A stretch of 49,292 nucleotides of DNA from the NCBI GenBank assembly GCA_947382875.1, contig CANDBG010000014.1, positions 1 through 49,292 on the forward strand. Direction: 5' to 3'. Made by a program: the position numbers and the translations under genes. Source of the DNA: an uncultured Oscillibacter sp. GTDB taxonomy: Bacteria; Bacillota; Clostridia; Oscillospirales; Oscillospiraceae. Numbering within the stretch: position 1 is the first letter of the stretch; each line of letters begins with the position of its first letter. Positions 1-49,292 of this stretch are shown piece by piece. The notes below the pieces were generated by a model, which saw only the letters and a program-made list of their open reading frames with translations, was not told where the DNA came from and searched no databases.

Positions 1-224
1 GTGAGCAGGAGTTCTATGCCGAGCGCGGCTTCCAGAACGAGCCTCAGCGCTGCAAAGCCTGCCGCGACGCCCGCAAGAGCGCGGCCCGTGACGGCAACCG
101 CCAGTTCTTTACGGCTGTCTGCGCGTCCTGCGGCGGCGAGGCCCGCGTGCCCTTTGAGCCCAAGTCTGACCGCCCCGTGTATTGCAGTGAGTGCTTTGCC
201 AAGATGCGCGAGCAGCAGAGATAA
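1..224 (+). CDS. Zinc-ribbon domain protein, 3' end (partial)
   Basis: The reading frame is open from base 3, with no start codon in the window, so the gene begins upstream. The 73 visible residues contain two CxxC pairs of a first knuckle (CKACRDARK) and a second zinc knuckle (CASCGGEA and CSECFAKM), joined by the FYAERGFQNEP and VPFEPKSDRPVYC segments. This arrangement is typical of the small probable-zinc-ribbon (zf-trcl-like) proteins of Clostridia. Their function is unknown; nucleic acid binding is only a guess. A strong hairpin terminator follows 35 bases after the stop, so this is the last gene of its transcription unit. Confidence 0.75.
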   Translation, partial: EQEFYAERGFQNEPQRCKACRDARKSAARDGNRQFFTAVCASCGGEARVPFEPKSDRPVYCSECFAKMREQQR

Positions 225-259
225 ACGGTTTTGCGGTTGATCTCTTGCACCAAACGCTT

Positions 260-290
260 AAAAGCGGCCCGTTCCGGGCCGCTTTTCTGC
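260..290 (+). terminator. Rho-independent terminator after zinc-ribbon gene
   Basis: An 11-bp GC-rich stem (AAAAGCGGCCC / GGGCCGCTTTT, 260-270 with 276-286) with a 5-base loop ends in a T-tract. It closes the upstream zinc-ribbon gene before the promoter of the next gene. Confidence 0.8.
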
Positions 291-318
291 GGGCAGAGGC
301 TTTTTCTTGGATTATCTA

Positions 319-347
319 TTGAATTTGGGTGAACAATACGTTATAAT
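319..347 (+). promoter_or_regulatory. Sigma-A promoter of the DUF1858 gene
   Basis: TTGAAT (319-324), a 17-base spacer and TATAAT (342-347). The leader that follows holds a small hairpin (CCGGAC ACAGC GTCCGG, about 369-385) ahead of the GGAGG ribosome binding site at 411. Confidence 0.75.
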
Positions 348-424
348 AGCCGAAAAGCGGCGATGCACCGGACACAGCGTCCGGCGCAGACCAAGCGGAA
401 TCTGAAAAACGGAGGAACCCTGTT

Positions 425-634
425 ATGATTACGATTACAAAAGACACCATTATCGGCGAGATCCTGGACGTGGCGCCCCAAACGGCACCGATTTTCCTGT
501 CCATCGGAATGCACTGTCTGGGCTGTCCGTCCTCCCGCGGCGAGACCGTGGAGGAGGCATGCATGGTTCACGGCATTGACGTGGAGAAGCTGCTGGCCCT
601 GGTGAACGAAGAGGCGAACAAGGCGGCGGAGTAA
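425..634 (+). CDS. DUF1858 domain protein (disulfide redox-type)
   Basis: This is a 69-residue protein with the DUF1858 pattern: an N-terminal T(K)DTIIGEILD segment, a central GMHCLGCPSS motif with Cys31 and Cys34, and a C-terminal helix. The family is described as a hybrid-cluster-protein-associated putative redox disulfide domain. Stand-alone copies are common in anaerobic Firmicutes, and the exact role is unknown. The start is fixed by GGAGG nine bases upstream of ATG. The gene has its own promoter and is followed by a long hairpin before trmK. Confidence 0.85.
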   Translation: MITITKDTIIGEILDVAPQTAPIFLSIGMHCLGCPSSRGETVEEACMVHGIDVEKLLALVNEEANKAAE

Positions 635-642
635 CGGCAAAG

Positions 643-677
643 GCCCCATCGCAGGGAGAGACGCCCTGCGGTGGGGC
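643..677 (+). other. Long hairpin between DUF1858 gene and trmK
   Basis: A 14-bp stem (643-656 with 664-677, one G-U pair) with a 7-base loop. No T-run follows, so it is not a classical terminator. It ends one base before an ATG at 678, and its 3' arm would cover the ribosome binding region of that ATG. This favours the second ATG at 693 as the trmK start. It may limit read-through or protect the 3' end of the first mRNA. Confidence 0.55.
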
Positions 678-692
678 ATGTGGAGTTTACGG

Positions 693-1394
693 ATGAAAAC
701 CTTGGAATTGACGCCCCGGCTGCAATTGCTGGCGGACCAGGTGCCTTCCGGCGCACGGCTCGCGGATGTTGGCACAGATCATGCCTATTTGCCCGTATGG
801 CTCCGGCTTCACGGGCGCGTGGTATCTGCCATTGCCTGCGATTTGCGGGAAGGTCCCCTGGCCCGTGCCAGGGAGACGGGCCGGCTTTACGGCGCGGATG
901 GAATTGACTTTCGTCTGGGGGACGGCCTGTCGGTTGTTTCCCCGGAGGAGGCGGACGCGATTGTAATCGCTGGTATGGGTGGAGAGAACATTGCCGCGAT
1001 TCTGAAGCGCGCCCCCTGGACGGCGGACGGCGTTCACCGTCTGCTGCTTCAGCCGATGACCCGGTCGGAGGCGCTGCGGCAGTTTTTAATGGAGCATGGC
1101 TATGCCATCCAGAGGGAGACCCTGGTCCGTGACCGCGGAACGCTGTATCCGGTGATGGAGGCCGTCGGCGGGGAAATGACGCTTTCCCTGGGCCAGCTTT
1201 ACGGCGGCGCGGCGCTGCTGCATGACCCACTGGGGGAACGGTACATCATTGAAAAAATCATCCGTCTGACCAACGCCGTGGCGGGGCTGAACCGTACCCG
1301 TGAGCGGCAGAAAGCGGACGCACTGCGGGAGATTATTACCGCGCTGTTGTCCATGAGAGAGGAGTGGCGGCGTGCCAAGAGTTGGGGAGATTGA
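693..1394 (+). CDS. trmK: tRNA (adenine(22)-N(1))-methyltransferase
   Basis: This predicted SAM-dependent enzyme methylates N1 of A22 in tRNA. The 233-residue protein has an N-terminal Rossmann domain with the SAM-binding LADVGTDHAYLP motif near residues 23-34, the family signature VIAGMGGENI near residues 89-98 and LLLQPM further on. A helical, basic C-terminal tail is typical of TrmK. ATG 693 is preferred because TGGAG lies seven bases upstream; ATG 678 would add five residues but sits against a stable hairpin. The last 23 bases overlap the nif3 gene, so the two are co-translated. The trmK-nif3 pair is conserved in Firmicutes. Confidence 0.92.
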   Translation: MKTLELTPRLQLLADQVPSGARLADVGTDHAYLPVWLRLHGRVVSAIACDLREGPLARARETGRLYGADGIDFRLGDGLSVVSPEEADAIVIAGMGGENIAAILKRAPWTADGVHRLLLQPMTRSEALRQFLMEHGYAIQRETLVRDRGTLYPVMEAVGGEMTLSLGQLYGGAALLHDPLGERYIIEKIIRLTNAVAGLNRTRERQKADALREIITALLSMREEWRRAKSWGD

Positions 1395-2151
1395 AGCGGC
1401 GCTGTTTGAAATCGCGCCTCATGCGTGTGCGATGGACTGGGATAATGTGGGGCTGCTGGTAGGCAAACCGGGCCGTGAGGTGCGGAAAATCCTGGTGTCG
1501 CTGGATATCACGGAAGCGGTCATAGAGGAAGCGCACCGCTGGGGCGCGGATTTGATTGTGTCGCACCATCCGGTGATTTTCCATGGACAAAAGCGTGTGA
1601 CAGACCAGGATGTTACAGGTCGGATTTTGCTTCAGCTTGTGGAGTGCAATCTTTCCGCGATCTGTATGCATACCAATCTGGATATTACGGAGGGCGGTGT
1701 GAATGACACCCTGGCGGAGTATCTGTCCCTGCGGGATTTCTACCGTCTGGAAAACACCGGCGTTGTCCGCGTGGGGACGCTGGATGCGCCCATGGAACTA
1801 ACGGAGTTTGTCCGCTATGTTTCCAAACGGCTGAACTGCAACGGCGTGCGCTATGCAGACGCCGGGCGTCCTGTGCATCGGGTAGGCGTCGGCGGCGGTG
1901 CCTGCGGCGAGTTCGAAGACGCTGCGATTACAGCAGGCTGCGATACCTACGTAACGGCAGATTTGAGTTACCATCAGTTTGTAGACGCAAAAGCAAAAGG
2001 AATTAACCTCATTGATGCCGGCCATTTTCCCACAGAGGACCCGGTTTGCGGGGAAGTTGCTGCTTATTTGCAGGCGAAGTTTCCGCAGGTGGAAATCCAG
2101 AAATCGGCTGTCCATCGGGAAGCGATTCAATATTATGTGGAAGGAGTTTAA
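1372..2151 (+). CDS. Nif3-like dinuclear metal center hexameric protein
   Basis: This is a 259-residue member of the NIF3/YqfO (GTP cyclohydrolase 1 type 2 homologue) family. Predicted metal ligands are visible: the SHHPVIF pair (His65, His66), MHTNLD (His100, Asp104) and DAGHFPTE near the C-terminus (His218, Glu222). It is short compared with B. subtilis YqfO because it lacks the inserted PII-like domain; a separate gene at 15343 encodes something like that domain. The GTG start is supported by GGAG about eight bases upstream and overlaps trmK. Its cellular function is unsettled. Confidence 0.9.
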   Translation: MPRVGEIEAALFEIAPHACAMDWDNVGLLVGKPGREVRKILVSLDITEAVIEEAHRWGADLIVSHHPVIFHGQKRVTDQDVTGRILLQLVECNLSAICMHTNLDITEGGVNDTLAEYLSLRDFYRLENTGVVRVGTLDAPMELTEFVRYVSKRLNCNGVRYADAGRPVHRVGVGGGACGEFEDAAITAGCDTYVTADLSYHQFVDAKAKGINLIDAGHFPTEDPVCGEVAAYLQAKFPQVEIQKSAVHREAIQYYVEGV

Positions 2152-2156
2152 CTGCC

Positions 2157-2891
2157 ATGTCCGGACATTCTAAATGGCATAATATCCAAAAAACCAAAGG
2201 TGCAGCAGATGCAAAGCGTTCTGCGGCCTTTACCAAAATTGCAAGGGAAATTATTGTTGCCGTCAAAGAGGGCGGCTCCGGCGACCCGAACAATAACTCC
2301 CGTCTGGCGACGGTCATTGCCAAGGCAAAGGCCGTCAATATGCCCAACGACAATATTAAGCGTACAATTGACAAGGCCCTGGGCGCGGGCAACACCGACA
2401 GTTACGAGGCCGTCACCTACGAGGGCTATGGACCCGGCGGCGTAGCGGTAATCGTCGAAGCGCTGACCGACAACCGTCAGCGGACGGCCCCGGAGGTCCG
2501 GCATGCGTTTGACAAGTGCAACGGCAACCTTGGCGCGATTGGCTGCGTTTCCTGGTCGTTCGACAAGAAGGGCGTCATTATAATCGACAACGAGGACGGC
2601 GAGCTGGACGAAGAAACCGTCATGATGGACGCACTTGACGCCGGTGCGGCGGACTTCGAGGCCGACGGCCCCGCCCTGGAAATCACCTGCGACCCCGACG
2701 CGTTTAATGAGGTAGTGAAGGCCCTGGAGGAGAAGGGGTATAGCTTTGTCAGCGCGGAGGTGGAGATGGTTCCGCAGAATTACATCACTCTCAGCGGCGA
2801 GGGCGACGTAAAGAATATGCAGAAGCTCATTGATATGCTGGAAGACAGCGACGACGTGCAGAACGTGTGGCATAACTGGGATAACGATTGA
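2157..2891 (+). CDS. YebC/PmpR family regulator or translation factor
   Basis: This 244-residue protein starts with the family signature MSGHSKWHNIQ and has the downstream NNSRLATVIAKAK and YEGYGPGGVAV segments of YebC/TACO1 proteins. Members are annotated as DNA-binding regulators; some act on ribosomes that stall at proline stretches. ATG 2157 follows the nif3 stop by five bases and has AAGGAG at 2141-2146. A longer in-frame extension upstream lies inside nif3 and is not used. It is the last gene of the trmK operon. A hairpin at 2900-2932 follows but has no clear T-run. Confidence 0.93.
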   Translation: MSGHSKWHNIQKTKGAADAKRSAAFTKIAREIIVAVKEGGSGDPNNNSRLATVIAKAKAVNMPNDNIKRTIDKALGAGNTDSYEAVTYEGYGPGGVAVIVEALTDNRQRTAPEVRHAFDKCNGNLGAIGCVSWSFDKKGVIIIDNEDGELDEETVMMDALDAGAADFEADGPALEITCDPDAFNEVVKALEEKGYSFVSAEVEMVPQNYITLSGEGDVKNMQKLIDMLEDSDDVQNVWHNWDND

Positions 2892-3078
2892 TTTTCAAAG
2901 AACGGCACGGCTTAAAATGGCCCGTGCCGTTCAAAATGGAAAAATTATTAAGCAAAACTAATATTTTGTGTAATTATGGAACGGCGAAAGGATAACGCCT
3001 GCATTGGGGAGAGACTCTACCGCTGGTCGGTTGCATTTTTCATCCGTTGAGGATACACTTGGGACAAGAGGTGATCGC

Positions 3079-4125
3079 ATGAACAAAGAAACCATGGGGG
3101 CTTTCATTGCCCGAAACCGAAAGAGCATCGGTCTGACCCAGCGGGAACTGGCTGAACGGCTGCACGTAACGGACAAAGCGGTAAGCAAGTGGGAACGGGG
3201 TTTGAGTTACCCCGATGTAACGCTGCTGGAACCGTTGGCGGAGGCGTTTGGCCTGGGCGTAGAGGAATTGGTCGCGTGTGAGAGAAAGGAGGAGGACCCG
3301 CCTGTGAAAGCAGTACTTGAAATTTCCCGGGAAAATCAGCAGGTCGAACGGAGAAAAAATTTTTTGCGAATAGCGTTGTTGGCTCTGGCGATGTCGGGAA
3401 TCGTTCTGGGGATGATCTGGTATCTGCATACCTATATAAATACTTACGTCAGCGAGCAAAGACTATGCTCCATTTATCTGAAAGAAACGGAGAACGGCGC
3501 AGACTACCTCTGCGTAGAGCGGGAGGGACATCTTCTGCGCCTGAAATGCGGCAACGGTGTGGATTTCGACAGTATCGAACTGACCGACGATAACGGTTAT
3601 AACCTGGTGTACCGTCTGGACTGCCGCTGGAACCAAAAAACCTACGAGGGCACCGTAAGCGCCTGTGAGGAAATGGGAATAACGATTTCCCGGAAGCAAT
3701 TGATTTCCGAGGGCGGTTTTATGGATTTCCTGTTTGATGTGCAGAGTGTGGAGGGGCTGTTCGGGGAACCGTTGGTATATTACACCAGCGAGAACTATTT
3801 TCCAGATACCTACGGCGAGCCGCAGGAGAGGATTTATCTTTGTGACTACCGATTCTGGACCGGACGGTATTGGGACGCGGAAGCCGGTGTGTGGAGGAAT
3901 GAAGAAGATAATCAAGTCCTCCAGATTGAGCGGTGTATGGCGGCAACACCGGTCGATCTTGACGGCGACGGCGAATTGGAGGTCGTTGCCCGTACCCGCT
4001 GGCCCGAAAGACCCTATGCCGTCTATGACTGGAATGGAGAGGAGATTGTGCAGTCTTGGCGGGACGATGTTCCGGAGGAAATCCGAAAACATCTGCGCTG
4101 CATTTTGGAGAATCCGGAAAAATAA
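3079..4125 (+). CDS. Membrane-anchored XRE-type regulator with FG-GAP-like C-terminal motif
   Basis: This is a 348-residue protein. Residues 6-62 form a Cro/C1-type helix-turn-helix (LTQRELAERLHVTDKAVSKWERG). One transmembrane helix follows at about 95-117. The remaining 230 residues would lie outside the cell and end with a DLDGDGELEVV motif, like calcium-binding FG-GAP/EF-type loops. The start is set by AAGAGGTGA five bases before ATG 3079; an earlier ATG at 3004 has no such site. It looks like a one-component transmembrane sensor-regulator, with ligand and targets unknown. It stands alone between yebC and rnpB. Confidence 0.7.
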   Translation: MNKETMGAFIARNRKSIGLTQRELAERLHVTDKAVSKWERGLSYPDVTLLEPLAEAFGLGVEELVACERKEEDPPVKAVLEISRENQQVERRKNFLRIALLALAMSGIVLGMIWYLHTYINTYVSEQRLCSIYLKETENGADYLCVEREGHLLRLKCGNGVDFDSIELTDDNGYNLVYRLDCRWNQKTYEGTVSACEEMGITISRKQLISEGGFMDFLFDVQSVEGLFGEPLVYYTSENYFPDTYGEPQERIYLCDYRFWTGRYWDAEAGVWRNEEDNQVLQIERCMAATPVDLDGDGELEVVARTRWPERPYAVYDWNGEEIVQSWRDDVPEEIRKHLRCILENPEK

Positions 4126-4130
4126 AAACA

Positions 4131-4170
4131 GGTCCTGACCGCGTATTCCGCCGTCAGGACCATATTTTTT
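4131..4170. terminator. Bidirectional terminator between the XRE gene and rnpB
   Basis: The stem GGTCCTGAC / GTCAGGACC (4131-4139 with 4153-4161) is followed by a T-run on the plus strand and, read on the minus strand, by TGTTTTTATTTT. It can stop both the XRE gene and RNase P RNA transcription. Confidence 0.75.
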
Positions 4171-4597
4171 ACGAGCAAAACTGTAAGCCGGGTTCTGTAT
4201 TTGACAGCCATCTATCTCGACGCGCTGTTGCCAACGCGCTCTAGCCACCCCGGGAGCGGCCGGGCCGACCTTCGGGGGCGAACCCCGATGCTCCCATACC
4301 GGTGTTGCTCCGGATAGAGTTTACAGCGACGGACACTCTCGCGCCGTCGGGTGCGCTCTTACCGCACCTTTCCACCCTTGCTCCGCGGCCCGTTTCACGT
4401 CACCGCCAACTCAATTGATGTCGTCGGCTCGGTTTCCCGGCGCTTTCCTCAAAGGACAGCGAAGCGGTATATCTCTGTTGCACTTTTCCTGAAGTCGCCT
4501 TCGGCGGGCGTTACCCGTTATCCTTGCCCTGTGGAGCCCGGACTTTCCTCATAGACGGCCTTTCGGCCTGCCTACGCGGCTGTCTGTTTTCCTCGCG
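4170..4597 (-). ncRNA. rnpB: RNase P RNA (rnpB)
   Basis: The minus strand carries the universally conserved landmarks of bacterial RNase P RNA: GAGGAAAGTCCGGGCTCC near the 5' end (4534-4551) and ACAGAACCCGGCTTA at the 3' end (about 4180-4196), plus AGATAGATGG before the latter. The two ends pair as P1 (CGAGGAAAAC with GTTTTGCTCG, one mismatch), giving about 428 nt. A near-consensus promoter lies directly upstream and a terminator directly downstream. It is the catalytic subunit that removes 5' leaders from tRNA precursors. The layout looks like the ancestral A type rather than the Bacillus B type, but I did not fold it fully. Confidence 0.95.
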
Positions 4598-4602
4598 GGA
4601 CT

Positions 4603-4631
4603 ATTTTACAAGATATGCCGCGAAATGTCAA
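4603..4631 (-). promoter_or_regulatory. rnpB promoter
   Basis: On the minus strand: TTGACA (4631-4626), a 17-base spacer and TAAAAT (4608-4603), placing the RNA start about six bases later at the P1 helix. It lies back to back with the promoter of the decayed gene at 4713. Confidence 0.85.
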
Positions 4632-4648
4632 CGAGTTTTCAAAAAAAC

Positions 4649-4678
4649 TTGACAGTAAGTGAACTTATGTACTACAAT
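4649..4678 (+). promoter_or_regulatory. Promoter of the decayed gene
   Basis: TTGACA (4649-4654), an 18-base spacer and TACAAT (4673-4678), followed by the GAAGGA ribosome binding site at 4702. The expression signals survive although the coding region is broken. Confidence 0.65.
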
Positions 4679-4712
4679 CAAACTATAAAATTGTGGCGAA
4701 AGAAGGACTTTT

Positions 4713-5463
4713 ATGCAGGGATATTTTGCGTGGGCTTTTTCCGGAAAAAAGGCGGATATCCTCAAGGTGGAGACGGTTTACAAGGAGCTGGCAGGGGATC
4801 AAACGGAAGGTTTTGATGTGATAAAAACCGAATGTTTTGACGATCTGGCAGAAGATGCTATGACTCAGATGATCGTCCGCAGCAACCAGTCTGTCAATAT
4901 CCGCTTCGGAGAGTGGAACTTTCCAGAGATGGTCAGTCGGGTTCCAAAGGTGGAGGCTGGCTGCTGGTCCGCGTCTGACGAGGTAATAAGCGAGTGCCGT
5001 GACTGTGTGTACTCCAAAGCGGGGGCCAAGAGGCGCAAGAGCTGACTTGAAACGAAATGCTCCTGCGGTGGTGGGTTCGTCTTTATGCGCAAGACTCATG
5101 AGGATCCAGGTGTCAAGCTGCTGATGGAGCTGTATCACAAGGTTCCCTGTTCCCTATAACGACGATTGTACCCGTGCGGAACCGGGAAGCGGCGCCTGGA
5201 AGGATTGGGACTATGAGGAGCTGCCCCGTACGTTTGAATATGATGGAGAAACGTACAATTATGACGATGGAATTATTATGAATGGCATATGGTATGGGCT
5301 TGACATGGATGAGTGCGAAGCTCTGGATTTGGACTGCTTTGACTTCGATGAGGATGAGGTTAAAGCACTGTTTGAACAGGCCCCTGAATGGGTTGATGCG
5401 GGTTACATCCTCATTGGACTGGATAGACATATAAAACTTCTTTCAGAGCTTTTCCGCCAATAA
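4713..5463 (+). pseudogene. Decayed gene: in-frame TGA plus 7-bp duplication frameshift
   Basis: I do not recognise the family. From ATG 4713 the frame reads 110 codons to a TGA at 5043, then continues open with a cysteine-rich stretch (TKCSCGGGFVF) to a TAA at 5157. At 5142-5155 the heptamer GTTCCCT is tandemly duplicated. Removing one copy restores the frame into an acidic C-terminal part (DWDYEELPRTFEYDGETYNY to LSELFRQ) that ends at 5463. The intact ancestor would have been about 247 residues, with CWSAS, CRDC and CSCGG cysteines suggesting a zinc site. The last 53 bases overlap the convergent GNAT gene. Confidence 0.65.
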
Positions 5464-5899
5464 TGTCCATCTGAAATTCCTCGGTTGCGGCAAAGCCGTT
5501 TCTTTCATAAAAGGCTCTTGCACGTTGGTTGTCTGCGAGAACCCATAGGAGTATCTTTTCAAAGCCTAGCTGCTTCAATTCCTCCATCGTACGGTCAAGC
5601 AACGCTTTTCCATAGCCTTTTCCAATGTATTCCGGCAGAAAATAAATGGATACAATTTCTCCGTAATCCTCGTGCGAAGTCCATCTGGATTTGCTGAAAC
5701 TTGCGGTGCCAATGATCTTGCCGCTTTCTGTCATGACCAGACTTTTCCTGCCGCCGCTTAGATTGCAGGCCCAGTTTGTGCCGGATATGTTGTCAAGATA
5801 GCTTTGCGGTATGATGTCCTTATAGGCGTATTTCCAGCTTTGCGCGTAAATATTGCCGGTTTCCTGCGCGTCCTCCGGCTGTATGTACCGAATTTCCAA
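5411..5899 (-). CDS. GNAT family N-acetyltransferase
   Basis: This is a 162-residue GCN5-related acetyltransferase. The acetyl-CoA loop appears as VSIYFLPEYIGKGYGKALL (the Q/RxxGxG/A equivalent is YIGKGYG), preceded by IIGTASFSK and followed by ILLWVLADNQRARAFYERNGF. The substrate is unknown. TTG 5899 is chosen as the start because AGGGGTGA lies six bases upstream. An ATG nine codons earlier sits between the promoter -10 box and that ribosome binding site and would have no leader. Its 3' end overlaps the decayed convergent gene. Confidence 0.82.
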   Translation of the reverse strand: MEIRYIQPEDAQETGNIYAQSWKYAYKDIIPQSYLDNISGTNWACNLSGGRKSLVMTESGKIIGTASFSKSRWTSHEDYGEIVSIYFLPEYIGKGYGKALLDRTMEELKQLGFEKILLWVLADNQRARAFYERNGFAATEEFQMDIIGGKALKEVLYVYPVQ

Positions 5900-5916
5900 A
5901 AAATCACCCCTGAAAC

Positions 5917-5945
5917 AGTATACCATATATAAAAGTTTCGCTCAA
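5917..5945 (-). promoter_or_regulatory. Promoter of the GNAT gene
   Basis: Minus strand TTGAGC (5945-5940), a 17-base spacer and TATACT (5922-5917), directly upstream of the AGGGGTGA/TTG start region. It supports the TTG start, since the upstream ATG falls almost on the -10 element. Confidence 0.65.
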
Positions 5946-5987
5946 GCCTTTACAAAGGCTTGCGGGGTCCAGGGGCGGCGCCCCTGG
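5943..5987. repeat. Twin palindromes upstream of murD
   Basis: There are two adjacent inverted repeats: CAAGCCTTT-AC-AAAGGCTTG (943-962 of this kilobase, 5943-5962) and CCAGGGGC-GGC-GCCCCTGG (5969-5987). The pair resembles short intergenic palindromic units that recur in Clostridia genomes, but only one copy is present here. The first palindrome overlaps the -35 of the GNAT promoter. Confidence 0.5.
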
Positions 5988-6007
5988 AGGCCGTGCGAAC
6001 AAAGGCG

Positions 6008-6036
6008 TTGCTATTTTCCGGAAGGCGTGGTATCAT
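6008..6036 (+). promoter_or_regulatory. murD promoter
   Basis: TTGCTA (6008-6013), a 17-base spacer and TATCAT (6031-6036), 51 bases before the murD ATG. Confidence 0.6.
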
Positions 6037-6087
6037 CGTAGGGAAACACCCGCCGGACGCGGCGGAAATTTTAAGGAGCGATTGCCT

Positions 6088-7476
6088 ATGCATTTTGAGG
6101 ACTATCTGGACTCTCTGCAAAAAAAATCCGTGGCGGTGATCGGAGTCGGCGTGTCGAACCGGCCTTTGCTGGAATTGCTGTTGTCCCGCGGGGTGTCCGT
6201 GACCGCCTGCGACAAAAAATCGGAACTGGGATCTTTCGGGGAAGAATTGCGCGCAAAAGGCTGTCGGCTCCAATTGGGCGCGGATTATCTGAAAAATTTG
6301 CAGGCAGACGTTATTTTCCGTACGCCCGGGATGCGGCCGGACCTTCCGGAGCTGACCGCCGCCGTGGAGAGGGGGAGTTTGCTGACCAGTGAAATGGAGG
6401 TCTTCTTTGAAGTCTGTCCCTGCCCTATTTTTGCCGTTACCGGAAGCGATGGCAAAACTACCACCACCACAATTATTGCCGAACTTTTGCGGGCGGCAGG
6501 ACGTACCGTTCACCTGGGCGGAAACATCGGACATCCGCTGCTGGAGGACACCGGCAAAATAAAACCGGAGGATATTGCGGTATTGGAGCTGAGTTCTTTC
6601 CAGCTCATGACTATGACCCGCAGTCCCCATGTTGCCGTTATGACAAATCTGGCGCCGAACCATCTGGATGTGCATAAGGATTTTGCAGAGTATATTGCTG
6701 CAAAAGAAAATATTTTTTCGCATCAGACGACGCAGGATATTGCGGTCTTTAATGCCGATAACGACATTACGCGAAAGCTCGCGGAAAAGGCGGTCGGAAA
6801 TGTGACGCGGTTCAGTCGCCAGACACCGTTGGAACGCGGCGTCTACATTGGTGCGAATACTTCCGGCAAACAGGACGCGATCTGGGTTTCCAATGAAAAG
6901 GGCCGCCGCTGTGTATTGCCGTTGGCGGACATTAAACTTCCAGGCGTGCACAATGTCGAAAACTACATGGCGGCCATTGCCGCCGTGGACGGCTTGGTTT
7001 CCGATGAAACCATCCGTGCGTTTGCCCGAAATTTCGGCGGCGTTGAGCACCGGATTGAACTGGTTCGAACCCTTCACGGCGTCCGATACTACAACGATTC
7101 CATTGCGTCCAGCCCCAGCCGGACCATTGCGGGTCTGAATTCCTTTCCGGAAAAAGTCATCCTCATTGCCGGCGGAAAAGACAAAGGCATTTCCTATACA
7201 AACCTTGGCCCGGTCGTCAACGACCATGTGAAGCTGTTGATTCTCTGCGGCGCAACAGCGGACGTGATCCGTGCATCGGTGGAACAGGCGGACAATTTTG
7301 ACGGATTGGAAATCATAGATGTGGAAACCTATCCGGAAGCCGTTTCCCTGGCCCAAAGCCGGGCGGACAGGGGGGATGTGGTAATTCTGTCTCCCGCCAG
7401 CACGTCCTTTGACCGGTTCGCCAACTTCATGGAACGTGGAAACGTATTCAAGGAATTGGTCAACCAGCTGACGTAA
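6088..7476 (+). CDS. murD: UDP-N-acetylmuramoyl-L-alanine--D-glutamate ligase
   Basis: This predicted cytoplasmic enzyme adds D-glutamate to UDP-MurNAc-L-Ala using ATP in peptidoglycan synthesis. The 462-residue protein has an N-terminal nucleotide-sugar domain (VAVIGVGVSN), the Mur ligase P-loop GSDGKTTTT at residues 119-127, ELSSFQL, APNHLDVH, and the C-terminal YNDSIASSPSRT and GGKDKG motifs. ATG 6088 has AAGGAG nine bases upstream; a TTG two codons earlier is too close to it. The gene is not in a dcw cluster but stands before yunB and ligA on the same strand. Confidence 0.95.
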   Translation: MHFEDYLDSLQKKSVAVIGVGVSNRPLLELLLSRGVSVTACDKKSELGSFGEELRAKGCRLQLGADYLKNLQADVIFRTPGMRPDLPELTAAVERGSLLTSEMEVFFEVCPCPIFAVTGSDGKTTTTTIIAELLRAAGRTVHLGGNIGHPLLEDTGKIKPEDIAVLELSSFQLMTMTRSPHVAVMTNLAPNHLDVHKDFAEYIAAKENIFSHQTTQDIAVFNADNDITRKLAEKAVGNVTRFSRQTPLERGVYIGANTSGKQDAIWVSNEKGRRCVLPLADIKLPGVHNVENYMAAIAAVDGLVSDETIRAFARNFGGVEHRIELVRTLHGVRYYNDSIASSPSRTIAGLNSFPEKVILIAGGKDKGISYTNLGPVVNDHVKLLILCGATADVIRASVEQADNFDGLEIIDVETYPEAVSLAQSRADRGDVVILSPASTSFDRFANFMERGNVFKELVNQLT

Positions 7477-7534
7477 AATCTCCGTGCCATATGCCCAAGC
7501 TCCTCTGCATAGAATTCCGGGAGGAGGTGGGCGT

Positions 7535-8236
7535 ATGCGCTCCGGTTTTTTCTACTTTCAACGACGGCTGAACCGTCGGACGCTGCTGCGGTTTGTGGCA
7601 GTTTCGTTCGTTGTTCTGGCGCTGACGCTGACTTTCCGTGCAACGATGCAGCTGCGTCCCATCCTGGAAAGTCTCGCGGTGACGCGCGTATCCAATGCCA
7701 TCAATTCCATCGTCAGCGAAGCGGTGGATGAGGCCATCGATAACGGCGAAATCAGTTATGACGATTTGATTTCCTTCGAAAAGGACAACGAAGGACGGAT
7801 TACGGCGGTTTACAGCAACATGGCTGCGTTCAACCGTTTGCAGTCTCAAATTTTGGACATCATTCTGAAACGAGTCGATCAGGTGTCGGCACGGGATTTG
7901 TCCATTCCGGTGGGAACCCTCACCGGCTCGACGCTCCTGGCGGGCCGCGGACCGCGGATCTCCGTCCGGATGGAATCTGTGGGTTCATCCTCGGCGAAGT
8001 TTGAAAACGAGTTCGCCTCTGCCGGGATTAATCAGACCAAACACAAAATCGTACTGAAAATTGATGTATCCGCCAGTATCCTGCTTCCGGGGTTTTCCAC
8101 CGCCGTCGTTGTTTCCAACGAAGTGACGGTAGCGGAAACGGTCATTGTCGGTTCGGTGCCGGATACCTACACTTATTTCAGCACAGCGCCTTCGAGTTAC
8201 GAGAGCGACGTAAAGGACTATATTTTGAATAATTGA
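7535..8236 (+). CDS. yunB: Sporulation protein YunB
   Basis: This is a 233-residue protein with one N-terminal transmembrane helix (about residues 20-38) and the YunB family pattern: VSEAVDEAIDNGEISYDDL, then IPVGTLTGSTLLAGRGPRI and the VSNEVTVAETVIVG segment. YunB of B. subtilis is sigma-E dependent and needed for efficient sporulation; its molecular role is unclear. ATG 7535 follows GAGGAGGTGG at 7521-7530. It sits between murD (58 bases upstream) and ligA (16 bases downstream). Confidence 0.88.
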   Translation: MRSGFFYFQRRLNRRTLLRFVAVSFVVLALTLTFRATMQLRPILESLAVTRVSNAINSIVSEAVDEAIDNGEISYDDLISFEKDNEGRITAVYSNMAAFNRLQSQILDIILKRVDQVSARDLSIPVGTLTGSTLLAGRGPRISVRMESVGSSSAKFENEFASAGINQTKHKIVLKIDVSASILLPGFSTAVVVSNEVTVAETVIVGSVPDTYTYFSTAPSSYESDVKDYILNN

Positions 8237-8252
8237 ACAACAGGAGGAAATC

Positions 8253-10229
8253 ATGGACTACCGCGAAGAAATCAAGCAGCTGCGGGATACGCTGAACGAA
8301 AACGGCTACCGCTATTACGTGCTGGACGCGCCCACCATGAGCGACTACGAATACGATATGCTGAACCGGCGTCTGGTGGAACTGGAAACACTGCACCCGG
8401 AGGAAATTACGCCGGATTCTCCAACCCAGCGCATCGGCGGGAAAACCCTGGAAGGGTTTTCCCCTTATGCCCATGAGGTGCCGCTGGAAAGTTTGCAGGA
8501 TGTATTCAGCGCTGAAGAAGCAGCAGAATTTTTCCAGCGCATGGAGGAGGCCCTGGGGGCGGATGTGGTTTATTCCGTCGAACCGAAGGTGGATGGCTTG
8601 TCGGTTGCGCTGGAATACCGGGACGGCGTGTTCGTCCGGGGCGCAACCCGCGGAGACGGACGAACCGGCGAGGACGTAACGGAAAACCTGAAAACTATCC
8701 GCTCCATTCCGATGACGCTGCCGGACAAGCTGCCCCGCCTGATCGTCCGGGGCGAGGTGTATATGTCCCGGGCGGTGTTCGAGGAACTGAACACCCAGCG
8801 GGAACTGCAGGAAAAGCCTCTGCTGGCGAATCCACGCAACGCCGCCGCTGGTTCCCTCCGGCAGCTGGACCCGAAGATCGCGGCGGAACGGAAATTGAGC
8901 ATTCAGGTGTTTAACCTGCAGCTGGCGGAGGGGAAGACGTTCGACTCCCATACGGAAACACTGGATTATCTGGCGTCCCAGCGTTTTCGGGTTATTCCGC
9001 ATAAAACGCTTTCCAGCGCCGCCGAATGTCAGGCGGAATTTGTACGGATTAACGATGAACGGATGGAATATCCTTTTGACATCGATGGAGCCGTCGTAAA
9101 GGTTGACCATCTGGCAGACCGTGAAAAATTAGGCAGTACCGCCAAGTTTCCCAAATGGGCGGTTGCGTTCAAGTACCCGCCGGAGAAAAAACCGGCGCGG
9201 GTTCTGGATATCGTGATTCAGGTAGGGCGCACCGGTGTCCTTACCCCGAAAGCCATTCTGACGCCTGTCCGTTTGGCCGGGACAACCGTTACAACTGCTA
9301 CGCTCCACAATCAGGATTTTATTACCGAGAAAGATATCCGTATTGGCGATACCGTAATGGTGCAGAAGGCCGGCGAAATTATTCCGGAAATCGTGGAAGT
9401 GCTGACGAAGGAGCGGCCGGGAAATACGTCCCCCTATCAGCTCCCGGAGACCTGTCCGGTCTGCGGCGCGCCGGTCCGGCGGGATGAGGACGGCGCGGCG
9501 CTTCGCTGTACCGGCGCGGAATGTCCGGCCCAGCTTCTGCGTAACCTGACCCACTTCGCCAGCCGGGACGCCATGGACATTGAAGGTCTGGGACCGGCTA
9601 TGGTACAGGCGCTTGTGGAAAACAACCTGATTTCAAATCCGGCTGATTTGTACAGCCTTCAGGCGGAGGATGTTGCAAAGCTGGAAGGGAAGGGGAAAAA
9701 GTCGGCGGAAAATCTGGTAAAGGCGATTGAGAAGTCGAAAGGCAATGATCTTGCAAAGCTGATTTATGGCCTTGGCATCCGGCAGGTAGGGGAGAAGGCC
9801 GCGAAAATTTTGTCGACGCATTTCCGCACCATGGATGGCCTGACTGCCGCCAGTCTGGAAGAACTGACGGAAATCGACGACGTGGGCGGCATTACGGCCC
9901 AGTGTGTGATCGACTACCTGTCCTCGCCCCAGGCGCAAGACCTGATCGCCCGTCTGAAAGCCGCCGGAGTAAACATGGAGAGCAAGGCGGAGCTGGTAGA
10001 CGAGCGTTTTGCAGGAATGACCTTTGTTCTGACGGGAACCCTCACTCGTTTTGACCGCAAAGCCGCCCAGGCAATGATCGAAGAACGCGGCGGCAAAGCG
10101 GCTGGCTCTGTTTCCAAGCGGACGACTTATGTGGTGGCGGGGGAAGCCGCCGGAAGCAAGCTGAAAAAAGCACAGGAACTGAACATCCCTGTTTTGACAG
10201 AGGATGAATTTGCAGAGATGCTCAAGTGA
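8253..10229 (+). CDS. ligA: NAD-dependent DNA ligase
   Basis: This predicted ligase seals DNA nicks using NAD. The 658-residue protein has the complete LigA order: domain Ia with the NAD-binding Tyr pair (RYYVLDAP), the adenylation domain with the active-site lysine Lys112 in EPKVDGLS, an OB fold, a four-cysteine zinc finger at about 400-423 (CPVCG ... CTGAEC), helix-hairpin-helix repeats (DIEGLGPAMV, EGKGKKSA, EIDDVGGI) and a C-terminal BRCT domain from about residue 585. AGGAGG lies six bases before the ATG. A strong terminator follows and separates it from the convergent cotJC end. Confidence 0.97.
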   Translation: MDYREEIKQLRDTLNENGYRYYVLDAPTMSDYEYDMLNRRLVELETLHPEEITPDSPTQRIGGKTLEGFSPYAHEVPLESLQDVFSAEEAAEFFQRMEEALGADVVYSVEPKVDGLSVALEYRDGVFVRGATRGDGRTGEDVTENLKTIRSIPMTLPDKLPRLIVRGEVYMSRAVFEELNTQRELQEKPLLANPRNAAAGSLRQLDPKIAAERKLSIQVFNLQLAEGKTFDSHTETLDYLASQRFRVIPHKTLSSAAECQAEFVRINDERMEYPFDIDGAVVKVDHLADREKLGSTAKFPKWAVAFKYPPEKKPARVLDIVIQVGRTGVLTPKAILTPVRLAGTTVTTATLHNQDFITEKDIRIGDTVMVQKAGEIIPEIVEVLTKERPGNTSPYQLPETCPVCGAPVRRDEDGAALRCTGAECPAQLLRNLTHFASRDAMDIEGLGPAMVQALVENNLISNPADLYSLQAEDVAKLEGKGKKSAENLVKAIEKSKGNDLAKLIYGLGIRQVGEKAAKILSTHFRTMDGLTAASLEELTEIDDVGGITAQCVIDYLSSPQAQDLIARLKAAGVNMESKAELVDERFAGMTFVLTGTLTRFDRKAAQAMIEERGGKAAGSVSKRTTYVVAGEAAGSKLKKAQELNIPVLTEDEFAEMLK

Positions 10230-10239
10230 AAAAAGAAAG

Positions 10240-10266
10240 GCGGCGGCAAAAATGCCGCCGCTTTTT
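10240..10266 (+). terminator. ligA terminator
   Basis: A 9-bp stem GCGGCGGCA / TGCCGCCGC (10240-10248 with 10253-10261), an AAAA loop and TTTTT. Its T-run touches the stop codon of the convergent cotJC end. Confidence 0.85.
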
Positions 10267-10457
10267 CATTTGTCGAAAGAAGGGTTCATATAGTAGACGT
10301 TTTTTTCGTTCATTTTATCCTTTGCAAGTCTTAATCCTTCGCCGAACCGCTGGAAATGCACAATCTCCCGCGCACGGAGGAACTTGATGACATCATTCAC
10401 ATCCGGGTCATCGGACAGCCGGAGGATATTGTCATAGGTTACGCGTGCTTTCTGCTC
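10266..10457 (-). CDS. cotJC: cotJC 3' exon (C-terminal third of the spore coat manganese-catalase-like protein)
   Basis: The minus strand encodes the last 62 residues of CotJC (starting QKARVTYDNILRLSDDPDV and ending YYMNPSFDK), without a start codon or ribosome binding site of its own. Upstream the CotJC homology stops abruptly at the Glu codon inside CTCTG 10455-10459, and element A begins. Joined to the middle exon at 14995, the frame is restored without loss or gain. The ligand histidine of the dimanganese site (REIVHFQRF, His169 of the rebuilt protein) lies here. Alternatively it is a remnant of an inactivated gene; the exact in-frame ends argue against that. Confidence 0.85.
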   Translation of the reverse strand, partial: EQKARVTYDNILRLSDDPDVNDVIKFLRAREIVHFQRFGEGLRLAKDKMNEKNVYYMNPSFDK

Positions 10458-10459
10458 TG
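10455..10459 (-). repeat. Element A attachment core, left copy (CTCTG)
   Basis: The plus strand reads CTTTCTG-CTCTG-ATGCACC. The second copy is at 14995-14999 in CATC-CTCTG-CTGCC. Recombination between them gives CTTTCTG-CTCTG-CTGCC, the expected cotJC sequence. The element-side arms are imperfect inverted repeats (ATGCACCACTGTAA.GCACAAC here, ATGCTATTTGTAAAAAGCAAC at the other end). On the cotJC strand the core includes the codon of the conserved metal ligand Glu136. Confidence 0.75.
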
Positions 10460-10480
10460 ATGCACCACTGTAAGCACAAC

Positions 10481-12703
10481 CTACTTTTGCTGGGCTTGTT
10501 TTTGTTCCAGGGTACGTTCCATCAGCTCCAGCAGAAGGGGAATGTCGATTGGTTTCGCCATATGCGCGTTCATACCGCTTTCCGCCGACATTCTGCGGTC
10601 TTCGTCGAAGGTGTTGGCCGACAGTGCGATGATCGGAATGCTTGCCAGCGCCGGGTTTTCCAGCGCCCGAATGGCGCGCGCGGCGCTGTGACCGTCCATA
10701 ACGGGCATTTGCAGATCCATCAGAATCAGGGCATAATCGCCGGGCTGGGAGGCTTGTACCTTATCCAAGGCAATCTGACCGTTTTCTGCCGTGTCCACCA
10801 GGAAGCCCTCGTCTTCCAGCAGGGCAACCGCAATTTCCATATTTAAGGGGTTGTCCTCCACGACCAGAATCCGCCGCGGTTCTTCCGCTTTCATCCGTTC
10901 AGCGGTCATGGTTTCGGCCTGCTGCTCGGTCTGCATACGGAGACTCAGGGAAACAATAAAGGTACTGCCCTTGCCGGGCGTGCTTTTGGCCTCGATGGTG
11001 CCGCCCATCATATCCACAAGGTTTTTGACAATCGGAAGCCCCAGGCCCGCGCCCTGAATACCGCTCATGGTGGTATTTTTCTGACGCTCAAAGGGTTCAA
11101 AGATATGTCCGATGAAATCCTCGCTGATGCCGATTCCCGTGTCCTCGACGATGAATTGATAAGCGGCATAGAGACGGGTGGCGTTCTGTTCGGCAAACGT
11201 AACGGTGACGCGTCCGCCGGGTTCGGTATATTTGATGGAATTGTTAATCAGGCGAAGGAGGACCTGGGTCAATTTTTCCTGGTCAGCGAAAACGGTAGGA
11301 TGTTCCAAACCGGTAAACGCCACGGAAAACGCTATGTTTTTCTCCGCGGCTTGCGGCAAGCAGCGTTCCTGCACCTGATGAGCGACGTCCAGAAGGCTGC
11401 ACGCAGTTTCCACCATGTGGATACTGCCGGATTCAAACCAGGAGATTTCCAGAACATCGTCCATCAAATGCAGCAGCTGTGCGCTGGAGCGTTCAATGGC
11501 TTCCAGATAGCTTTGCAGACGCTGTGGATCGTCCTTGTGGGTTTTGGCGAGGGAGGTGAAGCCGACAATTGCGTTCAGGGGCGTCCGCATATCGTGGGAC
11601 ATATTGGAGAGGAAGGTATTGCGGGCCAGGTTGGCGGCCTTGGCCTGATGGAGCGCGTTTTCCAAAATTTGATTACGCTCCTTTTCCTGGCGGATTTCCT
11701 CGTCGACGCTGCGAAGTCCGAACATGATTTGCGAAGCCGTTCCCTTTTCGCCTACGTTAACGATAAAGAGCTGCAAGTATTTGATATCCCCATCCTTCAG
11801 GATGCGGAAGTTTGCATGAAAGGATTTTTGACTTGCCAGGGTCTGGTGGATATAAGCAGGACTCACGGACTTGGAAAAAATCTCGCGGTCTTCGGGGTAG
11901 ACCCAGGTTTTGCAGTAATCGTCCGCAAAGCCGGAAAACTGGCGCACCTGGAGGTCTTTGCCGAACTGGTATTCCGGACAGCTGCCCACCCGGTAGGGCT
12001 GGATAAAATCCTCCTGCAAATCCACGTAAAACATGGACTCGTAGTTGATGCTGAGTCCGCCGATCAATTCCAGGCGGCGCTGCAATTCGTCGTTGATGTG
12101 TTCCAGGGCAAGATTGTATTCCTCGGACTGGCTTTGCAGCTGCTGCTGGCGGAGGCTGTTTTCATCCAGAAGGGCGGCCCGTTCTTCGATTTGATGGATT
12201 CGTTTTTCGGTTGCGTCGGCGATAAACACATAAAAAACATCACCGGCGCTGCTTTCGAGGAAGTGGCCATAGTCTTCCACCCAGCAGATTTGTCCATCTT
12301 TCCGAATGATGCGGTATTCCACATAATCCAGGTCATACTGGCTGTTGGTAATCTGCTCCCAGATGCTGTCTTCCACATCCTGATAATCGTCCGGGTGGAC
12401 GAGGCCGCGGAAGGAATTGCCGGTCAAGTCACGAAGTTCCTCCTCCGTCTCACAGCCGAAAATGCGCAGAAGCGCCCGGTTGACATAAAGGATTTCCTGC
12501 TGTCCGCGTGCGCGGTAGATTAGAAAGCCGCCGGGCATTTGATCGGTGAAATGCCGGATCTGCTTTGCGTTTTCGCGGTCCTGTTCATTGAGCAAGAGCG
12601 GCCGCGTATGGGCCGGTTCCTGGTTGGAAGCCTCCATCTCGCCGGACGCCGAAAGATCAACTCCAGTCAGAAGATATTCAATCAAGCTGTGATTATCACG
12701 CAA
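10481..12703 (-). CDS. Cytoplasmic hybrid sensor histidine kinase (PAS-PAS-HisKA-HATPase-REC)
   Basis: This 740-residue protein has no membrane segment. A PAS domain spans about 53-165 (FLIYRARGQQEILYVN ... ITRKDGQ-like core), with a second PAS-like region at about 218-335 and a coiled coil at 335-360. Then come HisKA with His370 in the MSHDMRTPLNAIVGF box, HATPase with NNSIKYTEPGG and VEDTGIGIS and GAGLGLPIV, and a C-terminal receiver domain with Asp663 (LMDLQMPVMDG). The TTG start 12703 has GGGAGG eight bases upstream. It is cargo of element A with its own sigma-A promoter, so it would be lost from any cell in which the element is excised. The partner protein is unknown. Confidence 0.9.
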   Translation of the reverse strand: MRDNHSLIEYLLTGVDLSASGEMEASNQEPAHTRPLLLNEQDRENAKQIRHFTDQMPGGFLIYRARGQQEILYVNRALLRIFGCETEEELRDLTGNSFRGLVHPDDYQDVEDSIWEQITNSQYDLDYVEYRIIRKDGQICWVEDYGHFLESSAGDVFYVFIADATEKRIHQIEERAALLDENSLRQQQLQSQSEEYNLALEHINDELQRRLELIGGLSINYESMFYVDLQEDFIQPYRVGSCPEYQFGKDLQVRQFSGFADDYCKTWVYPEDREIFSKSVSPAYIHQTLASQKSFHANFRILKDGDIKYLQLFIVNVGEKGTASQIMFGLRSVDEEIRQEKERNQILENALHQAKAANLARNTFLSNMSHDMRTPLNAIVGFTSLAKTHKDDPQRLQSYLEAIERSSAQLLHLMDDVLEISWFESGSIHMVETACSLLDVAHQVQERCLPQAAEKNIAFSVAFTGLEHPTVFADQEKLTQVLLRLINNSIKYTEPGGRVTVTFAEQNATRLYAAYQFIVEDTGIGISEDFIGHIFEPFERQKNTTMSGIQGAGLGLPIVKNLVDMMGGTIEAKSTPGKGSTFIVSLSLRMQTEQQAETMTAERMKAEEPRRILVVEDNPLNMEIAVALLEDEGFLVDTAENGQIALDKVQASQPGDYALILMDLQMPVMDGHSAARAIRALENPALASIPIIALSANTFDEDRRMSAESGMNAHMAKPIDIPLLLELMERTLEQKQAQQK

Positions 12704-12753
12704 CTGTGCGCCCTCCCTCGTAGCAGAATGCCATTAATCATTCATTATCCATC

Positions 12754-12782
12754 ATCATACCATACTTTCAGGAGTCTGTCAC
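12754..12782 (-). promoter_or_regulatory. Promoter of the element A histidine kinase
   Basis: Minus strand GTGACA (12782-12777), a 17-base spacer and TATGAT (12759-12754). It indicates expression in vegetative cells, independent of the recombinase gene. Confidence 0.6.
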
Positions 12783-12835
12783 CATAATTTCCTTAATTTC
12801 CTGAATTTTTGGAGGAAGCGTTTTCCAGGTTTTGC

Positions 12836-12872
12836 AAAAAAAGCAGTGCCGCGCAGAGGAGCGTGGCGCTGC
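12836..12872 (-). terminator. Terminator of the 93-residue ORF
   Basis: Minus strand stem GCAGCGCCACGC / GCGCGGCACTGC (12872-12861 with 12854-12843, two mismatches) followed by a run of at least seven T residues. Confidence 0.7.
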
Positions 12873-12889
12873 TTTTGGTTGAGCGGCGT

Positions 12890-13171
12890 TTAACCGTGTT
12901 CGATTTCGTCGGCGATGCGGTCAATTTCGTCGGCGATGCGGTCAATTTCGATTCTCAGCCATTCCAGCTTTTTTTGCAGGACCTGCCGGTCGACGTCGCT
13001 GTCGCTGGCGGACAGACGAGCCAGGGCCAGCATTTGGCGAAGACGCAGCTCGATTTGATTCAAGGCATCCTCGACGGCCTCGGAGAGCGGGGAAGGGAGA
13101 GGCTGGTTCCAGTGTTCATCCTTTTCGCCGCCGGATGGCGTTGGAAGGGCTGTAATTTCTCGGTCATCCAT
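12890..13171 (-). CDS. Hypothetical 93-residue protein with helical C-terminal repeats
   Basis: No family is recognised. The N-terminal 30 residues are Pro- and Gly-rich and likely disordered. The rest is a continuous amphipathic helix ending in a tandem IDRIADE repeat, produced by a 21-bp DNA duplication (12904-12948). GAGG lies about 11 bases before the ATG. It has its own promoter (TTGCAA / TATACT) and terminator, so it is an independent single-gene unit inside element A. A helical, acidic small protein could be a regulator of the element, but nothing in the sequence shows this. Confidence 0.6.
   Translation of the reverse strand: MDDREITALPTPSGGEKDEHWNQPLPSPLSEAVEDALNQIELRLRQMLALARLSASDSDVDRQVLQKKLEWLRIEIDRIADEIDRIADEIEHG
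12904..12948 (-). repeat. 21-bp tandem duplication in the 93-residue ORF
   Basis: Two consecutive 21-base units with the core TTTCGTCGGCGATGCGG encode the repeated IDRIADE heptad. Confidence 0.8.
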
Positions 13172-13207
13172 TGGATCAGGTTCCTCATTTCCAGAGTAAT
13201 ATAAAAA

Positions 13208-13236
13208 AGTATAGCATAGAAAGAGGAAACTTGCAA
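13208..13236 (-). promoter_or_regulatory. Promoter of the 93-residue ORF
   Basis: Minus strand TTGCAA (13236-13231), a 17-base spacer and TATACT (13213-13208). Confidence 0.65.
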
Positions 13237-13261
13237 CTCAGAGTGAGCTTTTGGGCCTGGG

Positions 13262-14803
13262 CTAAAAATTCCAATGAATTTCAACAGGCGGGCTTTTTTC
13301 TCCCGGGGCGCGTTTTCCGACAAGGATAAATTCTATCAAAAAATCCACCATTTCCCGCGTCAGGCGTTGGGGAGAAAGGAAAGGGGGGGCGGTATCTTCG
13401 TTGGCGGCCTGGGTGTTTAAGGCTTCAAGCTGTTCCCGGGTATCTTGAAGCTGCTGTGTCAGGCTCTCACGTTCTGCTGTGAGGCCGTCCAGAAGGCGGT
13501 TAAAATCGGTTTCTGTGATTCTGCCGGAAGCCCGGTCCAGGTATAGGGCTTGAATGCTCTTGAGATATGCAGTATCCTTTTTTTCATAAGCGGCCAGACG
13601 GTTCAGGAGAGCGTCCCTTTGCCGCTGTAAGCCGTTTCTGTACGGGAATTTTTCAGCCAGGAGACCGGCATCCAGATATTGCGTACAAAGGCATTGCAGC
13701 TCGCTGAGAACCATACCTTCCAGCTTTTCTACGGCGATAAAGCTGCCGGTGCAGGCGTTCTTGGCAACGCGGCGGGTTGGACATTGCAGATAATGCCGTC
13801 CGCGGTTTTTGGAGGAACGCAGAGTATAACCGCAGCAGGCGCAGTGCGTTTTCCCGGCGAAAAGACCGATGCTGCCGCCGGAAAACGGTTTTGCCCGCTG
13901 GACTAGAAGCGTCTGCGTCTGATTCCAGAGTTCCAGACTGATGATGGCCTCATGGGTATGCTCCACCCGGTACCAAAGACTTTTCGGCCGGGGACGGTTT
14001 TTCTTGGTCTTGTAGGACGCGCTTCCATATTTCCCTTGGACCATGTTGCCGATGTACATTTCGTTGGAAAGAATACTGGCGATAGCGGGATATTTCCAAA
14101 GCGAGCCGGTTTTTCCTGCGGGCGGGCGGACGCAAATTCCATGCAGACGCTTGTATTCGGAAGGATTCGGGATACCCCGTTCATTCAGCATTCGGGCGAT
14201 GGCGGTTTTGCCGTACCCCTGTACAAAGAGCGCAAAAATTTCCCGGACAATCGCAGCAGCGTCCTGATCAACGAGCAAGCGGCCTTTCTGCGATGGGTCC
14301 TTTTGGTAGCCGTAGAGGGCGGAGGAGCCGATATGAAAACCGTTCTCCCTGCGGTTCACCAGCACGCTTCGGATGTTTTTCGACATATCCTCCAAATACC
14401 ATTCATTGACGAGTCCATTGATTTGCCGGGATTTTTTATTTCCATCGTTGTTGGTGTCGGCGTTGTCCACAACGCTGACAAACCGGATTCCCCAGAGCGG
14501 AAAGAGGCCATGGAGGTACTTTTCCACCAGCTCCAGCTCACGGGTAAAGCGGGACTGTGTTTTACAAAGGACGATATCAAACCGTCGCAGTTCCGCATCT
14601 CGCAGCAGCCGGCAAAAGGCTGGGCGGCTGCGGTCCGCACCGGTATAGTCGTCATCGCTGTAAATATCGTACACATCCCACCCCTGTGTTTGCGCATATT
14701 GCAGCAGCAGCGCTTTTTGGTTCTGGATACTGCCGCTGTCGTCTGTATTTTGCCGTTTGTTCCGGTCTTCTTCAGACAGGCGGCAATAAATAGCGGCTTT
14801 CAT
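13262..14803 (-). CDS. Large serine recombinase of element A
   Basis: This predicted site-specific recombinase would integrate and excise element A. The 513-residue protein has the resolvase catalytic domain with nucleophile Ser10 (AAIYCRLSEED) and CKTQSRFTREL, then the recombinase domain (GYGKTAIARMLNERGIP), a zinc ribbon (CACCGYTL ... YLQCP ... NACTG) and a long coiled coil at about 395-470 typical of large serine integrases. It is complete. Its ATG lies inside the end of a 49-residue ORF (32-base overlap), so translation is coupled. Compared with recombinase B the sequence is quite different, so the two elements are not duplicates. Confidence 0.93.
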   Translation of the reverse strand: MKAAIYCRLSEEDRNKRQNTDDSGSIQNQKALLLQYAQTQGWDVYDIYSDDDYTGADRSRPAFCRLLRDAELRRFDIVLCKTQSRFTRELELVEKYLHGLFPLWGIRFVSVVDNADTNNDGNKKSRQINGLVNEWYLEDMSKNIRSVLVNRRENGFHIGSSALYGYQKDPSQKGRLLVDQDAAAIVREIFALFVQGYGKTAIARMLNERGIPNPSEYKRLHGICVRPPAGKTGSLWKYPAIASILSNEMYIGNMVQGKYGSASYKTKKNRPRPKSLWYRVEHTHEAIISLELWNQTQTLLVQRAKPFSGGSIGLFAGKTHCACCGYTLRSSKNRGRHYLQCPTRRVAKNACTGSFIAVEKLEGMVLSELQCLCTQYLDAGLLAEKFPYRNGLQRQRDALLNRLAAYEKKDTAYLKSIQALYLDRASGRITETDFNRLLDGLTAERESLTQQLQDTREQLEALNTQAANEDTAPPFLSPQRLTREMVDFLIEFILVGKRAPGEKSPPVEIHWNF

Positions 14804-14921
14804 TGGTTGTCTCCAACTGTTGAATCAGCTTCGCCCATACGTAGGTAAAGTGTTCTGTGGTAGTTTCAGAGGTGCCGTTCTGAAAAACGCTTTTGCAGAT
14901 TGCTTGTCGTTCTTCCTGCAT
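14772..14921 (-). CDS. Small ORF coupled to recombinase A (candidate directionality factor)
   Basis: A 49-residue ORF begins MQEERQAICKSVFQNGTSET and ends ESRYLLPPV. AAAGGAG sits 10 bases before the ATG. Its last 32 bases overlap the recombinase start. It is unrelated at a glance to the small ORF of element B, but shares size class, position and coupling, and both contain a short W-AKL or W-QRGVLLALKEL helix. Large serine integrases need a small recombination directionality factor for excision, often encoded nearby. The role is inference only. A loosely sigma-E-like sequence (CTTCTAT, 14 bases, CATAACCT) lies upstream at about 14945-14973. Confidence 0.6.
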   Translation of the reverse strand: MQEERQAICKSVFQNGTSETTTEHFTYVWAKLIQQLETTNESRYLLPPV

Positions 14922-14994
14922 CGACGTTCAACTCCTTTCAGAAAAGGTTATGCAGTTTCCGGCAGGATAGAAGTTGCTTTTTACAAATAGCATC

Positions 14995-14999
14995 CTCTG
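14995..14999 (-). repeat. Element A attachment core, right copy (CTCTG)
   Basis: Second copy of the five-base core, in CATC-CTCTG-CTGCCAAG on the plus strand. The cotJC side continues with the middle exon. Confidence 0.75.
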
Positions 15000-15216
15000 C
15001 TGCCAAGTCTTCGGTAAGGTCGCCGATCAGGTCGCCCGTGACCTGCATGGAGGAGGCGGACCAGGGAAAGCCGGAAGCAAATTGAGGGTATACGCCCGCG
15101 GTGTGGTCAACGAAGTAAGTGTCGAACCCGGCGGTACGAATCTGTTCTTCGGTTAGATTTCGGGTGAGCTGGTGAACGAGTGTTCCGACCATTTCCAGAT
15201 GACCCAGTTCCTCTGT
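14995..15216 (-). CDS. cotJC: cotJC middle exon
   Basis: The minus strand encodes CotJC residues 63-136 of the rebuilt protein (TEELGHLEMVGTLVHQLT ... LIGDLTEDLAAE). Homology breaks at both ends exactly at the recombination cores: GTACC 15215-15219 towards element B and CTCTG 14995-14999 towards element A. It holds the predicted dimanganese ligands Glu65 and His68 (EELGH) and Glu136, the very last codon. Reading past the junction gives element sequence (DAICKKQLLS) and a stop. An internal ATG at 15192 could be mistaken for a start, but it has no ribosome binding site. Confidence 0.87.
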
Positions 15217-15219
15217 ACC
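15210..15219 (-). repeat. Element B attachment core, left copy (CCTCTGTACC)
   Basis: This direct repeat differs by one base from CCTCCGTACC at 18709-18718; the invariant part GTACC is the minimal core. The variable base is the third position of a Thr codon (ACA here, ACG at the other copy), so either crossover product encodes the same protein. Confidence 0.75.
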
Positions 15220-15266
15220 CAGAGGTTATCTGAAATAGAGCCATGCCAACAGATGAAATACAGGAG

Positions 15267-15295
15267 TTGAATGGTATAGAGCGATGTGGTATACT
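15267..15295 (+). promoter_or_regulatory. Promoter of the orphan NIF3-insert gene
   Basis: TTGAAT (15267-15272), a 17-base spacer and TATACT (15290-15295), 48 bases before the GTG start. Confidence 0.6.
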
Positions 15296-15342
15296 GGCTT
15301 CAGAAAACCCGAATCAGACGTTTGAAGAAGGAGCGAAGCGCA

Positions 15343-15675
15343 GTGGATTTTTCGTATTGCAAGATCGAAGTGTATCTTCCGGAGACACATTTTTCCGCTT
15401 TACAAAAAGCATTGCAGAAGGCAGACGCAGGGCATATCGGGAAATACGATTCCTGCCTTTCTTACAGCAGGGTAACGAGCTGCTGGCGGCCTTTGAGCGA
15501 TGCACAGCCTTATATTGGACAAACGGGCGAGGTCAGCCAGGAAACAGAGTTGAAGGTGGAAACGGTTTGTTTTACGGAAGCAGTGAATCGAACAGTCGAA
15601 GCGATAAAGCAAATACACCCTTATGAAGAACCGGTGATCAATGTAATTCCGCTGTATCGCACCAGTTTTGATTGA
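15343..15675 (+). CDS. Stand-alone NIF3-insert (YqfO PII-like domain) protein
   Basis: This 110-residue protein matches the domain that is inserted in long NIF3/YqfO proteins: IEVYLPETHFSALQKALQKA, then the GHIGKYDSC motif, FRPL-like WRPLSDAQPYIGQTGE and a C-terminal HPYEEPVINVIPL. As a separate protein it resembles small YqfO/CutA-like proteins of unknown function; the fold is related to PII and CutA1. The GTG start has AAGGAG nine bases upstream. It is the first gene of element B. The chromosomal nif3 gene in this window lacks this domain. Confidence 0.72.
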   Translation: MDFSYCKIEVYLPETHFSALQKALQKADAGHIGKYDSCLSYSRVTSCWRPLSDAQPYIGQTGEVSQETELKVETVCFTEAVNRTVEAIKQIHPYEEPVINVIPLYRTSFD

Positions 15676-15745
15676 TGCAATGAATGATTGATGAGCGATC
15701 GATGCAAGATAGATGAACGATCGACAAAATGATTGATGATTGATG
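15669..15745 (+). repeat. GATTGATG / GATCGATG repeat tract
   Basis: The octamer GATTGATG occurs at 15670, 15686, 15731 and (overlapping) 15738, with variants GATCGATG at 15697 and GATCGA at 15719. The tract fills the gap before the Fic gene. Related words (GTGATTGATGAAAA, GAGTGATGA) recur within the Fic gene at 16558-16675, where they encode the acidic linker. It could be a binding array for an element protein, or slippage-derived sequence. Confidence 0.6.
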
Positions 15746-15805
15746 TATAGTATATGTGAAAGAAAGCGAGTAAATCAGAAAGTCTTTACAAAGAGCGAGG
15801 CTGAT

Positions 15806-16903
15806 ATGAGAAATCAAAGACCAACATTTGAAATAACCAACGAAATCATTAGCCAAGTGATGAAGACTGCGGAGCTGGTGGGGGAACTGACCGTTTTGGA
15901 CCGGCTTGCGGCCAATTCCACTTGGCGACGCCGGAACCGTGTTCGCATGATATATGGGTCTCTGGCATTGGAGCAAAACGCTTTGACTCTGGAACAAGCG
16001 ATGGCCCTGACAGACGGCCGCCGGATCATTGCGCCGCTGAAGGACATTGCGGAGTGGAAAAATGCATGGGAGGCATACGAAGACCTTGCAAGGCTCGACC
16101 CATTTTCGATAGATGCCCTTTTGGATGTTCACCGGACGATGATGCACAGCTTAGAAGGGGAGATGGGGGTATTTCGTCCCAAAAAGGTAAATCTTGTCGA
16201 TGAATCGGGACAAATTCTGCATTTTGGCACCTTACCGGATTACTATTCAAAGCTCGTAGCGGAGCTGCTGGACTGGGTAAAAAACGATGAAATGCCGATG
16301 TTGGTAAAAAGCTGTGTATTCCGTTATGAATTCGAGCGAATTCATCCGTTTGCCAACGGAACGGGACGGTTGAGCCGTTTGTGGCACACGCTTTTTCTGA
16401 TAAAGTGGAACCCGTTGTTTGCCTGGATACCGGTAGATGCTGTAATACAAGAGCGGCAAAAGGAGTATTACAAGATCATCAATGTTTCCAATGATTCAGG
16501 GGAAACTGTGAGCTATATTCGATTCTTGCTTGCATCAATCAATACATCGCTCGCAAGAGTGATTGATGAAAATGAGCGATATGAGGGATGTAAGAGTGAT
16601 GGAATTGTAATCAATGTGATTGATGAAAAAGATGAGAATGATGTGCGTATGAGTGATGAGAGTGATGAATTGAAGCCTCCAGAAGACCGAACAGAGGAAC
16701 AAATGGAGGGGCGAAATATTCCGCGCTGGGAGGAAGTACAGCAATTTCTGAGCAGCCATGAGCTGGTGCGAAACGCTGATATTCGCACTCTTTTTGGGGT
16801 GTCGCCTGCTACGGCAAACCGCATTTTAGCAGGGTTGGCCACCGAAGGCAAGCTGGTGAAATGTCATGAAGGAGGGCATTGGGCTTACCGTCTGCGAAAA
16901 TAA
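15806..16903 (+). CDS. Fic family protein with variant active-site motif and C-terminal winged helix
   Basis: Fic proteins usually transfer AMP to target proteins. In this 365-residue protein an N-terminal inhibitory-helix-like motif (SLALEQN, Ser52 to Asn58) precedes the Fic core. The active-site loop reads HPFANGTGRLSR (180-191), where the usual HPFx[D/N]GNGRxxR has Thr in place of the second Asn. The catalytic His and both Arg are kept. A low-complexity acidic linker (about 255-310) leads to a winged-helix domain at about 312-362 (ADIRTLFGVSPATANRILAGL). ATG 15806 has GAGG five bases upstream. It is cargo of element B; a toxin or regulatory role is possible but unproven. Confidence 0.85.
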   Translation: MRNQRPTFEITNEIISQVMKTAELVGELTVLDRLAANSTWRRRNRVRMIYGSLALEQNALTLEQAMALTDGRRIIAPLKDIAEWKNAWEAYEDLARLDPFSIDALLDVHRTMMHSLEGEMGVFRPKKVNLVDESGQILHFGTLPDYYSKLVAELLDWVKNDEMPMLVKSCVFRYEFERIHPFANGTGRLSRLWHTLFLIKWNPLFAWIPVDAVIQERQKEYYKIINVSNDSGETVSYIRFLLASINTSLARVIDENERYEGCKSDGIVINVIDEKDENDVRMSDESDELKPPEDRTEEQMEGRNIPRWEEVQQFLSSHELVRNADIRTLFGVSPATANRILAGLATEGKLVKCHEGGHWAYRLRK

Positions 16904-16971
16904 CGCAGGATTTCAAAAAAGAGGCAAAAAGTCTTCATCGTTTGAATATCCTTGAACAAAGGAGGGAGAAC

Positions 16972-17169
16972 ATGAAGGTAAAATTTGTTCAGGTCATGCA
17001 AGATCGGAAAGTTACCCCTGAAACAGACCCTGAATTTTGGCTCGATTGTCAGCGGGGCGTGTTGCTGGCGTTAAAGGAGCTGGGGCTGTTGAATGAGACT
17101 CAGTGCCGTTCTGCGGAAGAAATCCTATGGAAACAGAGCAGCGCAGTTACGAGAAAATCATATGATTAA
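16972..17169 (+). CDS. Small ORF coupled to recombinase B (candidate directionality factor)
   Basis: This 65-residue protein begins MKVKFVQVMQDRKVTPETD and has a helix WLDCQRGVLLALKELGLL. AAAGGAGGGA five bases upstream of the ATG is the strongest ribosome binding site in the element. Its final eight bases overlap the recombinase ATG (TATGATTAA), so the two are translationally coupled. The parallel arrangement in element A makes it a candidate excisionase or recombination directionality factor. It could also be an unrelated helper that sets recombinase dosage. No known family is recognised. Confidence 0.68.
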   Translation: MKVKFVQVMQDRKVTPETDPEFWLDCQRGVLLALKELGLLNETQCRSAEEILWKQSSAVTRKSYD

Positions 17170-18706
17170 GGTTGCGTCTTACTGCCGTGTATCCACAGAC
17201 CGGGAAGACCAGGCAAATTCTTTTGAAAGTCAGCAGCGGTATTTCAAGGAATACATCAGCCGTCAAAAGGGCTGGGAGCTGTACGCGGTCTATGCCGACG
17301 AGGGTGTCACAGGTACATCTACGAAAAAGCGCGACGCATTTCACCGCATGATGCACGATGCCAGTTCCGGCTGTTTCCGGCTGATTCTCACAAAAGAGGT
17401 CAGCCGGTTTTCCCGTAATATTCTGGATGCCATTGCCTATACCAGGGAACTGCGTGGGTATGGCGTAGGCGTTTTGTTCATGAACGACAGCATCAACACG
17501 CTGGACCCGGATGCAGAATTGCGATTATCCATTATGGCGTCCATCGCCCAGGAGGAGAGCCGCCGGACGTCAAGCCGTGTAAAGTGGGGGCAGACACGCC
17601 GGATGGAACAGGGGGTAGTGTTTGGACGGTCGCTGCTGGGTTACGATGTCAAAGACGGAGGAATGACCGTCAACCCGGAAGGGGCGGAGATTGTAAAGCA
17701 AATTTTTTACAAATACGGCATAGAGAAAAAGGGCACGACAACGATTGCAAGGGAGCTGCAGGAGGCGGGATGTAAAACCCGGCAGGGCGCTGCGGAATGG
17801 TCAAACAGCCATATCGTCAAGATACTGAAAAATGAAAAGTATGTCGGTGATTTGGTGCAGAAAAAAACCTATACGCCGGATTACCTGAGCCATGTGAAAA
17901 AATATAATCATGGGGAGGAGGAAAAGGTAATTGTCCGCAATCACCATGAGCCGATAATAAGCCGGGAATTATGGGAGTTGGTTCAATCCGAATTGAAAAA
18001 GCGGAACCGAAGATCCGGAGGCGGTCACGGAAACCGCTATTTATTCTCTGGAAAAATCCGGTGTGGCGAATGCGGGGCGTCTTTTGTATCGCGAACGAAA
18101 AAACGGAAAGATGGTACTGCCTGCAAACGCTGGGGCTGTTATACCGCCGTTTCAAAGGGCAGCGGACATAGGTCCAACGGGTGCGGTATCGGCTGGACGC
18201 TTCGGGATGACATGGCGCTGGATGTTTTGAAGCAGGCCATGGAAATGCTCCAAATGGACCGGGAAAAGCTTACGGCGCAAATGCTCCAAGCCATCCAGGG
18301 CGCAATCAGCCAAGGGCGGCGAGGGGCGGACACACCCGAAATTCTAGCCCGTGAGCTGGACCGTCTGGCAGAAAAAAAGGACGCCGTTCTGGACGCCTTT
18401 TTTTCCGGAAGCATATCGAAATCGGACATGAAGCGCATGAACGAGCGATACGACCACGAACTGAATGCACTGCAAATCCGTCTGCAAGCGGCAAAAAGGC
18501 TTCCTGAAACCATAGAAAATCAGGAAGTTCAGAAACAAATACTCGATATCGTCAACGGTTTGACAGAAAGCAATGCGTTCTGCAAGAATCTTTTGAACAC
18601 TCTGACTGTCTATCAGGGCGGAAGGGTAGAGGTACGTTTGAACAATCTGCCGCAAGTGTGGGTTTTTCTGGTAGAGAACGACCGGGAAAAATACGGTTCG
18701 GTTTGA
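17162..18706 (+). CDS. Large serine recombinase of element B
   Basis: This predicted recombinase of 514 residues is responsible for integration and excision of element B. The catalytic domain has nucleophile Ser11 (VASYCRVSTDRED), LTKEVSRFSRN and the E-helix motif AQEESRRTS. It is followed by the recombinase domain (GYDVKDGG, TTTIARELQEAG), a zinc ribbon (CGECGASF ... CYTAVSKGSGH ... NGC) and a coiled-coil C-terminus. ATG 17162 is preferred over an upstream ATG at 17093 because the family N-terminus is MIKVASYCR. The stop lies eight bases from the right attachment core, the usual position for such integrases. Confidence 0.94.
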   Translation: MIKVASYCRVSTDREDQANSFESQQRYFKEYISRQKGWELYAVYADEGVTGTSTKKRDAFHRMMHDASSGCFRLILTKEVSRFSRNILDAIAYTRELRGYGVGVLFMNDSINTLDPDAELRLSIMASIAQEESRRTSSRVKWGQTRRMEQGVVFGRSLLGYDVKDGGMTVNPEGAEIVKQIFYKYGIEKKGTTTIARELQEAGCKTRQGAAEWSNSHIVKILKNEKYVGDLVQKKTYTPDYLSHVKKYNHGEEEKVIVRNHHEPIISRELWELVQSELKKRNRRSGGGHGNRYLFSGKIRCGECGASFVSRTKKRKDGTACKRWGCYTAVSKGSGHRSNGCGIGWTLRDDMALDVLKQAMEMLQMDREKLTAQMLQAIQGAISQGRRGADTPEILARELDRLAEKKDAVLDAFFSGSISKSDMKRMNERYDHELNALQIRLQAAKRLPETIENQEVQKQILDIVNGLTESNAFCKNLLNTLTVYQGGRVEVRLNNLPQVWVFLVENDREKYGSV

Positions 18707-18708
18707 CG

Positions 18709-18718
18709 CCTCCGTACC
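18709..18718 (-). repeat. Element B attachment core, right copy (CCTCCGTACC)
   Basis: Direct repeat partner of 15210-15219 with one mismatch. On the cotJC strand it reads GGTACGGAGG and includes Gly62-Thr63 of CotJC. Confidence 0.75.
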
Positions 18719-18901
18719 AATATCGGTCAGCAAACCTTTCAGTTCGGCGTAGGGCATGGAATAACGCTGACTGAGATAACGCAGGGAAGCGCCGAGTTCT
18801 CCGTCCGGCCCGCCGTACTGAGAGATAATCACCGCGGCCAGTTTTGGGTTCGTGTTTTTGATTTTGACCGGATATTGCAGTTTCTTTTCATAGACAAACA
18901 T
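18713..18901 (-). CDS. cotJC: cotJC 5' exon (start of the split gene)
   Basis: The minus strand encodes CotJC residues 1-63 (MFVYEKKLQYPVKIKNTNPK ... LLTDIGT) with the ATG overlapping the cotJAB stop (TGATG). The predicted dimanganese ligand Glu35 (GPDGELGASL) is here. Beyond Thr63 the frame runs into element B (ASNRTVFFPV) and makes only an aberrant C-terminus ending near 18344. Joined to 15213 and then 10454 it gives a 198-residue protein, close to the 189 residues of B. subtilis CotJC. CotJC is a spore coat protein related to manganese catalases. Confidence 0.9.
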
Positions 18902-19368
18902 CAGTCATTACCTCCCACATCCCAGGGCCACGGGTCTTTCAGCCAGGCGTAGCCGTCTTCCGGGGTCAAGTCCGTGGACAGCAAGGGACCATACATTTTT
19001 TCGTATTTTTCCCGTCCTTCTTTTGCCAATTTCAGGTAGGACCAATAGAGCTGTAAAACCTCCTGATCGTTGGCATGGGTATCGAGATAAAGGTTCAGCT
19101 CCTTGACGGCAAAATCAAGGGCCATCAGCTCCACCAGAGCGGTATTCGCCAGCTTGGTACGCGCCTGGATTGCGGCCTTGAAGGGCAGGTCCAGGCCGGG
19201 AAACAGCGTACCGGTCTGAAGGGCCTCCGCACGGCTGAAGCGGGGCGGATTGTTTTCCTGCATCGGGATATAAGGAAACGCCAGAGGGGCACAGCAGCCC
19301 GGAAGGGAGCCGTCACCGGGGCGGCAGGAGCCTGGGGCTGGCGTGGGAGTTTGTTCAGGTTTCTCCAT
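18901..19368 (-). CDS. CotJA-CotJB fused spore coat protein
   Basis: This is a 155-residue protein. Residues up to about 70 resemble CotJA: a Pro-rich start, then LAFPYIPMQENN and FSRAEALQTGTLFPGLDLPF. Residues about 75-155 resemble CotJB: LVELMALDFAVKELNLYLDTH, LYWSYLKLAKEGREKYEKMYGPL and the terminal PWPWD. In B. subtilis these are two genes; here they are one frame with no internal stop. ATG 19368 follows AAAGGAGG by nine bases. The stop overlaps the cotJC start. The CotJ proteins form a coat or inter-coat assembly of the spore and are made in the mother cell. Confidence 0.82.
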   Translation of the reverse strand: MEKPEQTPTPAPGSCRPGDGSLPGCCAPLAFPYIPMQENNPPRFSRAEALQTGTLFPGLDLPFKAAIQARTKLANTALVELMALDFAVKELNLYLDTHANDQEVLQLYWSYLKLAKEGREKYEKMYGPLLSTDLTPEDGYAWLKDPWPWDVGGND

Positions 19369-19421
19369 CAGGGAAAGCCTCCTTTTGAGAGAGTCGCGCG
19401 GGAGCGTATCCCGTGCAATCC

Positions 19422-19437
19422 ATTGTATGCCATGAAG
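19422..19437 (-). promoter_or_regulatory. Possible sporulation promoter of the cotJ operon
   Basis: The minus strand has CATACAAT (19429-19422), which matches the sigma-E/sigma-K -10 element CATA---T. The -35 region (GGACCAT 14 bases upstream) is a poor match, so the assignment is tentative. The known cotJ operon is sigma-E dependent. Confidence 0.4.
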
Positions 19438-19463
19438 CGGCGGATGGTCCATGCGGGGAATTC

Positions 19464-19492
19464 TTGCGTTCCGGCAGAAAAACCGGTATAAT
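19464..19492 (+). promoter_or_regulatory. Promoter upstream of cwlD
   Basis: TTGCGT (19464-19469), a 17-base spacer and TATAAT (19487-19492), reading towards the amidase gene and divergent from cotJ. Confidence 0.6.
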
Positions 19493-19568
19493 CAGGAAGT
19501 GGGAATATGGGATAAGCCGGGAGCCATATGATAGCATTGATTCTGCTGTGATTGAGGAGGGGCTGTCC

Positions 19569-20288
19569 GTGTTTATCTTACTGCGTAAACGTGATATATT
19601 GCTTACGGTATTGTTTTGCTGTTTTTTTGCCGGATTAAGCGTCGTGCTTTGGAAAGGAACTGCGCTTCCGGCGTTTTCACCGGCGAAAGAGGAGGCGGTA
19701 ATTGTAGTTGTGGACCCGGGGCACGGCGGGGAGGATGGCGGCGCAGTATCTGCTGGAGGCACGAAAGAAAGTCAGCTGAACCTGGAGATATCCCTGCGTC
19801 TGAACGATTTGTTACGCTTTGCCGGACAGCGTACAATCATGACGCGCAGGGAAGATGTCAGCATTTGCGACGACGGCCTGAACACGATACGTCAGAGAAA
19901 GGTGTCCGATCTGAAAAACCGTGCAGCGTTGGTAAATGGGCAGACGCCCGCCGTGCTGTTGAGCATTCACCAAAACAGTCTGCCGTCCTCACCGGCCACG
20001 CATGGCGCACAGGCATTCTACAATAAGCAGGAAGGGGCTGAAGACTTGGCGAAGTCTATTCAGGAGGCTTTGAACGGCGCAGCCAATGCAGGAAGCGAGA
20101 AACGAGCCGGTAAGATTCCGGACAGCATTTATCTGATGAAAAACATCACGGCGCCTGGAATATTGGTAGAGTGCGGCTTTCTGTCCAACAACGGGGAAGC
20201 CGGAAAACTGCAGGATCCGTTGTATCAGCTGCGGTTAGCGTCAGCGATTGCGGCAGGATATTTGCGCGGCATATCCGAGGCCAGTTGA
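19569..20288 (+). CDS. cwlD: N-acetylmuramoyl-L-alanine amidase, CwlD-like
   Basis: This is a 239-residue Amidase_3 zinc enzyme with an N-terminal membrane or signal segment (residues 9-29). Zinc and catalytic residues are visible: DPGHGGEDGG (His52), KESQLN (Glu67), SIHQN (His134) and LVECGFLSN (Glu201). CwlD cleaves stem peptides to start muramic-delta-lactam formation in the spore cortex. The family and size fit CwlD, and the neighbour is a spore coat operon. The GTG start has GAGGAGG eight bases upstream; a longer ATG frame from 19413 would start before the promoter's end and lacks a ribosome site. Confidence 0.85.
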   Translation: MFILLRKRDILLTVLFCCFFAGLSVVLWKGTALPAFSPAKEEAVIVVVDPGHGGEDGGAVSAGGTKESQLNLEISLRLNDLLRFAGQRTIMTRREDVSICDDGLNTIRQRKVSDLKNRAALVNGQTPAVLLSIHQNSLPSSPATHGAQAFYNKQEGAEDLAKSIQEALNGAANAGSEKRAGKIPDSIYLMKNITAPGILVECGFLSNNGEAGKLQDPLYQLRLASAIAAGYLRGISEAS

Positions 20289-20308
20289 ACAAACAGGGAG
20301 ATTTACAG

Positions 20309-21658
20309 ATGAAACAGAGAACAGGTTATTATTGTACGGAATGCGGAAATGAAACGCCGAAATGGGCCGGACGCTGTCCGGCGTGCGGCGCGTGGAACAC
20401 CGTTGTAGAGCGTCCGGAACCGGTGGTACAGAAGAAGGGGCGGGGTTCCCGTATTGTTTCGGCCCCCAAAGCATGCCCGATTACGAATTTGCAGGAAAGC
20501 GTTGAGATTCGCTTTTCCACCGGAATGGGCGAGCTGGACCGGGTTCTGGGCGGCGGAGCCGTCAAAGGCTCGCTGGTTCTGGTAGGCGGTGCGCCGGGAA
20601 TCGGCAAGTCGACGTTAATGCTGCAAATATGCAGCAAGCTTTGTGAGTTTTCGAAGGTGTTGTATGTATCCGGCGAGGAATCTCCGCGGCAGCTGAAACT
20701 CCGTGCCGGACGTCTGCACGTGGAAAGTGAAAACCTGCTGGTACTCTCGGAGACCGGCCTGGGAGAGATGCTGGAATCGGTTGCGGAGGAACAGCCGGAT
20801 GTTTTGATCGTGGACTCGATTCAGACGTTATACAACGGTGCATTGGATTCTCCGGCGGGCAGCGTCAGCCAGGTGAAAGACTGTACCATGGCGCTGATGC
20901 AGCTGGCAAAAGGGCAGAATATCACGGTATTTGTAATCGGCCACGTGAACAAGGAAGGGTCCATCGCAGGACCGAAGGTCTTGGAACACATGGTAGACTG
21001 TGTGCTGTATTTTGAGGGCGAGAAGCACACCTCCTGCCGGATTTTGCGGGCGGCAAAAAACCGGTTTGGCGCAACGAATGAGATTGGCGTTTTTGAAATG
21101 CAGGATAACGGTTTGATGGAGGTGGAAAATCCATCCAAGCTGCTGCTGTCCGGCCGTCCGGAGGACGCGCCGGGCACCTGCGTCACCTGCGTAATGGAGG
21201 GCGTACGCCCGGTTCTGGCGGAAATTCAGGCGCTGGTGGTGTCCTCTGCGGGAGGCAGCCCCAGACGCACCAGCAATGGCTTTGACTACAACCGGGCAGC
21301 AATGCTTCTGGCGGTTTTGGAGAAGCGTGGAGGGCTGAAACTGTCGGTTTGCGATGCCTATTTGAATATCATTGGCGGGTTATGGCTGGATGAACCCGCG
21401 GCCGATTTGGCGGCGGTGATTGCGTTGGCTTCGAGTTATCTGGACAAGCCGGTTCCGGGTGATCTGGCGGCCATTGGCGAAGTGGGCCTGACCGGGGAAC
21501 TGCGGACCGTCAGCCAGCTTTCCCAGCGGGTTTCAGAGGTCCGGCGGTTAGGCTTCAAACGCTGTGTGGTTCCTCGTGTTCTGGAAGCGGATTCTGGTCT
21601 GAAACTGATTCCCGTTCATAATATCGGTGAGGCGATCCGAGCTGCTTTGCGGGGATAA
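20309..21658 (+). CDS. radA: DNA repair protein RadA
   Basis: RadA is a RecA-like ATPase that promotes branch migration in recombination. This 449-residue protein has an N-terminal zinc finger (Cys9, Cys12, Cys23, Cys26), Walker A GGAPGIGKST at 93-102, the VSGEES and DSIQTL segments, the RadA-specific KNRFG motif near 248 and a C-terminal Lon-like domain. ATG 20309 has GGGAG eight bases upstream. It lies 20 bases after cwlD and is probably co-transcribed. Its last 100 bases overlap a convergent small gene. Confidence 0.96.
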   Translation: MKQRTGYYCTECGNETPKWAGRCPACGAWNTVVERPEPVVQKKGRGSRIVSAPKACPITNLQESVEIRFSTGMGELDRVLGGGAVKGSLVLVGGAPGIGKSTLMLQICSKLCEFSKVLYVSGEESPRQLKLRAGRLHVESENLLVLSETGLGEMLESVAEEQPDVLIVDSIQTLYNGALDSPAGSVSQVKDCTMALMQLAKGQNITVFVIGHVNKEGSIAGPKVLEHMVDCVLYFEGEKHTSCRILRAAKNRFGATNEIGVFEMQDNGLMEVENPSKLLLSGRPEDAPGTCVTCVMEGVRPVLAEIQALVVSSAGGSPRRTSNGFDYNRAAMLLAVLEKRGGLKLSVCDAYLNIIGGLWLDEPAADLAAVIALASSYLDKPVPGDLAAIGEVGLTGELRTVSQLSQRVSEVRRLGFKRCVVPRVLEADSGLKLIPVHNIGEAIRAALRG

Positions 21659-21764
21659 AGTGGACACAGGCGCCTCCCAGGGCAGGCAGTCCGGCGGCGG
21701 CGGCGCTGTCCAGGGTGCAAAGACCGTCGGATTGATAGACACATTTACTGGTACATGGAATCAA
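21555..21764 (-). CDS. Small Cys-rich protein (IPCTSKCVYQ type)
   Basis: This 69-residue reading frame carries the core IPCTSKCVYQSDGLCTL ... GGACVHFIP with four cysteines. It matches a pattern seen in small uncharacterised Clostridia proteins that may bind a metal. The TTG start follows CGGAGGA by five bases, and a plausible promoter (TTGTAT, 18, TATCAT at 21815-21786) lies upstream. The C-terminal 30 residues run antisense into radA and look less conserved, so the true functional part may end near the radA stop. Function unknown. Confidence 0.5.
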   Translation of the reverse strand: MIPCTSKCVYQSDGLCTLDSAAAAGLPALGGACVHFIPAKQLGSPHRYYERESVSDQNPLPEHEEPHSV

Positions 21765-21785
21765 GGCAATCCTCCGTTCTGGTTT

Positions 21786-21815
21786 ATGATACGGATAGCT
21801 TGACCCGAAATACAA
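21786..21815 (-). promoter_or_regulatory. Possible promoter of the small Cys-rich gene
   Basis: Minus strand TTGTAT (21815-21810), an 18-base spacer and TATCAT (21791-21786). Confidence 0.45.
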
Positions 21816-21866
21816 CGTTTTATCCTTAATAAAGCCGCTTTATGCAGCATAAAAGACGAAAACAAA

Positions 21867-21896
21867 GAGGCGTCCGGCTTTTTCGCCGGACGCCTC
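21867..21896 (-). terminator. Terminator of the PEBP gene/ABC transporter operon
   Basis: A 12-bp stem GAGGCGTCCGGC / GCCGGACGCCTC followed on the minus strand by TTTGTTTT, directly after the PEBP gene stop. Confidence 0.85.
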
Positions 21897-21903
21897 CAAA
21901 AAT

Positions 21904-22377
21904 TTAGGATCGATGGTAGACGCCCAAAATCTGACCTTCCTGCAAAATGTGGCCCTGCATTGCTTTTACAAGCGCCTTGCGTTTTGCGGAAGCGTCCAGC
22001 TGCAAGAAGCCATCCAAGGCATAAACGCGGAATACATACCGGTGAGGCTTTCTCAAGAACGCGGGAGGATAGGGACCGCGATAACAATTTTTCCCGTAGG
22101 CCCGCCCCTGAGCCGCACCGTGAAGGGTAGAGGGACCAGGCGGAATACTTGCCGGAATTTCTTCTGTCGGCGGAAGATTCCAGAGCAGCCAGTGACTGTA
22201 ATTGGAGATGAACGGAATATCAAGGTCGTCCAGAATCACGGCCAGGGAAACCGCTTCGCGGCAAAGTCCATGCAGCTGCAAAGCCGGGGAAACGTCCTCA
22301 CCGTCACCGGTGTGTAATTTGGGAATCAGCCCTCCGCTGGGAAAAGCGGGGCTTGTGATTTCGAGTGTTTGCTGCAT
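21904..22377 (-). CDS. YbhB/YbcL family PEBP (Raf kinase inhibitor-like) protein
   Basis: This 157-residue protein has the phosphatidylethanolamine-binding-protein pattern: SPAFPSGGLIP, GEDVSPALQL, LAVILDDLDIP, HWLLWNLPP, YRGPYPP and HRYVFRVYALD. Bacterial members are small cytoplasmic proteins with a ligand pocket and no clearly established role. It follows the amino acid transporter genes with 12 bases between and ends in a strong terminator, so it is the last gene of that operon. Confidence 0.9.
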   Translation of the reverse strand: MQQTLEITSPAFPSGGLIPKLHTGDGEDVSPALQLHGLCREAVSLAVILDDLDIPFISNYSHWLLWNLPPTEEIPASIPPGPSTLHGAAQGRAYGKNCYRGPYPPAFLRKPHRYVFRVYALDGFLQLDASAKRKALVKAMQGHILQEGQILGVYHRS

Positions 22378-22389
22378 TGGGTACCTCCG

Positions 22390-23160
22390 TCAATTGTCCG
22401 CGTAGCGGGCCAGGAACTGCCGCGTACGCTCCTCTTTTGGATGGTCAATGACTTCTTTCGGGTCGCCCTGTTCCACGATAACGCCGCTGTCCATAAAAAT
22501 CAGCTGATCAGCCACATCGCGGGCAAAGGCCATTTCATGAGTAACAATAATCATGGTGGTTTTGTGTTCCGCCAGGGAACGAATGACCCGTAAAACTTCG
22601 CCGGTGAGTTCCGGGTCCAGGGCGGAGGTGGGTTCGTCAAAACAGAGGATATCAGGGTGCAGGGCCAGCGCCCGAGCAATGGCGACCCGCTGCTGCTGTC
22701 CGCCGGAAAGCTGGTGAGGATAGTGGTTTGCGCGGTCTGCAAGCCCCATCTGTTCCAGCAGCGCTAGTCCGGCTTGCAGGATTTCCTCGCGGCTCTCACC
22801 GCCTTTCTTTTTTGCCCGCAGCTCCCGTGCAAGGGTTACGTTTTGCAGAGCGGTATATTGCGGAAAGAGGTTGAAGTTCTGAAAGACGAGTCCAAAGTGC
22901 AGCCGTTTTTCCCGGATATCCTTTTCAATTTGCGTACTGGGGTCTGCGGCGTCAAAAATGACGCTGCCATTGACGGCAATGGTGCCGCCGTTTGGGCGTT
23001 CCAGGAAGTTGAGACAGCGGAGGAGGGTGGTTTTTCCGCTGCCGGAGGAACCGATGATGGAGAGGGCCTGTCCGGCTTCCAGGGAAAAGCTGATGTCGTT
23101 GAGGACCTTGGTGGGTCCGAAGTGTTTTTCGATATGATTGACTTCCAGAATAGACATATT
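22390..23160 (-). CDS. Polar amino acid ABC transporter ATP-binding protein
   Basis: This 256-residue ABC ATPase is of the GlnQ/HisP type. It has Walker [10 protein letters not shown], the Q-loop in [17 protein letters not shown], signature LSGGQQQR, Walker [14 protein letters not shown] and the switch histidine in [11 protein letters not shown]. The start MSILEV has GGAGG eight bases upstream; a longer frame to 23202 overlaps the permease gene and is not needed. With the permease and the binding protein it forms an importer for a polar amino acid. The substrate cannot be read from the sequence. Confidence 0.93.
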
Positions 23161-23171
23161 CGGACGCCTCC

Positions 23172-23810
23172 TTATTTGAAATAGTCCAGTTTTTTCTCGC
23201 ACTGGTTCAGCAGAATGGTCAGAATGCCGCTGAGAATCAGGTAAAAGACGGCGGTGTAAAAAAGGGGCCAGATCAGGCCCTTTTTGATGTACGTTTCACC
23301 CATCCAGATCAATTCATAAACAGAGATTACCCGAACCAGGGAAGTATCTTTCACCAAAGTAATCATCTCGTTGCCCATCGGGGGCACGATGCGTTTGACG
23401 ACCTGAAGCAGCGTAATTTTGAAAAAGATTTGCGTTTTGGTCATGCCCAGCACCTGACCAGCTTCGTATTGTCCCTGCGGGACCGATTGAATGCCGCCGC
23501 GGTAAATCTCGGAAAAATAGCAGGCGTAGTTGACAGCAAACGCAACCAGCGCCGCTGTAAACCGTGGCAGGAGGGGGAGGCCGAAGATCAGGCCAGGTCC
23601 ATAGAAGATAATCAGAATTTGAATCATCAAGGGGGACCCTCGGATAATCCATACCACCGTTTGTACCAGCCAGCGCAGAGGGGTGAAGCGGCTCATGGAC
23701 CCGAAACTGATCACGAGTCCCAGCGGCAGGGCAAACAGCAGCGTAAGAAAAAAGAGCTTCAAGGTAGTAACCATACCTTCCAGTAAGCTCAGCGTAACGG
23801 GAATAAACAT
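23172..23810 (-). CDS. Amino acid ABC transporter permease
   Basis: This 212-residue His/Glu/Gln/Arg-type membrane subunit has about five transmembrane helices. The cytoplasmic EAA loop appears as YEAGQVLGMTKTQIFFKITL, and the start TLSLLEGMVTTLKLFFLTL is typical of the family. It is one permease only, so the channel is probably a homodimer. It sits between the binding protein gene and the ATPase gene on the minus strand, and the gap to the binding protein gene holds a strong hairpin that probably reduces expression relative to that gene. Confidence 0.93.
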   Translation of the reverse strand: MFIPVTLSLLEGMVTTLKLFFLTLLFALPLGLVISFGSMSRFTPLRWLVQTVVWIIRGSPLMIQILIIFYGPGLIFGLPLLPRFTAALVAFAVNYACYFSEIYRGGIQSVPQGQYEAGQVLGMTKTQIFFKITLLQVVKRIVPPMGNEMITLVKDTSLVRVISVYELIWMGETYIKKGLIWPLFYTAVFYLILSGILTILLNQCEKKLDYFK

Positions 23811-23840
23811 AGAGGGGCGTCTCCTTTCAAAACCAGGAAG

Positions 23841-23872
23841 GGCAGAGGGCCCTGGAAACAGGGACCTCTGCC
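23841..23872 (-). other. Intercistronic hairpin after the binding protein gene
   Basis: The stem GGCAGAGG-CCCTG / CAGGG-CCTCTGCC (with a single mismatched position) has no T-run. Such hairpins between binding protein and permease genes usually stabilise the upstream mRNA or cause partial termination. Confidence 0.6.
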
Positions 23873-23885
23873 GGTTTATCTGTCT

Positions 23886-24773
23886 TTATCCTTCCATTGC
23901 GCCCTTCACGGCTTCCTGTACGCCGTAAGTTTCCGCAACTTCCAGAACCTTGCCTTCCGCATACATATCATTCCACCAAGTATTGAAAGCGTCAACCAAA
24001 TCGGAACCTTTCCGGAATCCCACGCCGTATTCCTCATCGTTGAGCTGAACGGTATAGGTCAGGTCGGGGTAGCTGGTGCCCTCACCGATCATGGCACCGG
24101 CCATCAGAAGGTCAATGACGGCGGCGTCAGAGGCGCCGGAGGCGACTTCCATCAGGGCGGCGGCCTGGTTTTGCATGGCGGTGTAGGAGATGTTCAGAGC
24201 GTCGAGCTGTTCCGCGCCGGCGGAGCCGTTTTCCACGGCGAAGCTCAACTCACCAAGGCTTTCCGCCGTTTGGTACTGGTCCGCGACATCGGCGTTGACC
24301 ACCACTACCTGACTGTTGAGGCAGTAGGGGATAGAAGTGCTCATAAGGGCTTTCACGTCGTCGGTAAGGGTCATGCCGTTCCAAACGGCGTCAATGGCCT
24401 TAGTGTCCAGCTCCATGGATTTGGCGTCCCAGTCGGCCAGTTCCAGGAACTGCACTTCCACACCCAGGCTCTCGCCAAAGGCTTTTGCCATATCGGCGTC
24501 AAAGCCGATCCATTCGTCGCTGCCGTCTTCCTTGTAATCCATGGGGGCGTAATCGGTCATTCCCACAATTAGCGTACCTTTTCCCTGGATGTAAGCAATG
24601 TCACTGCCGGCGGCTTCTTGGTCGCTGCCGCTGGTATCGTCTGGTTCTTCGGTGTTGCCGGACGTGTCGGCGGGGGGTGGGTTGTCAGCAGAGCCTCCGG
24701 AGCTGCCGCCGCAGGCGGTCAGGGCCAAGACCATGGTCAAAGCCAATGCGAGGGCCAGAAGTTTCTTTTTCAT
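23886..24773 (-). CDS. Amino acid ABC transporter substrate-binding lipoprotein
   Basis: This is a 295-residue family 3 solute-binding protein. A lipoprotein signal peptide ends in the lipobox LTAC-GGSSGG, followed by a Pro/Asp/Glu-rich linker and the mature domain (LIVGMTDYAPMDYKEDGSDEW, IDAVWNGMTLTDD, VVVVNADVADQY). The second ATG (24773) is preferred: GGAGG lies nine bases upstream, while the first ATG (24782) touches it. It should be anchored outside the membrane and delivers the amino acid to the permease. It is the first gene of the operon. Confidence 0.92.
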   Translation of the reverse strand: MKKKLLALALALTMVLALTACGGSSGGSADNPPPADTSGNTEEPDDTSGSDQEAAGSDIAYIQGKGTLIVGMTDYAPMDYKEDGSDEWIGFDADMAKAFGESLGVEVQFLELADWDAKSMELDTKAIDAVWNGMTLTDDVKALMSTSIPYCLNSQVVVVNADVADQYQTAESLGELSFAVENGSAGAEQLDALNISYTAMQNQAAALMEVASGASDAAVIDLLMAGAMIGEGTSYPDLTYTVQLNDEEYGVGFRKGSDLVDAFNTWWNDMYAEGKVLEVAETYGVQEAVKGAMEG

Positions 24774-24793
24774 CCAATTCATCCTCCAAATAT

Positions 24794-24815
24794 GAACCGG
24801 GGAAGGCCCCGGTTC
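24794..24815 (-). other. Leader hairpin before the binding protein gene
   Basis: GAACCGGGG / CCCCGGTTC with a 4-base loop lies between the promoter and the ribosome binding site on the minus strand. It could be an mRNA 5' stabiliser or part of a control element. No T-run follows. Confidence 0.5.
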
Positions 24816-24830
24816 GTTTAGTACATTAGT

Positions 24831-24859
24831 AGTTTACCATGCTAAAGCGCTGCTGTAAA
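24831..24859 (-). promoter_or_regulatory. Promoter of the amino acid ABC transporter operon
   Basis: Minus strand TTTACA (24859-24854), a 17-base spacer and TAAACT (24836-24831). Confidence 0.6.
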
Positions 24860-24933
24860 TGTGAGAAACACACGAATCCGAACCAAGTGAAACCGAGGAT
24901 TTCTGTGCAGTTTCTCCAAAGCGAGACGGGCTG

Positions 24934-24962
24934 TCATACTTTCCCCTGGACGGACATAGAGT
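24934..24962 (+). promoter_or_regulatory. Sigma-E promoter of spoIVA
   Basis: TCATACT (24934-24940), a 14-base spacer and CATAGAGT (24955-24962) match the mother-cell sigma-E pattern. The same -10 octamer is used upstream of sipL. Confidence 0.7.
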
Positions 24963-25002
24963 AGAGCATGAATATGGAGCGGAAAAAGGACGGGATAAAA
25001 CT

Positions 25003-26478
25003 ATGAATACCACAATCTACCAGAATATCGCCACCCGTACGGCGGGCGATATCTACATCGGTGTGGTGGGTCCGGTGCGGACCGGGAAGTCCACCTTTAT
25101 CAAGCGTTTTATGGAGACCCAAGTCATTCCGAACATCGAAAATGTCTATCGCAAGGAGCGGGCGCGGGATGAGCTGCCCCAGAGCGGTTCCGGCCGAACG
25201 ATTATGACAGCGGAGCCGAAGTTCGTACCAGAGGAAGCGGCCCAGGTACAGCTGGCGGACGGAGCATCGTTTTCGGTGCGGCTGATCGACTGTGTGGGGT
25301 ACATGGTTCGTGGAGCTATTGGACAGTTTGAGGACGATTCCCCCCGCATGGTGACAACTCCCTGGTATGATCATGAAATTCCCATGACTGAAGCAGCGGA
25401 GATTGGCACACGGAAGGTAATTACAGAACATTCCACCATTGGCATTGTGATTACCACGGACGGAACAATCTCCGACATTGCGCGGGAGGACTATTTGGAA
25501 GCGGAGGAGCGGGTAATTCGGGAGCTGCAAGAGCTTGGAAAACCGTTCATTGTGCTGCTGAACTCTGGGGACCCCAAATCGGACCGCGCCATTGCCATTG
25601 CGCGGGATATCGCGTCCCGGTATGAGGTAAACTGTGTACCGGTGAACTGTTTGGAACTGTCGGAGGAGGATGTTGCAGACATTTTGAAAGGCGTCCTCTA
25701 CGAATTTCCAATGCAGGAGCTGGATTTATTCCTGCCGCCGTGGGTGGACGCTCTGCCGCCGGAGCATCCGATTAAGGCGAGCCTTTATGAAGCTGTCCGG
25801 GAGAGCACGGCGCAGCTTCAGCACATCCGGGAAGTGGACGGCGTGATCGCTGCGCTGGGGGACTGTGAGAACATCAGTGAAGCGCAGATTACGACCATTG
25901 ATTTGGGGACCGGCGTAGCGGCAGCCCGCTTGAGTCTGCCGCGGGAGCTGTTTTATCACACGTTGTCGGAGCAGTCCGGCTTTGAGATTTCCGACGACGG
26001 CGACCTGATGAGCCTTTTGACACGCCTGGCGGCGGTGAAGGCGGAGTACGACAAAGTTGCCGGGGCCTTGAAGGACGTGCGGGAGAATGGGTATGGCATT
26101 GTAGTTCCCAGCATTGACGAGCTGCAATTGGAGGAGCCGGAGATCATGAAGCAGGGCGGACGGTACGGCGTAAAGCTGAAAGCCAGCGCTCCCAGCATTC
26201 ACATGATACGCGCGGACATTGAGACGGCCGTTTCCCCGATTGTGGGCAACGAAAAACAGTCGGAAGACATGGTAAACTATCTGCTTCAAGAGTTTGAGGG
26301 AGATACGGGAAAAATCTGGCAGTCCAACATTTTTGGGCGCAGCTTTCATGAGTTGGTCAGCGATGACTTGCAGGCGAAGCTGAAGAGGATGCCAGACGAT
26401 GCCCGGAAGAAGCTGCAGGAAACGCTGACGCGTATTATCAACGAGGGCAGCGGCGGTTTAATCTGTATTATTTTATAA
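25003..26478 (+). CDS. spoIVA: Stage IV sporulation protein A (coat morphogenetic ATPase)
   Basis: SpoIVA polymerises with ATP on the forespore surface and forms the basement layer of the coat. This 491-residue protein is the usual length and near-complete to the family: N-terminus YQNIATRTAGDIYIG, Walker A GPVRTGKST (23-31), the RLIDCVGYMV and TTDGTISDIAREDY segments, a middle domain, and the conserved C-terminal tail ending GGLICIIL. It is recruited by SpoVM (encoded at 35468) and binds SipL (33860) in Clostridia, so all three partners lie in this window. It is a single gene with a sigma-E promoter and its own terminator. Confidence 0.98.
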   Translation: MNTTIYQNIATRTAGDIYIGVVGPVRTGKSTFIKRFMETQVIPNIENVYRKERARDELPQSGSGRTIMTAEPKFVPEEAAQVQLADGASFSVRLIDCVGYMVRGAIGQFEDDSPRMVTTPWYDHEIPMTEAAEIGTRKVITEHSTIGIVITTDGTISDIAREDYLEAEERVIRELQELGKPFIVLLNSGDPKSDRAIAIARDIASRYEVNCVPVNCLELSEEDVADILKGVLYEFPMQELDLFLPPWVDALPPEHPIKASLYEAVRESTAQLQHIREVDGVIAALGDCENISEAQITTIDLGTGVAAARLSLPRELFYHTLSEQSGFEISDDGDLMSLLTRLAAVKAEYDKVAGALKDVRENGYGIVVPSIDELQLEEPEIMKQGGRYGVKLKASAPSIHMIRADIETAVSPIVGNEKQSEDMVNYLLQEFEGDTGKIWQSNIFGRSFHELVSDDLQAKLKRMPDDARKKLQETLTRIINEGSGGLICIIL

Positions 26479-26483
26479 TGGAG

Positions 26484-26517
26484 AACGGCGGATGCTGAAA
26501 AGAGCGTCCGCCGTTTT
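26484..26517 (+). terminator. spoIVA terminator
   Basis: A stem AACGGCGGA / TCCGCCGTT with an inner 4-bp partly paired loop (TGCT GAAAAG AGCG), followed by TTTT. Confidence 0.75.
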
Positions 26518-26572
26518 CATAGAAAAGACGGCATCGAATCCCGGTGCTGTCTTGGTGGTTTATGTTGTTTGA

Positions 26573-26851
26573 TTAGCTTCTGGGAAGCGGGAAGTCTACC
26601 GCATCGCTTACCTTGTCAGACCATTCGAGCAAACGATTCAATGCGCCCCGTGTAACTTCGTGGTCTTCTTTCAACTGCTCTAAATCTACTTTGACTTGGT
26701 CCAAGTCCGCTTTCATCTGCTTGGAGTCTTCTTTGACTTGGTCCAAGTCCGCTTTTACCTGCTCCAAGTCTTCCTTGATAGGAGCAAGTTTCATGTCCAG
26801 GCTTGTGTCTATCAGTTTTGCAATTGCTTGCAAGTCTCTTTCGTCCAACAT
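26573..26851 (-). CDS. Small coiled-coil protein
   Basis: This 92-residue protein begins MLDERDLQAIAKLIDTSLD and continues as a near-perfect coiled coil built from heptads (LEQVKAD, LDQVKED, MKADLDQVKVD). It resembles small uncharacterised Clostridia proteins of this layout. A 42-bp DNA repeat (units beginning near 26691 and 26733) underlies the protein repeat, so length variation is likely. AAGGAGG precedes the ATG and a perfect TTGACA-17-TATAAT promoter drives it, so strong expression is expected. Function unknown. Confidence 0.7.
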   Translation of the reverse strand: MLDERDLQAIAKLIDTSLDMKLAPIKEDLEQVKADLDQVKEDSKQMKADLDQVKVDLEQLKEDHEVTRGALNRLLEWSDKVSDAVDFPLPRS

Positions 26852-26872
26852 TGTGCATTCCTCCTTATAATT

Positions 26873-26901
26873 ATTATACGGTGCTGGTATTCGGTTGTCA
26901 A
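26873..26901 (-). promoter_or_regulatory. Perfect consensus promoter of the coiled-coil gene
   Basis: Minus strand TTGACA (26901-26896), a 17-base spacer and TATAAT (26878-26873): exact sigma-A consensus. Confidence 0.85.
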
Positions 26902-26984
26902 GGTACCGTCATCGGGCTTTGCGCGCCTCGTTCATAACGCAGAAAGTTCACACTAGGAATTTGGTTAAAAATTACAAGAAGTTC

Positions 26985-27013
26985 TGGACATCAGGGGTTG
27001 TCTATGCTATAAT
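26985..27013 (+). promoter_or_regulatory. Promoter of the phosphoribosyltransferase gene
   Basis: TGGACA (26985-26990), a 17-base spacer and TATAAT (27008-27013). Confidence 0.7.
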
Positions 27014-27066
27014 AAACAAATAAAGACGCATGACGCGTCCTTTGTGAAGAAGAAGGAGGCAACCTT

Positions 27067-27705
27067 ATGGAACCTAAGTTTTTTAATATCCCAGTCTGCA
27101 TTGGAGATGTGACGCTGCGTGTGGCGCGAGGCCACTTCGTAACCCGTCACAGCCATACCAATTACTTCATCGACGTTACCCGGCAGCAGTCCAGCCTCCA
27201 AGGTGCGGAGGCGGTTGCGCAGCAGTTAGGGCAGCGCCTGCGGGCCAATACGATTGTGGATACCATCCTGTGCATGGATGGTACCCGCGTAATTGGCACG
27301 TGTCTGGCCCGTCAGCTGACACAGGGAGGGTATGTTTCCGTAAATGCGGGAAAAGAGATCTGCATTCTCCGTGAGAATGTCAGCTCCAACGGGCAGCTCA
27401 TTTTCCGTGATAATGCCCGTTCCATGCTGGAAGGAAAGAGCATCCTGGTCCTGCTGGCTTCGATCACCACCGGTACAACCGTAGAAAAAGCCATTCGTTG
27501 TGTGCAGTACTACGGCGGCAATGTGGCTGGGATCGCTTCGATTTACAGTCACATCAAGGAAGTACAGGGTTTCCCTGTGGTGTCTTTGTTTGATACCGAC
27601 GATCTTCCTGAGTATGCCAGTTATGCGCCCCAGGACTGCCCGTTGTGTCGGAAGGGAGTAGAGGTAGACGCAGTTGTAGACAAATTCGGCTATTCCAAGC
27701 TCTGA
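27067..27705 (+). CDS. Orotate phosphoribosyltransferase-like protein with C-terminal CxxC
   Basis: This 212-residue protein has the type I phosphoribosyltransferase fold. The PRPP loop appears as ILVLLASITTGTTVEKAI, which lacks the two acidic residues that normally precede the TTG (usual form VVDDVITTG). A C-terminal CPLCRKG element adds two cysteines. It resembles OPRT-like paralogues found next to or apart from pyr genes in Clostridia. The missing acidic pair suggests weak or no catalytic activity, and perhaps a sensory role. ATG has AGGAGG nearby. It is flanked by a strong promoter and a terminator, so it is monocistronic. Confidence 0.72.
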   Translation: MEPKFFNIPVCIGDVTLRVARGHFVTRHSHTNYFIDVTRQQSSLQGAEAVAQQLGQRLRANTIVDTILCMDGTRVIGTCLARQLTQGGYVSVNAGKEICILRENVSSNGQLIFRDNARSMLEGKSILVLLASITTGTTVEKAIRCVQYYGGNVAGIASIYSHIKEVQGFPVVSLFDTDDLPEYASYAPQDCPLCRKGVEVDAVVDKFGYSKL

Positions 27706-27720
27706 GCATTTGATACATAA

Positions 27721-27752
27721 AAAGGCGAACGCTGTTTCAGCGTTCGCCTTTT
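27721..27752. terminator. Terminator between the PRTase gene and ogt
   Basis: A stem AAAGGCGAACGCTG / CAGCGTTCGCCTTT with a 3-base loop, followed by T residues on the plus strand; the reverse orientation ends in TTTTTATG and may serve ogt as well. Confidence 0.8.
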
Positions 27753-27789
27753 GGCTGGATGGAAGGGAACCAACCATAGACCGTCTTTA

Positions 27790-28296
27790 TCAGCCCTGAT
27801 GTAAAGGAAAAAGGTCTCCTTGTTCCAGGTTTAACAGAAACCGTTTGCGTTCAATGCCGCCTGCATAACCGGTTAACGAGCGGTTCTTTCCCCGGCGTAC
27901 GGCGGTTCCAAGGACGCGGTGACAGGGGATCAGAATCGAAATGGGATTTTGCCCCACCGCACCGCCAACCGCCCGCGGAGACGACCCGATAGCTTTTGCT
28001 ATGGCTTTATAAGTTGTAATTTTGCCGTAAGGAATTTGAAGTAGCTCCTTCCAGACGGCTTGCCGGAATGTGCTTCCTTTCGGAACCAGGAGCGGAAGGG
28101 GAGGCAGGTCCTTTTTAGCAAAGTAACAATCGAGCCAAGCTGCTGTTTCGTGGAAAATCGGAAGATCAGGGGCTTTGTCCAGTGTGAAAGGCGAGACTCT
28201 TGGAAAGTTTTTCTGCCCTTCCATCCAAAGTCCTGTAAGAGCCTTTCCATCCGAGTCCAGATAGAGCGGGCCGATGGGAGAGAGGTATTTATACAT
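27790..28296 (-). CDS. ogt: Methylated-DNA--protein-cysteine S-methyltransferase
   Basis: This suicide repair enzyme takes the methyl group from O6-methylguanine. The 168-residue protein has the N-terminal domain YLSPIGPLYLDSDG, the helix-turn-helix IPYGKITTYKAIAKAIGSSPRAVG and the active site IPCHRVLG with acceptor Cys125. MYKYLSP with AGGAGG upstream is chosen as the start; a longer frame starts before the promoter. Its promoter shares the palindromic -35 box with the divergent coaX promoter. Confidence 0.93.
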   Translation of the reverse strand: MYKYLSPIGPLYLDSDGKALTGLWMEGQKNFPRVSPFTLDKAPDLPIFHETAAWLDCYFAKKDLPPLPLLVPKGSTFRQAVWKELLQIPYGKITTYKAIAKAIGSSPRAVGGAVGQNPISILIPCHRVLGTAVRRGKNRSLTGYAGGIERKRFLLNLEQGDLFPLHQG

Positions 28297-28318
28297 CGCA
28301 GACCTCCTTTTTCTTTTC

Positions 28319-28370
28319 AGTGTAGCATCTTTCGACGAGACTTGCAAGGGCCCGCAATCCATGTTATCAT
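28319..28370. promoter_or_regulatory. Divergent ogt/coaX promoters sharing one palindromic -35 box
   Basis: TTGCAA at 28342-28347 is its own reverse complement. On the plus strand it is followed after 17 bases by TATCAT (28365-28370) for coaX. On the minus strand it is followed after 17 bases by TACACT (28324-28319) for ogt. Both spacings are ideal, so one hexamer can serve both directions, and simultaneous polymerase binding should be impossible. Confidence 0.7.
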
Positions 28371-28401
28371 AAAGAAAAATAACAAAAAGGAGACGGAAAC
28401 C

Positions 28402-29172
28402 ATGTTGCTTGCAATTGATGTAGGGAATTCCAACACCTCTGTGGGACTGTTTGACAAGGAAAAAAAATTACGGTTTCTGGCTTCTCTAGACACGGACAGC
28501 CGGAAAACAGCCGATCAGATCAGTATTGACCTGATGAATTTGTTTACATTGTATAAGTACCATTATACCGATGTAACGGGTGCAATTCTGTGCAGTGTGG
28601 TACCGCCGCTGAATTTTATGATGGAAAAGGCGCTGACGCGTCTTTTGGGCCGTCCACCGATGGTGGTGGGGCCAGGGGTCAGGACCGGTCTGAACATCCG
28701 CCTGACGCTTCAGACACAGGTAGGTGCGGACATTGTGGCGGACGCTGTGGCTGCGCTGGAGAAATTCAAGCCGCCGATTATCACTATTGACATGGGTACG
28801 GCAACCACCATTGGCGTGATCTCGGAGGGCCGTACGTATGAAGGCGGCTTGTTGCTGCCGGGCGTCAATGTTTCGCTGGAAGCCTTGAGCCGTCGGGCGG
28901 CGCAGCTGCCGGACATTTCCCTTCAGCATCCAAAGGCGCTGATTGGAAAAAACACGGAAGAATGTATGCGTTCCGGAATTGTCTACGGCACCGCCGGAAT
29001 GCTGGACGGCATCATCGACCGTATTCGGGAGGAATTTCCCGGTCGGGAGATCAGTGTTGTGGCAACGGGCGGCAATGCGCCGGTGATTGTGCGCTATTGC
29101 CGGAATCAGGTGGTTTATGACAAGTATCTGCTGATGAACGGCCTGTGGGCGATCTATCAAAAGAACCGATAG
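28402..29172 (+). CDS. coaX: Type III pantothenate kinase
   Basis: CoaX performs the first step of coenzyme A synthesis, phosphorylating pantothenate. The 256-residue protein has the actin-like fold motifs: the P-loop-like LLAIDVGNSNTSVGLF at residues 2-17, the GADIVADAV segment, TIDMGTATTIGVI and TGGNAPVI. The type III enzyme needs a monovalent cation and is not inhibited by CoA. AAAAAGGAGA lies before ATG 28402. It is monocistronic and ends at a bidirectional terminator shared with pfp. Confidence 0.95.
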   Translation: MLLAIDVGNSNTSVGLFDKEKKLRFLASLDTDSRKTADQISIDLMNLFTLYKYHYTDVTGAILCSVVPPLNFMMEKALTRLLGRPPMVVGPGVRTGLNIRLTLQTQVGADIVADAVAALEKFKPPIITIDMGTATTIGVISEGRTYEGGLLLPGVNVSLEALSRRAAQLPDISLQHPKALIGKNTEECMRSGIVYGTAGMLDGIIDRIREEFPGREISVVATGGNAPVIVRYCRNQVVYDKYLLMNGLWAIYQKNR

Positions 29173-29206
29173 GTTTGAAGCCGCCGCCGAAAAGAAGTCC
29201 TTATGA

Positions 29207-29241
29207 AAAACGCCCGGCGATTTGGAACCGCCGGGCGTTTT
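29207..29241. terminator. Bidirectional terminator between coaX and pfp
   Basis: The stem AAAACGCCCGGCG / CGCCGGGCGTTTT (29207-29219 with 29229-29241) ends in T on both strands. Confidence 0.8.
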
Positions 29242-29251
29242 CGCTGTTTGC

Positions 29252-30490
29252 TTATTTTACGATGACCTTCTTGAGCTTTGCAAAGCGAGGCAGGGAGTCC
29301 TGCTTCGGCAGCTTGGGCTCGCCCTGCACCAGGGGAAGAACATAGTCAATAAAGGGCTTCTCAATGCCGTTGTGAGCGGCGTTGATCCATTCCAGGGGTA
29401 CTTTCTTCTCGGTGTTGGCAACATCCGTGAGGCCCAGCAGCTTCGTTTTGCAGACGTACTGTCCATCTTCGTAGCTGCGCTCAAATCCAACCATCTTATC
29501 CGTAATGCCCGCGACAGCGTTTTCGACTGCGGCCTTGCCGGACATATAAGATTCCTCAATATCGGTTTCAGAGGCCAGATGTGCGCCGCAGCGCTGAAGC
29601 AGGCTCAATTCAATGCCGCGGACCTTTGCGCCGGTCTTTTGTTTGACAACATCCGCCAGCATCGCCGCGAGACCGCCCAGCTGCGCATGACCAAAGCCGT
29701 CCGTCGCGGAGGTCTTGGCCTCGGAAACGAAGGAGCCGTCGGCGTAGTGAATGCCCTCGGAAACGGCCACCATGCAGTTTCCTTTTTCCTTGTAGATGCG
29801 CTCCACATCGGAGAGGAACTGGTCCATGTCAAAGTCGACCTCAGGGAGATAAATCAGATCCGGGCCAGCGTTGTAAGCGGTAGCGAGGGCGGCGGCGGCG
29901 GTGAGCCAGCCCGCATGACGGCCCATGATCTCAATGATGCAGACCATGCCGGTATCGTAGACCCGCGCGTCCTGATAGACTTCCATGCAGCTTGTGGCGA
30001 TGTACTTGGCCGCAGAGGCGAAGCCGGGACAGTGGTCAGTGCCGAACAGGTCGTTGTCGATGGTCTTGGGCACGCCCATGACCCGGCACTCATAGCCGAC
30101 CTTCTGCATATACTTGGAAATCTTGTTGCAGGTGTCCATGGAGTCGTTGCCGCCGTTGTAGAAGAAATAACGGACGTCGTATTTCTTGAAGATTTCCAGG
30201 ATGCGTTTATAGTCCGTGTCGTCGACGTCAGGGTCCTTCATCTTGTAGCGGCAGGAGCCAAGTGCAGAGGAAGGGGTATATTTCAGCAGCTCCAGCTCGG
30301 CGGGGTCCTCTTGACTCATGTCAAAAAGACGGTCGTTCAGTACGCCCTTGATGCCGTGTTCCGCGCCGAAAACACGGGTAATGCTGGGATTTTTCAGGGC
30401 TGTGTCCACAACGCCGTATACGCTGGCGTTGATGACGGAAGTGGGACCGCCGGACTGGCCGACGATGCAGGCGCCTTTCAGTTCACTCAT
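29252..30490 (-). CDS. pfp: 6-phosphofructokinase, PPi-dependent type
   Basis: This 412-residue enzyme of glycolysis phosphorylates fructose 6-phosphate. The family motifs VGQSGGPTSVINAS, the YNGGNDSMDT loop, GVPKTIDNDL and IIEIMGRHAGW are present. The Asp in GGND instead of Gly (GGDG in ATP enzymes) and the PKTIDND lysine are the usual signs of pyrophosphate use. AGGAGG lies upstream of ATG 30490. It is divergent from fba, the next enzyme of the pathway, with about 235 bases between. Donor specificity is predicted, not shown. Confidence 0.9.
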   Translation of the reverse strand: MSELKGACIVGQSGGPTSVINASVYGVVDTALKNPSITRVFGAEHGIKGVLNDRLFDMSQEDPAELELLKYTPSSALGSCRYKMKDPDVDDTDYKRILEIFKKYDVRYFFYNGGNDSMDTCNKISKYMQKVGYECRVMGVPKTIDNDLFGTDHCPGFASAAKYIATSCMEVYQDARVYDTGMVCIIEIMGRHAGWLTAAAALATAYNAGPDLIYLPEVDFDMDQFLSDVERIYKEKGNCMVAVSEGIHYADGSFVSEAKTSATDGFGHAQLGGLAAMLADVVKQKTGAKVRGIELSLLQRCGAHLASETDIEESYMSGKAAVENAVAGITDKMVGFERSYEDGQYVCKTKLLGLTDVANTEKKVPLEWINAAHNGIEKPFIDYVLPLVQGEPKLPKQDSLPRFAKLKKVIVK

Positions 30491-30554
30491 AGAAAATGCC
30501 TCCTCAAAAAGTTTGCAGCTTCTGTAAGCCGGGTTTCAGGATGGGGATATTTTT

Positions 30555-30583
30555 ATCATACCATCGAAAAAATGAATTGTAAA
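30555..30583 (-). promoter_or_regulatory. pfp promoter
   Basis: Minus strand TTTACA (30583-30578), a 17-base spacer and TATGAT (30560-30555). Confidence 0.65.
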
Positions 30584-30586
30584 TAC

Positions 30587-30614
30587 TTGCATTTTATTTT
30601 TTCTGTGATATGAT
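30587..30614 (+). promoter_or_regulatory. fba promoter
   Basis: TTGCAT (30587-30592), a 16-base spacer and TATGAT (30609-30614). It starts four bases from the pfp promoter -35 box, so the two divergent glycolytic promoters are packed tightly. Confidence 0.65.
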
Positions 30615-30724
30615 GAAAAAAGGCAATCGTTTTCGCCCTTGGCAGACAGGCGTTTCCCCTATGGTGCGCCGCCGTATGGAGCCCCGGGGCGGGACAAGTC
30701 AAATTTTTTCAGGAGATGATTGTT

Positions 30725-31705
30725 ATGGCAACCTATACCAAGCCGGTAACGACGACCGAGATGTTCAAGAAGGCGTATAGCGGAGGCTATGCCATTGGCG
30801 CGTTCAACGTAAACAACATGGAGATTGTCCAGGGCATTACGGAAGCGGCCCGCGAGATGGAAGCCCCCCTGATTCTTCAGGTTTCCAAGGGCGCCCGCGC
30901 CTATGCAAACCATACCTACCTGGTGAAGCTGGTGGAAGCGGCCATTGCAGAATGCCCGAATATCCCCATTGCGCTGCACCTGGACCACGGCCCGGACTTC
31001 GAGACCTGCAAGAGCTGCATTGACGGCGGTTTCTCCTCCGTCATGATCGACGCGTCCAGCAAGCCGTTTGCGGAAAACATCGAGATCACCAAGAAGGTTG
31101 TGGAGTACGCCCATGACCACGGCGTCGTGGTAGAGGCCGAGCTGGGCACCTTGGCCGGCGTGGAAGACGACGTGAAGGTTGCTGCCGAAGATTCTTCCTA
31201 CACCCGTCCGGAGGAAGTGGAAGAGTTCGTGACCAAGACCGGCTGCGACTCTCTGGCGATTGCAATTGGTACTTCCCACGGCGCTTACAAGTTCAAGCCG
31301 GAACAGTGCACCCGCAATGAAAAGGGCGTCCTGGTGCCGCCCCCGCTGCGCTTCGACGTGCTGGAGGAAGTCTCCAAGCGTCTGCCCGGCTTCCCCATCG
31401 TGCTGCATGGTTCTTCTTCCGTGCCGCAGGACTTCGTGAAGATGGTCAATGAAAACGGCGGCAAGATGCCCGACGCGGTGGGTATCCCCGAGGAGCAGCT
31501 GCGCAAGGCGGCGGCGCTCTCCGTCTGCAAGATCAACATTGACTCCGACCTGCGTCTGGCCATGACCGGCACCATCCGGCAGTTCATGGCGGAGCATCCC
31601 GACAAGTTCGATCCCCGCGAGTACCTGAAGCCCGCCCGCGCGGCCATCAAGGAGCTGGTAAAGCATAAGCTGGTGGACGTTCTGGGCTGCGATCACAAGG
31701 CGTAA
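30725..31705 (+). CDS. fba: Class II fructose-1,6-bisphosphate aldolase
   Basis: This zinc-dependent aldolase splits fructose 1,6-bisphosphate in glycolysis. The 326-residue protein has the class II motifs: GAFNVNNMEI, HLDHGPDFETC (catalytic Asp and zinc His), VEAELGTLAGVEDD, AIGTSHGAYKF, VLHGSSSVP and KINIDSDLR. ATG 30725 has AGGAG nine bases upstream, better than the ATG three codons earlier. It is followed by a long hairpin at 31723. Codon usage looks biased towards C-ending codons, as expected for a highly expressed gene. Confidence 0.96.
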   Translation: MATYTKPVTTTEMFKKAYSGGYAIGAFNVNNMEIVQGITEAAREMEAPLILQVSKGARAYANHTYLVKLVEAAIAECPNIPIALHLDHGPDFETCKSCIDGGFSSVMIDASSKPFAENIEITKKVVEYAHDHGVVVEAELGTLAGVEDDVKVAAEDSSYTRPEEVEEFVTKTGCDSLAIAIGTSHGAYKFKPEQCTRNEKGVLVPPPLRFDVLEEVSKRLPGFPIVLHGSSSVPQDFVKMVNENGGKMPDAVGIPEEQLRKAAALSVCKINIDSDLRLAMTGTIRQFMAEHPDKFDPREYLKPARAAIKELVKHKLVDVLGCDHKA

Positions 31706-31722
31706 ATTTCAAATCTTTTTAT

Positions 31723-31758
31723 GTGCTCCCCAGGCAAACGTGTTTGCTTGGGGAGCAC
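31723..31758 (+). terminator. Hairpin after fba
   Basis: A 17-bp nearly perfect stem (GTGCTCCCCAGGCAAAC with GTTTGCTTGGGGAGCAC) with a 2-base loop. The T-run is missing (AACTTAAATCC follows), so it may act mainly as an mRNA 3' end stabiliser. Confidence 0.6.
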
Positions 31759-31939
31759 AACTTAAATCCGAAATATTCTACAAAAGAAAGGATGTGGGAG
31801 AGCGGTAGAATTAAATTACAGAAGATGAGGACTGGAATCCGGATGATAGTGACGAGCCATACAAGAGCGTTTTCGTTCCCCAAAAGTGAAAAGAATTAGC
31901 TGAAAAAAGTGTGGGAAGAAAAGGGTTGGCCCGGCGGCA
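31759..31939. other. Intergenic stretch between fba hairpin and the amidase promoter
   Basis: About 180 bases with only very short open frames on both strands and no ribosome binding sites in good position. I see no RNA or repeat here. Confidence 0.5.
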
Positions 31940-31969
31940 TTGACAGCCTGGACTTTTCGTAAACATAAA
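31940..31969 (+). promoter_or_regulatory. Promoter of the amidase-domain gene
   Basis: TTGACA (31940-31945), an 18-base spacer and CATAAA (31964-31969). Confidence 0.5.
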
Positions 31970-32024
31970 ACCGCACCCAACCGCCGCCTTGCGCATATGC
32001 TGGGAGGAAGGGGAGGGGAGCTGT

Positions 32025-32525
32025 GTGGAAATACAGGCTTATGACCGCGAAGCCGCGGTGTTGTACGCCCGCCAGTGGGCATATGGACGAAATCCGGTTT
32101 TTTACGACTATGAGCATTTGGGCGGGGACTGCACGAATTTTGCGTCCCAATGCATTTACGCAGGCAGCGGCGTGATGAACTACACGCCGACTTACGGCTG
32201 GTATTACATCGACGCAAACCGAAAAGCGCCCGCCTGGACGGGTGTACCGTATTTATATAACTTTCTGACGAGGAACAATGGGTCCATTGGCCCGATGGGG
32301 GAGCCCTGCGAACTGGAGGACCTGCTTCCGGGCGACCTGATTCAGCTGTCATTTAAGGGGAATGAGTTCCAGCATTCACCGATTGTTGTGTCCGTAGGCA
32401 CGCCGGCAACGCCGGAAAACGTGCTGATTGCGGCTCATAGCTATGATGCCAGCGACCGGCCGCTGTCGACGTATGAATATCGTGCGATTCGTATGATTCA
32501 TATTATTGGCGTAAAGCGGCCCTGA
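32025..32525 (+). CDS. Putative amidase domain (Amidase_6) protein
   Basis: This 166-residue protein has the Amidase_6 pattern: YDREAAVLYARQWAYGRNP, the core GGDCTNFASQCIYAG with the presumed catalytic Cys, then WYY, LEDLLPGDLIQLS, QHSPIVVS and AAHSYDASDRPLS. The Cys-His set fits the papain-like fold of the family. No signal peptide is visible, so it may act in the mother cell or cytoplasm. The GTG start follows GAGGGGAG. In Clostridia such proteins are often sporulation-linked, but that is not shown here. Confidence 0.8.
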   Translation: MEIQAYDREAAVLYARQWAYGRNPVFYDYEHLGGDCTNFASQCIYAGSGVMNYTPTYGWYYIDANRKAPAWTGVPYLYNFLTRNNGSIGPMGEPCELEDLLPGDLIQLSFKGNEFQHSPIVVSVGTPATPENVLIAAHSYDASDRPLSTYEYRAIRMIHIIGVKRP

Positions 32526-32570
32526 AATATTTTGTTCAATTATTCCTTGGTTTGATTCCGGAGAACGTGG

Positions 32571-32596
32571 AACCCCGTCCATTCAGGACGGGGTTT
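32571..32596. terminator. Hairpin between the amidase gene and the Xer recombinase
   Basis: AACCCCGTCC / GGACGGGGTT with a 5-base loop. The 3' arm includes the stop codon of the convergent recombinase gene. Only a short T-tract follows on the plus strand. Confidence 0.55.
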
Positions 32597-33614
32597 CGTT
32601 GGCTTTCTCCTGTTTTTTTGTGTTTTTTACGTGTGACAATGGATTTGCATTTGCGGCAGTCCGAAGGGCTTCATTGTCGATATGTGTGTAAATCTGGGTC
32701 GTGTTCAGGTGATCGTGTCCCAAAACCTCCTGGACGGACCGTACGTCCACGCCGTTTTGAATCATCAGCGTGGCGGCGGTGTGGCGCAGCTTGTGGGAGG
32801 AATACTGGGAAGCGTCAATACCGGCGGCGGTCAGACGCTTTTTTACCATGGCATGAACCGTAGACCGGCTGACGCGCTCGTCCCGGGAGGAGAGAAAGAG
32901 CGCATTTGCATCCCGCCCGACGATTGGCCGCCGAACGTCCAGATAACGCCGCAGGGCGTCCAGACAGGCGTCGTTCAAGTAGATGATGCGGACCTTGTTG
33001 CCTTTGCCCAGAACTCGTAATGCGTCGTCCTGGATGTCCCGCAGATTCAAACCAACCAACTCGGAAATTCGTAAGCCACAGTTGAGAAACAGCGTCAAAA
33101 TGCAGTAATCGCGTTCCTGATTGGCGCCGTCGACGGATTCCAGAAGCTGTAAGCTTTGGTCCAGAGTCAGGTATTTTGGCAGGGTTTTTTTGAGCTTCGG
33201 AGAGTCGATGTTTTTGACAGGATTGTCCTGAATCAAGTGGGTTTTGTTGGTCAGGTAGTTATAAAAGGAACGGATTGTAGCGACTTTCCGGGCGCGGGAT
33301 GCGGCGCTGAGTCCATAGTCAGAATTCCGGCTGTTTTGATGCAGAACGCGGTCACGGCTCAGGTAGGTCATGTAACTGTAAATGTCGGTCAGCGTCACAC
33401 TGGACACGAGGTCCAGATTAACATCCATAATGTCGATTTCGTCCAGATCTTTGTCGGCAAGGTCCGGGTTGCGGAGCTGCTTGATGAAACGGAAAAAATT
33501 CCGCAGGTCCAGAAAATATTCGTCGACGGTGCGTTTGGAGTGCGCTTTGATGGTTTCATGATAGGCCAGAAAATCCCGCAGGATTTCAGGCGCTTGGGTA
33601 CGATAATCATTCAT
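32583..33614 (-). CDS. Tyrosine recombinase XerC/XerD-like
   Basis: This 343-residue enzyme has an N-terminal SAM-like DNA-binding domain (EILRDFLAYHETIKAHSKRTVDEY) and a catalytic domain with the full set of residues: Arg in GLRISELVGL, Lys in LGKGNKVR, HKLRHTAATL (His and Arg), GHDHLNTTQ (His) and Tyr in IYTH. Size and sequence fit chromosomal Xer-type enzymes of Clostridia that resolve chromosome dimers; no mobile element borders it. It is preceded by a promoter and two palindromes. Which of XerC, XerD or CodV it equals cannot be decided here. Confidence 0.88.
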   Translation of the reverse strand: MNDYRTQAPEILRDFLAYHETIKAHSKRTVDEYFLDLRNFFRFIKQLRNPDLADKDLDEIDIMDVNLDLVSSVTLTDIYSYMTYLSRDRVLHQNSRNSDYGLSAASRARKVATIRSFYNYLTNKTHLIQDNPVKNIDSPKLKKTLPKYLTLDQSLQLLESVDGANQERDYCILTLFLNCGLRISELVGLNLRDIQDDALRVLGKGNKVRIIYLNDACLDALRRYLDVRRPIVGRDANALFLSSRDERVSRSTVHAMVKKRLTAAGIDASQYSSHKLRHTAATLMIQNGVDVRSVQEVLGHDHLNTTQIYTHIDNEALRTAANANPLSHVKNTKKQEKANETPS

Positions 33615-33686
33615 AATTTCACCTTAGTACATATTGTTGGGTCACACGGGCAAAAACGGGAAAAACCGGCTGAAAGCCTCTTCCGA

Positions 33687-33714
33687 ATTGAACAAAATTA
33701 TCATTTTGTTCAAT
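33687..33714. repeat. Perfect palindrome in the xer leader
   Basis: ATTGAACAAAA-TTATCA-TTTTGTTCAAT has 11-bp perfect arms. It lies between promoter and start codon of the Xer gene, and could be an operator or an RNA hairpin. It does not match the GAAC-4-GTTC spacing of a Gram-positive LexA box. Confidence 0.65.
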
Positions 33715-33768
33715 CGATCGTCATATGTACATTCCCCCCCTTCCTCTGATGTTCGCGTTAATTTGTAT

Positions 33769-33797
33769 ATTATAACACGGTTTGTCCGGTTGGACAA
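33769..33797 (-). promoter_or_regulatory. Promoter of the Xer-like recombinase with operator-like palindrome
   Basis: Minus strand TTGTCC (33797-33792), a 17-base spacer and TATAAT (33774-33769). The -35 box is one arm of the inverted repeat TTGTCC-AACC-GGACAA, a possible repressor site. Confidence 0.6.
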
Positions 33798-33803
33798 CTG
33801 ACA

Positions 33804-33841
33804 ATAAAAAAAGCGGCACAGCCTGGAAGCCGTACCGCTTT
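33804..33841 (-). terminator. sipL terminator
   Basis: The stem AAAGCGGTACGGC / GCTGTGCCGCTTT (one mismatch pair) is followed on the minus strand by a run of T residues. Confidence 0.75.
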
Positions 33842-33859
33842 GTAATCTGCTTGTTTTTC

Positions 33860-35398
33860 TTACGCTCGTTTCCGCGGGATTAACAGCAGCTTTTCCAGAG
33901 GAATTTCCATTTCGCCTTCCAGCTGGTTTGCCGCGAGAATCGCGGCGATGGTGGTGTTATATTTCTTCGCCAAATCCCAGGCGGTCTCCTGTTTGCCCAA
34001 ACACCGCAAAACCAGGGATGGCGCGTTGGAAGTATCCTTCATTGCTTCGGGATCGAGTTTGGCGGATGTGATACAGACCTTTTTGGCCTGTGAAGCGGCT
34101 TCTACCCGGAAATCAACCGGGAACCGCACTTCAATGCCCCGGTCGCCCAGACTGCCCTGCACATCTTCCGAACATACAGCCTTAGCCGAAACATGACTGC
34201 CCTCCGGAAGTTCCAGCTGACAGCTTACATCAATGCACCGCTCCGCCACCAGCGGTACGCCTCCCTCGTCCACGTACAGCGCCCGGACGGTCACGCCGGA
34301 GCGAAGCACAGTGACAGACCCCTCCCGTCCCACAGAAACGGCCCCACAAGCCGTCGAAATTGCCAAAATGGATTCAGCTACCACTCCGATTTCCAGCACC
34401 TCACGCACCGTCTGACGGCGAGTGAGGCTTTCACAGAAGCTGGTCAGCGTCAGCGGGGTGGCTTCGTAGGTCATATCGTAAATGGTAGAATACAAATCGC
34501 TCAGAAGCGTCAAATCCTGTTCTTCCCGAAGCAGCGCTGTTGCATGGAGATATAACGTGACTGCGATCTGACGCCCTTCAGGATCATCGCCGTCGATCTG
34601 AAAGTCCGTGCCAGTAAGCTGTAATTGCAATGTGGCAGCGGATCCCTCAGCCACCCCCTCCACCTCCATGATCTGAGAGAACGGCAGCTCGGCAGTTGTC
34701 GAATTGCATTTTCCGTCTGCGGTCCGGTAGAGCAGGCTGACGGAGAAAATTCCTTTGAAAATCAGCTTGTTTCCGACAATTTTGGTTTCTGTCACAGAGC
34801 TGGAAATCTGGTTTGTCAGCAGTTCGGCAGCGCCCTCCCGGCCCGGTGAGAGATTCATTTCTTCTGTAAAGGTAAAATCCTTTTCAACCACGTGCGTTAA
34901 AAGAATTGCGTGCTGTTGCTCCTGGCGTTTCTCGACGCAAAGAGCCTCCTCTGCCTCTACATCGGTGCAGAAGCAAAGCGGCGACCTCTGATATCCTGTA
35001 ATGTGTGTTACCAGCTTGCAGTGGGTGAACACTTTCCGCGGATTCAGCATCCGGGCTTCCAGGAACTCCGTTTCGGTTTCCGCGGTCACGTACTGGCACC
35101 CCGGAAGACCACGGCTGTCGTTCTCCATCGTGAACGGCATGGCAAATTCCAGGGTCCGGACGCCGCTTTCGCCATCCGGCGTGTAAAGCACGGTTACGCG
35201 AACCGTACCAGACAGTTCCGCTTTGCCGTCCCGCAGTTCCCGGCTGTGAAGGTATACTTTTCCGTCTGTCTCAATGATTCTCGCAATGTCGGGACAGTAG
35301 TCCGGAACAATGGTCTCCGCCGTTTCCTCCTGCGTTAAGGTCAATTCCCCGCCCGTTTCGTAAGTATCCAAGCATTCCCTTTTTAATTCCAGTTCCAT
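33860..35398 (-). CDS. sipL: SipL-type SPOCS/LysM spore coat morphogenetic protein
   Basis: This is a 512-residue protein with repeated SPOCS (DUF3794) modules (for example ETAETIVPDYCPDIARIIET near residues 26-45, and ISSSVTETKIVGNKLIFKG near 198) and a C-terminal LysM domain (about 462-508, QETAWDLAKKYNTTIAAIL ... LLLIPRKRA). This layout is that of SipL, which in C. difficile binds SpoIVA through its LysM domain and does the job of SpoVID. AAGGAAGGG precedes ATG 35398. It has a sigma-E promoter and lies directly after spoVM. Confidence 0.9.
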   Translation of the reverse strand: MELELKRECLDTYETGGELTLTQEETAETIVPDYCPDIARIIETDGKVYLHSRELRDGKAELSGTVRVTVLYTPDGESGVRTLEFAMPFTMENDSRGLPGCQYVTAETETEFLEARMLNPRKVFTHCKLVTHITGYQRSPLCFCTDVEAEEALCVEKRQEQQHAILLTHVVEKDFTFTEEMNLSPGREGAAELLTNQISSSVTETKIVGNKLIFKGIFSVSLLYRTADGKCNSTTAELPFSQIMEVEGVAEGSAATLQLQLTGTDFQIDGDDPEGRQIAVTLYLHATALLREEQDLTLLSDLYSTIYDMTYEATPLTLTSFCESLTRRQTVREVLEIGVVAESILAISTACGAVSVGREGSVTVLRSGVTVRALYVDEGGVPLVAERCIDVSCQLELPEGSHVSAKAVCSEDVQGSLGDRGIEVRFPVDFRVEAASQAKKVCITSAKLDPEAMKDTSNAPSLVLRCLGKQETAWDLAKKYNTTIAAILAANQLEGEMEIPLEKLLLIPRKRA

Positions 35399-35444
35399 GA
35401 AGAACCCTTCCTTTCCCGGCCGTTCACACGATTCAATATGTCTT

Positions 35445-35474
35445 ACTCTATGAACGGCCAGGCGCGATTATGCC
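35445..35474 (-). promoter_or_regulatory. Sigma-E promoter of sipL
   Basis: Minus strand GGCATAAT (35474-35467), a 14-base spacer and CATAGAGT (35452-35445). The -10 octamer is identical to that of spoIVA. The -35 box overlaps the stop codon of spoVM. Confidence 0.7.
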
Positions 35475-35542
35475 TTTACCTTAAACAATCTGCGCAGAAT
35501 TCCCCGCAGCATTTTGGGCGATTTCCAAACCACAATATTCAT
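35468..35542 (-). CDS. spoVM: Stage V sporulation protein M (24 residues)
   Basis: This very short gene is easily overlooked. The 24-residue product has the SpoVM pattern: a short hydrophobic start, then KSPKMLRGILRRLF, matching KLPKFLGGIVRAML of B. subtilis SpoVM, with Pro at position 9 in both. SpoVM is an amphipathic helix that recognises the convex forespore membrane and recruits SpoIVA. AAAGGAGGAG lies seven bases before the ATG. The place after prpC-prkC-rsgA is where B. subtilis spoVM also lies, two genes further on, and sipL follows immediately. Confidence 0.88.
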   Translation of the reverse strand: MNIVVWKSPKMLRGILRRLFKVKA

Positions 35543-35563
35543 TACAACTCCTCCTTTCGCCAC

Positions 35564-35752
35564 TTAACGCCGGCAGCAGGCGTAACCGCAGCCAATCAGC
35601 AAAAAGGCTACCAGGAACATCAGTGCTCCCACCGGGAAAATAGCTGCGATCAGAATTCCCGCTCCCAGAGCCACCGCACAGATTCCCAGAAGCCGCCAGC
35701 CGCCGCCCCCTCCACCGCAGCCACAGCCGTAGCCGCGATTTCCTCCGCACAT
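35564..35752 (-). CDS. Small Gly/Cys-rich membrane protein upstream of spoVM
   Basis: This is a 62-residue protein: a Gly- and Cys-rich start (MCGGNRGYGCGCGGGGGG), one or two hydrophobic helices (LLGICAVALGAGILIAAIF and ALMFLVAFLLIGC) and the end YACCRR. No family is recognised. AAAGGAGG sits seven bases before ATG 35752. Only 21 bases separate it from spoVM, so the two are probably co-transcribed, which suggests a sporulation role. The Cys-rich ends could bind metal or form cross-links in the coat; this is inference. Confidence 0.65.
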   Translation of the reverse strand: MCGGNRGYGCGCGGGGGGWRLLGICAVALGAGILIAAIFPVGALMFLVAFLLIGCGYACCRR

Positions 35753-35819
35753 TGTCACGCCTCCTTTCCTTCTGGTTCAGTATATACCGGAAAGTCTGTC
35801 CGTGGTGCTGGTTTTTTAT

Positions 35820-35847
35820 AAAAAAAGCCGCCCCAAAAGGGACGGCT
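35820..35847 (-). terminator. rsgA terminator
   Basis: Minus strand stem AGCCGTCCC / GGGGCGGCT with a TTTT loop, followed by TTTTTTT. It separates the housekeeping operon from the spoVM unit. Confidence 0.82.
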
Positions 35848-35851
35848 GGTC

Positions 35852-36733
35852 CTATTTTTTCTCCTGCCAATCTTTCAGCGGTTTCAGTTCCTTGTAGAGA
35901 CGCAGGTAGCTTTCGTGACGGCTCTTTTGGATGTCTCCCCGACGGAGGGCGTCCAAAACGGCACAGCCTTTTTCTTTCGTGTGCGTGCAGCCTACGAAAC
36001 GGCAGTCTGACAAGAACGGCGCAAACTCTGGAAAGGTTTCCGGCAGGGAGCGTTTTAATTCCAAGTTCAATTCCTCCGTTTCAAAGGAGGAAAAACCGGG
36101 TGAATCCATTACTTCACCGCCACAGGCAAGCCGATATAATTCCACGTGCCGGGTGATATGACGTCCCCGGCCGAGGGCTGTGCTGATCTCGCCGACTTTC
36201 AAGGAGAAAGTCGGGTCCAGGGCGTTGAGCAGGCTGGACTTTCCTACGCCGGAGTTTCCTGTAAAGGCAGAAACCTTGCTATCTATTAAATGTTTCAGTT
36301 CGTCCAAACCTGTACCGGTTTCCGCACTTACACGCAAAGTCGGAAAGCCGGAGGCGCTGTAAATCGTGTACAAATCGTCCGCCGGGTCCAAATCACATTT
36401 GTTTAATAGAACGACAACATCACAGCTTTTCAGCGCGGCAATGGCCGCCACTCGGTCGATCAGGAAAGGGTCTGTTTTGGGAATGGCGGCAGAGGCGATG
36501 ACGACCAGCTGATCAATGTTCGCCACAGCAGGCCGCGTAAAGGCGTTCCGGCGTGGCAGAACGCGTTCCACCACTCCTTCGCCGCCGCCCAGCTCCTGGA
36601 CCTCCACCTGGTCGCCAACCAGGGGAGAAATCCCTTCCTTACGGAATTTTCCCCTGGCGCGGCACGTGAGGACAGCGCTGCCGGTATCAACATAATAGAA
36701 GCCGCTGAGGGCTTTTTGAATTCGTCCGGTCAT
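35852..36733 (-). CDS. rsgA: Ribosome small subunit-dependent GTPase A
   Basis: RsgA is a circularly permuted GTPase that helps the last steps of 30S ribosome assembly. The 293-residue protein has an N-terminal OB fold, the permuted order G4 (LLNKCDL), G5, G1 (GNSGVGKSSL), G3 (DSPGFSSF), and a zinc site near the C-terminus (CRFVGCTHTKEKGC). The start MTGRIQKAL at 36733 lies one base after the prkC stop, with no ribosome binding site of its own, so translation is coupled. An in-frame ATG at 36784 inside prkC is possible but less likely. Confidence 0.95.
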   Translation of the reverse strand: MTGRIQKALSGFYYVDTGSAVLTCRARGKFRKEGISPLVGDQVEVQELGGGEGVVERVLPRRNAFTRPAVANIDQLVVIASAAIPKTDPFLIDRVAAIAALKSCDVVVLLNKCDLDPADDLYTIYSASGFPTLRVSAETGTGLDELKHLIDSKVSAFTGNSGVGKSSLLNALDPTFSLKVGEISTALGRGRHITRHVELYRLACGGEVMDSPGFSSFETEELNLELKRSLPETFPEFAPFLSDCRFVGCTHTKEKGCAVLDALRRGDIQKSRHESYLRLYKELKPLKDWQEKK

Positions 36734-36734
36734 A

Positions 36735-38744
36735 TCAGGTAAATTGTACTTCGTGGCTTTGCTCCTGGTCCAGTACGCCGTCAAAATAGACCTTGACCAT
36801 CTGCGTGCCGGAACCCGTCAGCGCGGGGATGTGAACGGTGACGTCGGCGGTGCTGATGCGTTCGTCAAACTGCGGGTCCACCTCATCGGCTACATAAACC
36901 TGCACCCATACCGTAGAGCGGTCGTCCTGCGGAAGAAGGAAGTCCAGTTCGATGGTGTTCTTGGAAATTCCCTTGCTGACGCGGAATTTGATGGTATCCC
37001 ATTCATTGACTTTCGTCGTCGGGTCCAGGCTTTGCCAAAGAATTGTGCCTGCCGGCTCCTCGCTTTCGACATATTCAATGTCGGCATCTGTACAGGTAAG
37101 ATGCCAGGTGTTTACCAGATCATTGCGCGTCTTTTCCAGCGGTTCCCCAATGAACTTCGGCACGGTGACGGGTACGGGTTCGCGTCCCTTGCTGATGACA
37201 AGACGAATGGTATCGCCTTTTTTCAGCTCGTCGCCTTCTGCGGGGGTTGTGGAGATGATATAGCCCTCTGTGATATCCTCACTGAATTGCATATCCTCTT
37301 CATTGGCAACGATTTCAAGGTCGTAGTCTTCAATCAGGCTTTTCAGGATGATTTCGGCCTGGGCGCGGGTCTGGTTTACAACGTTTTTCATGGTTCCGGT
37401 CTGCTCGCCGGCGCTGATCCAGACTTCAATTTCCAGATTATTGCCTTTGGCGTGACGCCCTTCGCTGGGGTTTTGCTGGGCAATGGTGCCCTCCGGGTAC
37501 TCGTCGCTGTAAACCTCGCCTTTGTTAATCAAGGTAAAAATATCCTTGATGTACGGCGAATTATTGGCCTCCTCCATGGTAAGCCCCAGGATTTCAGGCA
37601 CAACATGGCTTTCCGGAACCTCTTGTTCAATATCCTCCTGCGGAGGCGAAAAAGAACCGGAAATCGTACGGAACAGCACGAAAACCAGCGCCAGCGCCAG
37701 TACAATGGCGACGCCGATTAAGATAATCTGTCCGGTACCGCCTCCTCTTGCGGGCGGGTCGTAGTCATCCTCCTCATAGGACCGGCGGCGTTCCCGTTCC
37801 CGCTCTCTCCCACGGTCGCGGGAAGGATGAAGAGTTTGATCATAAGAACGGAGGGGCTGTGTTGGTTCGTCCGGTTCCTCGGGACGCAGGTCCACCAGAG
37901 AAAAGTCCAGACTGGCGCTGGGGTTCTTACGGAAACTTTCCAGATCGGCGATCATGGCGTCAGCAGACGCATAGCGGCGATCCAGATCCGGCGTCATAGC
38001 CTTCATGCAGATCAGCTCCAGCTGGGGCGGAATCTCGGGGTTGATTTCCCGCGGAGCCAGCGGCACGGAGCTGAGATGCTGAATGGCAACCGAAACTGCG
38101 GAATCACCCTCAAAGGGCAGGCGTCCCGACAGCATTTCATACATCACCACACCCGCCGAATAAATATCGGACCGTGCGTCGGTACGGTCGCCCCGGGCCT
38201 GTTCCGGCGAAATGTAGTGAACGGAACCAAGGGCTTCCTGGGTCAGGGTCTGGGCGGAATTTTCCAGGCAGGCGATGCCGAAATCCGCGACTTTTACGCT
38301 GCCGTCCCGCAGAACCATGATATTCTGGGGCTTGATATCCCGATGAACAATCCCGCGGCTGTGGGCGTGGCTGAGTCCTCGCATAATCTGCGTAATGAAG
38401 TGCAGGGACTCCCGCCAGTTCAATTGTCCGCGCTTGCCCATATACTGTTTCAGCGTAATGCCGTCGATCAGCTCCATGACAATATATTCCGTGTCCCCTC
38501 CCCGGCTCACGTCGTAAACCGACACAATATTCGGGTGAGAAAGCTGGGCCACAGCCTGGGACTCCGCGTTGAACCGGCGGCGGAAATCGTCGTCCTGGGC
38601 CAAATCGGGCTTCAGAACCTTCACAGCGACCAGTCGATTCAGCCGCTGGTCCCTGGTTTTGTAAACCACCGCCATGCCGCCGGTACCGATACATTCCAGG
38701 ATTTCATAGCGGTTGTCCAGCATTTTTCCGATATAAGAATCCAT
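36735..38744 (-). CDS. prkC: PASTA-domain serine/threonine kinase
   Basis: PrkC is a eukaryotic-like Ser/Thr kinase that senses muropeptides and acts on cell wall growth and spore germination. The 669-residue protein has a kinase domain at 12-275 (GTGGMAVVYK, Lys42, HRDIKPQN with Asp136, DFG), a juxtamembrane acidic/basic linker, one transmembrane helix (339-358) and three extracellular PASTA repeats at about 383-590. A unique 80-residue C-terminal domain follows (LDFLLPQDDRSTV ... YFDGVLDQEQ). It is paired with the phosphatase gene directly upstream. Confidence 0.96.
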   Translation of the reverse strand: MDSYIGKMLDNRYEILECIGTGGMAVVYKTRDQRLNRLVAVKVLKPDLAQDDDFRRRFNAESQAVAQLSHPNIVSVYDVSRGGDTEYIVMELIDGITLKQYMGKRGQLNWRESLHFITQIMRGLSHAHSRGIVHRDIKPQNIMVLRDGSVKVADFGIACLENSAQTLTQEALGSVHYISPEQARGDRTDARSDIYSAGVVMYEMLSGRLPFEGDSAVSVAIQHLSSVPLAPREINPEIPPQLELICMKAMTPDLDRRYASADAMIADLESFRKNPSASLDFSLVDLRPEEPDEPTQPLRSYDQTLHPSRDRGRERERERRRSYEEDDYDPPARGGGTGQIILIGVAIVLALALVFVLFRTISGSFSPPQEDIEQEVPESHVVPEILGLTMEEANNSPYIKDIFTLINKGEVYSDEYPEGTIAQQNPSEGRHAKGNNLEIEVWISAGEQTGTMKNVVNQTRAQAEIILKSLIEDYDLEIVANEEDMQFSEDITEGYIISTTPAEGDELKKGDTIRLVISKGREPVPVTVPKFIGEPLEKTRNDLVNTWHLTCTDADIEYVESEEPAGTILWQSLDPTTKVNEWDTIKFRVSKGISKNTIELDFLLPQDDRSTVWVQVYVADEVDPQFDERISTADVTVHIPALTGSGTQMVKVYFDGVLDQEQSHEVQFT

Positions 38745-38760
38745 ACGGCTCCTCCCTTCC

Positions 38761-39498
38761 TTACAGCATTTCCATCAGAACGGCGGTCACGTTGTCCGAC
38801 GCGCCGTTGCGCTTGGCAATTTCCAACAGACGGGCCATACAGCTCTCCGTATCCGAACGAAGGACCTCTGTCCACATCTCATGGTCGGTGACGGTGTTCA
38901 CAAGGCCGTCGGTGCAAAGCAAAAGAAATTCTCCCGGCTTCAGCGGGCAGAGAAAACCGTCGCACTCCGCATCCACATCCGGCCCCAGGGCGCGGGTGAT
39001 GAGGTTGCGGTTTGGATGGCGGCGGGCCTCCTCAGCGGTGATATCTCCCCGTTCCAGCATATGCTCGACAAGGGAGTGATCCCGGGTGATTTGGGTAATG
39101 CCCTCCCGGTTGATATGATAGGCGCGGCTGTCGCCGACATTGGAAATCACCGCGCCGCTGTCAAAAATCACGGCGGAAACCAAGGTGGTTCCCATATTTT
39201 GATATTCCTCCAAGTGCTGTGCGGCCTCCTGAATGGCCTGATTTGCCAGAGACACCGCACAGGCGGAAACGTCTTGCAGTTCTTCTGCGGTCATGCCGCG
39301 GACAAGGCGTCTTTCAATTTCTGCAATAAAGGTGTCAACGGCAATCTGGCTGGCGAGCTTGCCGCCGGCCGGTCCGCCCATACCGTCGCACACCACGCAG
39401 ACGGTATAGCCGGAATCCATTTCCTGCCGGACGGTGTAAGCGTCCTGATTTTCCCTTCGGACCAGACCCACATCTGTCATGCCCCATATTTTCATCAT
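38761..39498 (-). CDS. prpC: PP2C-family protein phosphatase PrpC/Stp
   Basis: This is the partner phosphatase of PrkC. The 245-residue PPM-family protein has the metal-binding motifs RRENQDAY, VVCDGMGGPAGG, SNVGDSRAYHI, TDGLVNTV and the last GASDNVTAVLM. GGGAGG lies ahead of two adjacent ATGs; either may serve (39498 or 39495). The start overlaps the stop of rlmN by four bases. It is 16 bases from the prkC start. Confidence 0.95.
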   Translation of the reverse strand: MMKIWGMTDVGLVRRENQDAYTVRQEMDSGYTVCVVCDGMGGPAGGKLASQIAVDTFIAEIERRLVRGMTAEELQDVSACAVSLANQAIQEAAQHLEEYQNMGTTLVSAVIFDSGAVISNVGDSRAYHINREGITQITRDHSLVEHMLERGDITAEEARRHPNRNLITRALGPDVDAECDGFLCPLKPGEFLLLCTDGLVNTVTDHEMWTEVLRSDTESCMARLLEIAKRNGASDNVTAVLMEML

Positions 39499-40523
39499 CG
39501 GGAATCCTCCCCTTTCTCTGCCTTCCGGCGGAGCTGCCCACAGGCTGCGTCAATGTCGCCGCCCAGACTTCGCCGCACCGTGGCGGTGACGCCGTGATGC
39601 TCCAGCCGTTTTTGAAACGCCGCCGTCCGGCGCGAGGGCCGGAAGGGACTTTCCTCCACATCGTTCAGCGGAATCAGATTCACATGACCAGGCATTCCCT
39701 TCAGGCGCCTGGCAATCAAGTCCGCCTGCCAGTCGTAATCGTTTACTCCGTCGATCATGGCATATTCAAACGATATCCGCCGCCCGGTTTTCCGGAAATA
39801 GTCGTGACAGGCGGCAAACAGCGCGTTGGTATCGTAGGCCCGGTTGACCGGCATGAGCTTGGACCGGGTTTCGTTGTCCGGCGCATGAAGGGATACGGAC
39901 AGCGTTAACTGCAAGCCCAGTTCGGCCAGATGCCGGATGCCCGGAATTACGCCGCAGGTAGACAGCGAGATGTGCCGCATACCGATGTTAAGCCCGTCCG
40001 GATGGTTTACCAGTTCCAGAAATTTCAGTACGGCATCCAGGTTGTCCATTGGCTCGCCAATGCCCATGAGAACGATGTTGGAAACCGGCGCGCCGGAATC
40101 CTTTTGTGTAAAGATCACTTGGTCCAGCAATTCTCCCGGCGTCAGGTCCCGGACCTTGCCCGCAATGGTGGACGCACAGAACGCGCAGCCCATCCGGCAT
40201 CCCACCTGGGAAGAAATGCAGACCGTGTTTCCGTGGTGGTAGCGCATCAGGACGGATTCAATGCAGTTTCCGTCCGACAGCTGCCAAAGATATTTGATCG
40301 TACCGTCTTTTGCCTGCTGTTTTCGGACGGCGTTTGGAACCATCAGGAGGCACTCTGTTTTCAGGCGTTCCCGCAGAGTCAGGGACAGGTTTGACATTTC
40401 GTCGAAAGACGTCACGCCCCGGTTCAGCCAGGTAAAAATCTGTTTTCCGCGAAAAGCCGGTTCTCCCATTTCCTGCATCATTGCTTGCAGCTCCAGGAGC
40501 GTCATGGATTTCAAATCAATCAT
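39495..40523 (-). CDS. rlmN: 23S rRNA (adenine(2503)-C(2))-methyltransferase
   Basis: RlmN is a radical SAM enzyme that methylates C2 of A2503 in 23S rRNA and A37 in some tRNAs. The 342-residue protein has the N-terminal accessory domain, the radical SAM cluster motif CRMGCAFC (Cys109, Cys113, Cys116), GIGEPMDN, LSVSLHAPD and the C-terminal ACGQL cysteine used in catalysis. It lies between rsmB and prpC with four-base overlaps on both sides, so the operon is fully coupled here. Confidence 0.97.
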   Translation of the reverse strand: MIDLKSMTLLELQAMMQEMGEPAFRGKQIFTWLNRGVTSFDEMSNLSLTLRERLKTECLLMVPNAVRKQQAKDGTIKYLWQLSDGNCIESVLMRYHHGNTVCISSQVGCRMGCAFCASTIAGKVRDLTPGELLDQVIFTQKDSGAPVSNIVLMGIGEPMDNLDAVLKFLELVNHPDGLNIGMRHISLSTCGVIPGIRHLAELGLQLTLSVSLHAPDNETRSKLMPVNRAYDTNALFAACHDYFRKTGRRISFEYAMIDGVNDYDWQADLIARRLKGMPGHVNLIPLNDVEESPFRPSRRTAAFQKRLEHHGVTATVRRSLGGDIDAACGQLRRKAEKGEDSR

Positions 40524-41842
40524 ACGGAACCTCGCCGCGTCATGCGGCAGATGTAAAAGCCATCCGTGTTGTGCAGGTGAGGCCAGAGTGTGACCTGTCC
40601 CGCGACCTCTCCGATTGGCCCCGGCAAGTGGAACGTTTCCCGGGAAAAGTCCGAGTGAACGCCGAGAAATGCATCCGTTACCTGCTCGTTTTCTTCCGGC
40701 AGTATTGTACAGGTGGAATAGAGCAGCGTTCCGCCGGGCCGCACGTAATTTGCGGCATTTTCCAAAAGCGCGCTCTGAACGACCGGAAGTGCAAACAAGT
40801 CGTCCGGCTTCCGGCGGCGGATATCCGGTTTTTTCCGGAGAATCCCCAGGCCGGAACAGGGCGCGTCCACCAGAACGATATCAAATGCATCCCGCCATTC
40901 CGGACGGCACGTCCGTCCATCGGCGGCGGCTGTCTGAATGCAGGTCAATTGTAAACGTTCAGCGCCTTCCTGAATACGCTTGAGCTTGTTTTCATGAAGA
41001 TCACAGGCCAGAATTTCGCCCTGATTCTCCATTGCAATTGCGGCGGCAAAGGATTTGCCTCCCGGAGCGGCGCACATATCCAATATACGGTTTCCCGGGA
41101 CGGCTCCCGCCGCCAGAACCGCCAGACGCGCTGCCGGGTCCTGGATATACAGCGCCCCGTCCTGAAAGGACTGCAAGCGTTCCAAGCTGCCCGTACCGGA
41201 AAGCAAAATGCAATCGGATAGCCATGGATGCATTTCCGTCTGAACGCCTGCCGTTTCCAGGCCGCATAGTACATGGTCAGTGTCAAACCGGCAGGTGTTG
41301 ATTTGAGCCGCTGTCGGAGGCTGGCTGTTTCCGACGGTTAAGAATGCCTCTGCCCCCTCCCGTCCCAAAAGTGCAAGCAGACGCTTTACAAGCCATTTGG
41401 GATGGCTGTATCGAATGGCGAGATATCGTACAGGGTCGCAGTCCGGAACCGCAGGAAGGGCGTTTTTTTCGCGGCAGAGACGCCGTAAAACGGCATTGAT
41501 CAAACCTGCCGCCGCTCCACGCTTTGCGTTCTTGGCCAGTTCCACCGATGTGTGTACGGCGGCGCTGTCCGGAACCCGGTCCAGGAACAGAATTTGATAC
41601 GCGCCAATTCGCAGGATATCCGCCAGCGGAGGCTGGAGACGTTCGAGCTTTTGGCTGCAAAAACCGGAAAGGTAAAAATCCAGCAGGGTTTCGTTTTGGA
41701 TAACGCCATAAACAATACGGCTGCACAACGCGGCGTCAGCCGGAGACAGCGCCTCCAAACGGCTTCCAAGAGCCGCGTCGGCCCAGGCTCCGCGGGTCCG
41801 GCAGACGGTCAGGACCTCCAAGGCCCCCTCCCGGGCGCTCAT
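40520..41842 (-). CDS. rsmB: 16S rRNA (cytosine(967)-C(5))-methyltransferase
   Basis: RsmB methylates C967 of 16S rRNA. The 440-residue protein has an N-terminal NusB-like RNA-binding domain (about 1-140) and a Rossmann methyltransferase domain with MCAAPGGKSF, ACDLHENKL, VDAPCSGLG (one catalytic Cys) and YSTCTILPEEN (the other). It overlaps rlmN by four bases and the metallopeptidase gene by four bases, continuing the chain of coupled genes. Confidence 0.95.
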   Translation of the reverse strand: MSAREGALEVLTVCRTRGAWADAALGSRLEALSPADAALCSRIVYGVIQNETLLDFYLSGFCSQKLERLQPPLADILRIGAYQILFLDRVPDSAAVHTSVELAKNAKRGAAAGLINAVLRRLCREKNALPAVPDCDPVRYLAIRYSHPKWLVKRLLALLGREGAEAFLTVGNSQPPTAAQINTCRFDTDHVLCGLETAGVQTEMHPWLSDCILLSGTGSLERLQSFQDGALYIQDPAARLAVLAAGAVPGNRILDMCAAPGGKSFAAAIAMENQGEILACDLHENKLKRIQEGAERLQLTCIQTAAADGRTCRPEWRDAFDIVLVDAPCSGLGILRKKPDIRRRKPDDLFALPVVQSALLENAANYVRPGGTLLYSTCTILPEENEQVTDAFLGVHSDFSRETFHLPGPIGEVAGQVTLWPHLHNTDGFYICRMTRRGSV

Positions 41843-42573
41843 CGGCGGCCTCCGTCTCTGCGGCTGTTCTGGTTCCGGCCTACGAAAATCAACACATAGC
41901 GCAGGAGCTGCAAAATGGACATTAACAATGCCGCAACGTACGTCAGCGCCGCCGCCCGCAGGACTTTTTTTGCGCCCCGCAATTCGCTGGTGTCCAGAAG
42001 CCCCTGGCTTTCAATGGCATCCAGCGCACGCCGGGAGGCATTGAATTCCACGGGAAGCGTCACCAGCTGAAAGATGGTAGTCAGGGAAAAGAGCAGAATG
42101 CCCACCAGAAACAGCTTCTGACTGTAAAGCAGCATTCCCGCCAGAAGCAGAATAAACGAAAACTTGGAGCCGAATTGCGTCAGCGGCACAATGGCGCTGC
42201 GTACGCGAATCGGCGCATAGCCTTGAGCGTACTGCACCGCGTGGCCCGCCTCATGGGCCGCAACACCCACCGCCGCAATGGTGGCGGCGTTGTAAACCGG
42301 TTCAGAAAGAAAAATTGTGTTGTTTCGGGGATCATAGTGGTCCGTCAGACTTCCTTGGGTGGGCTGAATCCGGACATTGTAAACGCCTCCGGCCCGCAGA
42401 ACCGCTTCGGCCGCCCGTGCGCCGGTCAAGCATCTGCGGTTTGTTCCGACGCTGTACTTTCGGAAGCTGCTGCTTACCTGAAACTGTGCCCAGAGCGACA
42501 GCCCAAACACGGGAATCAATAAAATGCAGTAGACATTGTTCGCAAAGAAGTTACCATAGTTATAATAAGGCAT
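41839..42573 (-). CDS. YugP-type zinc metallopeptidase
   Basis: This is a 244-residue membrane metallopeptidase of the neutral zinc type (Peptidase_Mx2, YugP). The zinc motif HEAGH lies in VAAHEAGHAVQYAQG, with the glutamate of the second site in PVEFNASRRALD. One N-terminal helix and three further hydrophobic helices (for example FSFILLLAGMLLYS) anchor it. Substrates are unknown. It is inserted between fmt and rsmB, where B. subtilis has no gene; this insertion is common in Clostridia. Confidence 0.92.
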   Translation of the reverse strand: MPYYNYGNFFANNVYCILLIPVFGLSLWAQFQVSSSFRKYSVGTNRRCLTGARAAEAVLRAGGVYNVRIQPTQGSLTDHYDPRNNTIFLSEPVYNAATIAAVGVAAHEAGHAVQYAQGYAPIRVRSAIVPLTQFGSKFSFILLLAGMLLYSQKLFLVGILLFSLTTIFQLVTLPVEFNASRRALDAIESQGLLDTSELRGAKKVLRAAALTYVAALLMSILQLLRYVLIFVGRNQNSRRDGGRR

Positions 42574-42588
42574 AGCATTCCTCGAATT

Positions 42589-43518
42589 TCAGGATTGAAA
42601 ACGCTGGATCGGATTCCCCAGCAGATACGCCGCCGCCGTCATGCGTTTCCCACCCGCGGTCTGGAGTTCGGTGATGCGGAGAATTTTACCGTCGCCGCAG
42701 GCGATGTCAATTCCCGGTTTTCCCGCCGCAACAATGACGCCGGGATCTGCCCGGGCGGTCTCTTCGGTCTCTATAGCGGCAAAGAGTTTTATACGGTTGC
42801 CATCAATCACGTCCGTGGAAGCGCAGGGCCAAGGAATCAGTCCCCGTATCTGACAGCTGATTGTATGGGCTGTTTTGGTCCAGTCCACATGAGACAGCGT
42901 TTTATCCAGCATTGGCGCGTAGGTGTGCTGTGAATGGTCCTGGGGCGTCCGGGATGCTGTGCCGGCGGCCAAGGCGGCAACCGTTTCCGAGAGCGCCTCC
43001 GCTCCCAGCGCCGCCAGACGGGCCGTCAGAGCCTTGGCGTCTTCCGTTTTGCCGATGGAAACGGATTTTTGCAGAATCACATCCCCTGCATCCAGCTCCT
43101 TTGCCATATACATGATGGAGACGCCGGTTTCCGTTTCACCGTTCAGAATCGCCCAGTTGATTGGAGCCGCACCGCGGTATTTTGGCAGCAGGGATGAATG
43201 GACGTTGATGGAACCATAAGGCGGGACCTGAAGAATTTCCTCCGGGAGCAGCTTGCCGTAGGCCGCAACAACGGTCAGCTCCGGCTTCAGGGAACATACC
43301 AGCTCCAAAGCTTCTTCATTTCGCAGGGAAGTGGGCTGATAAATGGCCAGATTCTGCGTCAGGGCGTATTCCTTGACTGGCGGAAGCGTCAGCTTATGTC
43401 CCCGGTTTTTCGGCTTATCCGGCTGGGTGAAAACACCGCAGATTTCATGGCCGTCTTCCACTAACCGCCGCAGGGAATCCACTGCAAATTCCGGCGTACC
43501 CATAAAGAGGATTCTCAT
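42589..43518 (-). CDS. fmt: Methionyl-tRNA formyltransferase
   Basis: Fmt adds the formyl group to initiator methionyl-tRNA. The 309-residue protein has the formyltransferase start RILFMGTPEFAV, the catalytic SLLPKYRGAAPINWAI motif (Asn/His site with preceding NVHS) and the C-terminal domain that binds tRNA. It overlaps the def gene by four bases; def removes the formyl group from finished proteins, so writer and eraser are paired. Confidence 0.97.
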   Translation of the reverse strand: MRILFMGTPEFAVDSLRRLVEDGHEICGVFTQPDKPKNRGHKLTLPPVKEYALTQNLAIYQPTSLRNEEALELVCSLKPELTVVAAYGKLLPEEILQVPPYGSINVHSSLLPKYRGAAPINWAILNGETETGVSIMYMAKELDAGDVILQKSVSIGKTEDAKALTARLAALGAEALSETVAALAAGTASRTPQDHSQHTYAPMLDKTLSHVDWTKTAHTISCQIRGLIPWPCASTDVIDGNRIKLFAAIETEETARADPGVIVAAGKPGIDIACGDGKILRITELQTAGGKRMTAAAYLLGNPIQRFQS

Positions 43519-44012
43519 GTGTCTTCATCCTCTCCCATATATTCTTCCAGTTCTTCATCGGTCAGGAAACGGTCAATGTGTTCGGTATACATATGGCCGT
43601 CCAGGTGTTCCAGCTCATGGCAGAAGCAACGGGCGGTCAATCCATCCCCCTCCACCTCAAACCAATTGCCGTCCCGGTCCTGGGCGCGGACGCGGACCCA
43701 TGCAGGCCGCGTTACCAGTCCCCATTTCCCGGGAATGCTCAAACAGCCTTCCGGACCAACCTGCTCACCGTTCTGGTCCATAATCTCCGGATTTATCAGC
43801 TCCATGTATTCCTCTGTCGCTTCGTCCATCACGATACAAGCCCGCCGCAGTACGCCCACCTGGGGCGCGGCCAGGCCGGCGCCTCCGGCCTCTTGCAGCG
43901 TTTCCGTCATGTCGTCCAACAAGGTGTGCAGACGGGCATTGAAGTCCGTAACCGGACGGCAAACCCTGGTTAAGCAGTCGTCCCCCTGCTCCACGATTTT
44001 CCGTAATCCCAT
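43515..44012 (-). CDS. def: Peptide deformylase
   Basis: Def removes the formyl group of the first Met of new proteins. The 165-residue protein has the three family motifs GAGLAAPQVG, EGCLSIPG (metal Cys) and HELEHLDG (HExxH metal site). MGLRKIVEQ at 44012 is preferred: GAGAGG lies nine bases upstream and the family usually starts this way. An ATG seven codons earlier overlaps the priA stop (ATGA) and is the alternative. It lies between priA and fmt. Confidence 0.95.
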   Translation of the reverse strand: MGLRKIVEQGDDCLTRVCRPVTDFNARLHTLLDDMTETLQEAGGAGLAAPQVGVLRRACIVMDEATEEYMELINPEIMDQNGEQVGPEGCLSIPGKWGLVTRPAWVRVRAQDRDGNWFEVEGDGLTARCFCHELEHLDGHMYTEHIDRFLTDEELEEYMGEDEDT

Positions 44013-44029
44013 AGCGAAAAACCTCTCTT

Positions 44030-46483
44030 TCATTCTGATGTATTGCAGCTTGCAGAAATATGAAGTCCGCGGTTTGAGCGGCTTCCGGCAAAATCTTTCA
44101 GCAAATGGCTGATTTGATCGCGTGTTGTCTTATTGTTTTTTCCGACCAGCAAAAGCCGGTAGCGGTAGCGGCTGTTAAGCCGCAGAACCGGCGCAGGCGC
44201 AGGACCCAACACCTCCGGTTCCTTGCTTCCGTCGTAAAGATACCGCAGAACTTCCCGCACGCCCATCGCGGCCCGCAGAACCGCCCCTTCGTCCAACCCG
44301 GAAACCGTGATGGTAAACAGGTCTGCAAAGGGCGGACAGCGCCGCAGCTCCCGCATTCGGATTTCACCTGCATAAAACCGGTCGTAATCCTGATGGGCAG
44401 CACATTGAATCACGTCGTTGTTTGGCGTATAGGTTTGAATGACAGCCCGTCCGGTTTTGCCGCCGCGGCCCGCGCGTCCCACCACCTGCGTCAAAAGGCT
44501 GAACGTCCGCTCTGCCGCCCGAAAATGGTCGACGTACAGTGAGAGATCGGCGGAAAGTACGCCTACCAATGTCACGTTCTCAAAGTCCAGACCCTTTGTT
44601 ACCATCTGTGTTCCCAGCAGAATCGGAATGCGCTCTTTTTCGAAGCGGGCCAACAGCTTTTCGTGTCCGCCGGAAGCGGTGTCCGCGTCCATACGCAAAA
44701 CGTCGGTTTCCGGAAACAGCCGCTTCAGCTCCTCTTCTACTTTCTGCGTGCCAGTTCCGATCTGCTTCATGATACCGCCGCACTCCGGACAGTCTTCAGG
44801 AGCTGGACGGGAATAGCCACAGTAATGACACATGAGCCGTTTATTTGCAGAGTGGTACGTCAGCGCCGCCGTGCATCGTGGGCATTCCGGCACATAACCG
44901 CACTCTCCGCAAAGCAGCATCCGGCTGTTTCCGCGGCGGTTCAGAAACAAAATGCTCTGTTCCCCCTGTTTCAGGTTCCGCGTCAGTTCCCGACGAAGGT
45001 CCTCCCCGATCAGGCCAGGGTTTCCCGCCTTGATTTCCTGCCGCAGGTCTGCAATGAGAACCGTTGGCAGGCTGTGCGCATTGTAGCGGCGGCGCAGAAC
45101 TGCCTTGCGATAAGTTCCGTTTTCTGCCGCCCAGGCTGTCTCAATGGACGGTGTGGCGGAACCCAGCACTAAAACCGCTTGATCCCGGGCACAAAGATAT
45201 TTGGCAATGTCCCGGGTGTGATACTGCGGGGCGTTTTCAGATTGATAGCTGCTCTCTTGTTCCTCATCCAGGATAATCAGCCCCAGATTTTGCAGAGGAG
45301 CAAAAATTGCGGAACGAGTTCCCAAAACCACGCGCACTTCCCCCCGCCGGATACGTTTCCACTGGTCATAACGCTCCGTCATGCGAAGGCCGCTGTGAAG
45401 CATGGCAACGTTGTCGCCGAAATAGGACGAGAATTTCCGCATCATCTGTGGTGTCAGAACGATTTCCGGCACCAGGACAGCCGCTGTCCGTCCCATGGAC
45501 AGTATTTCCTGAACCAACCGTAAATAGACCTGCGTTTTTCCGCTGCCGGTAACGCCGTAGAGCAACGCGGCGGCGGCTTTGCGGGGTTCAGTCAGGGACA
45601 GGATGGTTTCAAAAGCGGTCTGCTGTTCATCGTTGAGGATAATCGGCGGACCGGGTTCCACAGCTGCGGGAACCGGAACACGCAGTTCCTCCATCTCGGA
45701 GAAAATCAGCAGTCCATCTTTCTCCATGTTCTTCAAAACTTGTGTGGAAGCGCCGGTAAAATACGTCAATTCCGAACAGGCAGTTCTACCGTTTGCGGCC
45801 AGAAGGCGAACCACCTCAGAACGTGTTGGCGAAGATTTTTTCTTGGCTTCCGTAACAGCCAGGGCCTCCTCCGCACGGATGGCGAGCTCTGCCATCCGAC
45901 GGTTTTTGTCGGCGGTTTTGCGGGCGGCCGCGGTCTCCCGCCAGACGATTCCCGCATTTTGCAGCGCGTTCAGCGTAAAGACAGTTTCACTGCCGCAAAG
46001 CTCCCGCAACTTTTCCAGCTCGGTGGCGCCGTTCAGGGACCGCAGGACCTCCACCATTGCCGTACCGCGTTTCACGCCGCTGGCGGCGGCGTCCAGAACG
46101 TCCGGAGCCAGATCCTCCGTCAGGTGCCAGATTTCCTGAATCCGATACCACAATCCGGCAGGCAGGATGACCCGCAGCGCCTCAAACATGGTACAGAAAT
46201 AACGCTGCCGCATCCATAAAGCCAGAGAAATCCCGCGGCTGTCCAATACAGGCTCCTGGTCCAGAACACTGTTTAAAGGCTTGAGCTTCGGCGTCTTTTC
46301 CCCCTCGGCCCGGGAAAGGATCATCCCCTCGGACAGCCGGTTTCCCCGGCCAAAGGGGACCGTCACCCGAACGCCCGAAACCGCCGTATCCATCATGCTC
46401 TCGGGGACCAGGTAATCGTAAGGCTTATCAATGGAATAGGGCGCGGCGCTGACCGCGACCTTGACGATCATTGCGGTCTCCAT
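44030..46483 (-). CDS. priA: Primosomal protein N' (replication restart helicase)
   Basis: PriA restarts collapsed replication forks. The 817-residue protein has the N-terminal 3'-end-binding domain (VAVSAAPYSIDKPYDYLVP), helicase Walker A GVTGSGKTQ, the DEEQ Walker B box (IILDEEQESSYQ), a zinc-binding insert with eight cysteines (CGECGYVPECPRC ... CHYCG ... CPECGG) and helicase motifs V and VI (LLTQVVGRAGRGG). Two start ATGs lie close together; the first has GAGGGG upstream. It precedes def as in B. subtilis. Confidence 0.97.
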   Translation of the reverse strand: METAMIVKVAVSAAPYSIDKPYDYLVPESMMDTAVSGVRVTVPFGRGNRLSEGMILSRAEGEKTPKLKPLNSVLDQEPVLDSRGISLALWMRQRYFCTMFEALRVILPAGLWYRIQEIWHLTEDLAPDVLDAAASGVKRGTAMVEVLRSLNGATELEKLRELCGSETVFTLNALQNAGIVWRETAAARKTADKNRRMAELAIRAEEALAVTEAKKKSSPTRSEVVRLLAANGRTACSELTYFTGASTQVLKNMEKDGLLIFSEMEELRVPVPAAVEPGPPIILNDEQQTAFETILSLTEPRKAAAALLYGVTGSGKTQVYLRLVQEILSMGRTAAVLVPEIVLTPQMMRKFSSYFGDNVAMLHSGLRMTERYDQWKRIRRGEVRVVLGTRSAIFAPLQNLGLIILDEEQESSYQSENAPQYHTRDIAKYLCARDQAVLVLGSATPSIETAWAAENGTYRKAVLRRRYNAHSLPTVLIADLRQEIKAGNPGLIGEDLRRELTRNLKQGEQSILFLNRRGNSRMLLCGECGYVPECPRCTAALTYHSANKRLMCHYCGYSRPAPEDCPECGGIMKQIGTGTQKVEEELKRLFPETDVLRMDADTASGGHEKLLARFEKERIPILLGTQMVTKGLDFENVTLVGVLSADLSLYVDHFRAAERTFSLLTQVVGRAGRGGKTGRAVIQTYTPNNDVIQCAAHQDYDRFYAGEIRMRELRRCPPFADLFTITVSGLDEGAVLRAAMGVREVLRYLYDGSKEPEVLGPAPAPVLRLNSRYRYRLLLVGKNNKTTRDQISHLLKDFAGSRSNRGLHISASCNTSE

Positions 46484-46504
46484 TGCCTCGCCCCTCCCCT
46501 CGAA

Positions 46505-46726
46505 TTATTCTTCGTCCTCTGCAATGTCCAAGTCCACAGTTGTCGTGTCCAGCTTTCCTTCGGCCACCTCGTTGATGGCGATGGTCACTGGCTTCTCATC
46601 CAGATGCAGGCCCCTCCGGTCGGCGTCCTCCGCAATCTGACGGGCGCGGCGGGCAACCACCGTCACCAGCATATAACGGTTCGGGATATAAGAATTCAGT
46701 ATGCTCATAGCAGGATACAGCATCAT
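46505..46726 (-). CDS. rpoZ: RNA polymerase subunit omega
   Basis: Omega promotes assembly of the beta' subunit into RNA polymerase. The 73-residue protein has the family segments NRYMLVTVVARRARQIAED and KPVTIAINEVAEGKL with an acidic tail. AAGGAG is ten bases before the ATG pair. The position between gmk and priA matches Bacillus gene order (coaBC is absent from this place). Confidence 0.92.
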   Translation of the reverse strand: MMLYPAMSILNSYIPNRYMLVTVVARRARQIAEDADRRGLHLDEKPVTIAINEVAEGKLDTTTVDLDIAEDEE

Positions 46727-46785
46727 AATTTATCGACTCCTTCCGCCGCCTCCCGGGCGGCTGTTTATATTTGGAAAAATTCGGT

Positions 46786-47379
46786 TCAGGTTCCGATTAT
46801 TGCCATGCGTTCCATGACGCGGCAATGTTCCGCCGTTAAAATGGCGTCCAGTTCCTGGGCGGCATTTTCGACGGTATCATTGATCACCACATAATGATAT
46901 GCGTCGGCGGACTGGAATTCCACCTTTGCACGCTGAAGCCGCTCCTGAATTTTTTCCGGGCTGTCGGTGCCGCGGAGCGTCAGACGCCGTTCCAACTCTT
47001 CCCAGCTGGGAGGCGCGACGAAAATCAGAATGGTTTCCGGTCTCTTTTCCGCAATCTGCAAAGCGCCCTGCACCTCGATTTCCAGGATCACATCCCGGCC
47101 CTCGTCCATGGCGGAATCTACAAATTTTTTTGGTGTGCCGTAGAAATTGCCGACGTATTCCGCGTGTTCCAGAAATGCATCCTGGGCAATCCAGTCCTGA
47201 AACGTGCCCTTGTCCAGGAAATGATAGTGTACGCCGTCCTCCTCGCCGAGCCGGGCTGGCCGCGTGGTGGCGGACACGGAGACATACACATTCTTCCGCT
47301 TTTCCAGAAGCATTTTTAATACGGTGCCCTTCCCCACACCGGAAGGACCAGATATGACGAACGTTTTTCCCTTTCTCAT
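46786..47379 (-). CDS. gmk: Guanylate kinase
   Basis: Gmk phosphorylates GMP to GDP. The 197-residue protein has the P-loop [11 protein letters not shown], the GMP-binding [19 protein letters not shown] segment and [12 protein letters not shown]. It overlaps the remA stop by four bases. Position and length are typical. Confidence 0.97.
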
Positions 47380-47618
47380 ACTTCCTCCATTTCCGGCTCC
47401 GGCTGGAATTTCTCCGGCGGCAGGGCCGATAATATAACATGGTCACTGTCCATGATAAAGATGGACGCGGTTTTCCGTCCATAGGTTGCGTCGATCAGGA
47501 TACCTCGTTCCCGGCTCTCTTGTACCATACGCCGGATGGGAGCCGAATCCGGGCTGATCACTGCCACCACCCGTTCCCAGGAAACCAGACTGCCAAATCC
47601 AATATTGATCAGTTTCAT
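47376..47618 (-). CDS. remA: RemA-like DUF370 DNA-binding protein
   Basis: This 80-residue DUF370 protein begins [20 protein letters not shown] and has the [24 protein letters not shown] core of RemA. In B. subtilis RemA activates biofilm matrix and osmoprotection genes; here the DNA targets are unknown. The gene is placed between yicC and gmk as in Bacillus. The ATG at 47618 lies two bases from the yicC stop; a longer frame inside yicC is not used. Confidence 0.92.
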
Positions 47619-47620
47619 AA

Positions 47621-48502
47621 TCACTCCACATTCTGAACCTGTTCCCGAATCTTTTCGACTTCGGCTTTCAGGTTCACTACCACCTGGGCGATGGATACAT
47701 CGCCGCATTTCGACCCAATAGTATTTGCTTCCCGGTTGATTTCCTGAATGAGAAAATCCATTTTACGGCCAATCGGCTCCCCGGCTTCCAGCATCGTACG
47801 GAATTGCGCGATATGGCTCCGCAGGCGGACGGTTTCTTCATCCACGGCCACTTTGTCGGCATAGATTGCGGCTTCCGTCAAAATACGCTGAGGGTCGACG
47901 GAAACGCTTTGCAAAACCTCCTGCATTTTGACCGTCAGCTTCCTGCGATATTCGGCCACGGTTTCAGGAGAACGCGCCTCCACCTGGCCAGTCAGCGTTT
48001 CGATGGCAGTCAGACGGCTGCCGATGTCTTCCGCCAATTTCCCGCCCTCCACGGCCCGCATGGCGTGGAAAGCAGACAAGGCTTGTTCCAGAACGGCGCA
48101 GAGGTCCGCCCGGATGGTGTCCAGGTCTTCGTCCGCCTTTGTGACCGTCAGGACGTCCGGGAAACGCGCCAGAGCCTCCGGCGTAACCTTGTAGGCAGTG
48201 GGACCGCATACCTCCGCCAGCTCGTTCAGCGCGGCGGCGTATTCGCCTGCCAGCACCCGGTTTACAGTGACCTTTGTCACACCGGCGGCAGAAGCGTCCA
48301 CCGTAATGAACACATCTACCTTTCCCCGGGAAACCGACCTCTGTACACACTGCTTAACCGCGTCCTCCGCAAAGGTATACAGCCGCGGCATCTTCACCAC
48401 ACAATCCAGATACCGGTTATTGACAGACCGGACCTCTACGGTAATATCCCGGTTGTTCCGGGTTTCTCTTGCCCGGCCATAGCCGGTCATACTTTTGATC
48501 AA
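47621..48502 (-). CDS. yicC: YicC/YloC family endoribonuclease
   Basis: This 293-residue protein has the family signature near the N-terminus ([18 protein letters not shown]) and the C-terminal [17 protein letters not shown] segment. YicC-type enzymes cut RNA and take part in small RNA turnover. The TTG start (48502) is preferred: GGGGGAGA lies six bases upstream and gives the usual MIKSMTGYG-like beginning. The ATG two codons earlier touches the ribosome binding site. Confidence 0.9.
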
Positions 48503-48523
48503 CTTCATTCTCCCCCTATTACG

Positions 48524-49144
48524 TCAAATAAAGAAACACCATCGTGCGCCAGGACAACAGCACGTGTAGAAACAACACCAGGTCCAGCAGGGATTTGCCG
48601 TACAGAGCGTACCAAAGGAATCGCCATTCGGACGGTAGGGCGAACGCGGACCGTTTTCCATGAAGTCCAGCGTCTGCTGGTACTCCGGGTTCCCCGGGTC
48701 CATCTGACAGGCGGTTTCATAATACCGCCGCGCCTCATCCATCCAGCCCCGCCGGTAACACACGGCGCCCTTGAGAAAATTCCACTCCGCGCAATGATCG
48801 CCGTAGTTGGACAAGAGCGCATCCGCACGGTTCAGATCGCCGGTTTGAATCGCCAGACGCACCTGCTGAAAAACGACGGCGCTGCCGCCATAGGAAGTCT
48901 GCTGCTGATAGCCGCCATAACCGCCGCAGCCGCCGCTGGAAGCGCGTCCGCCATTGCTGCGGCGCTTGGTGATCTCCTCGTAAGCGGCGTTGATCTCCTT
49001 CATTTTTTCCTGCGCCAGATCGGCCAGAGGATTGTCATGGTAGTTATCTGGATGATACTTCCGGGCGAGGTCCCGGTAGGCCCGTTTCACTTCTTCATCC
49101 GTGGCGTTCTCTGGGATTCCCAGAATCTGATAGGGATCATTCAT
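48524..49144 (-). CDS. J-domain protein with TPR-like segment
   Basis: This is a 206-residue protein. Residues 3-60 form a DnaJ domain (DPYQILGIPENATDEEVKRAY, HPD at 31-33), followed by a Gly/Ser-rich linker and a TPR-like helical part (ADALLSNYGDHCAEWNFLKGAV ... ARRYYETACQMDPGNPEYQ). The C-terminus is rich in Trp and Cys (CWTWCCFYTCCCPGARW). It is presumed to stimulate a DnaK-type chaperone. Its start overlaps the preceding gene by three codons, so the two are coupled. Confidence 0.87.
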   Translation of the reverse strand: MNDPYQILGIPENATDEEVKRAYRDLARKYHPDNYHDNPLADLAQEKMKEINAAYEEITKRRSNGGRASSGGCGGYGGYQQQTSYGGSAVVFQQVRLAIQTGDLNRADALLSNYGDHCAEWNFLKGAVCYRRGWMDEARRYYETACQMDPGNPEYQQTLDFMENGPRSPYRPNGDSFGTLCTANPCWTWCCFYTCCCPGARWCFFI

Positions 49145-49292
49145 GCATCTCTCTCCTGCGTCTTTCTTTTTTCTTGGCGCCGTCCAGAACCGACCGGCCC
49201 ATTTGGAACAGCCCTGTATAAAGGGTTTCCTGCAGGACCGGCGTCCAAACGCCGAAATCCCACAGCTCGAAAGCTGTTGTCATCATGTGAAT
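49137..49292 (-). CDS. Partial gene upstream of the J-domain gene (possibly DUF5685)
   Basis: The frame is open from the window edge for 51 codons and ends in a basic tail (GAKKKERRREMHE). The visible part (FELWDFGVWTPVLQETLYTG) is helical and gives no family signature. DUF5685 proteins often precede such J-domain genes in Clostridia, which makes this a reasonable but unproven identity. The 3' end overlaps the J-domain gene by eight bases. Confidence 0.4.
   Translation of the reverse strand: MHMMTTAFELWDFGVWTPVLQETLYTGLFQMGRSVLDGAKKKERRRREMHE

Follow-up and report, generated by a model that had tools for sequence, protein, structure and literature searches.

The coat protein gene cotJC of an uncultured Oscillibacter is split by two serine-recombinase elements and is probably rejoined by DNA splicing in the mother cell

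Organization of the split cotJC locus

We analyzed a stretch of 49,292 nucleotides from an uncultured Oscillibacter sp. (hereafter, the window). An initial sequence-only reading had proposed that cotJC is divided into three exons that form one frame of 198 codons. The computed join confirmed this. When element B, of 3499 bp, and element A, of 4540 bp, are taken out, the three minus-strand exons give an open frame of 198 codons, with the stop codon at positions 10266-10268. The features are listed in Table 1.

Table 1. Exons, inserted elements and element genes at the cotJC locus
Feature	Position	Strand	Basis
cotJC exon 1 (residues 1-63)	18713..18901	-	frame joining, PF05067 match
cotJC exon 2 (residues 64-136)	14995..15213	-	frame joining, PF05067 match
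cotJC exon 3 (residues 137-198 and stop)	10266..10454	-	frame joining, PF05067 match
CotJA and CotJB domains in one ORF, upstream part of the cotJ operon	18901..19452	-	domain scan
Element B (3499 bp), inserted at site 2	15214..18712		join and border analysis
Element A (4540 bp), inserted at site 3	10455..14994		join and border analysis
Direct repeat GTACC, element B border	15215..15219		letters of the + strand
Direct repeat GTACC, other border of element B	18714..18718		letters of the + strand
Direct repeat CTCTG, element A border	10455..10459		letters of the + strand
Direct repeat CTCTG, other border of element A	14995..14999		letters of the + strand
RB, large serine recombinase of element B	17162..18706	+	domain scan
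65-aa ORF before RB, candidate recombination directionality factor	16972..17169	+	homologues before RB in 63 of 80 named loci
RA, large serine recombinase of element A	13262..14803	-	domain scan
49-aa ORF overlapping the RA start, candidate accessory factor	14772..14921	-	likeness by eye near RA relatives
Fic-domain protein, element B cargo	15740..16903	+	domain scan; best PADLOC model SoFic
CutA1-like ORF, element B cargo	15286..15675	+	22.1 bits, just under the Pfam cut-off of 22.4
Hybrid sensor histidine kinase (PAS, HisKA, HATPase, receiver), element A cargo	10481..12703	-	domain scan
93-aa ORF without family match, in element A	12890..13171	-	domain scan

The PF05067 profile was run against the draft assembly of this genome (113 contigs, 87.5% complete), and exactly three matches were obtained, namely the three cotJC exons. 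A full-length second cotJC, which would have counted against the sequence-only reading, was not found by this profile in these contigs. Residues 1-177 of the joined CotJC align to solved manganese catalases, and E35, E65, H68 and E136, which we take to be metal ligands, align with the manganese catalase of L. plantarum. The cotJC junctions adjoin residues aligned to conserved manganese catalase positions: E35 (site 1), E64/E65 (site 2) and E136 (site 3). Since both Spo0A and SpoIVA are encoded in the assembly, SpoIVA within the window, the host looks like a spore former.

Both elements carry a recombinase. RA and RB each contain the full set of Resolvase, Recombinase and zinc-ribbon domains in the Pfam scan, and the YCRxS motif, the catalytic serine motif of large serine recombinases, is visible in both. 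Both proteins match the phage integrase family phrog_95 (PHROGs). Against the XisF model NF041201 (NCBIfam), RA and RB scored 72.9 and 116.6 bits, below the cut-off of 375. In the Pfam scan of the element ORFs, no phage structural or replication genes were detected, and only the recombinases, the kinase, the Fic protein and the CutA1-like ORF were found. The G+C content is 52.8% in element A, 48.5% in element B and about 55% in the flanks. Inteins and group II introns were rejected as the inserts, since the domain scan found no such domain in either element.

The ATG of RB at 17162 overlaps the 3' end of the 65-aa ORF. Homologous ORFs of 60-70 aa precede the recombinase in 63 of the 80 best-matching named loci, out of at least 559. 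ORFs resembling the 49-aa ORF were recognized by eye at five of 18 other RA relatives (L058, L061, L082, L179 and L180). The small ORFs of elements A and B gave no match in PHROGs or NCBIfam. We regard them as candidate directionality factors.

Junctions and recurrence of the split in Clostridia

The place of the crossover is ambiguous by a few bases, with 11 equal-scoring cuts for element B and 6 for element A. For element B, no word common to the two borders is longer than GGTAC (coding strand), and its register is precisely the one in which the frame is preserved. At element A, the in-frame shared word has 5 bases, and a longer word of 6 bases lies in another register. Since 6.0% of the 798 mismatched control pairs also have an in-frame run of 5 bases, the element A repeat alone is weak evidence; the case for element A is carried instead by other species, in which this break recurs. 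Thus, of the direct repeats claimed at the borders, GTACC of element B stands, with its register exact, whereas CTCTG of element A is in frame but weak when taken alone. The interruption of a sporulation gene at a short direct repeat with the frame kept is clear for B, and for A the repeat is not the longest word.

We extended this analysis to 25 junctions in 23 loci (the window and 22 others, with elements shorter than 20 kb). Since the joins keep the frame by construction, the borders were tested separately against the control pairs, which were mixed across sites; L079 was left out, giving 24 junctions, and was re-tested as G111. The longest border word was in the frame-keeping register at 20 of 24 junctions and at 9 of an additional 14; among the 798 controls, the share was 7.3%. 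An in-frame run of at least 5 bases was present at 22 of the 24 and 10 of the 14, against the 6.0% given above. Five of the 38 junctions had no in-frame run longer than 3 bases (L074, L083, site 3 of G345, site 2 of G518 and site 1 of G532). The rejoined cotJC was open to its natural end in 22 of 23 loci (180-211 codons), and L079 was likewise open after re-joining. No stop codon was found in the exons across the 23 split loci. A serine recombinase ORF was present in all 25 elements, two of them short (L066 and L084).

To describe how often cotJC is split, genomes of the family, the genus and the class were surveyed. In the family, 300 genomes were drawn, of which 237 had a PF05067 match. By-eye reading gave about 74 genomes of the 300 with cotJC broken at one of three profile positions, namely about 28-33 (site 1), 61-66 (site 2) and 147-152 (site 3). 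The candidates were 81 genomes without a match better than about 1e-46, picked by eye; 80 were inspected, G056 being left out, and G003, G024, G233, G259, G272 and G280 were then dropped because they were ambiguous or not cotJC. The 74 breaks were at site 1 in 20 genomes, site 2 in 34, site 3 in 11 and two sites in nine, where sites were assigned by eye, some genomes showed one half only and some breaks lay at contig ends. The double breaks were five at sites 1 and 2, one at sites 1 and 3, and three at sites 2 and 3, with a piece missing in G277, G203, G052 and G142.

In the genus, 34 of 66 genomes having cotJC show it broken at one of the three sites. Among 86 genomes, 69 had a match: 31 intact, 34 broken, 3 with the paralogue only and 1 other. 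Seven of the 34 broken genes are represented by one half only; orthology was checked on DNA for 18, and 16 were assigned by profile match alone. The paralogue, 34-40% identical to cotJC and carried by other genomes, was left out of the cotJC counts. G330 and G345 have the window's combination of inserts at sites 2 and 3, and G360 has inserts at sites 1 and 2.

In the class, 36 further site-consistent split cotJC genes were found among 393 genomes (257 with a match). The candidates were 44 genomes with at least two weak matches, read by eye; weak single matches and G642 were left out. From the 44 we removed G436, G591, G607 and G651, where the pieces are contiguous, so that a frameshift or gap rather than an insert separates them, and the ambiguous cases G447, G494, G512 and G751. 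The 36 also leave out G000, G020 and G066, which are split and already counted. One genome of the class (G518) has three inserts and four cotJC exons, which join into a frame of 200 aa, with no clear repeat at its site-2 junction. Thus, the two-insert gene first noticed in the window is real, but that description was too narrow, because it is one case of a three-site pattern found through the class. These genome comparisons show cotJC to be a recurrent three-site target of serine-recombinase elements.

In a tree of 30 recombinases, the site-3 rows formed one group (100/100) and the site-1 rows another (99/99). The site-2 rows fell into two groups, a large RB group and L075/L078, whose junction is slightly shifted; the tree, in which several forks are open, needs two origins for these rows. 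RA and RB belong to different, site-specific groups, in agreement with the proposal of two independent elements.

The relatives of RB in named genomes number at least 559. A cotJC exon with its break at site 2 accompanies the recombinase in 71 of the best 80, at a distance of at most 400 bp in 59. Oscillibacter, Pseudoflavonifractor, Anaeromassilibacillus, Ruminococcus and Lachnospiraceae appear among the record titles. In IMG/VR, three RB relatives were found, all with cotJC pieces (two of 35-36 residues between sites 1 and 2, and one of residues 59-137). RA relatives with 58% identity or more, one of them partial, were found at eight IMG/VR loci, and in six of the eight a cotJC piece is broken at site 3, within 260 bp in five and 3.3 kb away in one. 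One of the contigs with an RA relative is 69 kb long.

Some loci are scrambled. In G378 (a contig of 4,410,036 bp), exon 1 and cotJAB point the opposite way to exons 2-3, which adjoin a site-1-type recombinase; the inverted arrangement spans about 10.4 kb, and joining by inversion gives a frame of 198 codons. In G345, exon 3 is upstream of exon 1, and exon 2 directly follows ligA on a different contig. Exon 3 is on the opposite strand in G143, and the pieces are on one contig about 675 kb apart in G725 and about 157 kb apart in G409. Since the exons are inverted or far apart in several genomes, simple excision would be unworkable there. These loci may be ordinary rearrangements with a breakpoint in the element, or misassemblies.

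To a more far-reaching reading we give somewhat less than even odds. In it, cotJC would be a general DNA-splicing locus of the class Clostridia with three attachment sites on codons adjoining the metal-ligand motifs, each used mainly by its own recombinase lineage, with up to three inserts per gene (G518). The exons inverted or permuted in some genomes would be unscrambled in the mother cell by recombinase-driven inversion (G378), as a bacterial counterpart to scrambled genes, and elements could come to house host operons (L080).

Proposed rejoining in the mother cell and its alternatives

Our main reading, with a probability of about 0.78, is that cotJC undergoes mother-cell DNA splicing by the removal of two unrelated site-specific elements, of the kind known from skin, SPbeta and gin. 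We infer that the elements are excised, that excision is confined to the mother cell and that the small ORFs act as directionality factors. In the vegetative line, cotJC would be silent because it is divided into three. During sporulation, a small partner encoded in each element would turn its large serine recombinase to excision in the mother cell. Each would then recombine the short repeats at the borders of its own element, so that the element leaves as a circle and the exons are joined. The full CotJC, a manganese-catalase-like coat protein, would be made in a cell bound to lyse, while the forespore keeps the split copy.

Promoter-like sequences were scored with a motif and weights that we built from the B. 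subtilis sigmaE consensus, with a threshold of at least 17 for a sigmaE/K-like site. Around the start of the small ORF, 33 of 63 stretches, near-copies included, reached the threshold, compared with 2.8% among dinucleotide-shuffled sequences. Among non-redundant recombinase upstream regions, 12 of 83 reached it for RB (1.67 expected) and 5 of 15 for RA (0.80 expected); the coding controls gave 2 of 83 (1.47 expected) and 0 of 15 (0.33 expected), respectively. With simple shuffles, the positive control upstream of cotJA showed mild enrichment only, and a stretch about 1.8 kb ahead of RB, scored as a further control, showed no promoter enrichment. The window's own matches are weak (13.9 in B and 15.4 in A). 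Thus, mother-cell control is supported for the recombinase families, and for the window we infer it from them.

These promoters bear on a different explanation, that excision is real but not developmental. It would occur stochastically or with growth phase, as in active lysogeny or phase variation, and selection would act through the cells carrying the joined gene. The RA relatives beside cotJC exons on contigs called viral by IMG/VR, the 69-kb contig among them, and the movement of some elements between species (see below) are in its favor, as is the yin element of C. botulinum, for which PMC10747680 describes excised forms at all time points. What argues against it is that the recombinase operons, taken as families, are enriched for upstream promoters of the mother-cell type, although the window's own matches are weak; we consider this explanation rather unlikely.

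Selection on the split gene was examined in pairs of other species. The joined cotJC of L067/L068 has dN 0.005 and dS 0.44, and the whole 4.8-kb insert is collinear at 84.9% identity, with flanks at 89-95%. The split genes of L065/L066 (dN 0.014, dS 0.66) and L080/L081 (dN 0.011, dS 0.82) have dN/dS of about 0.02 and 0.01, respectively. Both the 5' and the 3' parts of split cotJC are constrained. At dS of 0.1-1.0, the median dN/dS was 0.12 for intact pairs (258), 0.15 for intact-split pairs (63) and 0.055 for split pairs (6). Thus, the split genes are not less constrained than the intact ones. These comparisons support strong purifying selection on split cotJC in other species.

Not all elements appear to have descended simply with their genes. 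The element stretches of L072/L073 are 88-96% identical although the dS of cotJC is 1.58, and the elements of L069/L070 are far more diverged than their cotJC genes; in these two pairs the elements moved or were replaced, against simple vertical descent. Since the element of L080/L081 is 89.8% identical and the upstream flank with the 5' exon 83.3%, transfer may have occurred there as well.

The same data bear on whether the elements are recent parasites in a dispensable, dead cotJC whose decay is still to come. The window species is separated from all the intact relatives compared by a dS above 1.5, so the split is not datable there and such an age would fit; in addition, relatives of CotJC appear dispensable or to have mild phenotypes in C. 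difficile and B. subtilis according to PMC11222575 and PMC12122855. However, the split state is common to three species pairs at dN/dS of about 0.01-0.02, and the rejoined frames are open in 23 of 23 loci, with a recombinase ORF in 25 of 25 elements. We give this explanation only a slim chance. An assembly artefact or population mixture is very unlikely even for a draft of 113 contigs with 87.5% completeness, since the same architecture with different elements occurs in the single-contig genomes G098, G498 and G545, and double splits at sites 2 and 3 also occur in G330, G345 and G111.

Mother-cell splicing of cotJC remains our preferred reading. A developmentally spliced coat gene had already been suggested by the sequence-only reading, and the independent elements, the open frame, the lack of a detected second copy and the purifying selection in other species lend it partial support. 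For the excised circles, two attP patterns gave 0 matches in viral contigs.

Comparison with known systems

In a literature search, to which most subscription papers and all bioRxiv preprints lay outside reach, no report of a split cotJC was found. Our best reading is splicing of the kind known from skin, SPbeta and gin, with cotJC as a new target that takes several inserts and is widely split. Within one gut genus, about half of the cotJC-bearing genomes have the gene interrupted, and so do many Clostridia outside it. It therefore offers dozens of natural replicates of how a parasite integrase joins a developmental programme and why the cell tolerates it. It also bears on how several recombinases work in one gene without cross-reaction, and the attachment sites of the recombinase families can be read directly from genomes.

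Developmental DNA excision by a large serine recombinase is known from the fdxN element, which is excised by XisF in heterocysts. That system differs from cotJC in phylum and cell type, and RA and RB lie far below the XisF cut-off.

Interrupted genes described in PMC5595907, PMC4191935 and PMC10747680 are sigK, spsM, spoVFB, spoVR, gerE and yabG. As far as these sources go, programmed excision in sporulation has so far been a handful of single cases with one element per gene. The phi027 prophage of C. difficile (PMC12122855 and PMC11222575) resembles the present case in having a phage attachment site beside a cotJC relative. It differs in that the gene lies downstream of attR, and the accessible sections describe no split or rebuilt gene. 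The yin element in yabG of C. botulinum (PMC10747680) is likewise a single element in a sporulation gene, with a recombinase, a putative small directionality factor and a putative SigK promoter. It differs in being reportedly unique to a single strain, and in the presence of its excised form at all time points.

The sequence-only reading had compared cotJC with skin in sigK and SPbeta in spsM, and the comparison is apt. These elements, treated in PMC4191935 and PMC5025042, are also serine-recombinase elements in mother-cell genes, with the recombinase under mother-cell control and precise excision. They are prophage-derived and one per gene, whereas cotJC, the gene of a coat enzyme, has up to three elements per gene at three fixed sites.

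The gin element in gerE of B. cereus ATCC10987 is closer, because no phage-type gene besides the recombinases was found in the window elements by the Pfam scan. According to PMC5595907, gin likewise carries no phage genes and interrupts a sporulation gene of the mother cell. It has a serine recombinase and a small directionality factor, the latter a candidate in cotJC, and a short direct repeat in the coding sequence, and gerE is rebuilt in sporulation. The two systems differ in that gin is one insert of 28.6 kb with three recombinases, whereas the window's cotJC has two small, unrelated inserts that are putatively excised.

Exon arrangement of cotJC in other genomes

A single cotJC with four exons and three inserts was found in the genome G518 (loci L291-L294), and its joined frame was 200 codons. 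When the borders were compared, the site-2 junction of this gene was without a clear repeat. In G378, exon 1 was inverted relative to exons 2 and 3, and rebuilding of the gene would be possible by inversion only. In G345 (L134 and L135), exon 2 was located about 25 bp past ligA on a separate contig, and exon 3 was upstream of exon 1. This arrangement may represent a permuted cotJC or a misassembly.

Cargo of the intervening elements

The main cargo of element A, the site-3 insert of the window, was a hybrid sensor kinase. A polyamine operon was located within the site-3 element of L080, and L081 was collinear. The domain content of the operon is based on six scanned ORFs of L080. This intervening element houses metabolism of host type.

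Positions of cotJC exons and element cargo
Feature	Sequence	Position
cotJC with exon 1 inverted relative to exons 2 and 3	G378, L133	2001-12889
Hybrid sensor kinase	Window	10481-12703
Polyamine operon	L080	4036-10401
AdoMet decarboxylase	L080	within 4036-10401
Orn/Lys/Arg decarboxylase	L080	within 4036-10401
Spermidine synthase	L080	within 4036-10401
Arginase family	L080	within 4036-10401
Saccharopine-dehydrogenase-like	L080	within 4036-10401
Second decarboxylase	L080	within 4036-10401

Further recombinases in the host genome

Serine recombinases similar to RB, the recombinase of element B, gave 15 matches across several contigs of the host genome, including RB itself, RA (its counterpart in element A) and several partial matches. 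Additional genes beyond cotJC may be interrupted too in this genome.
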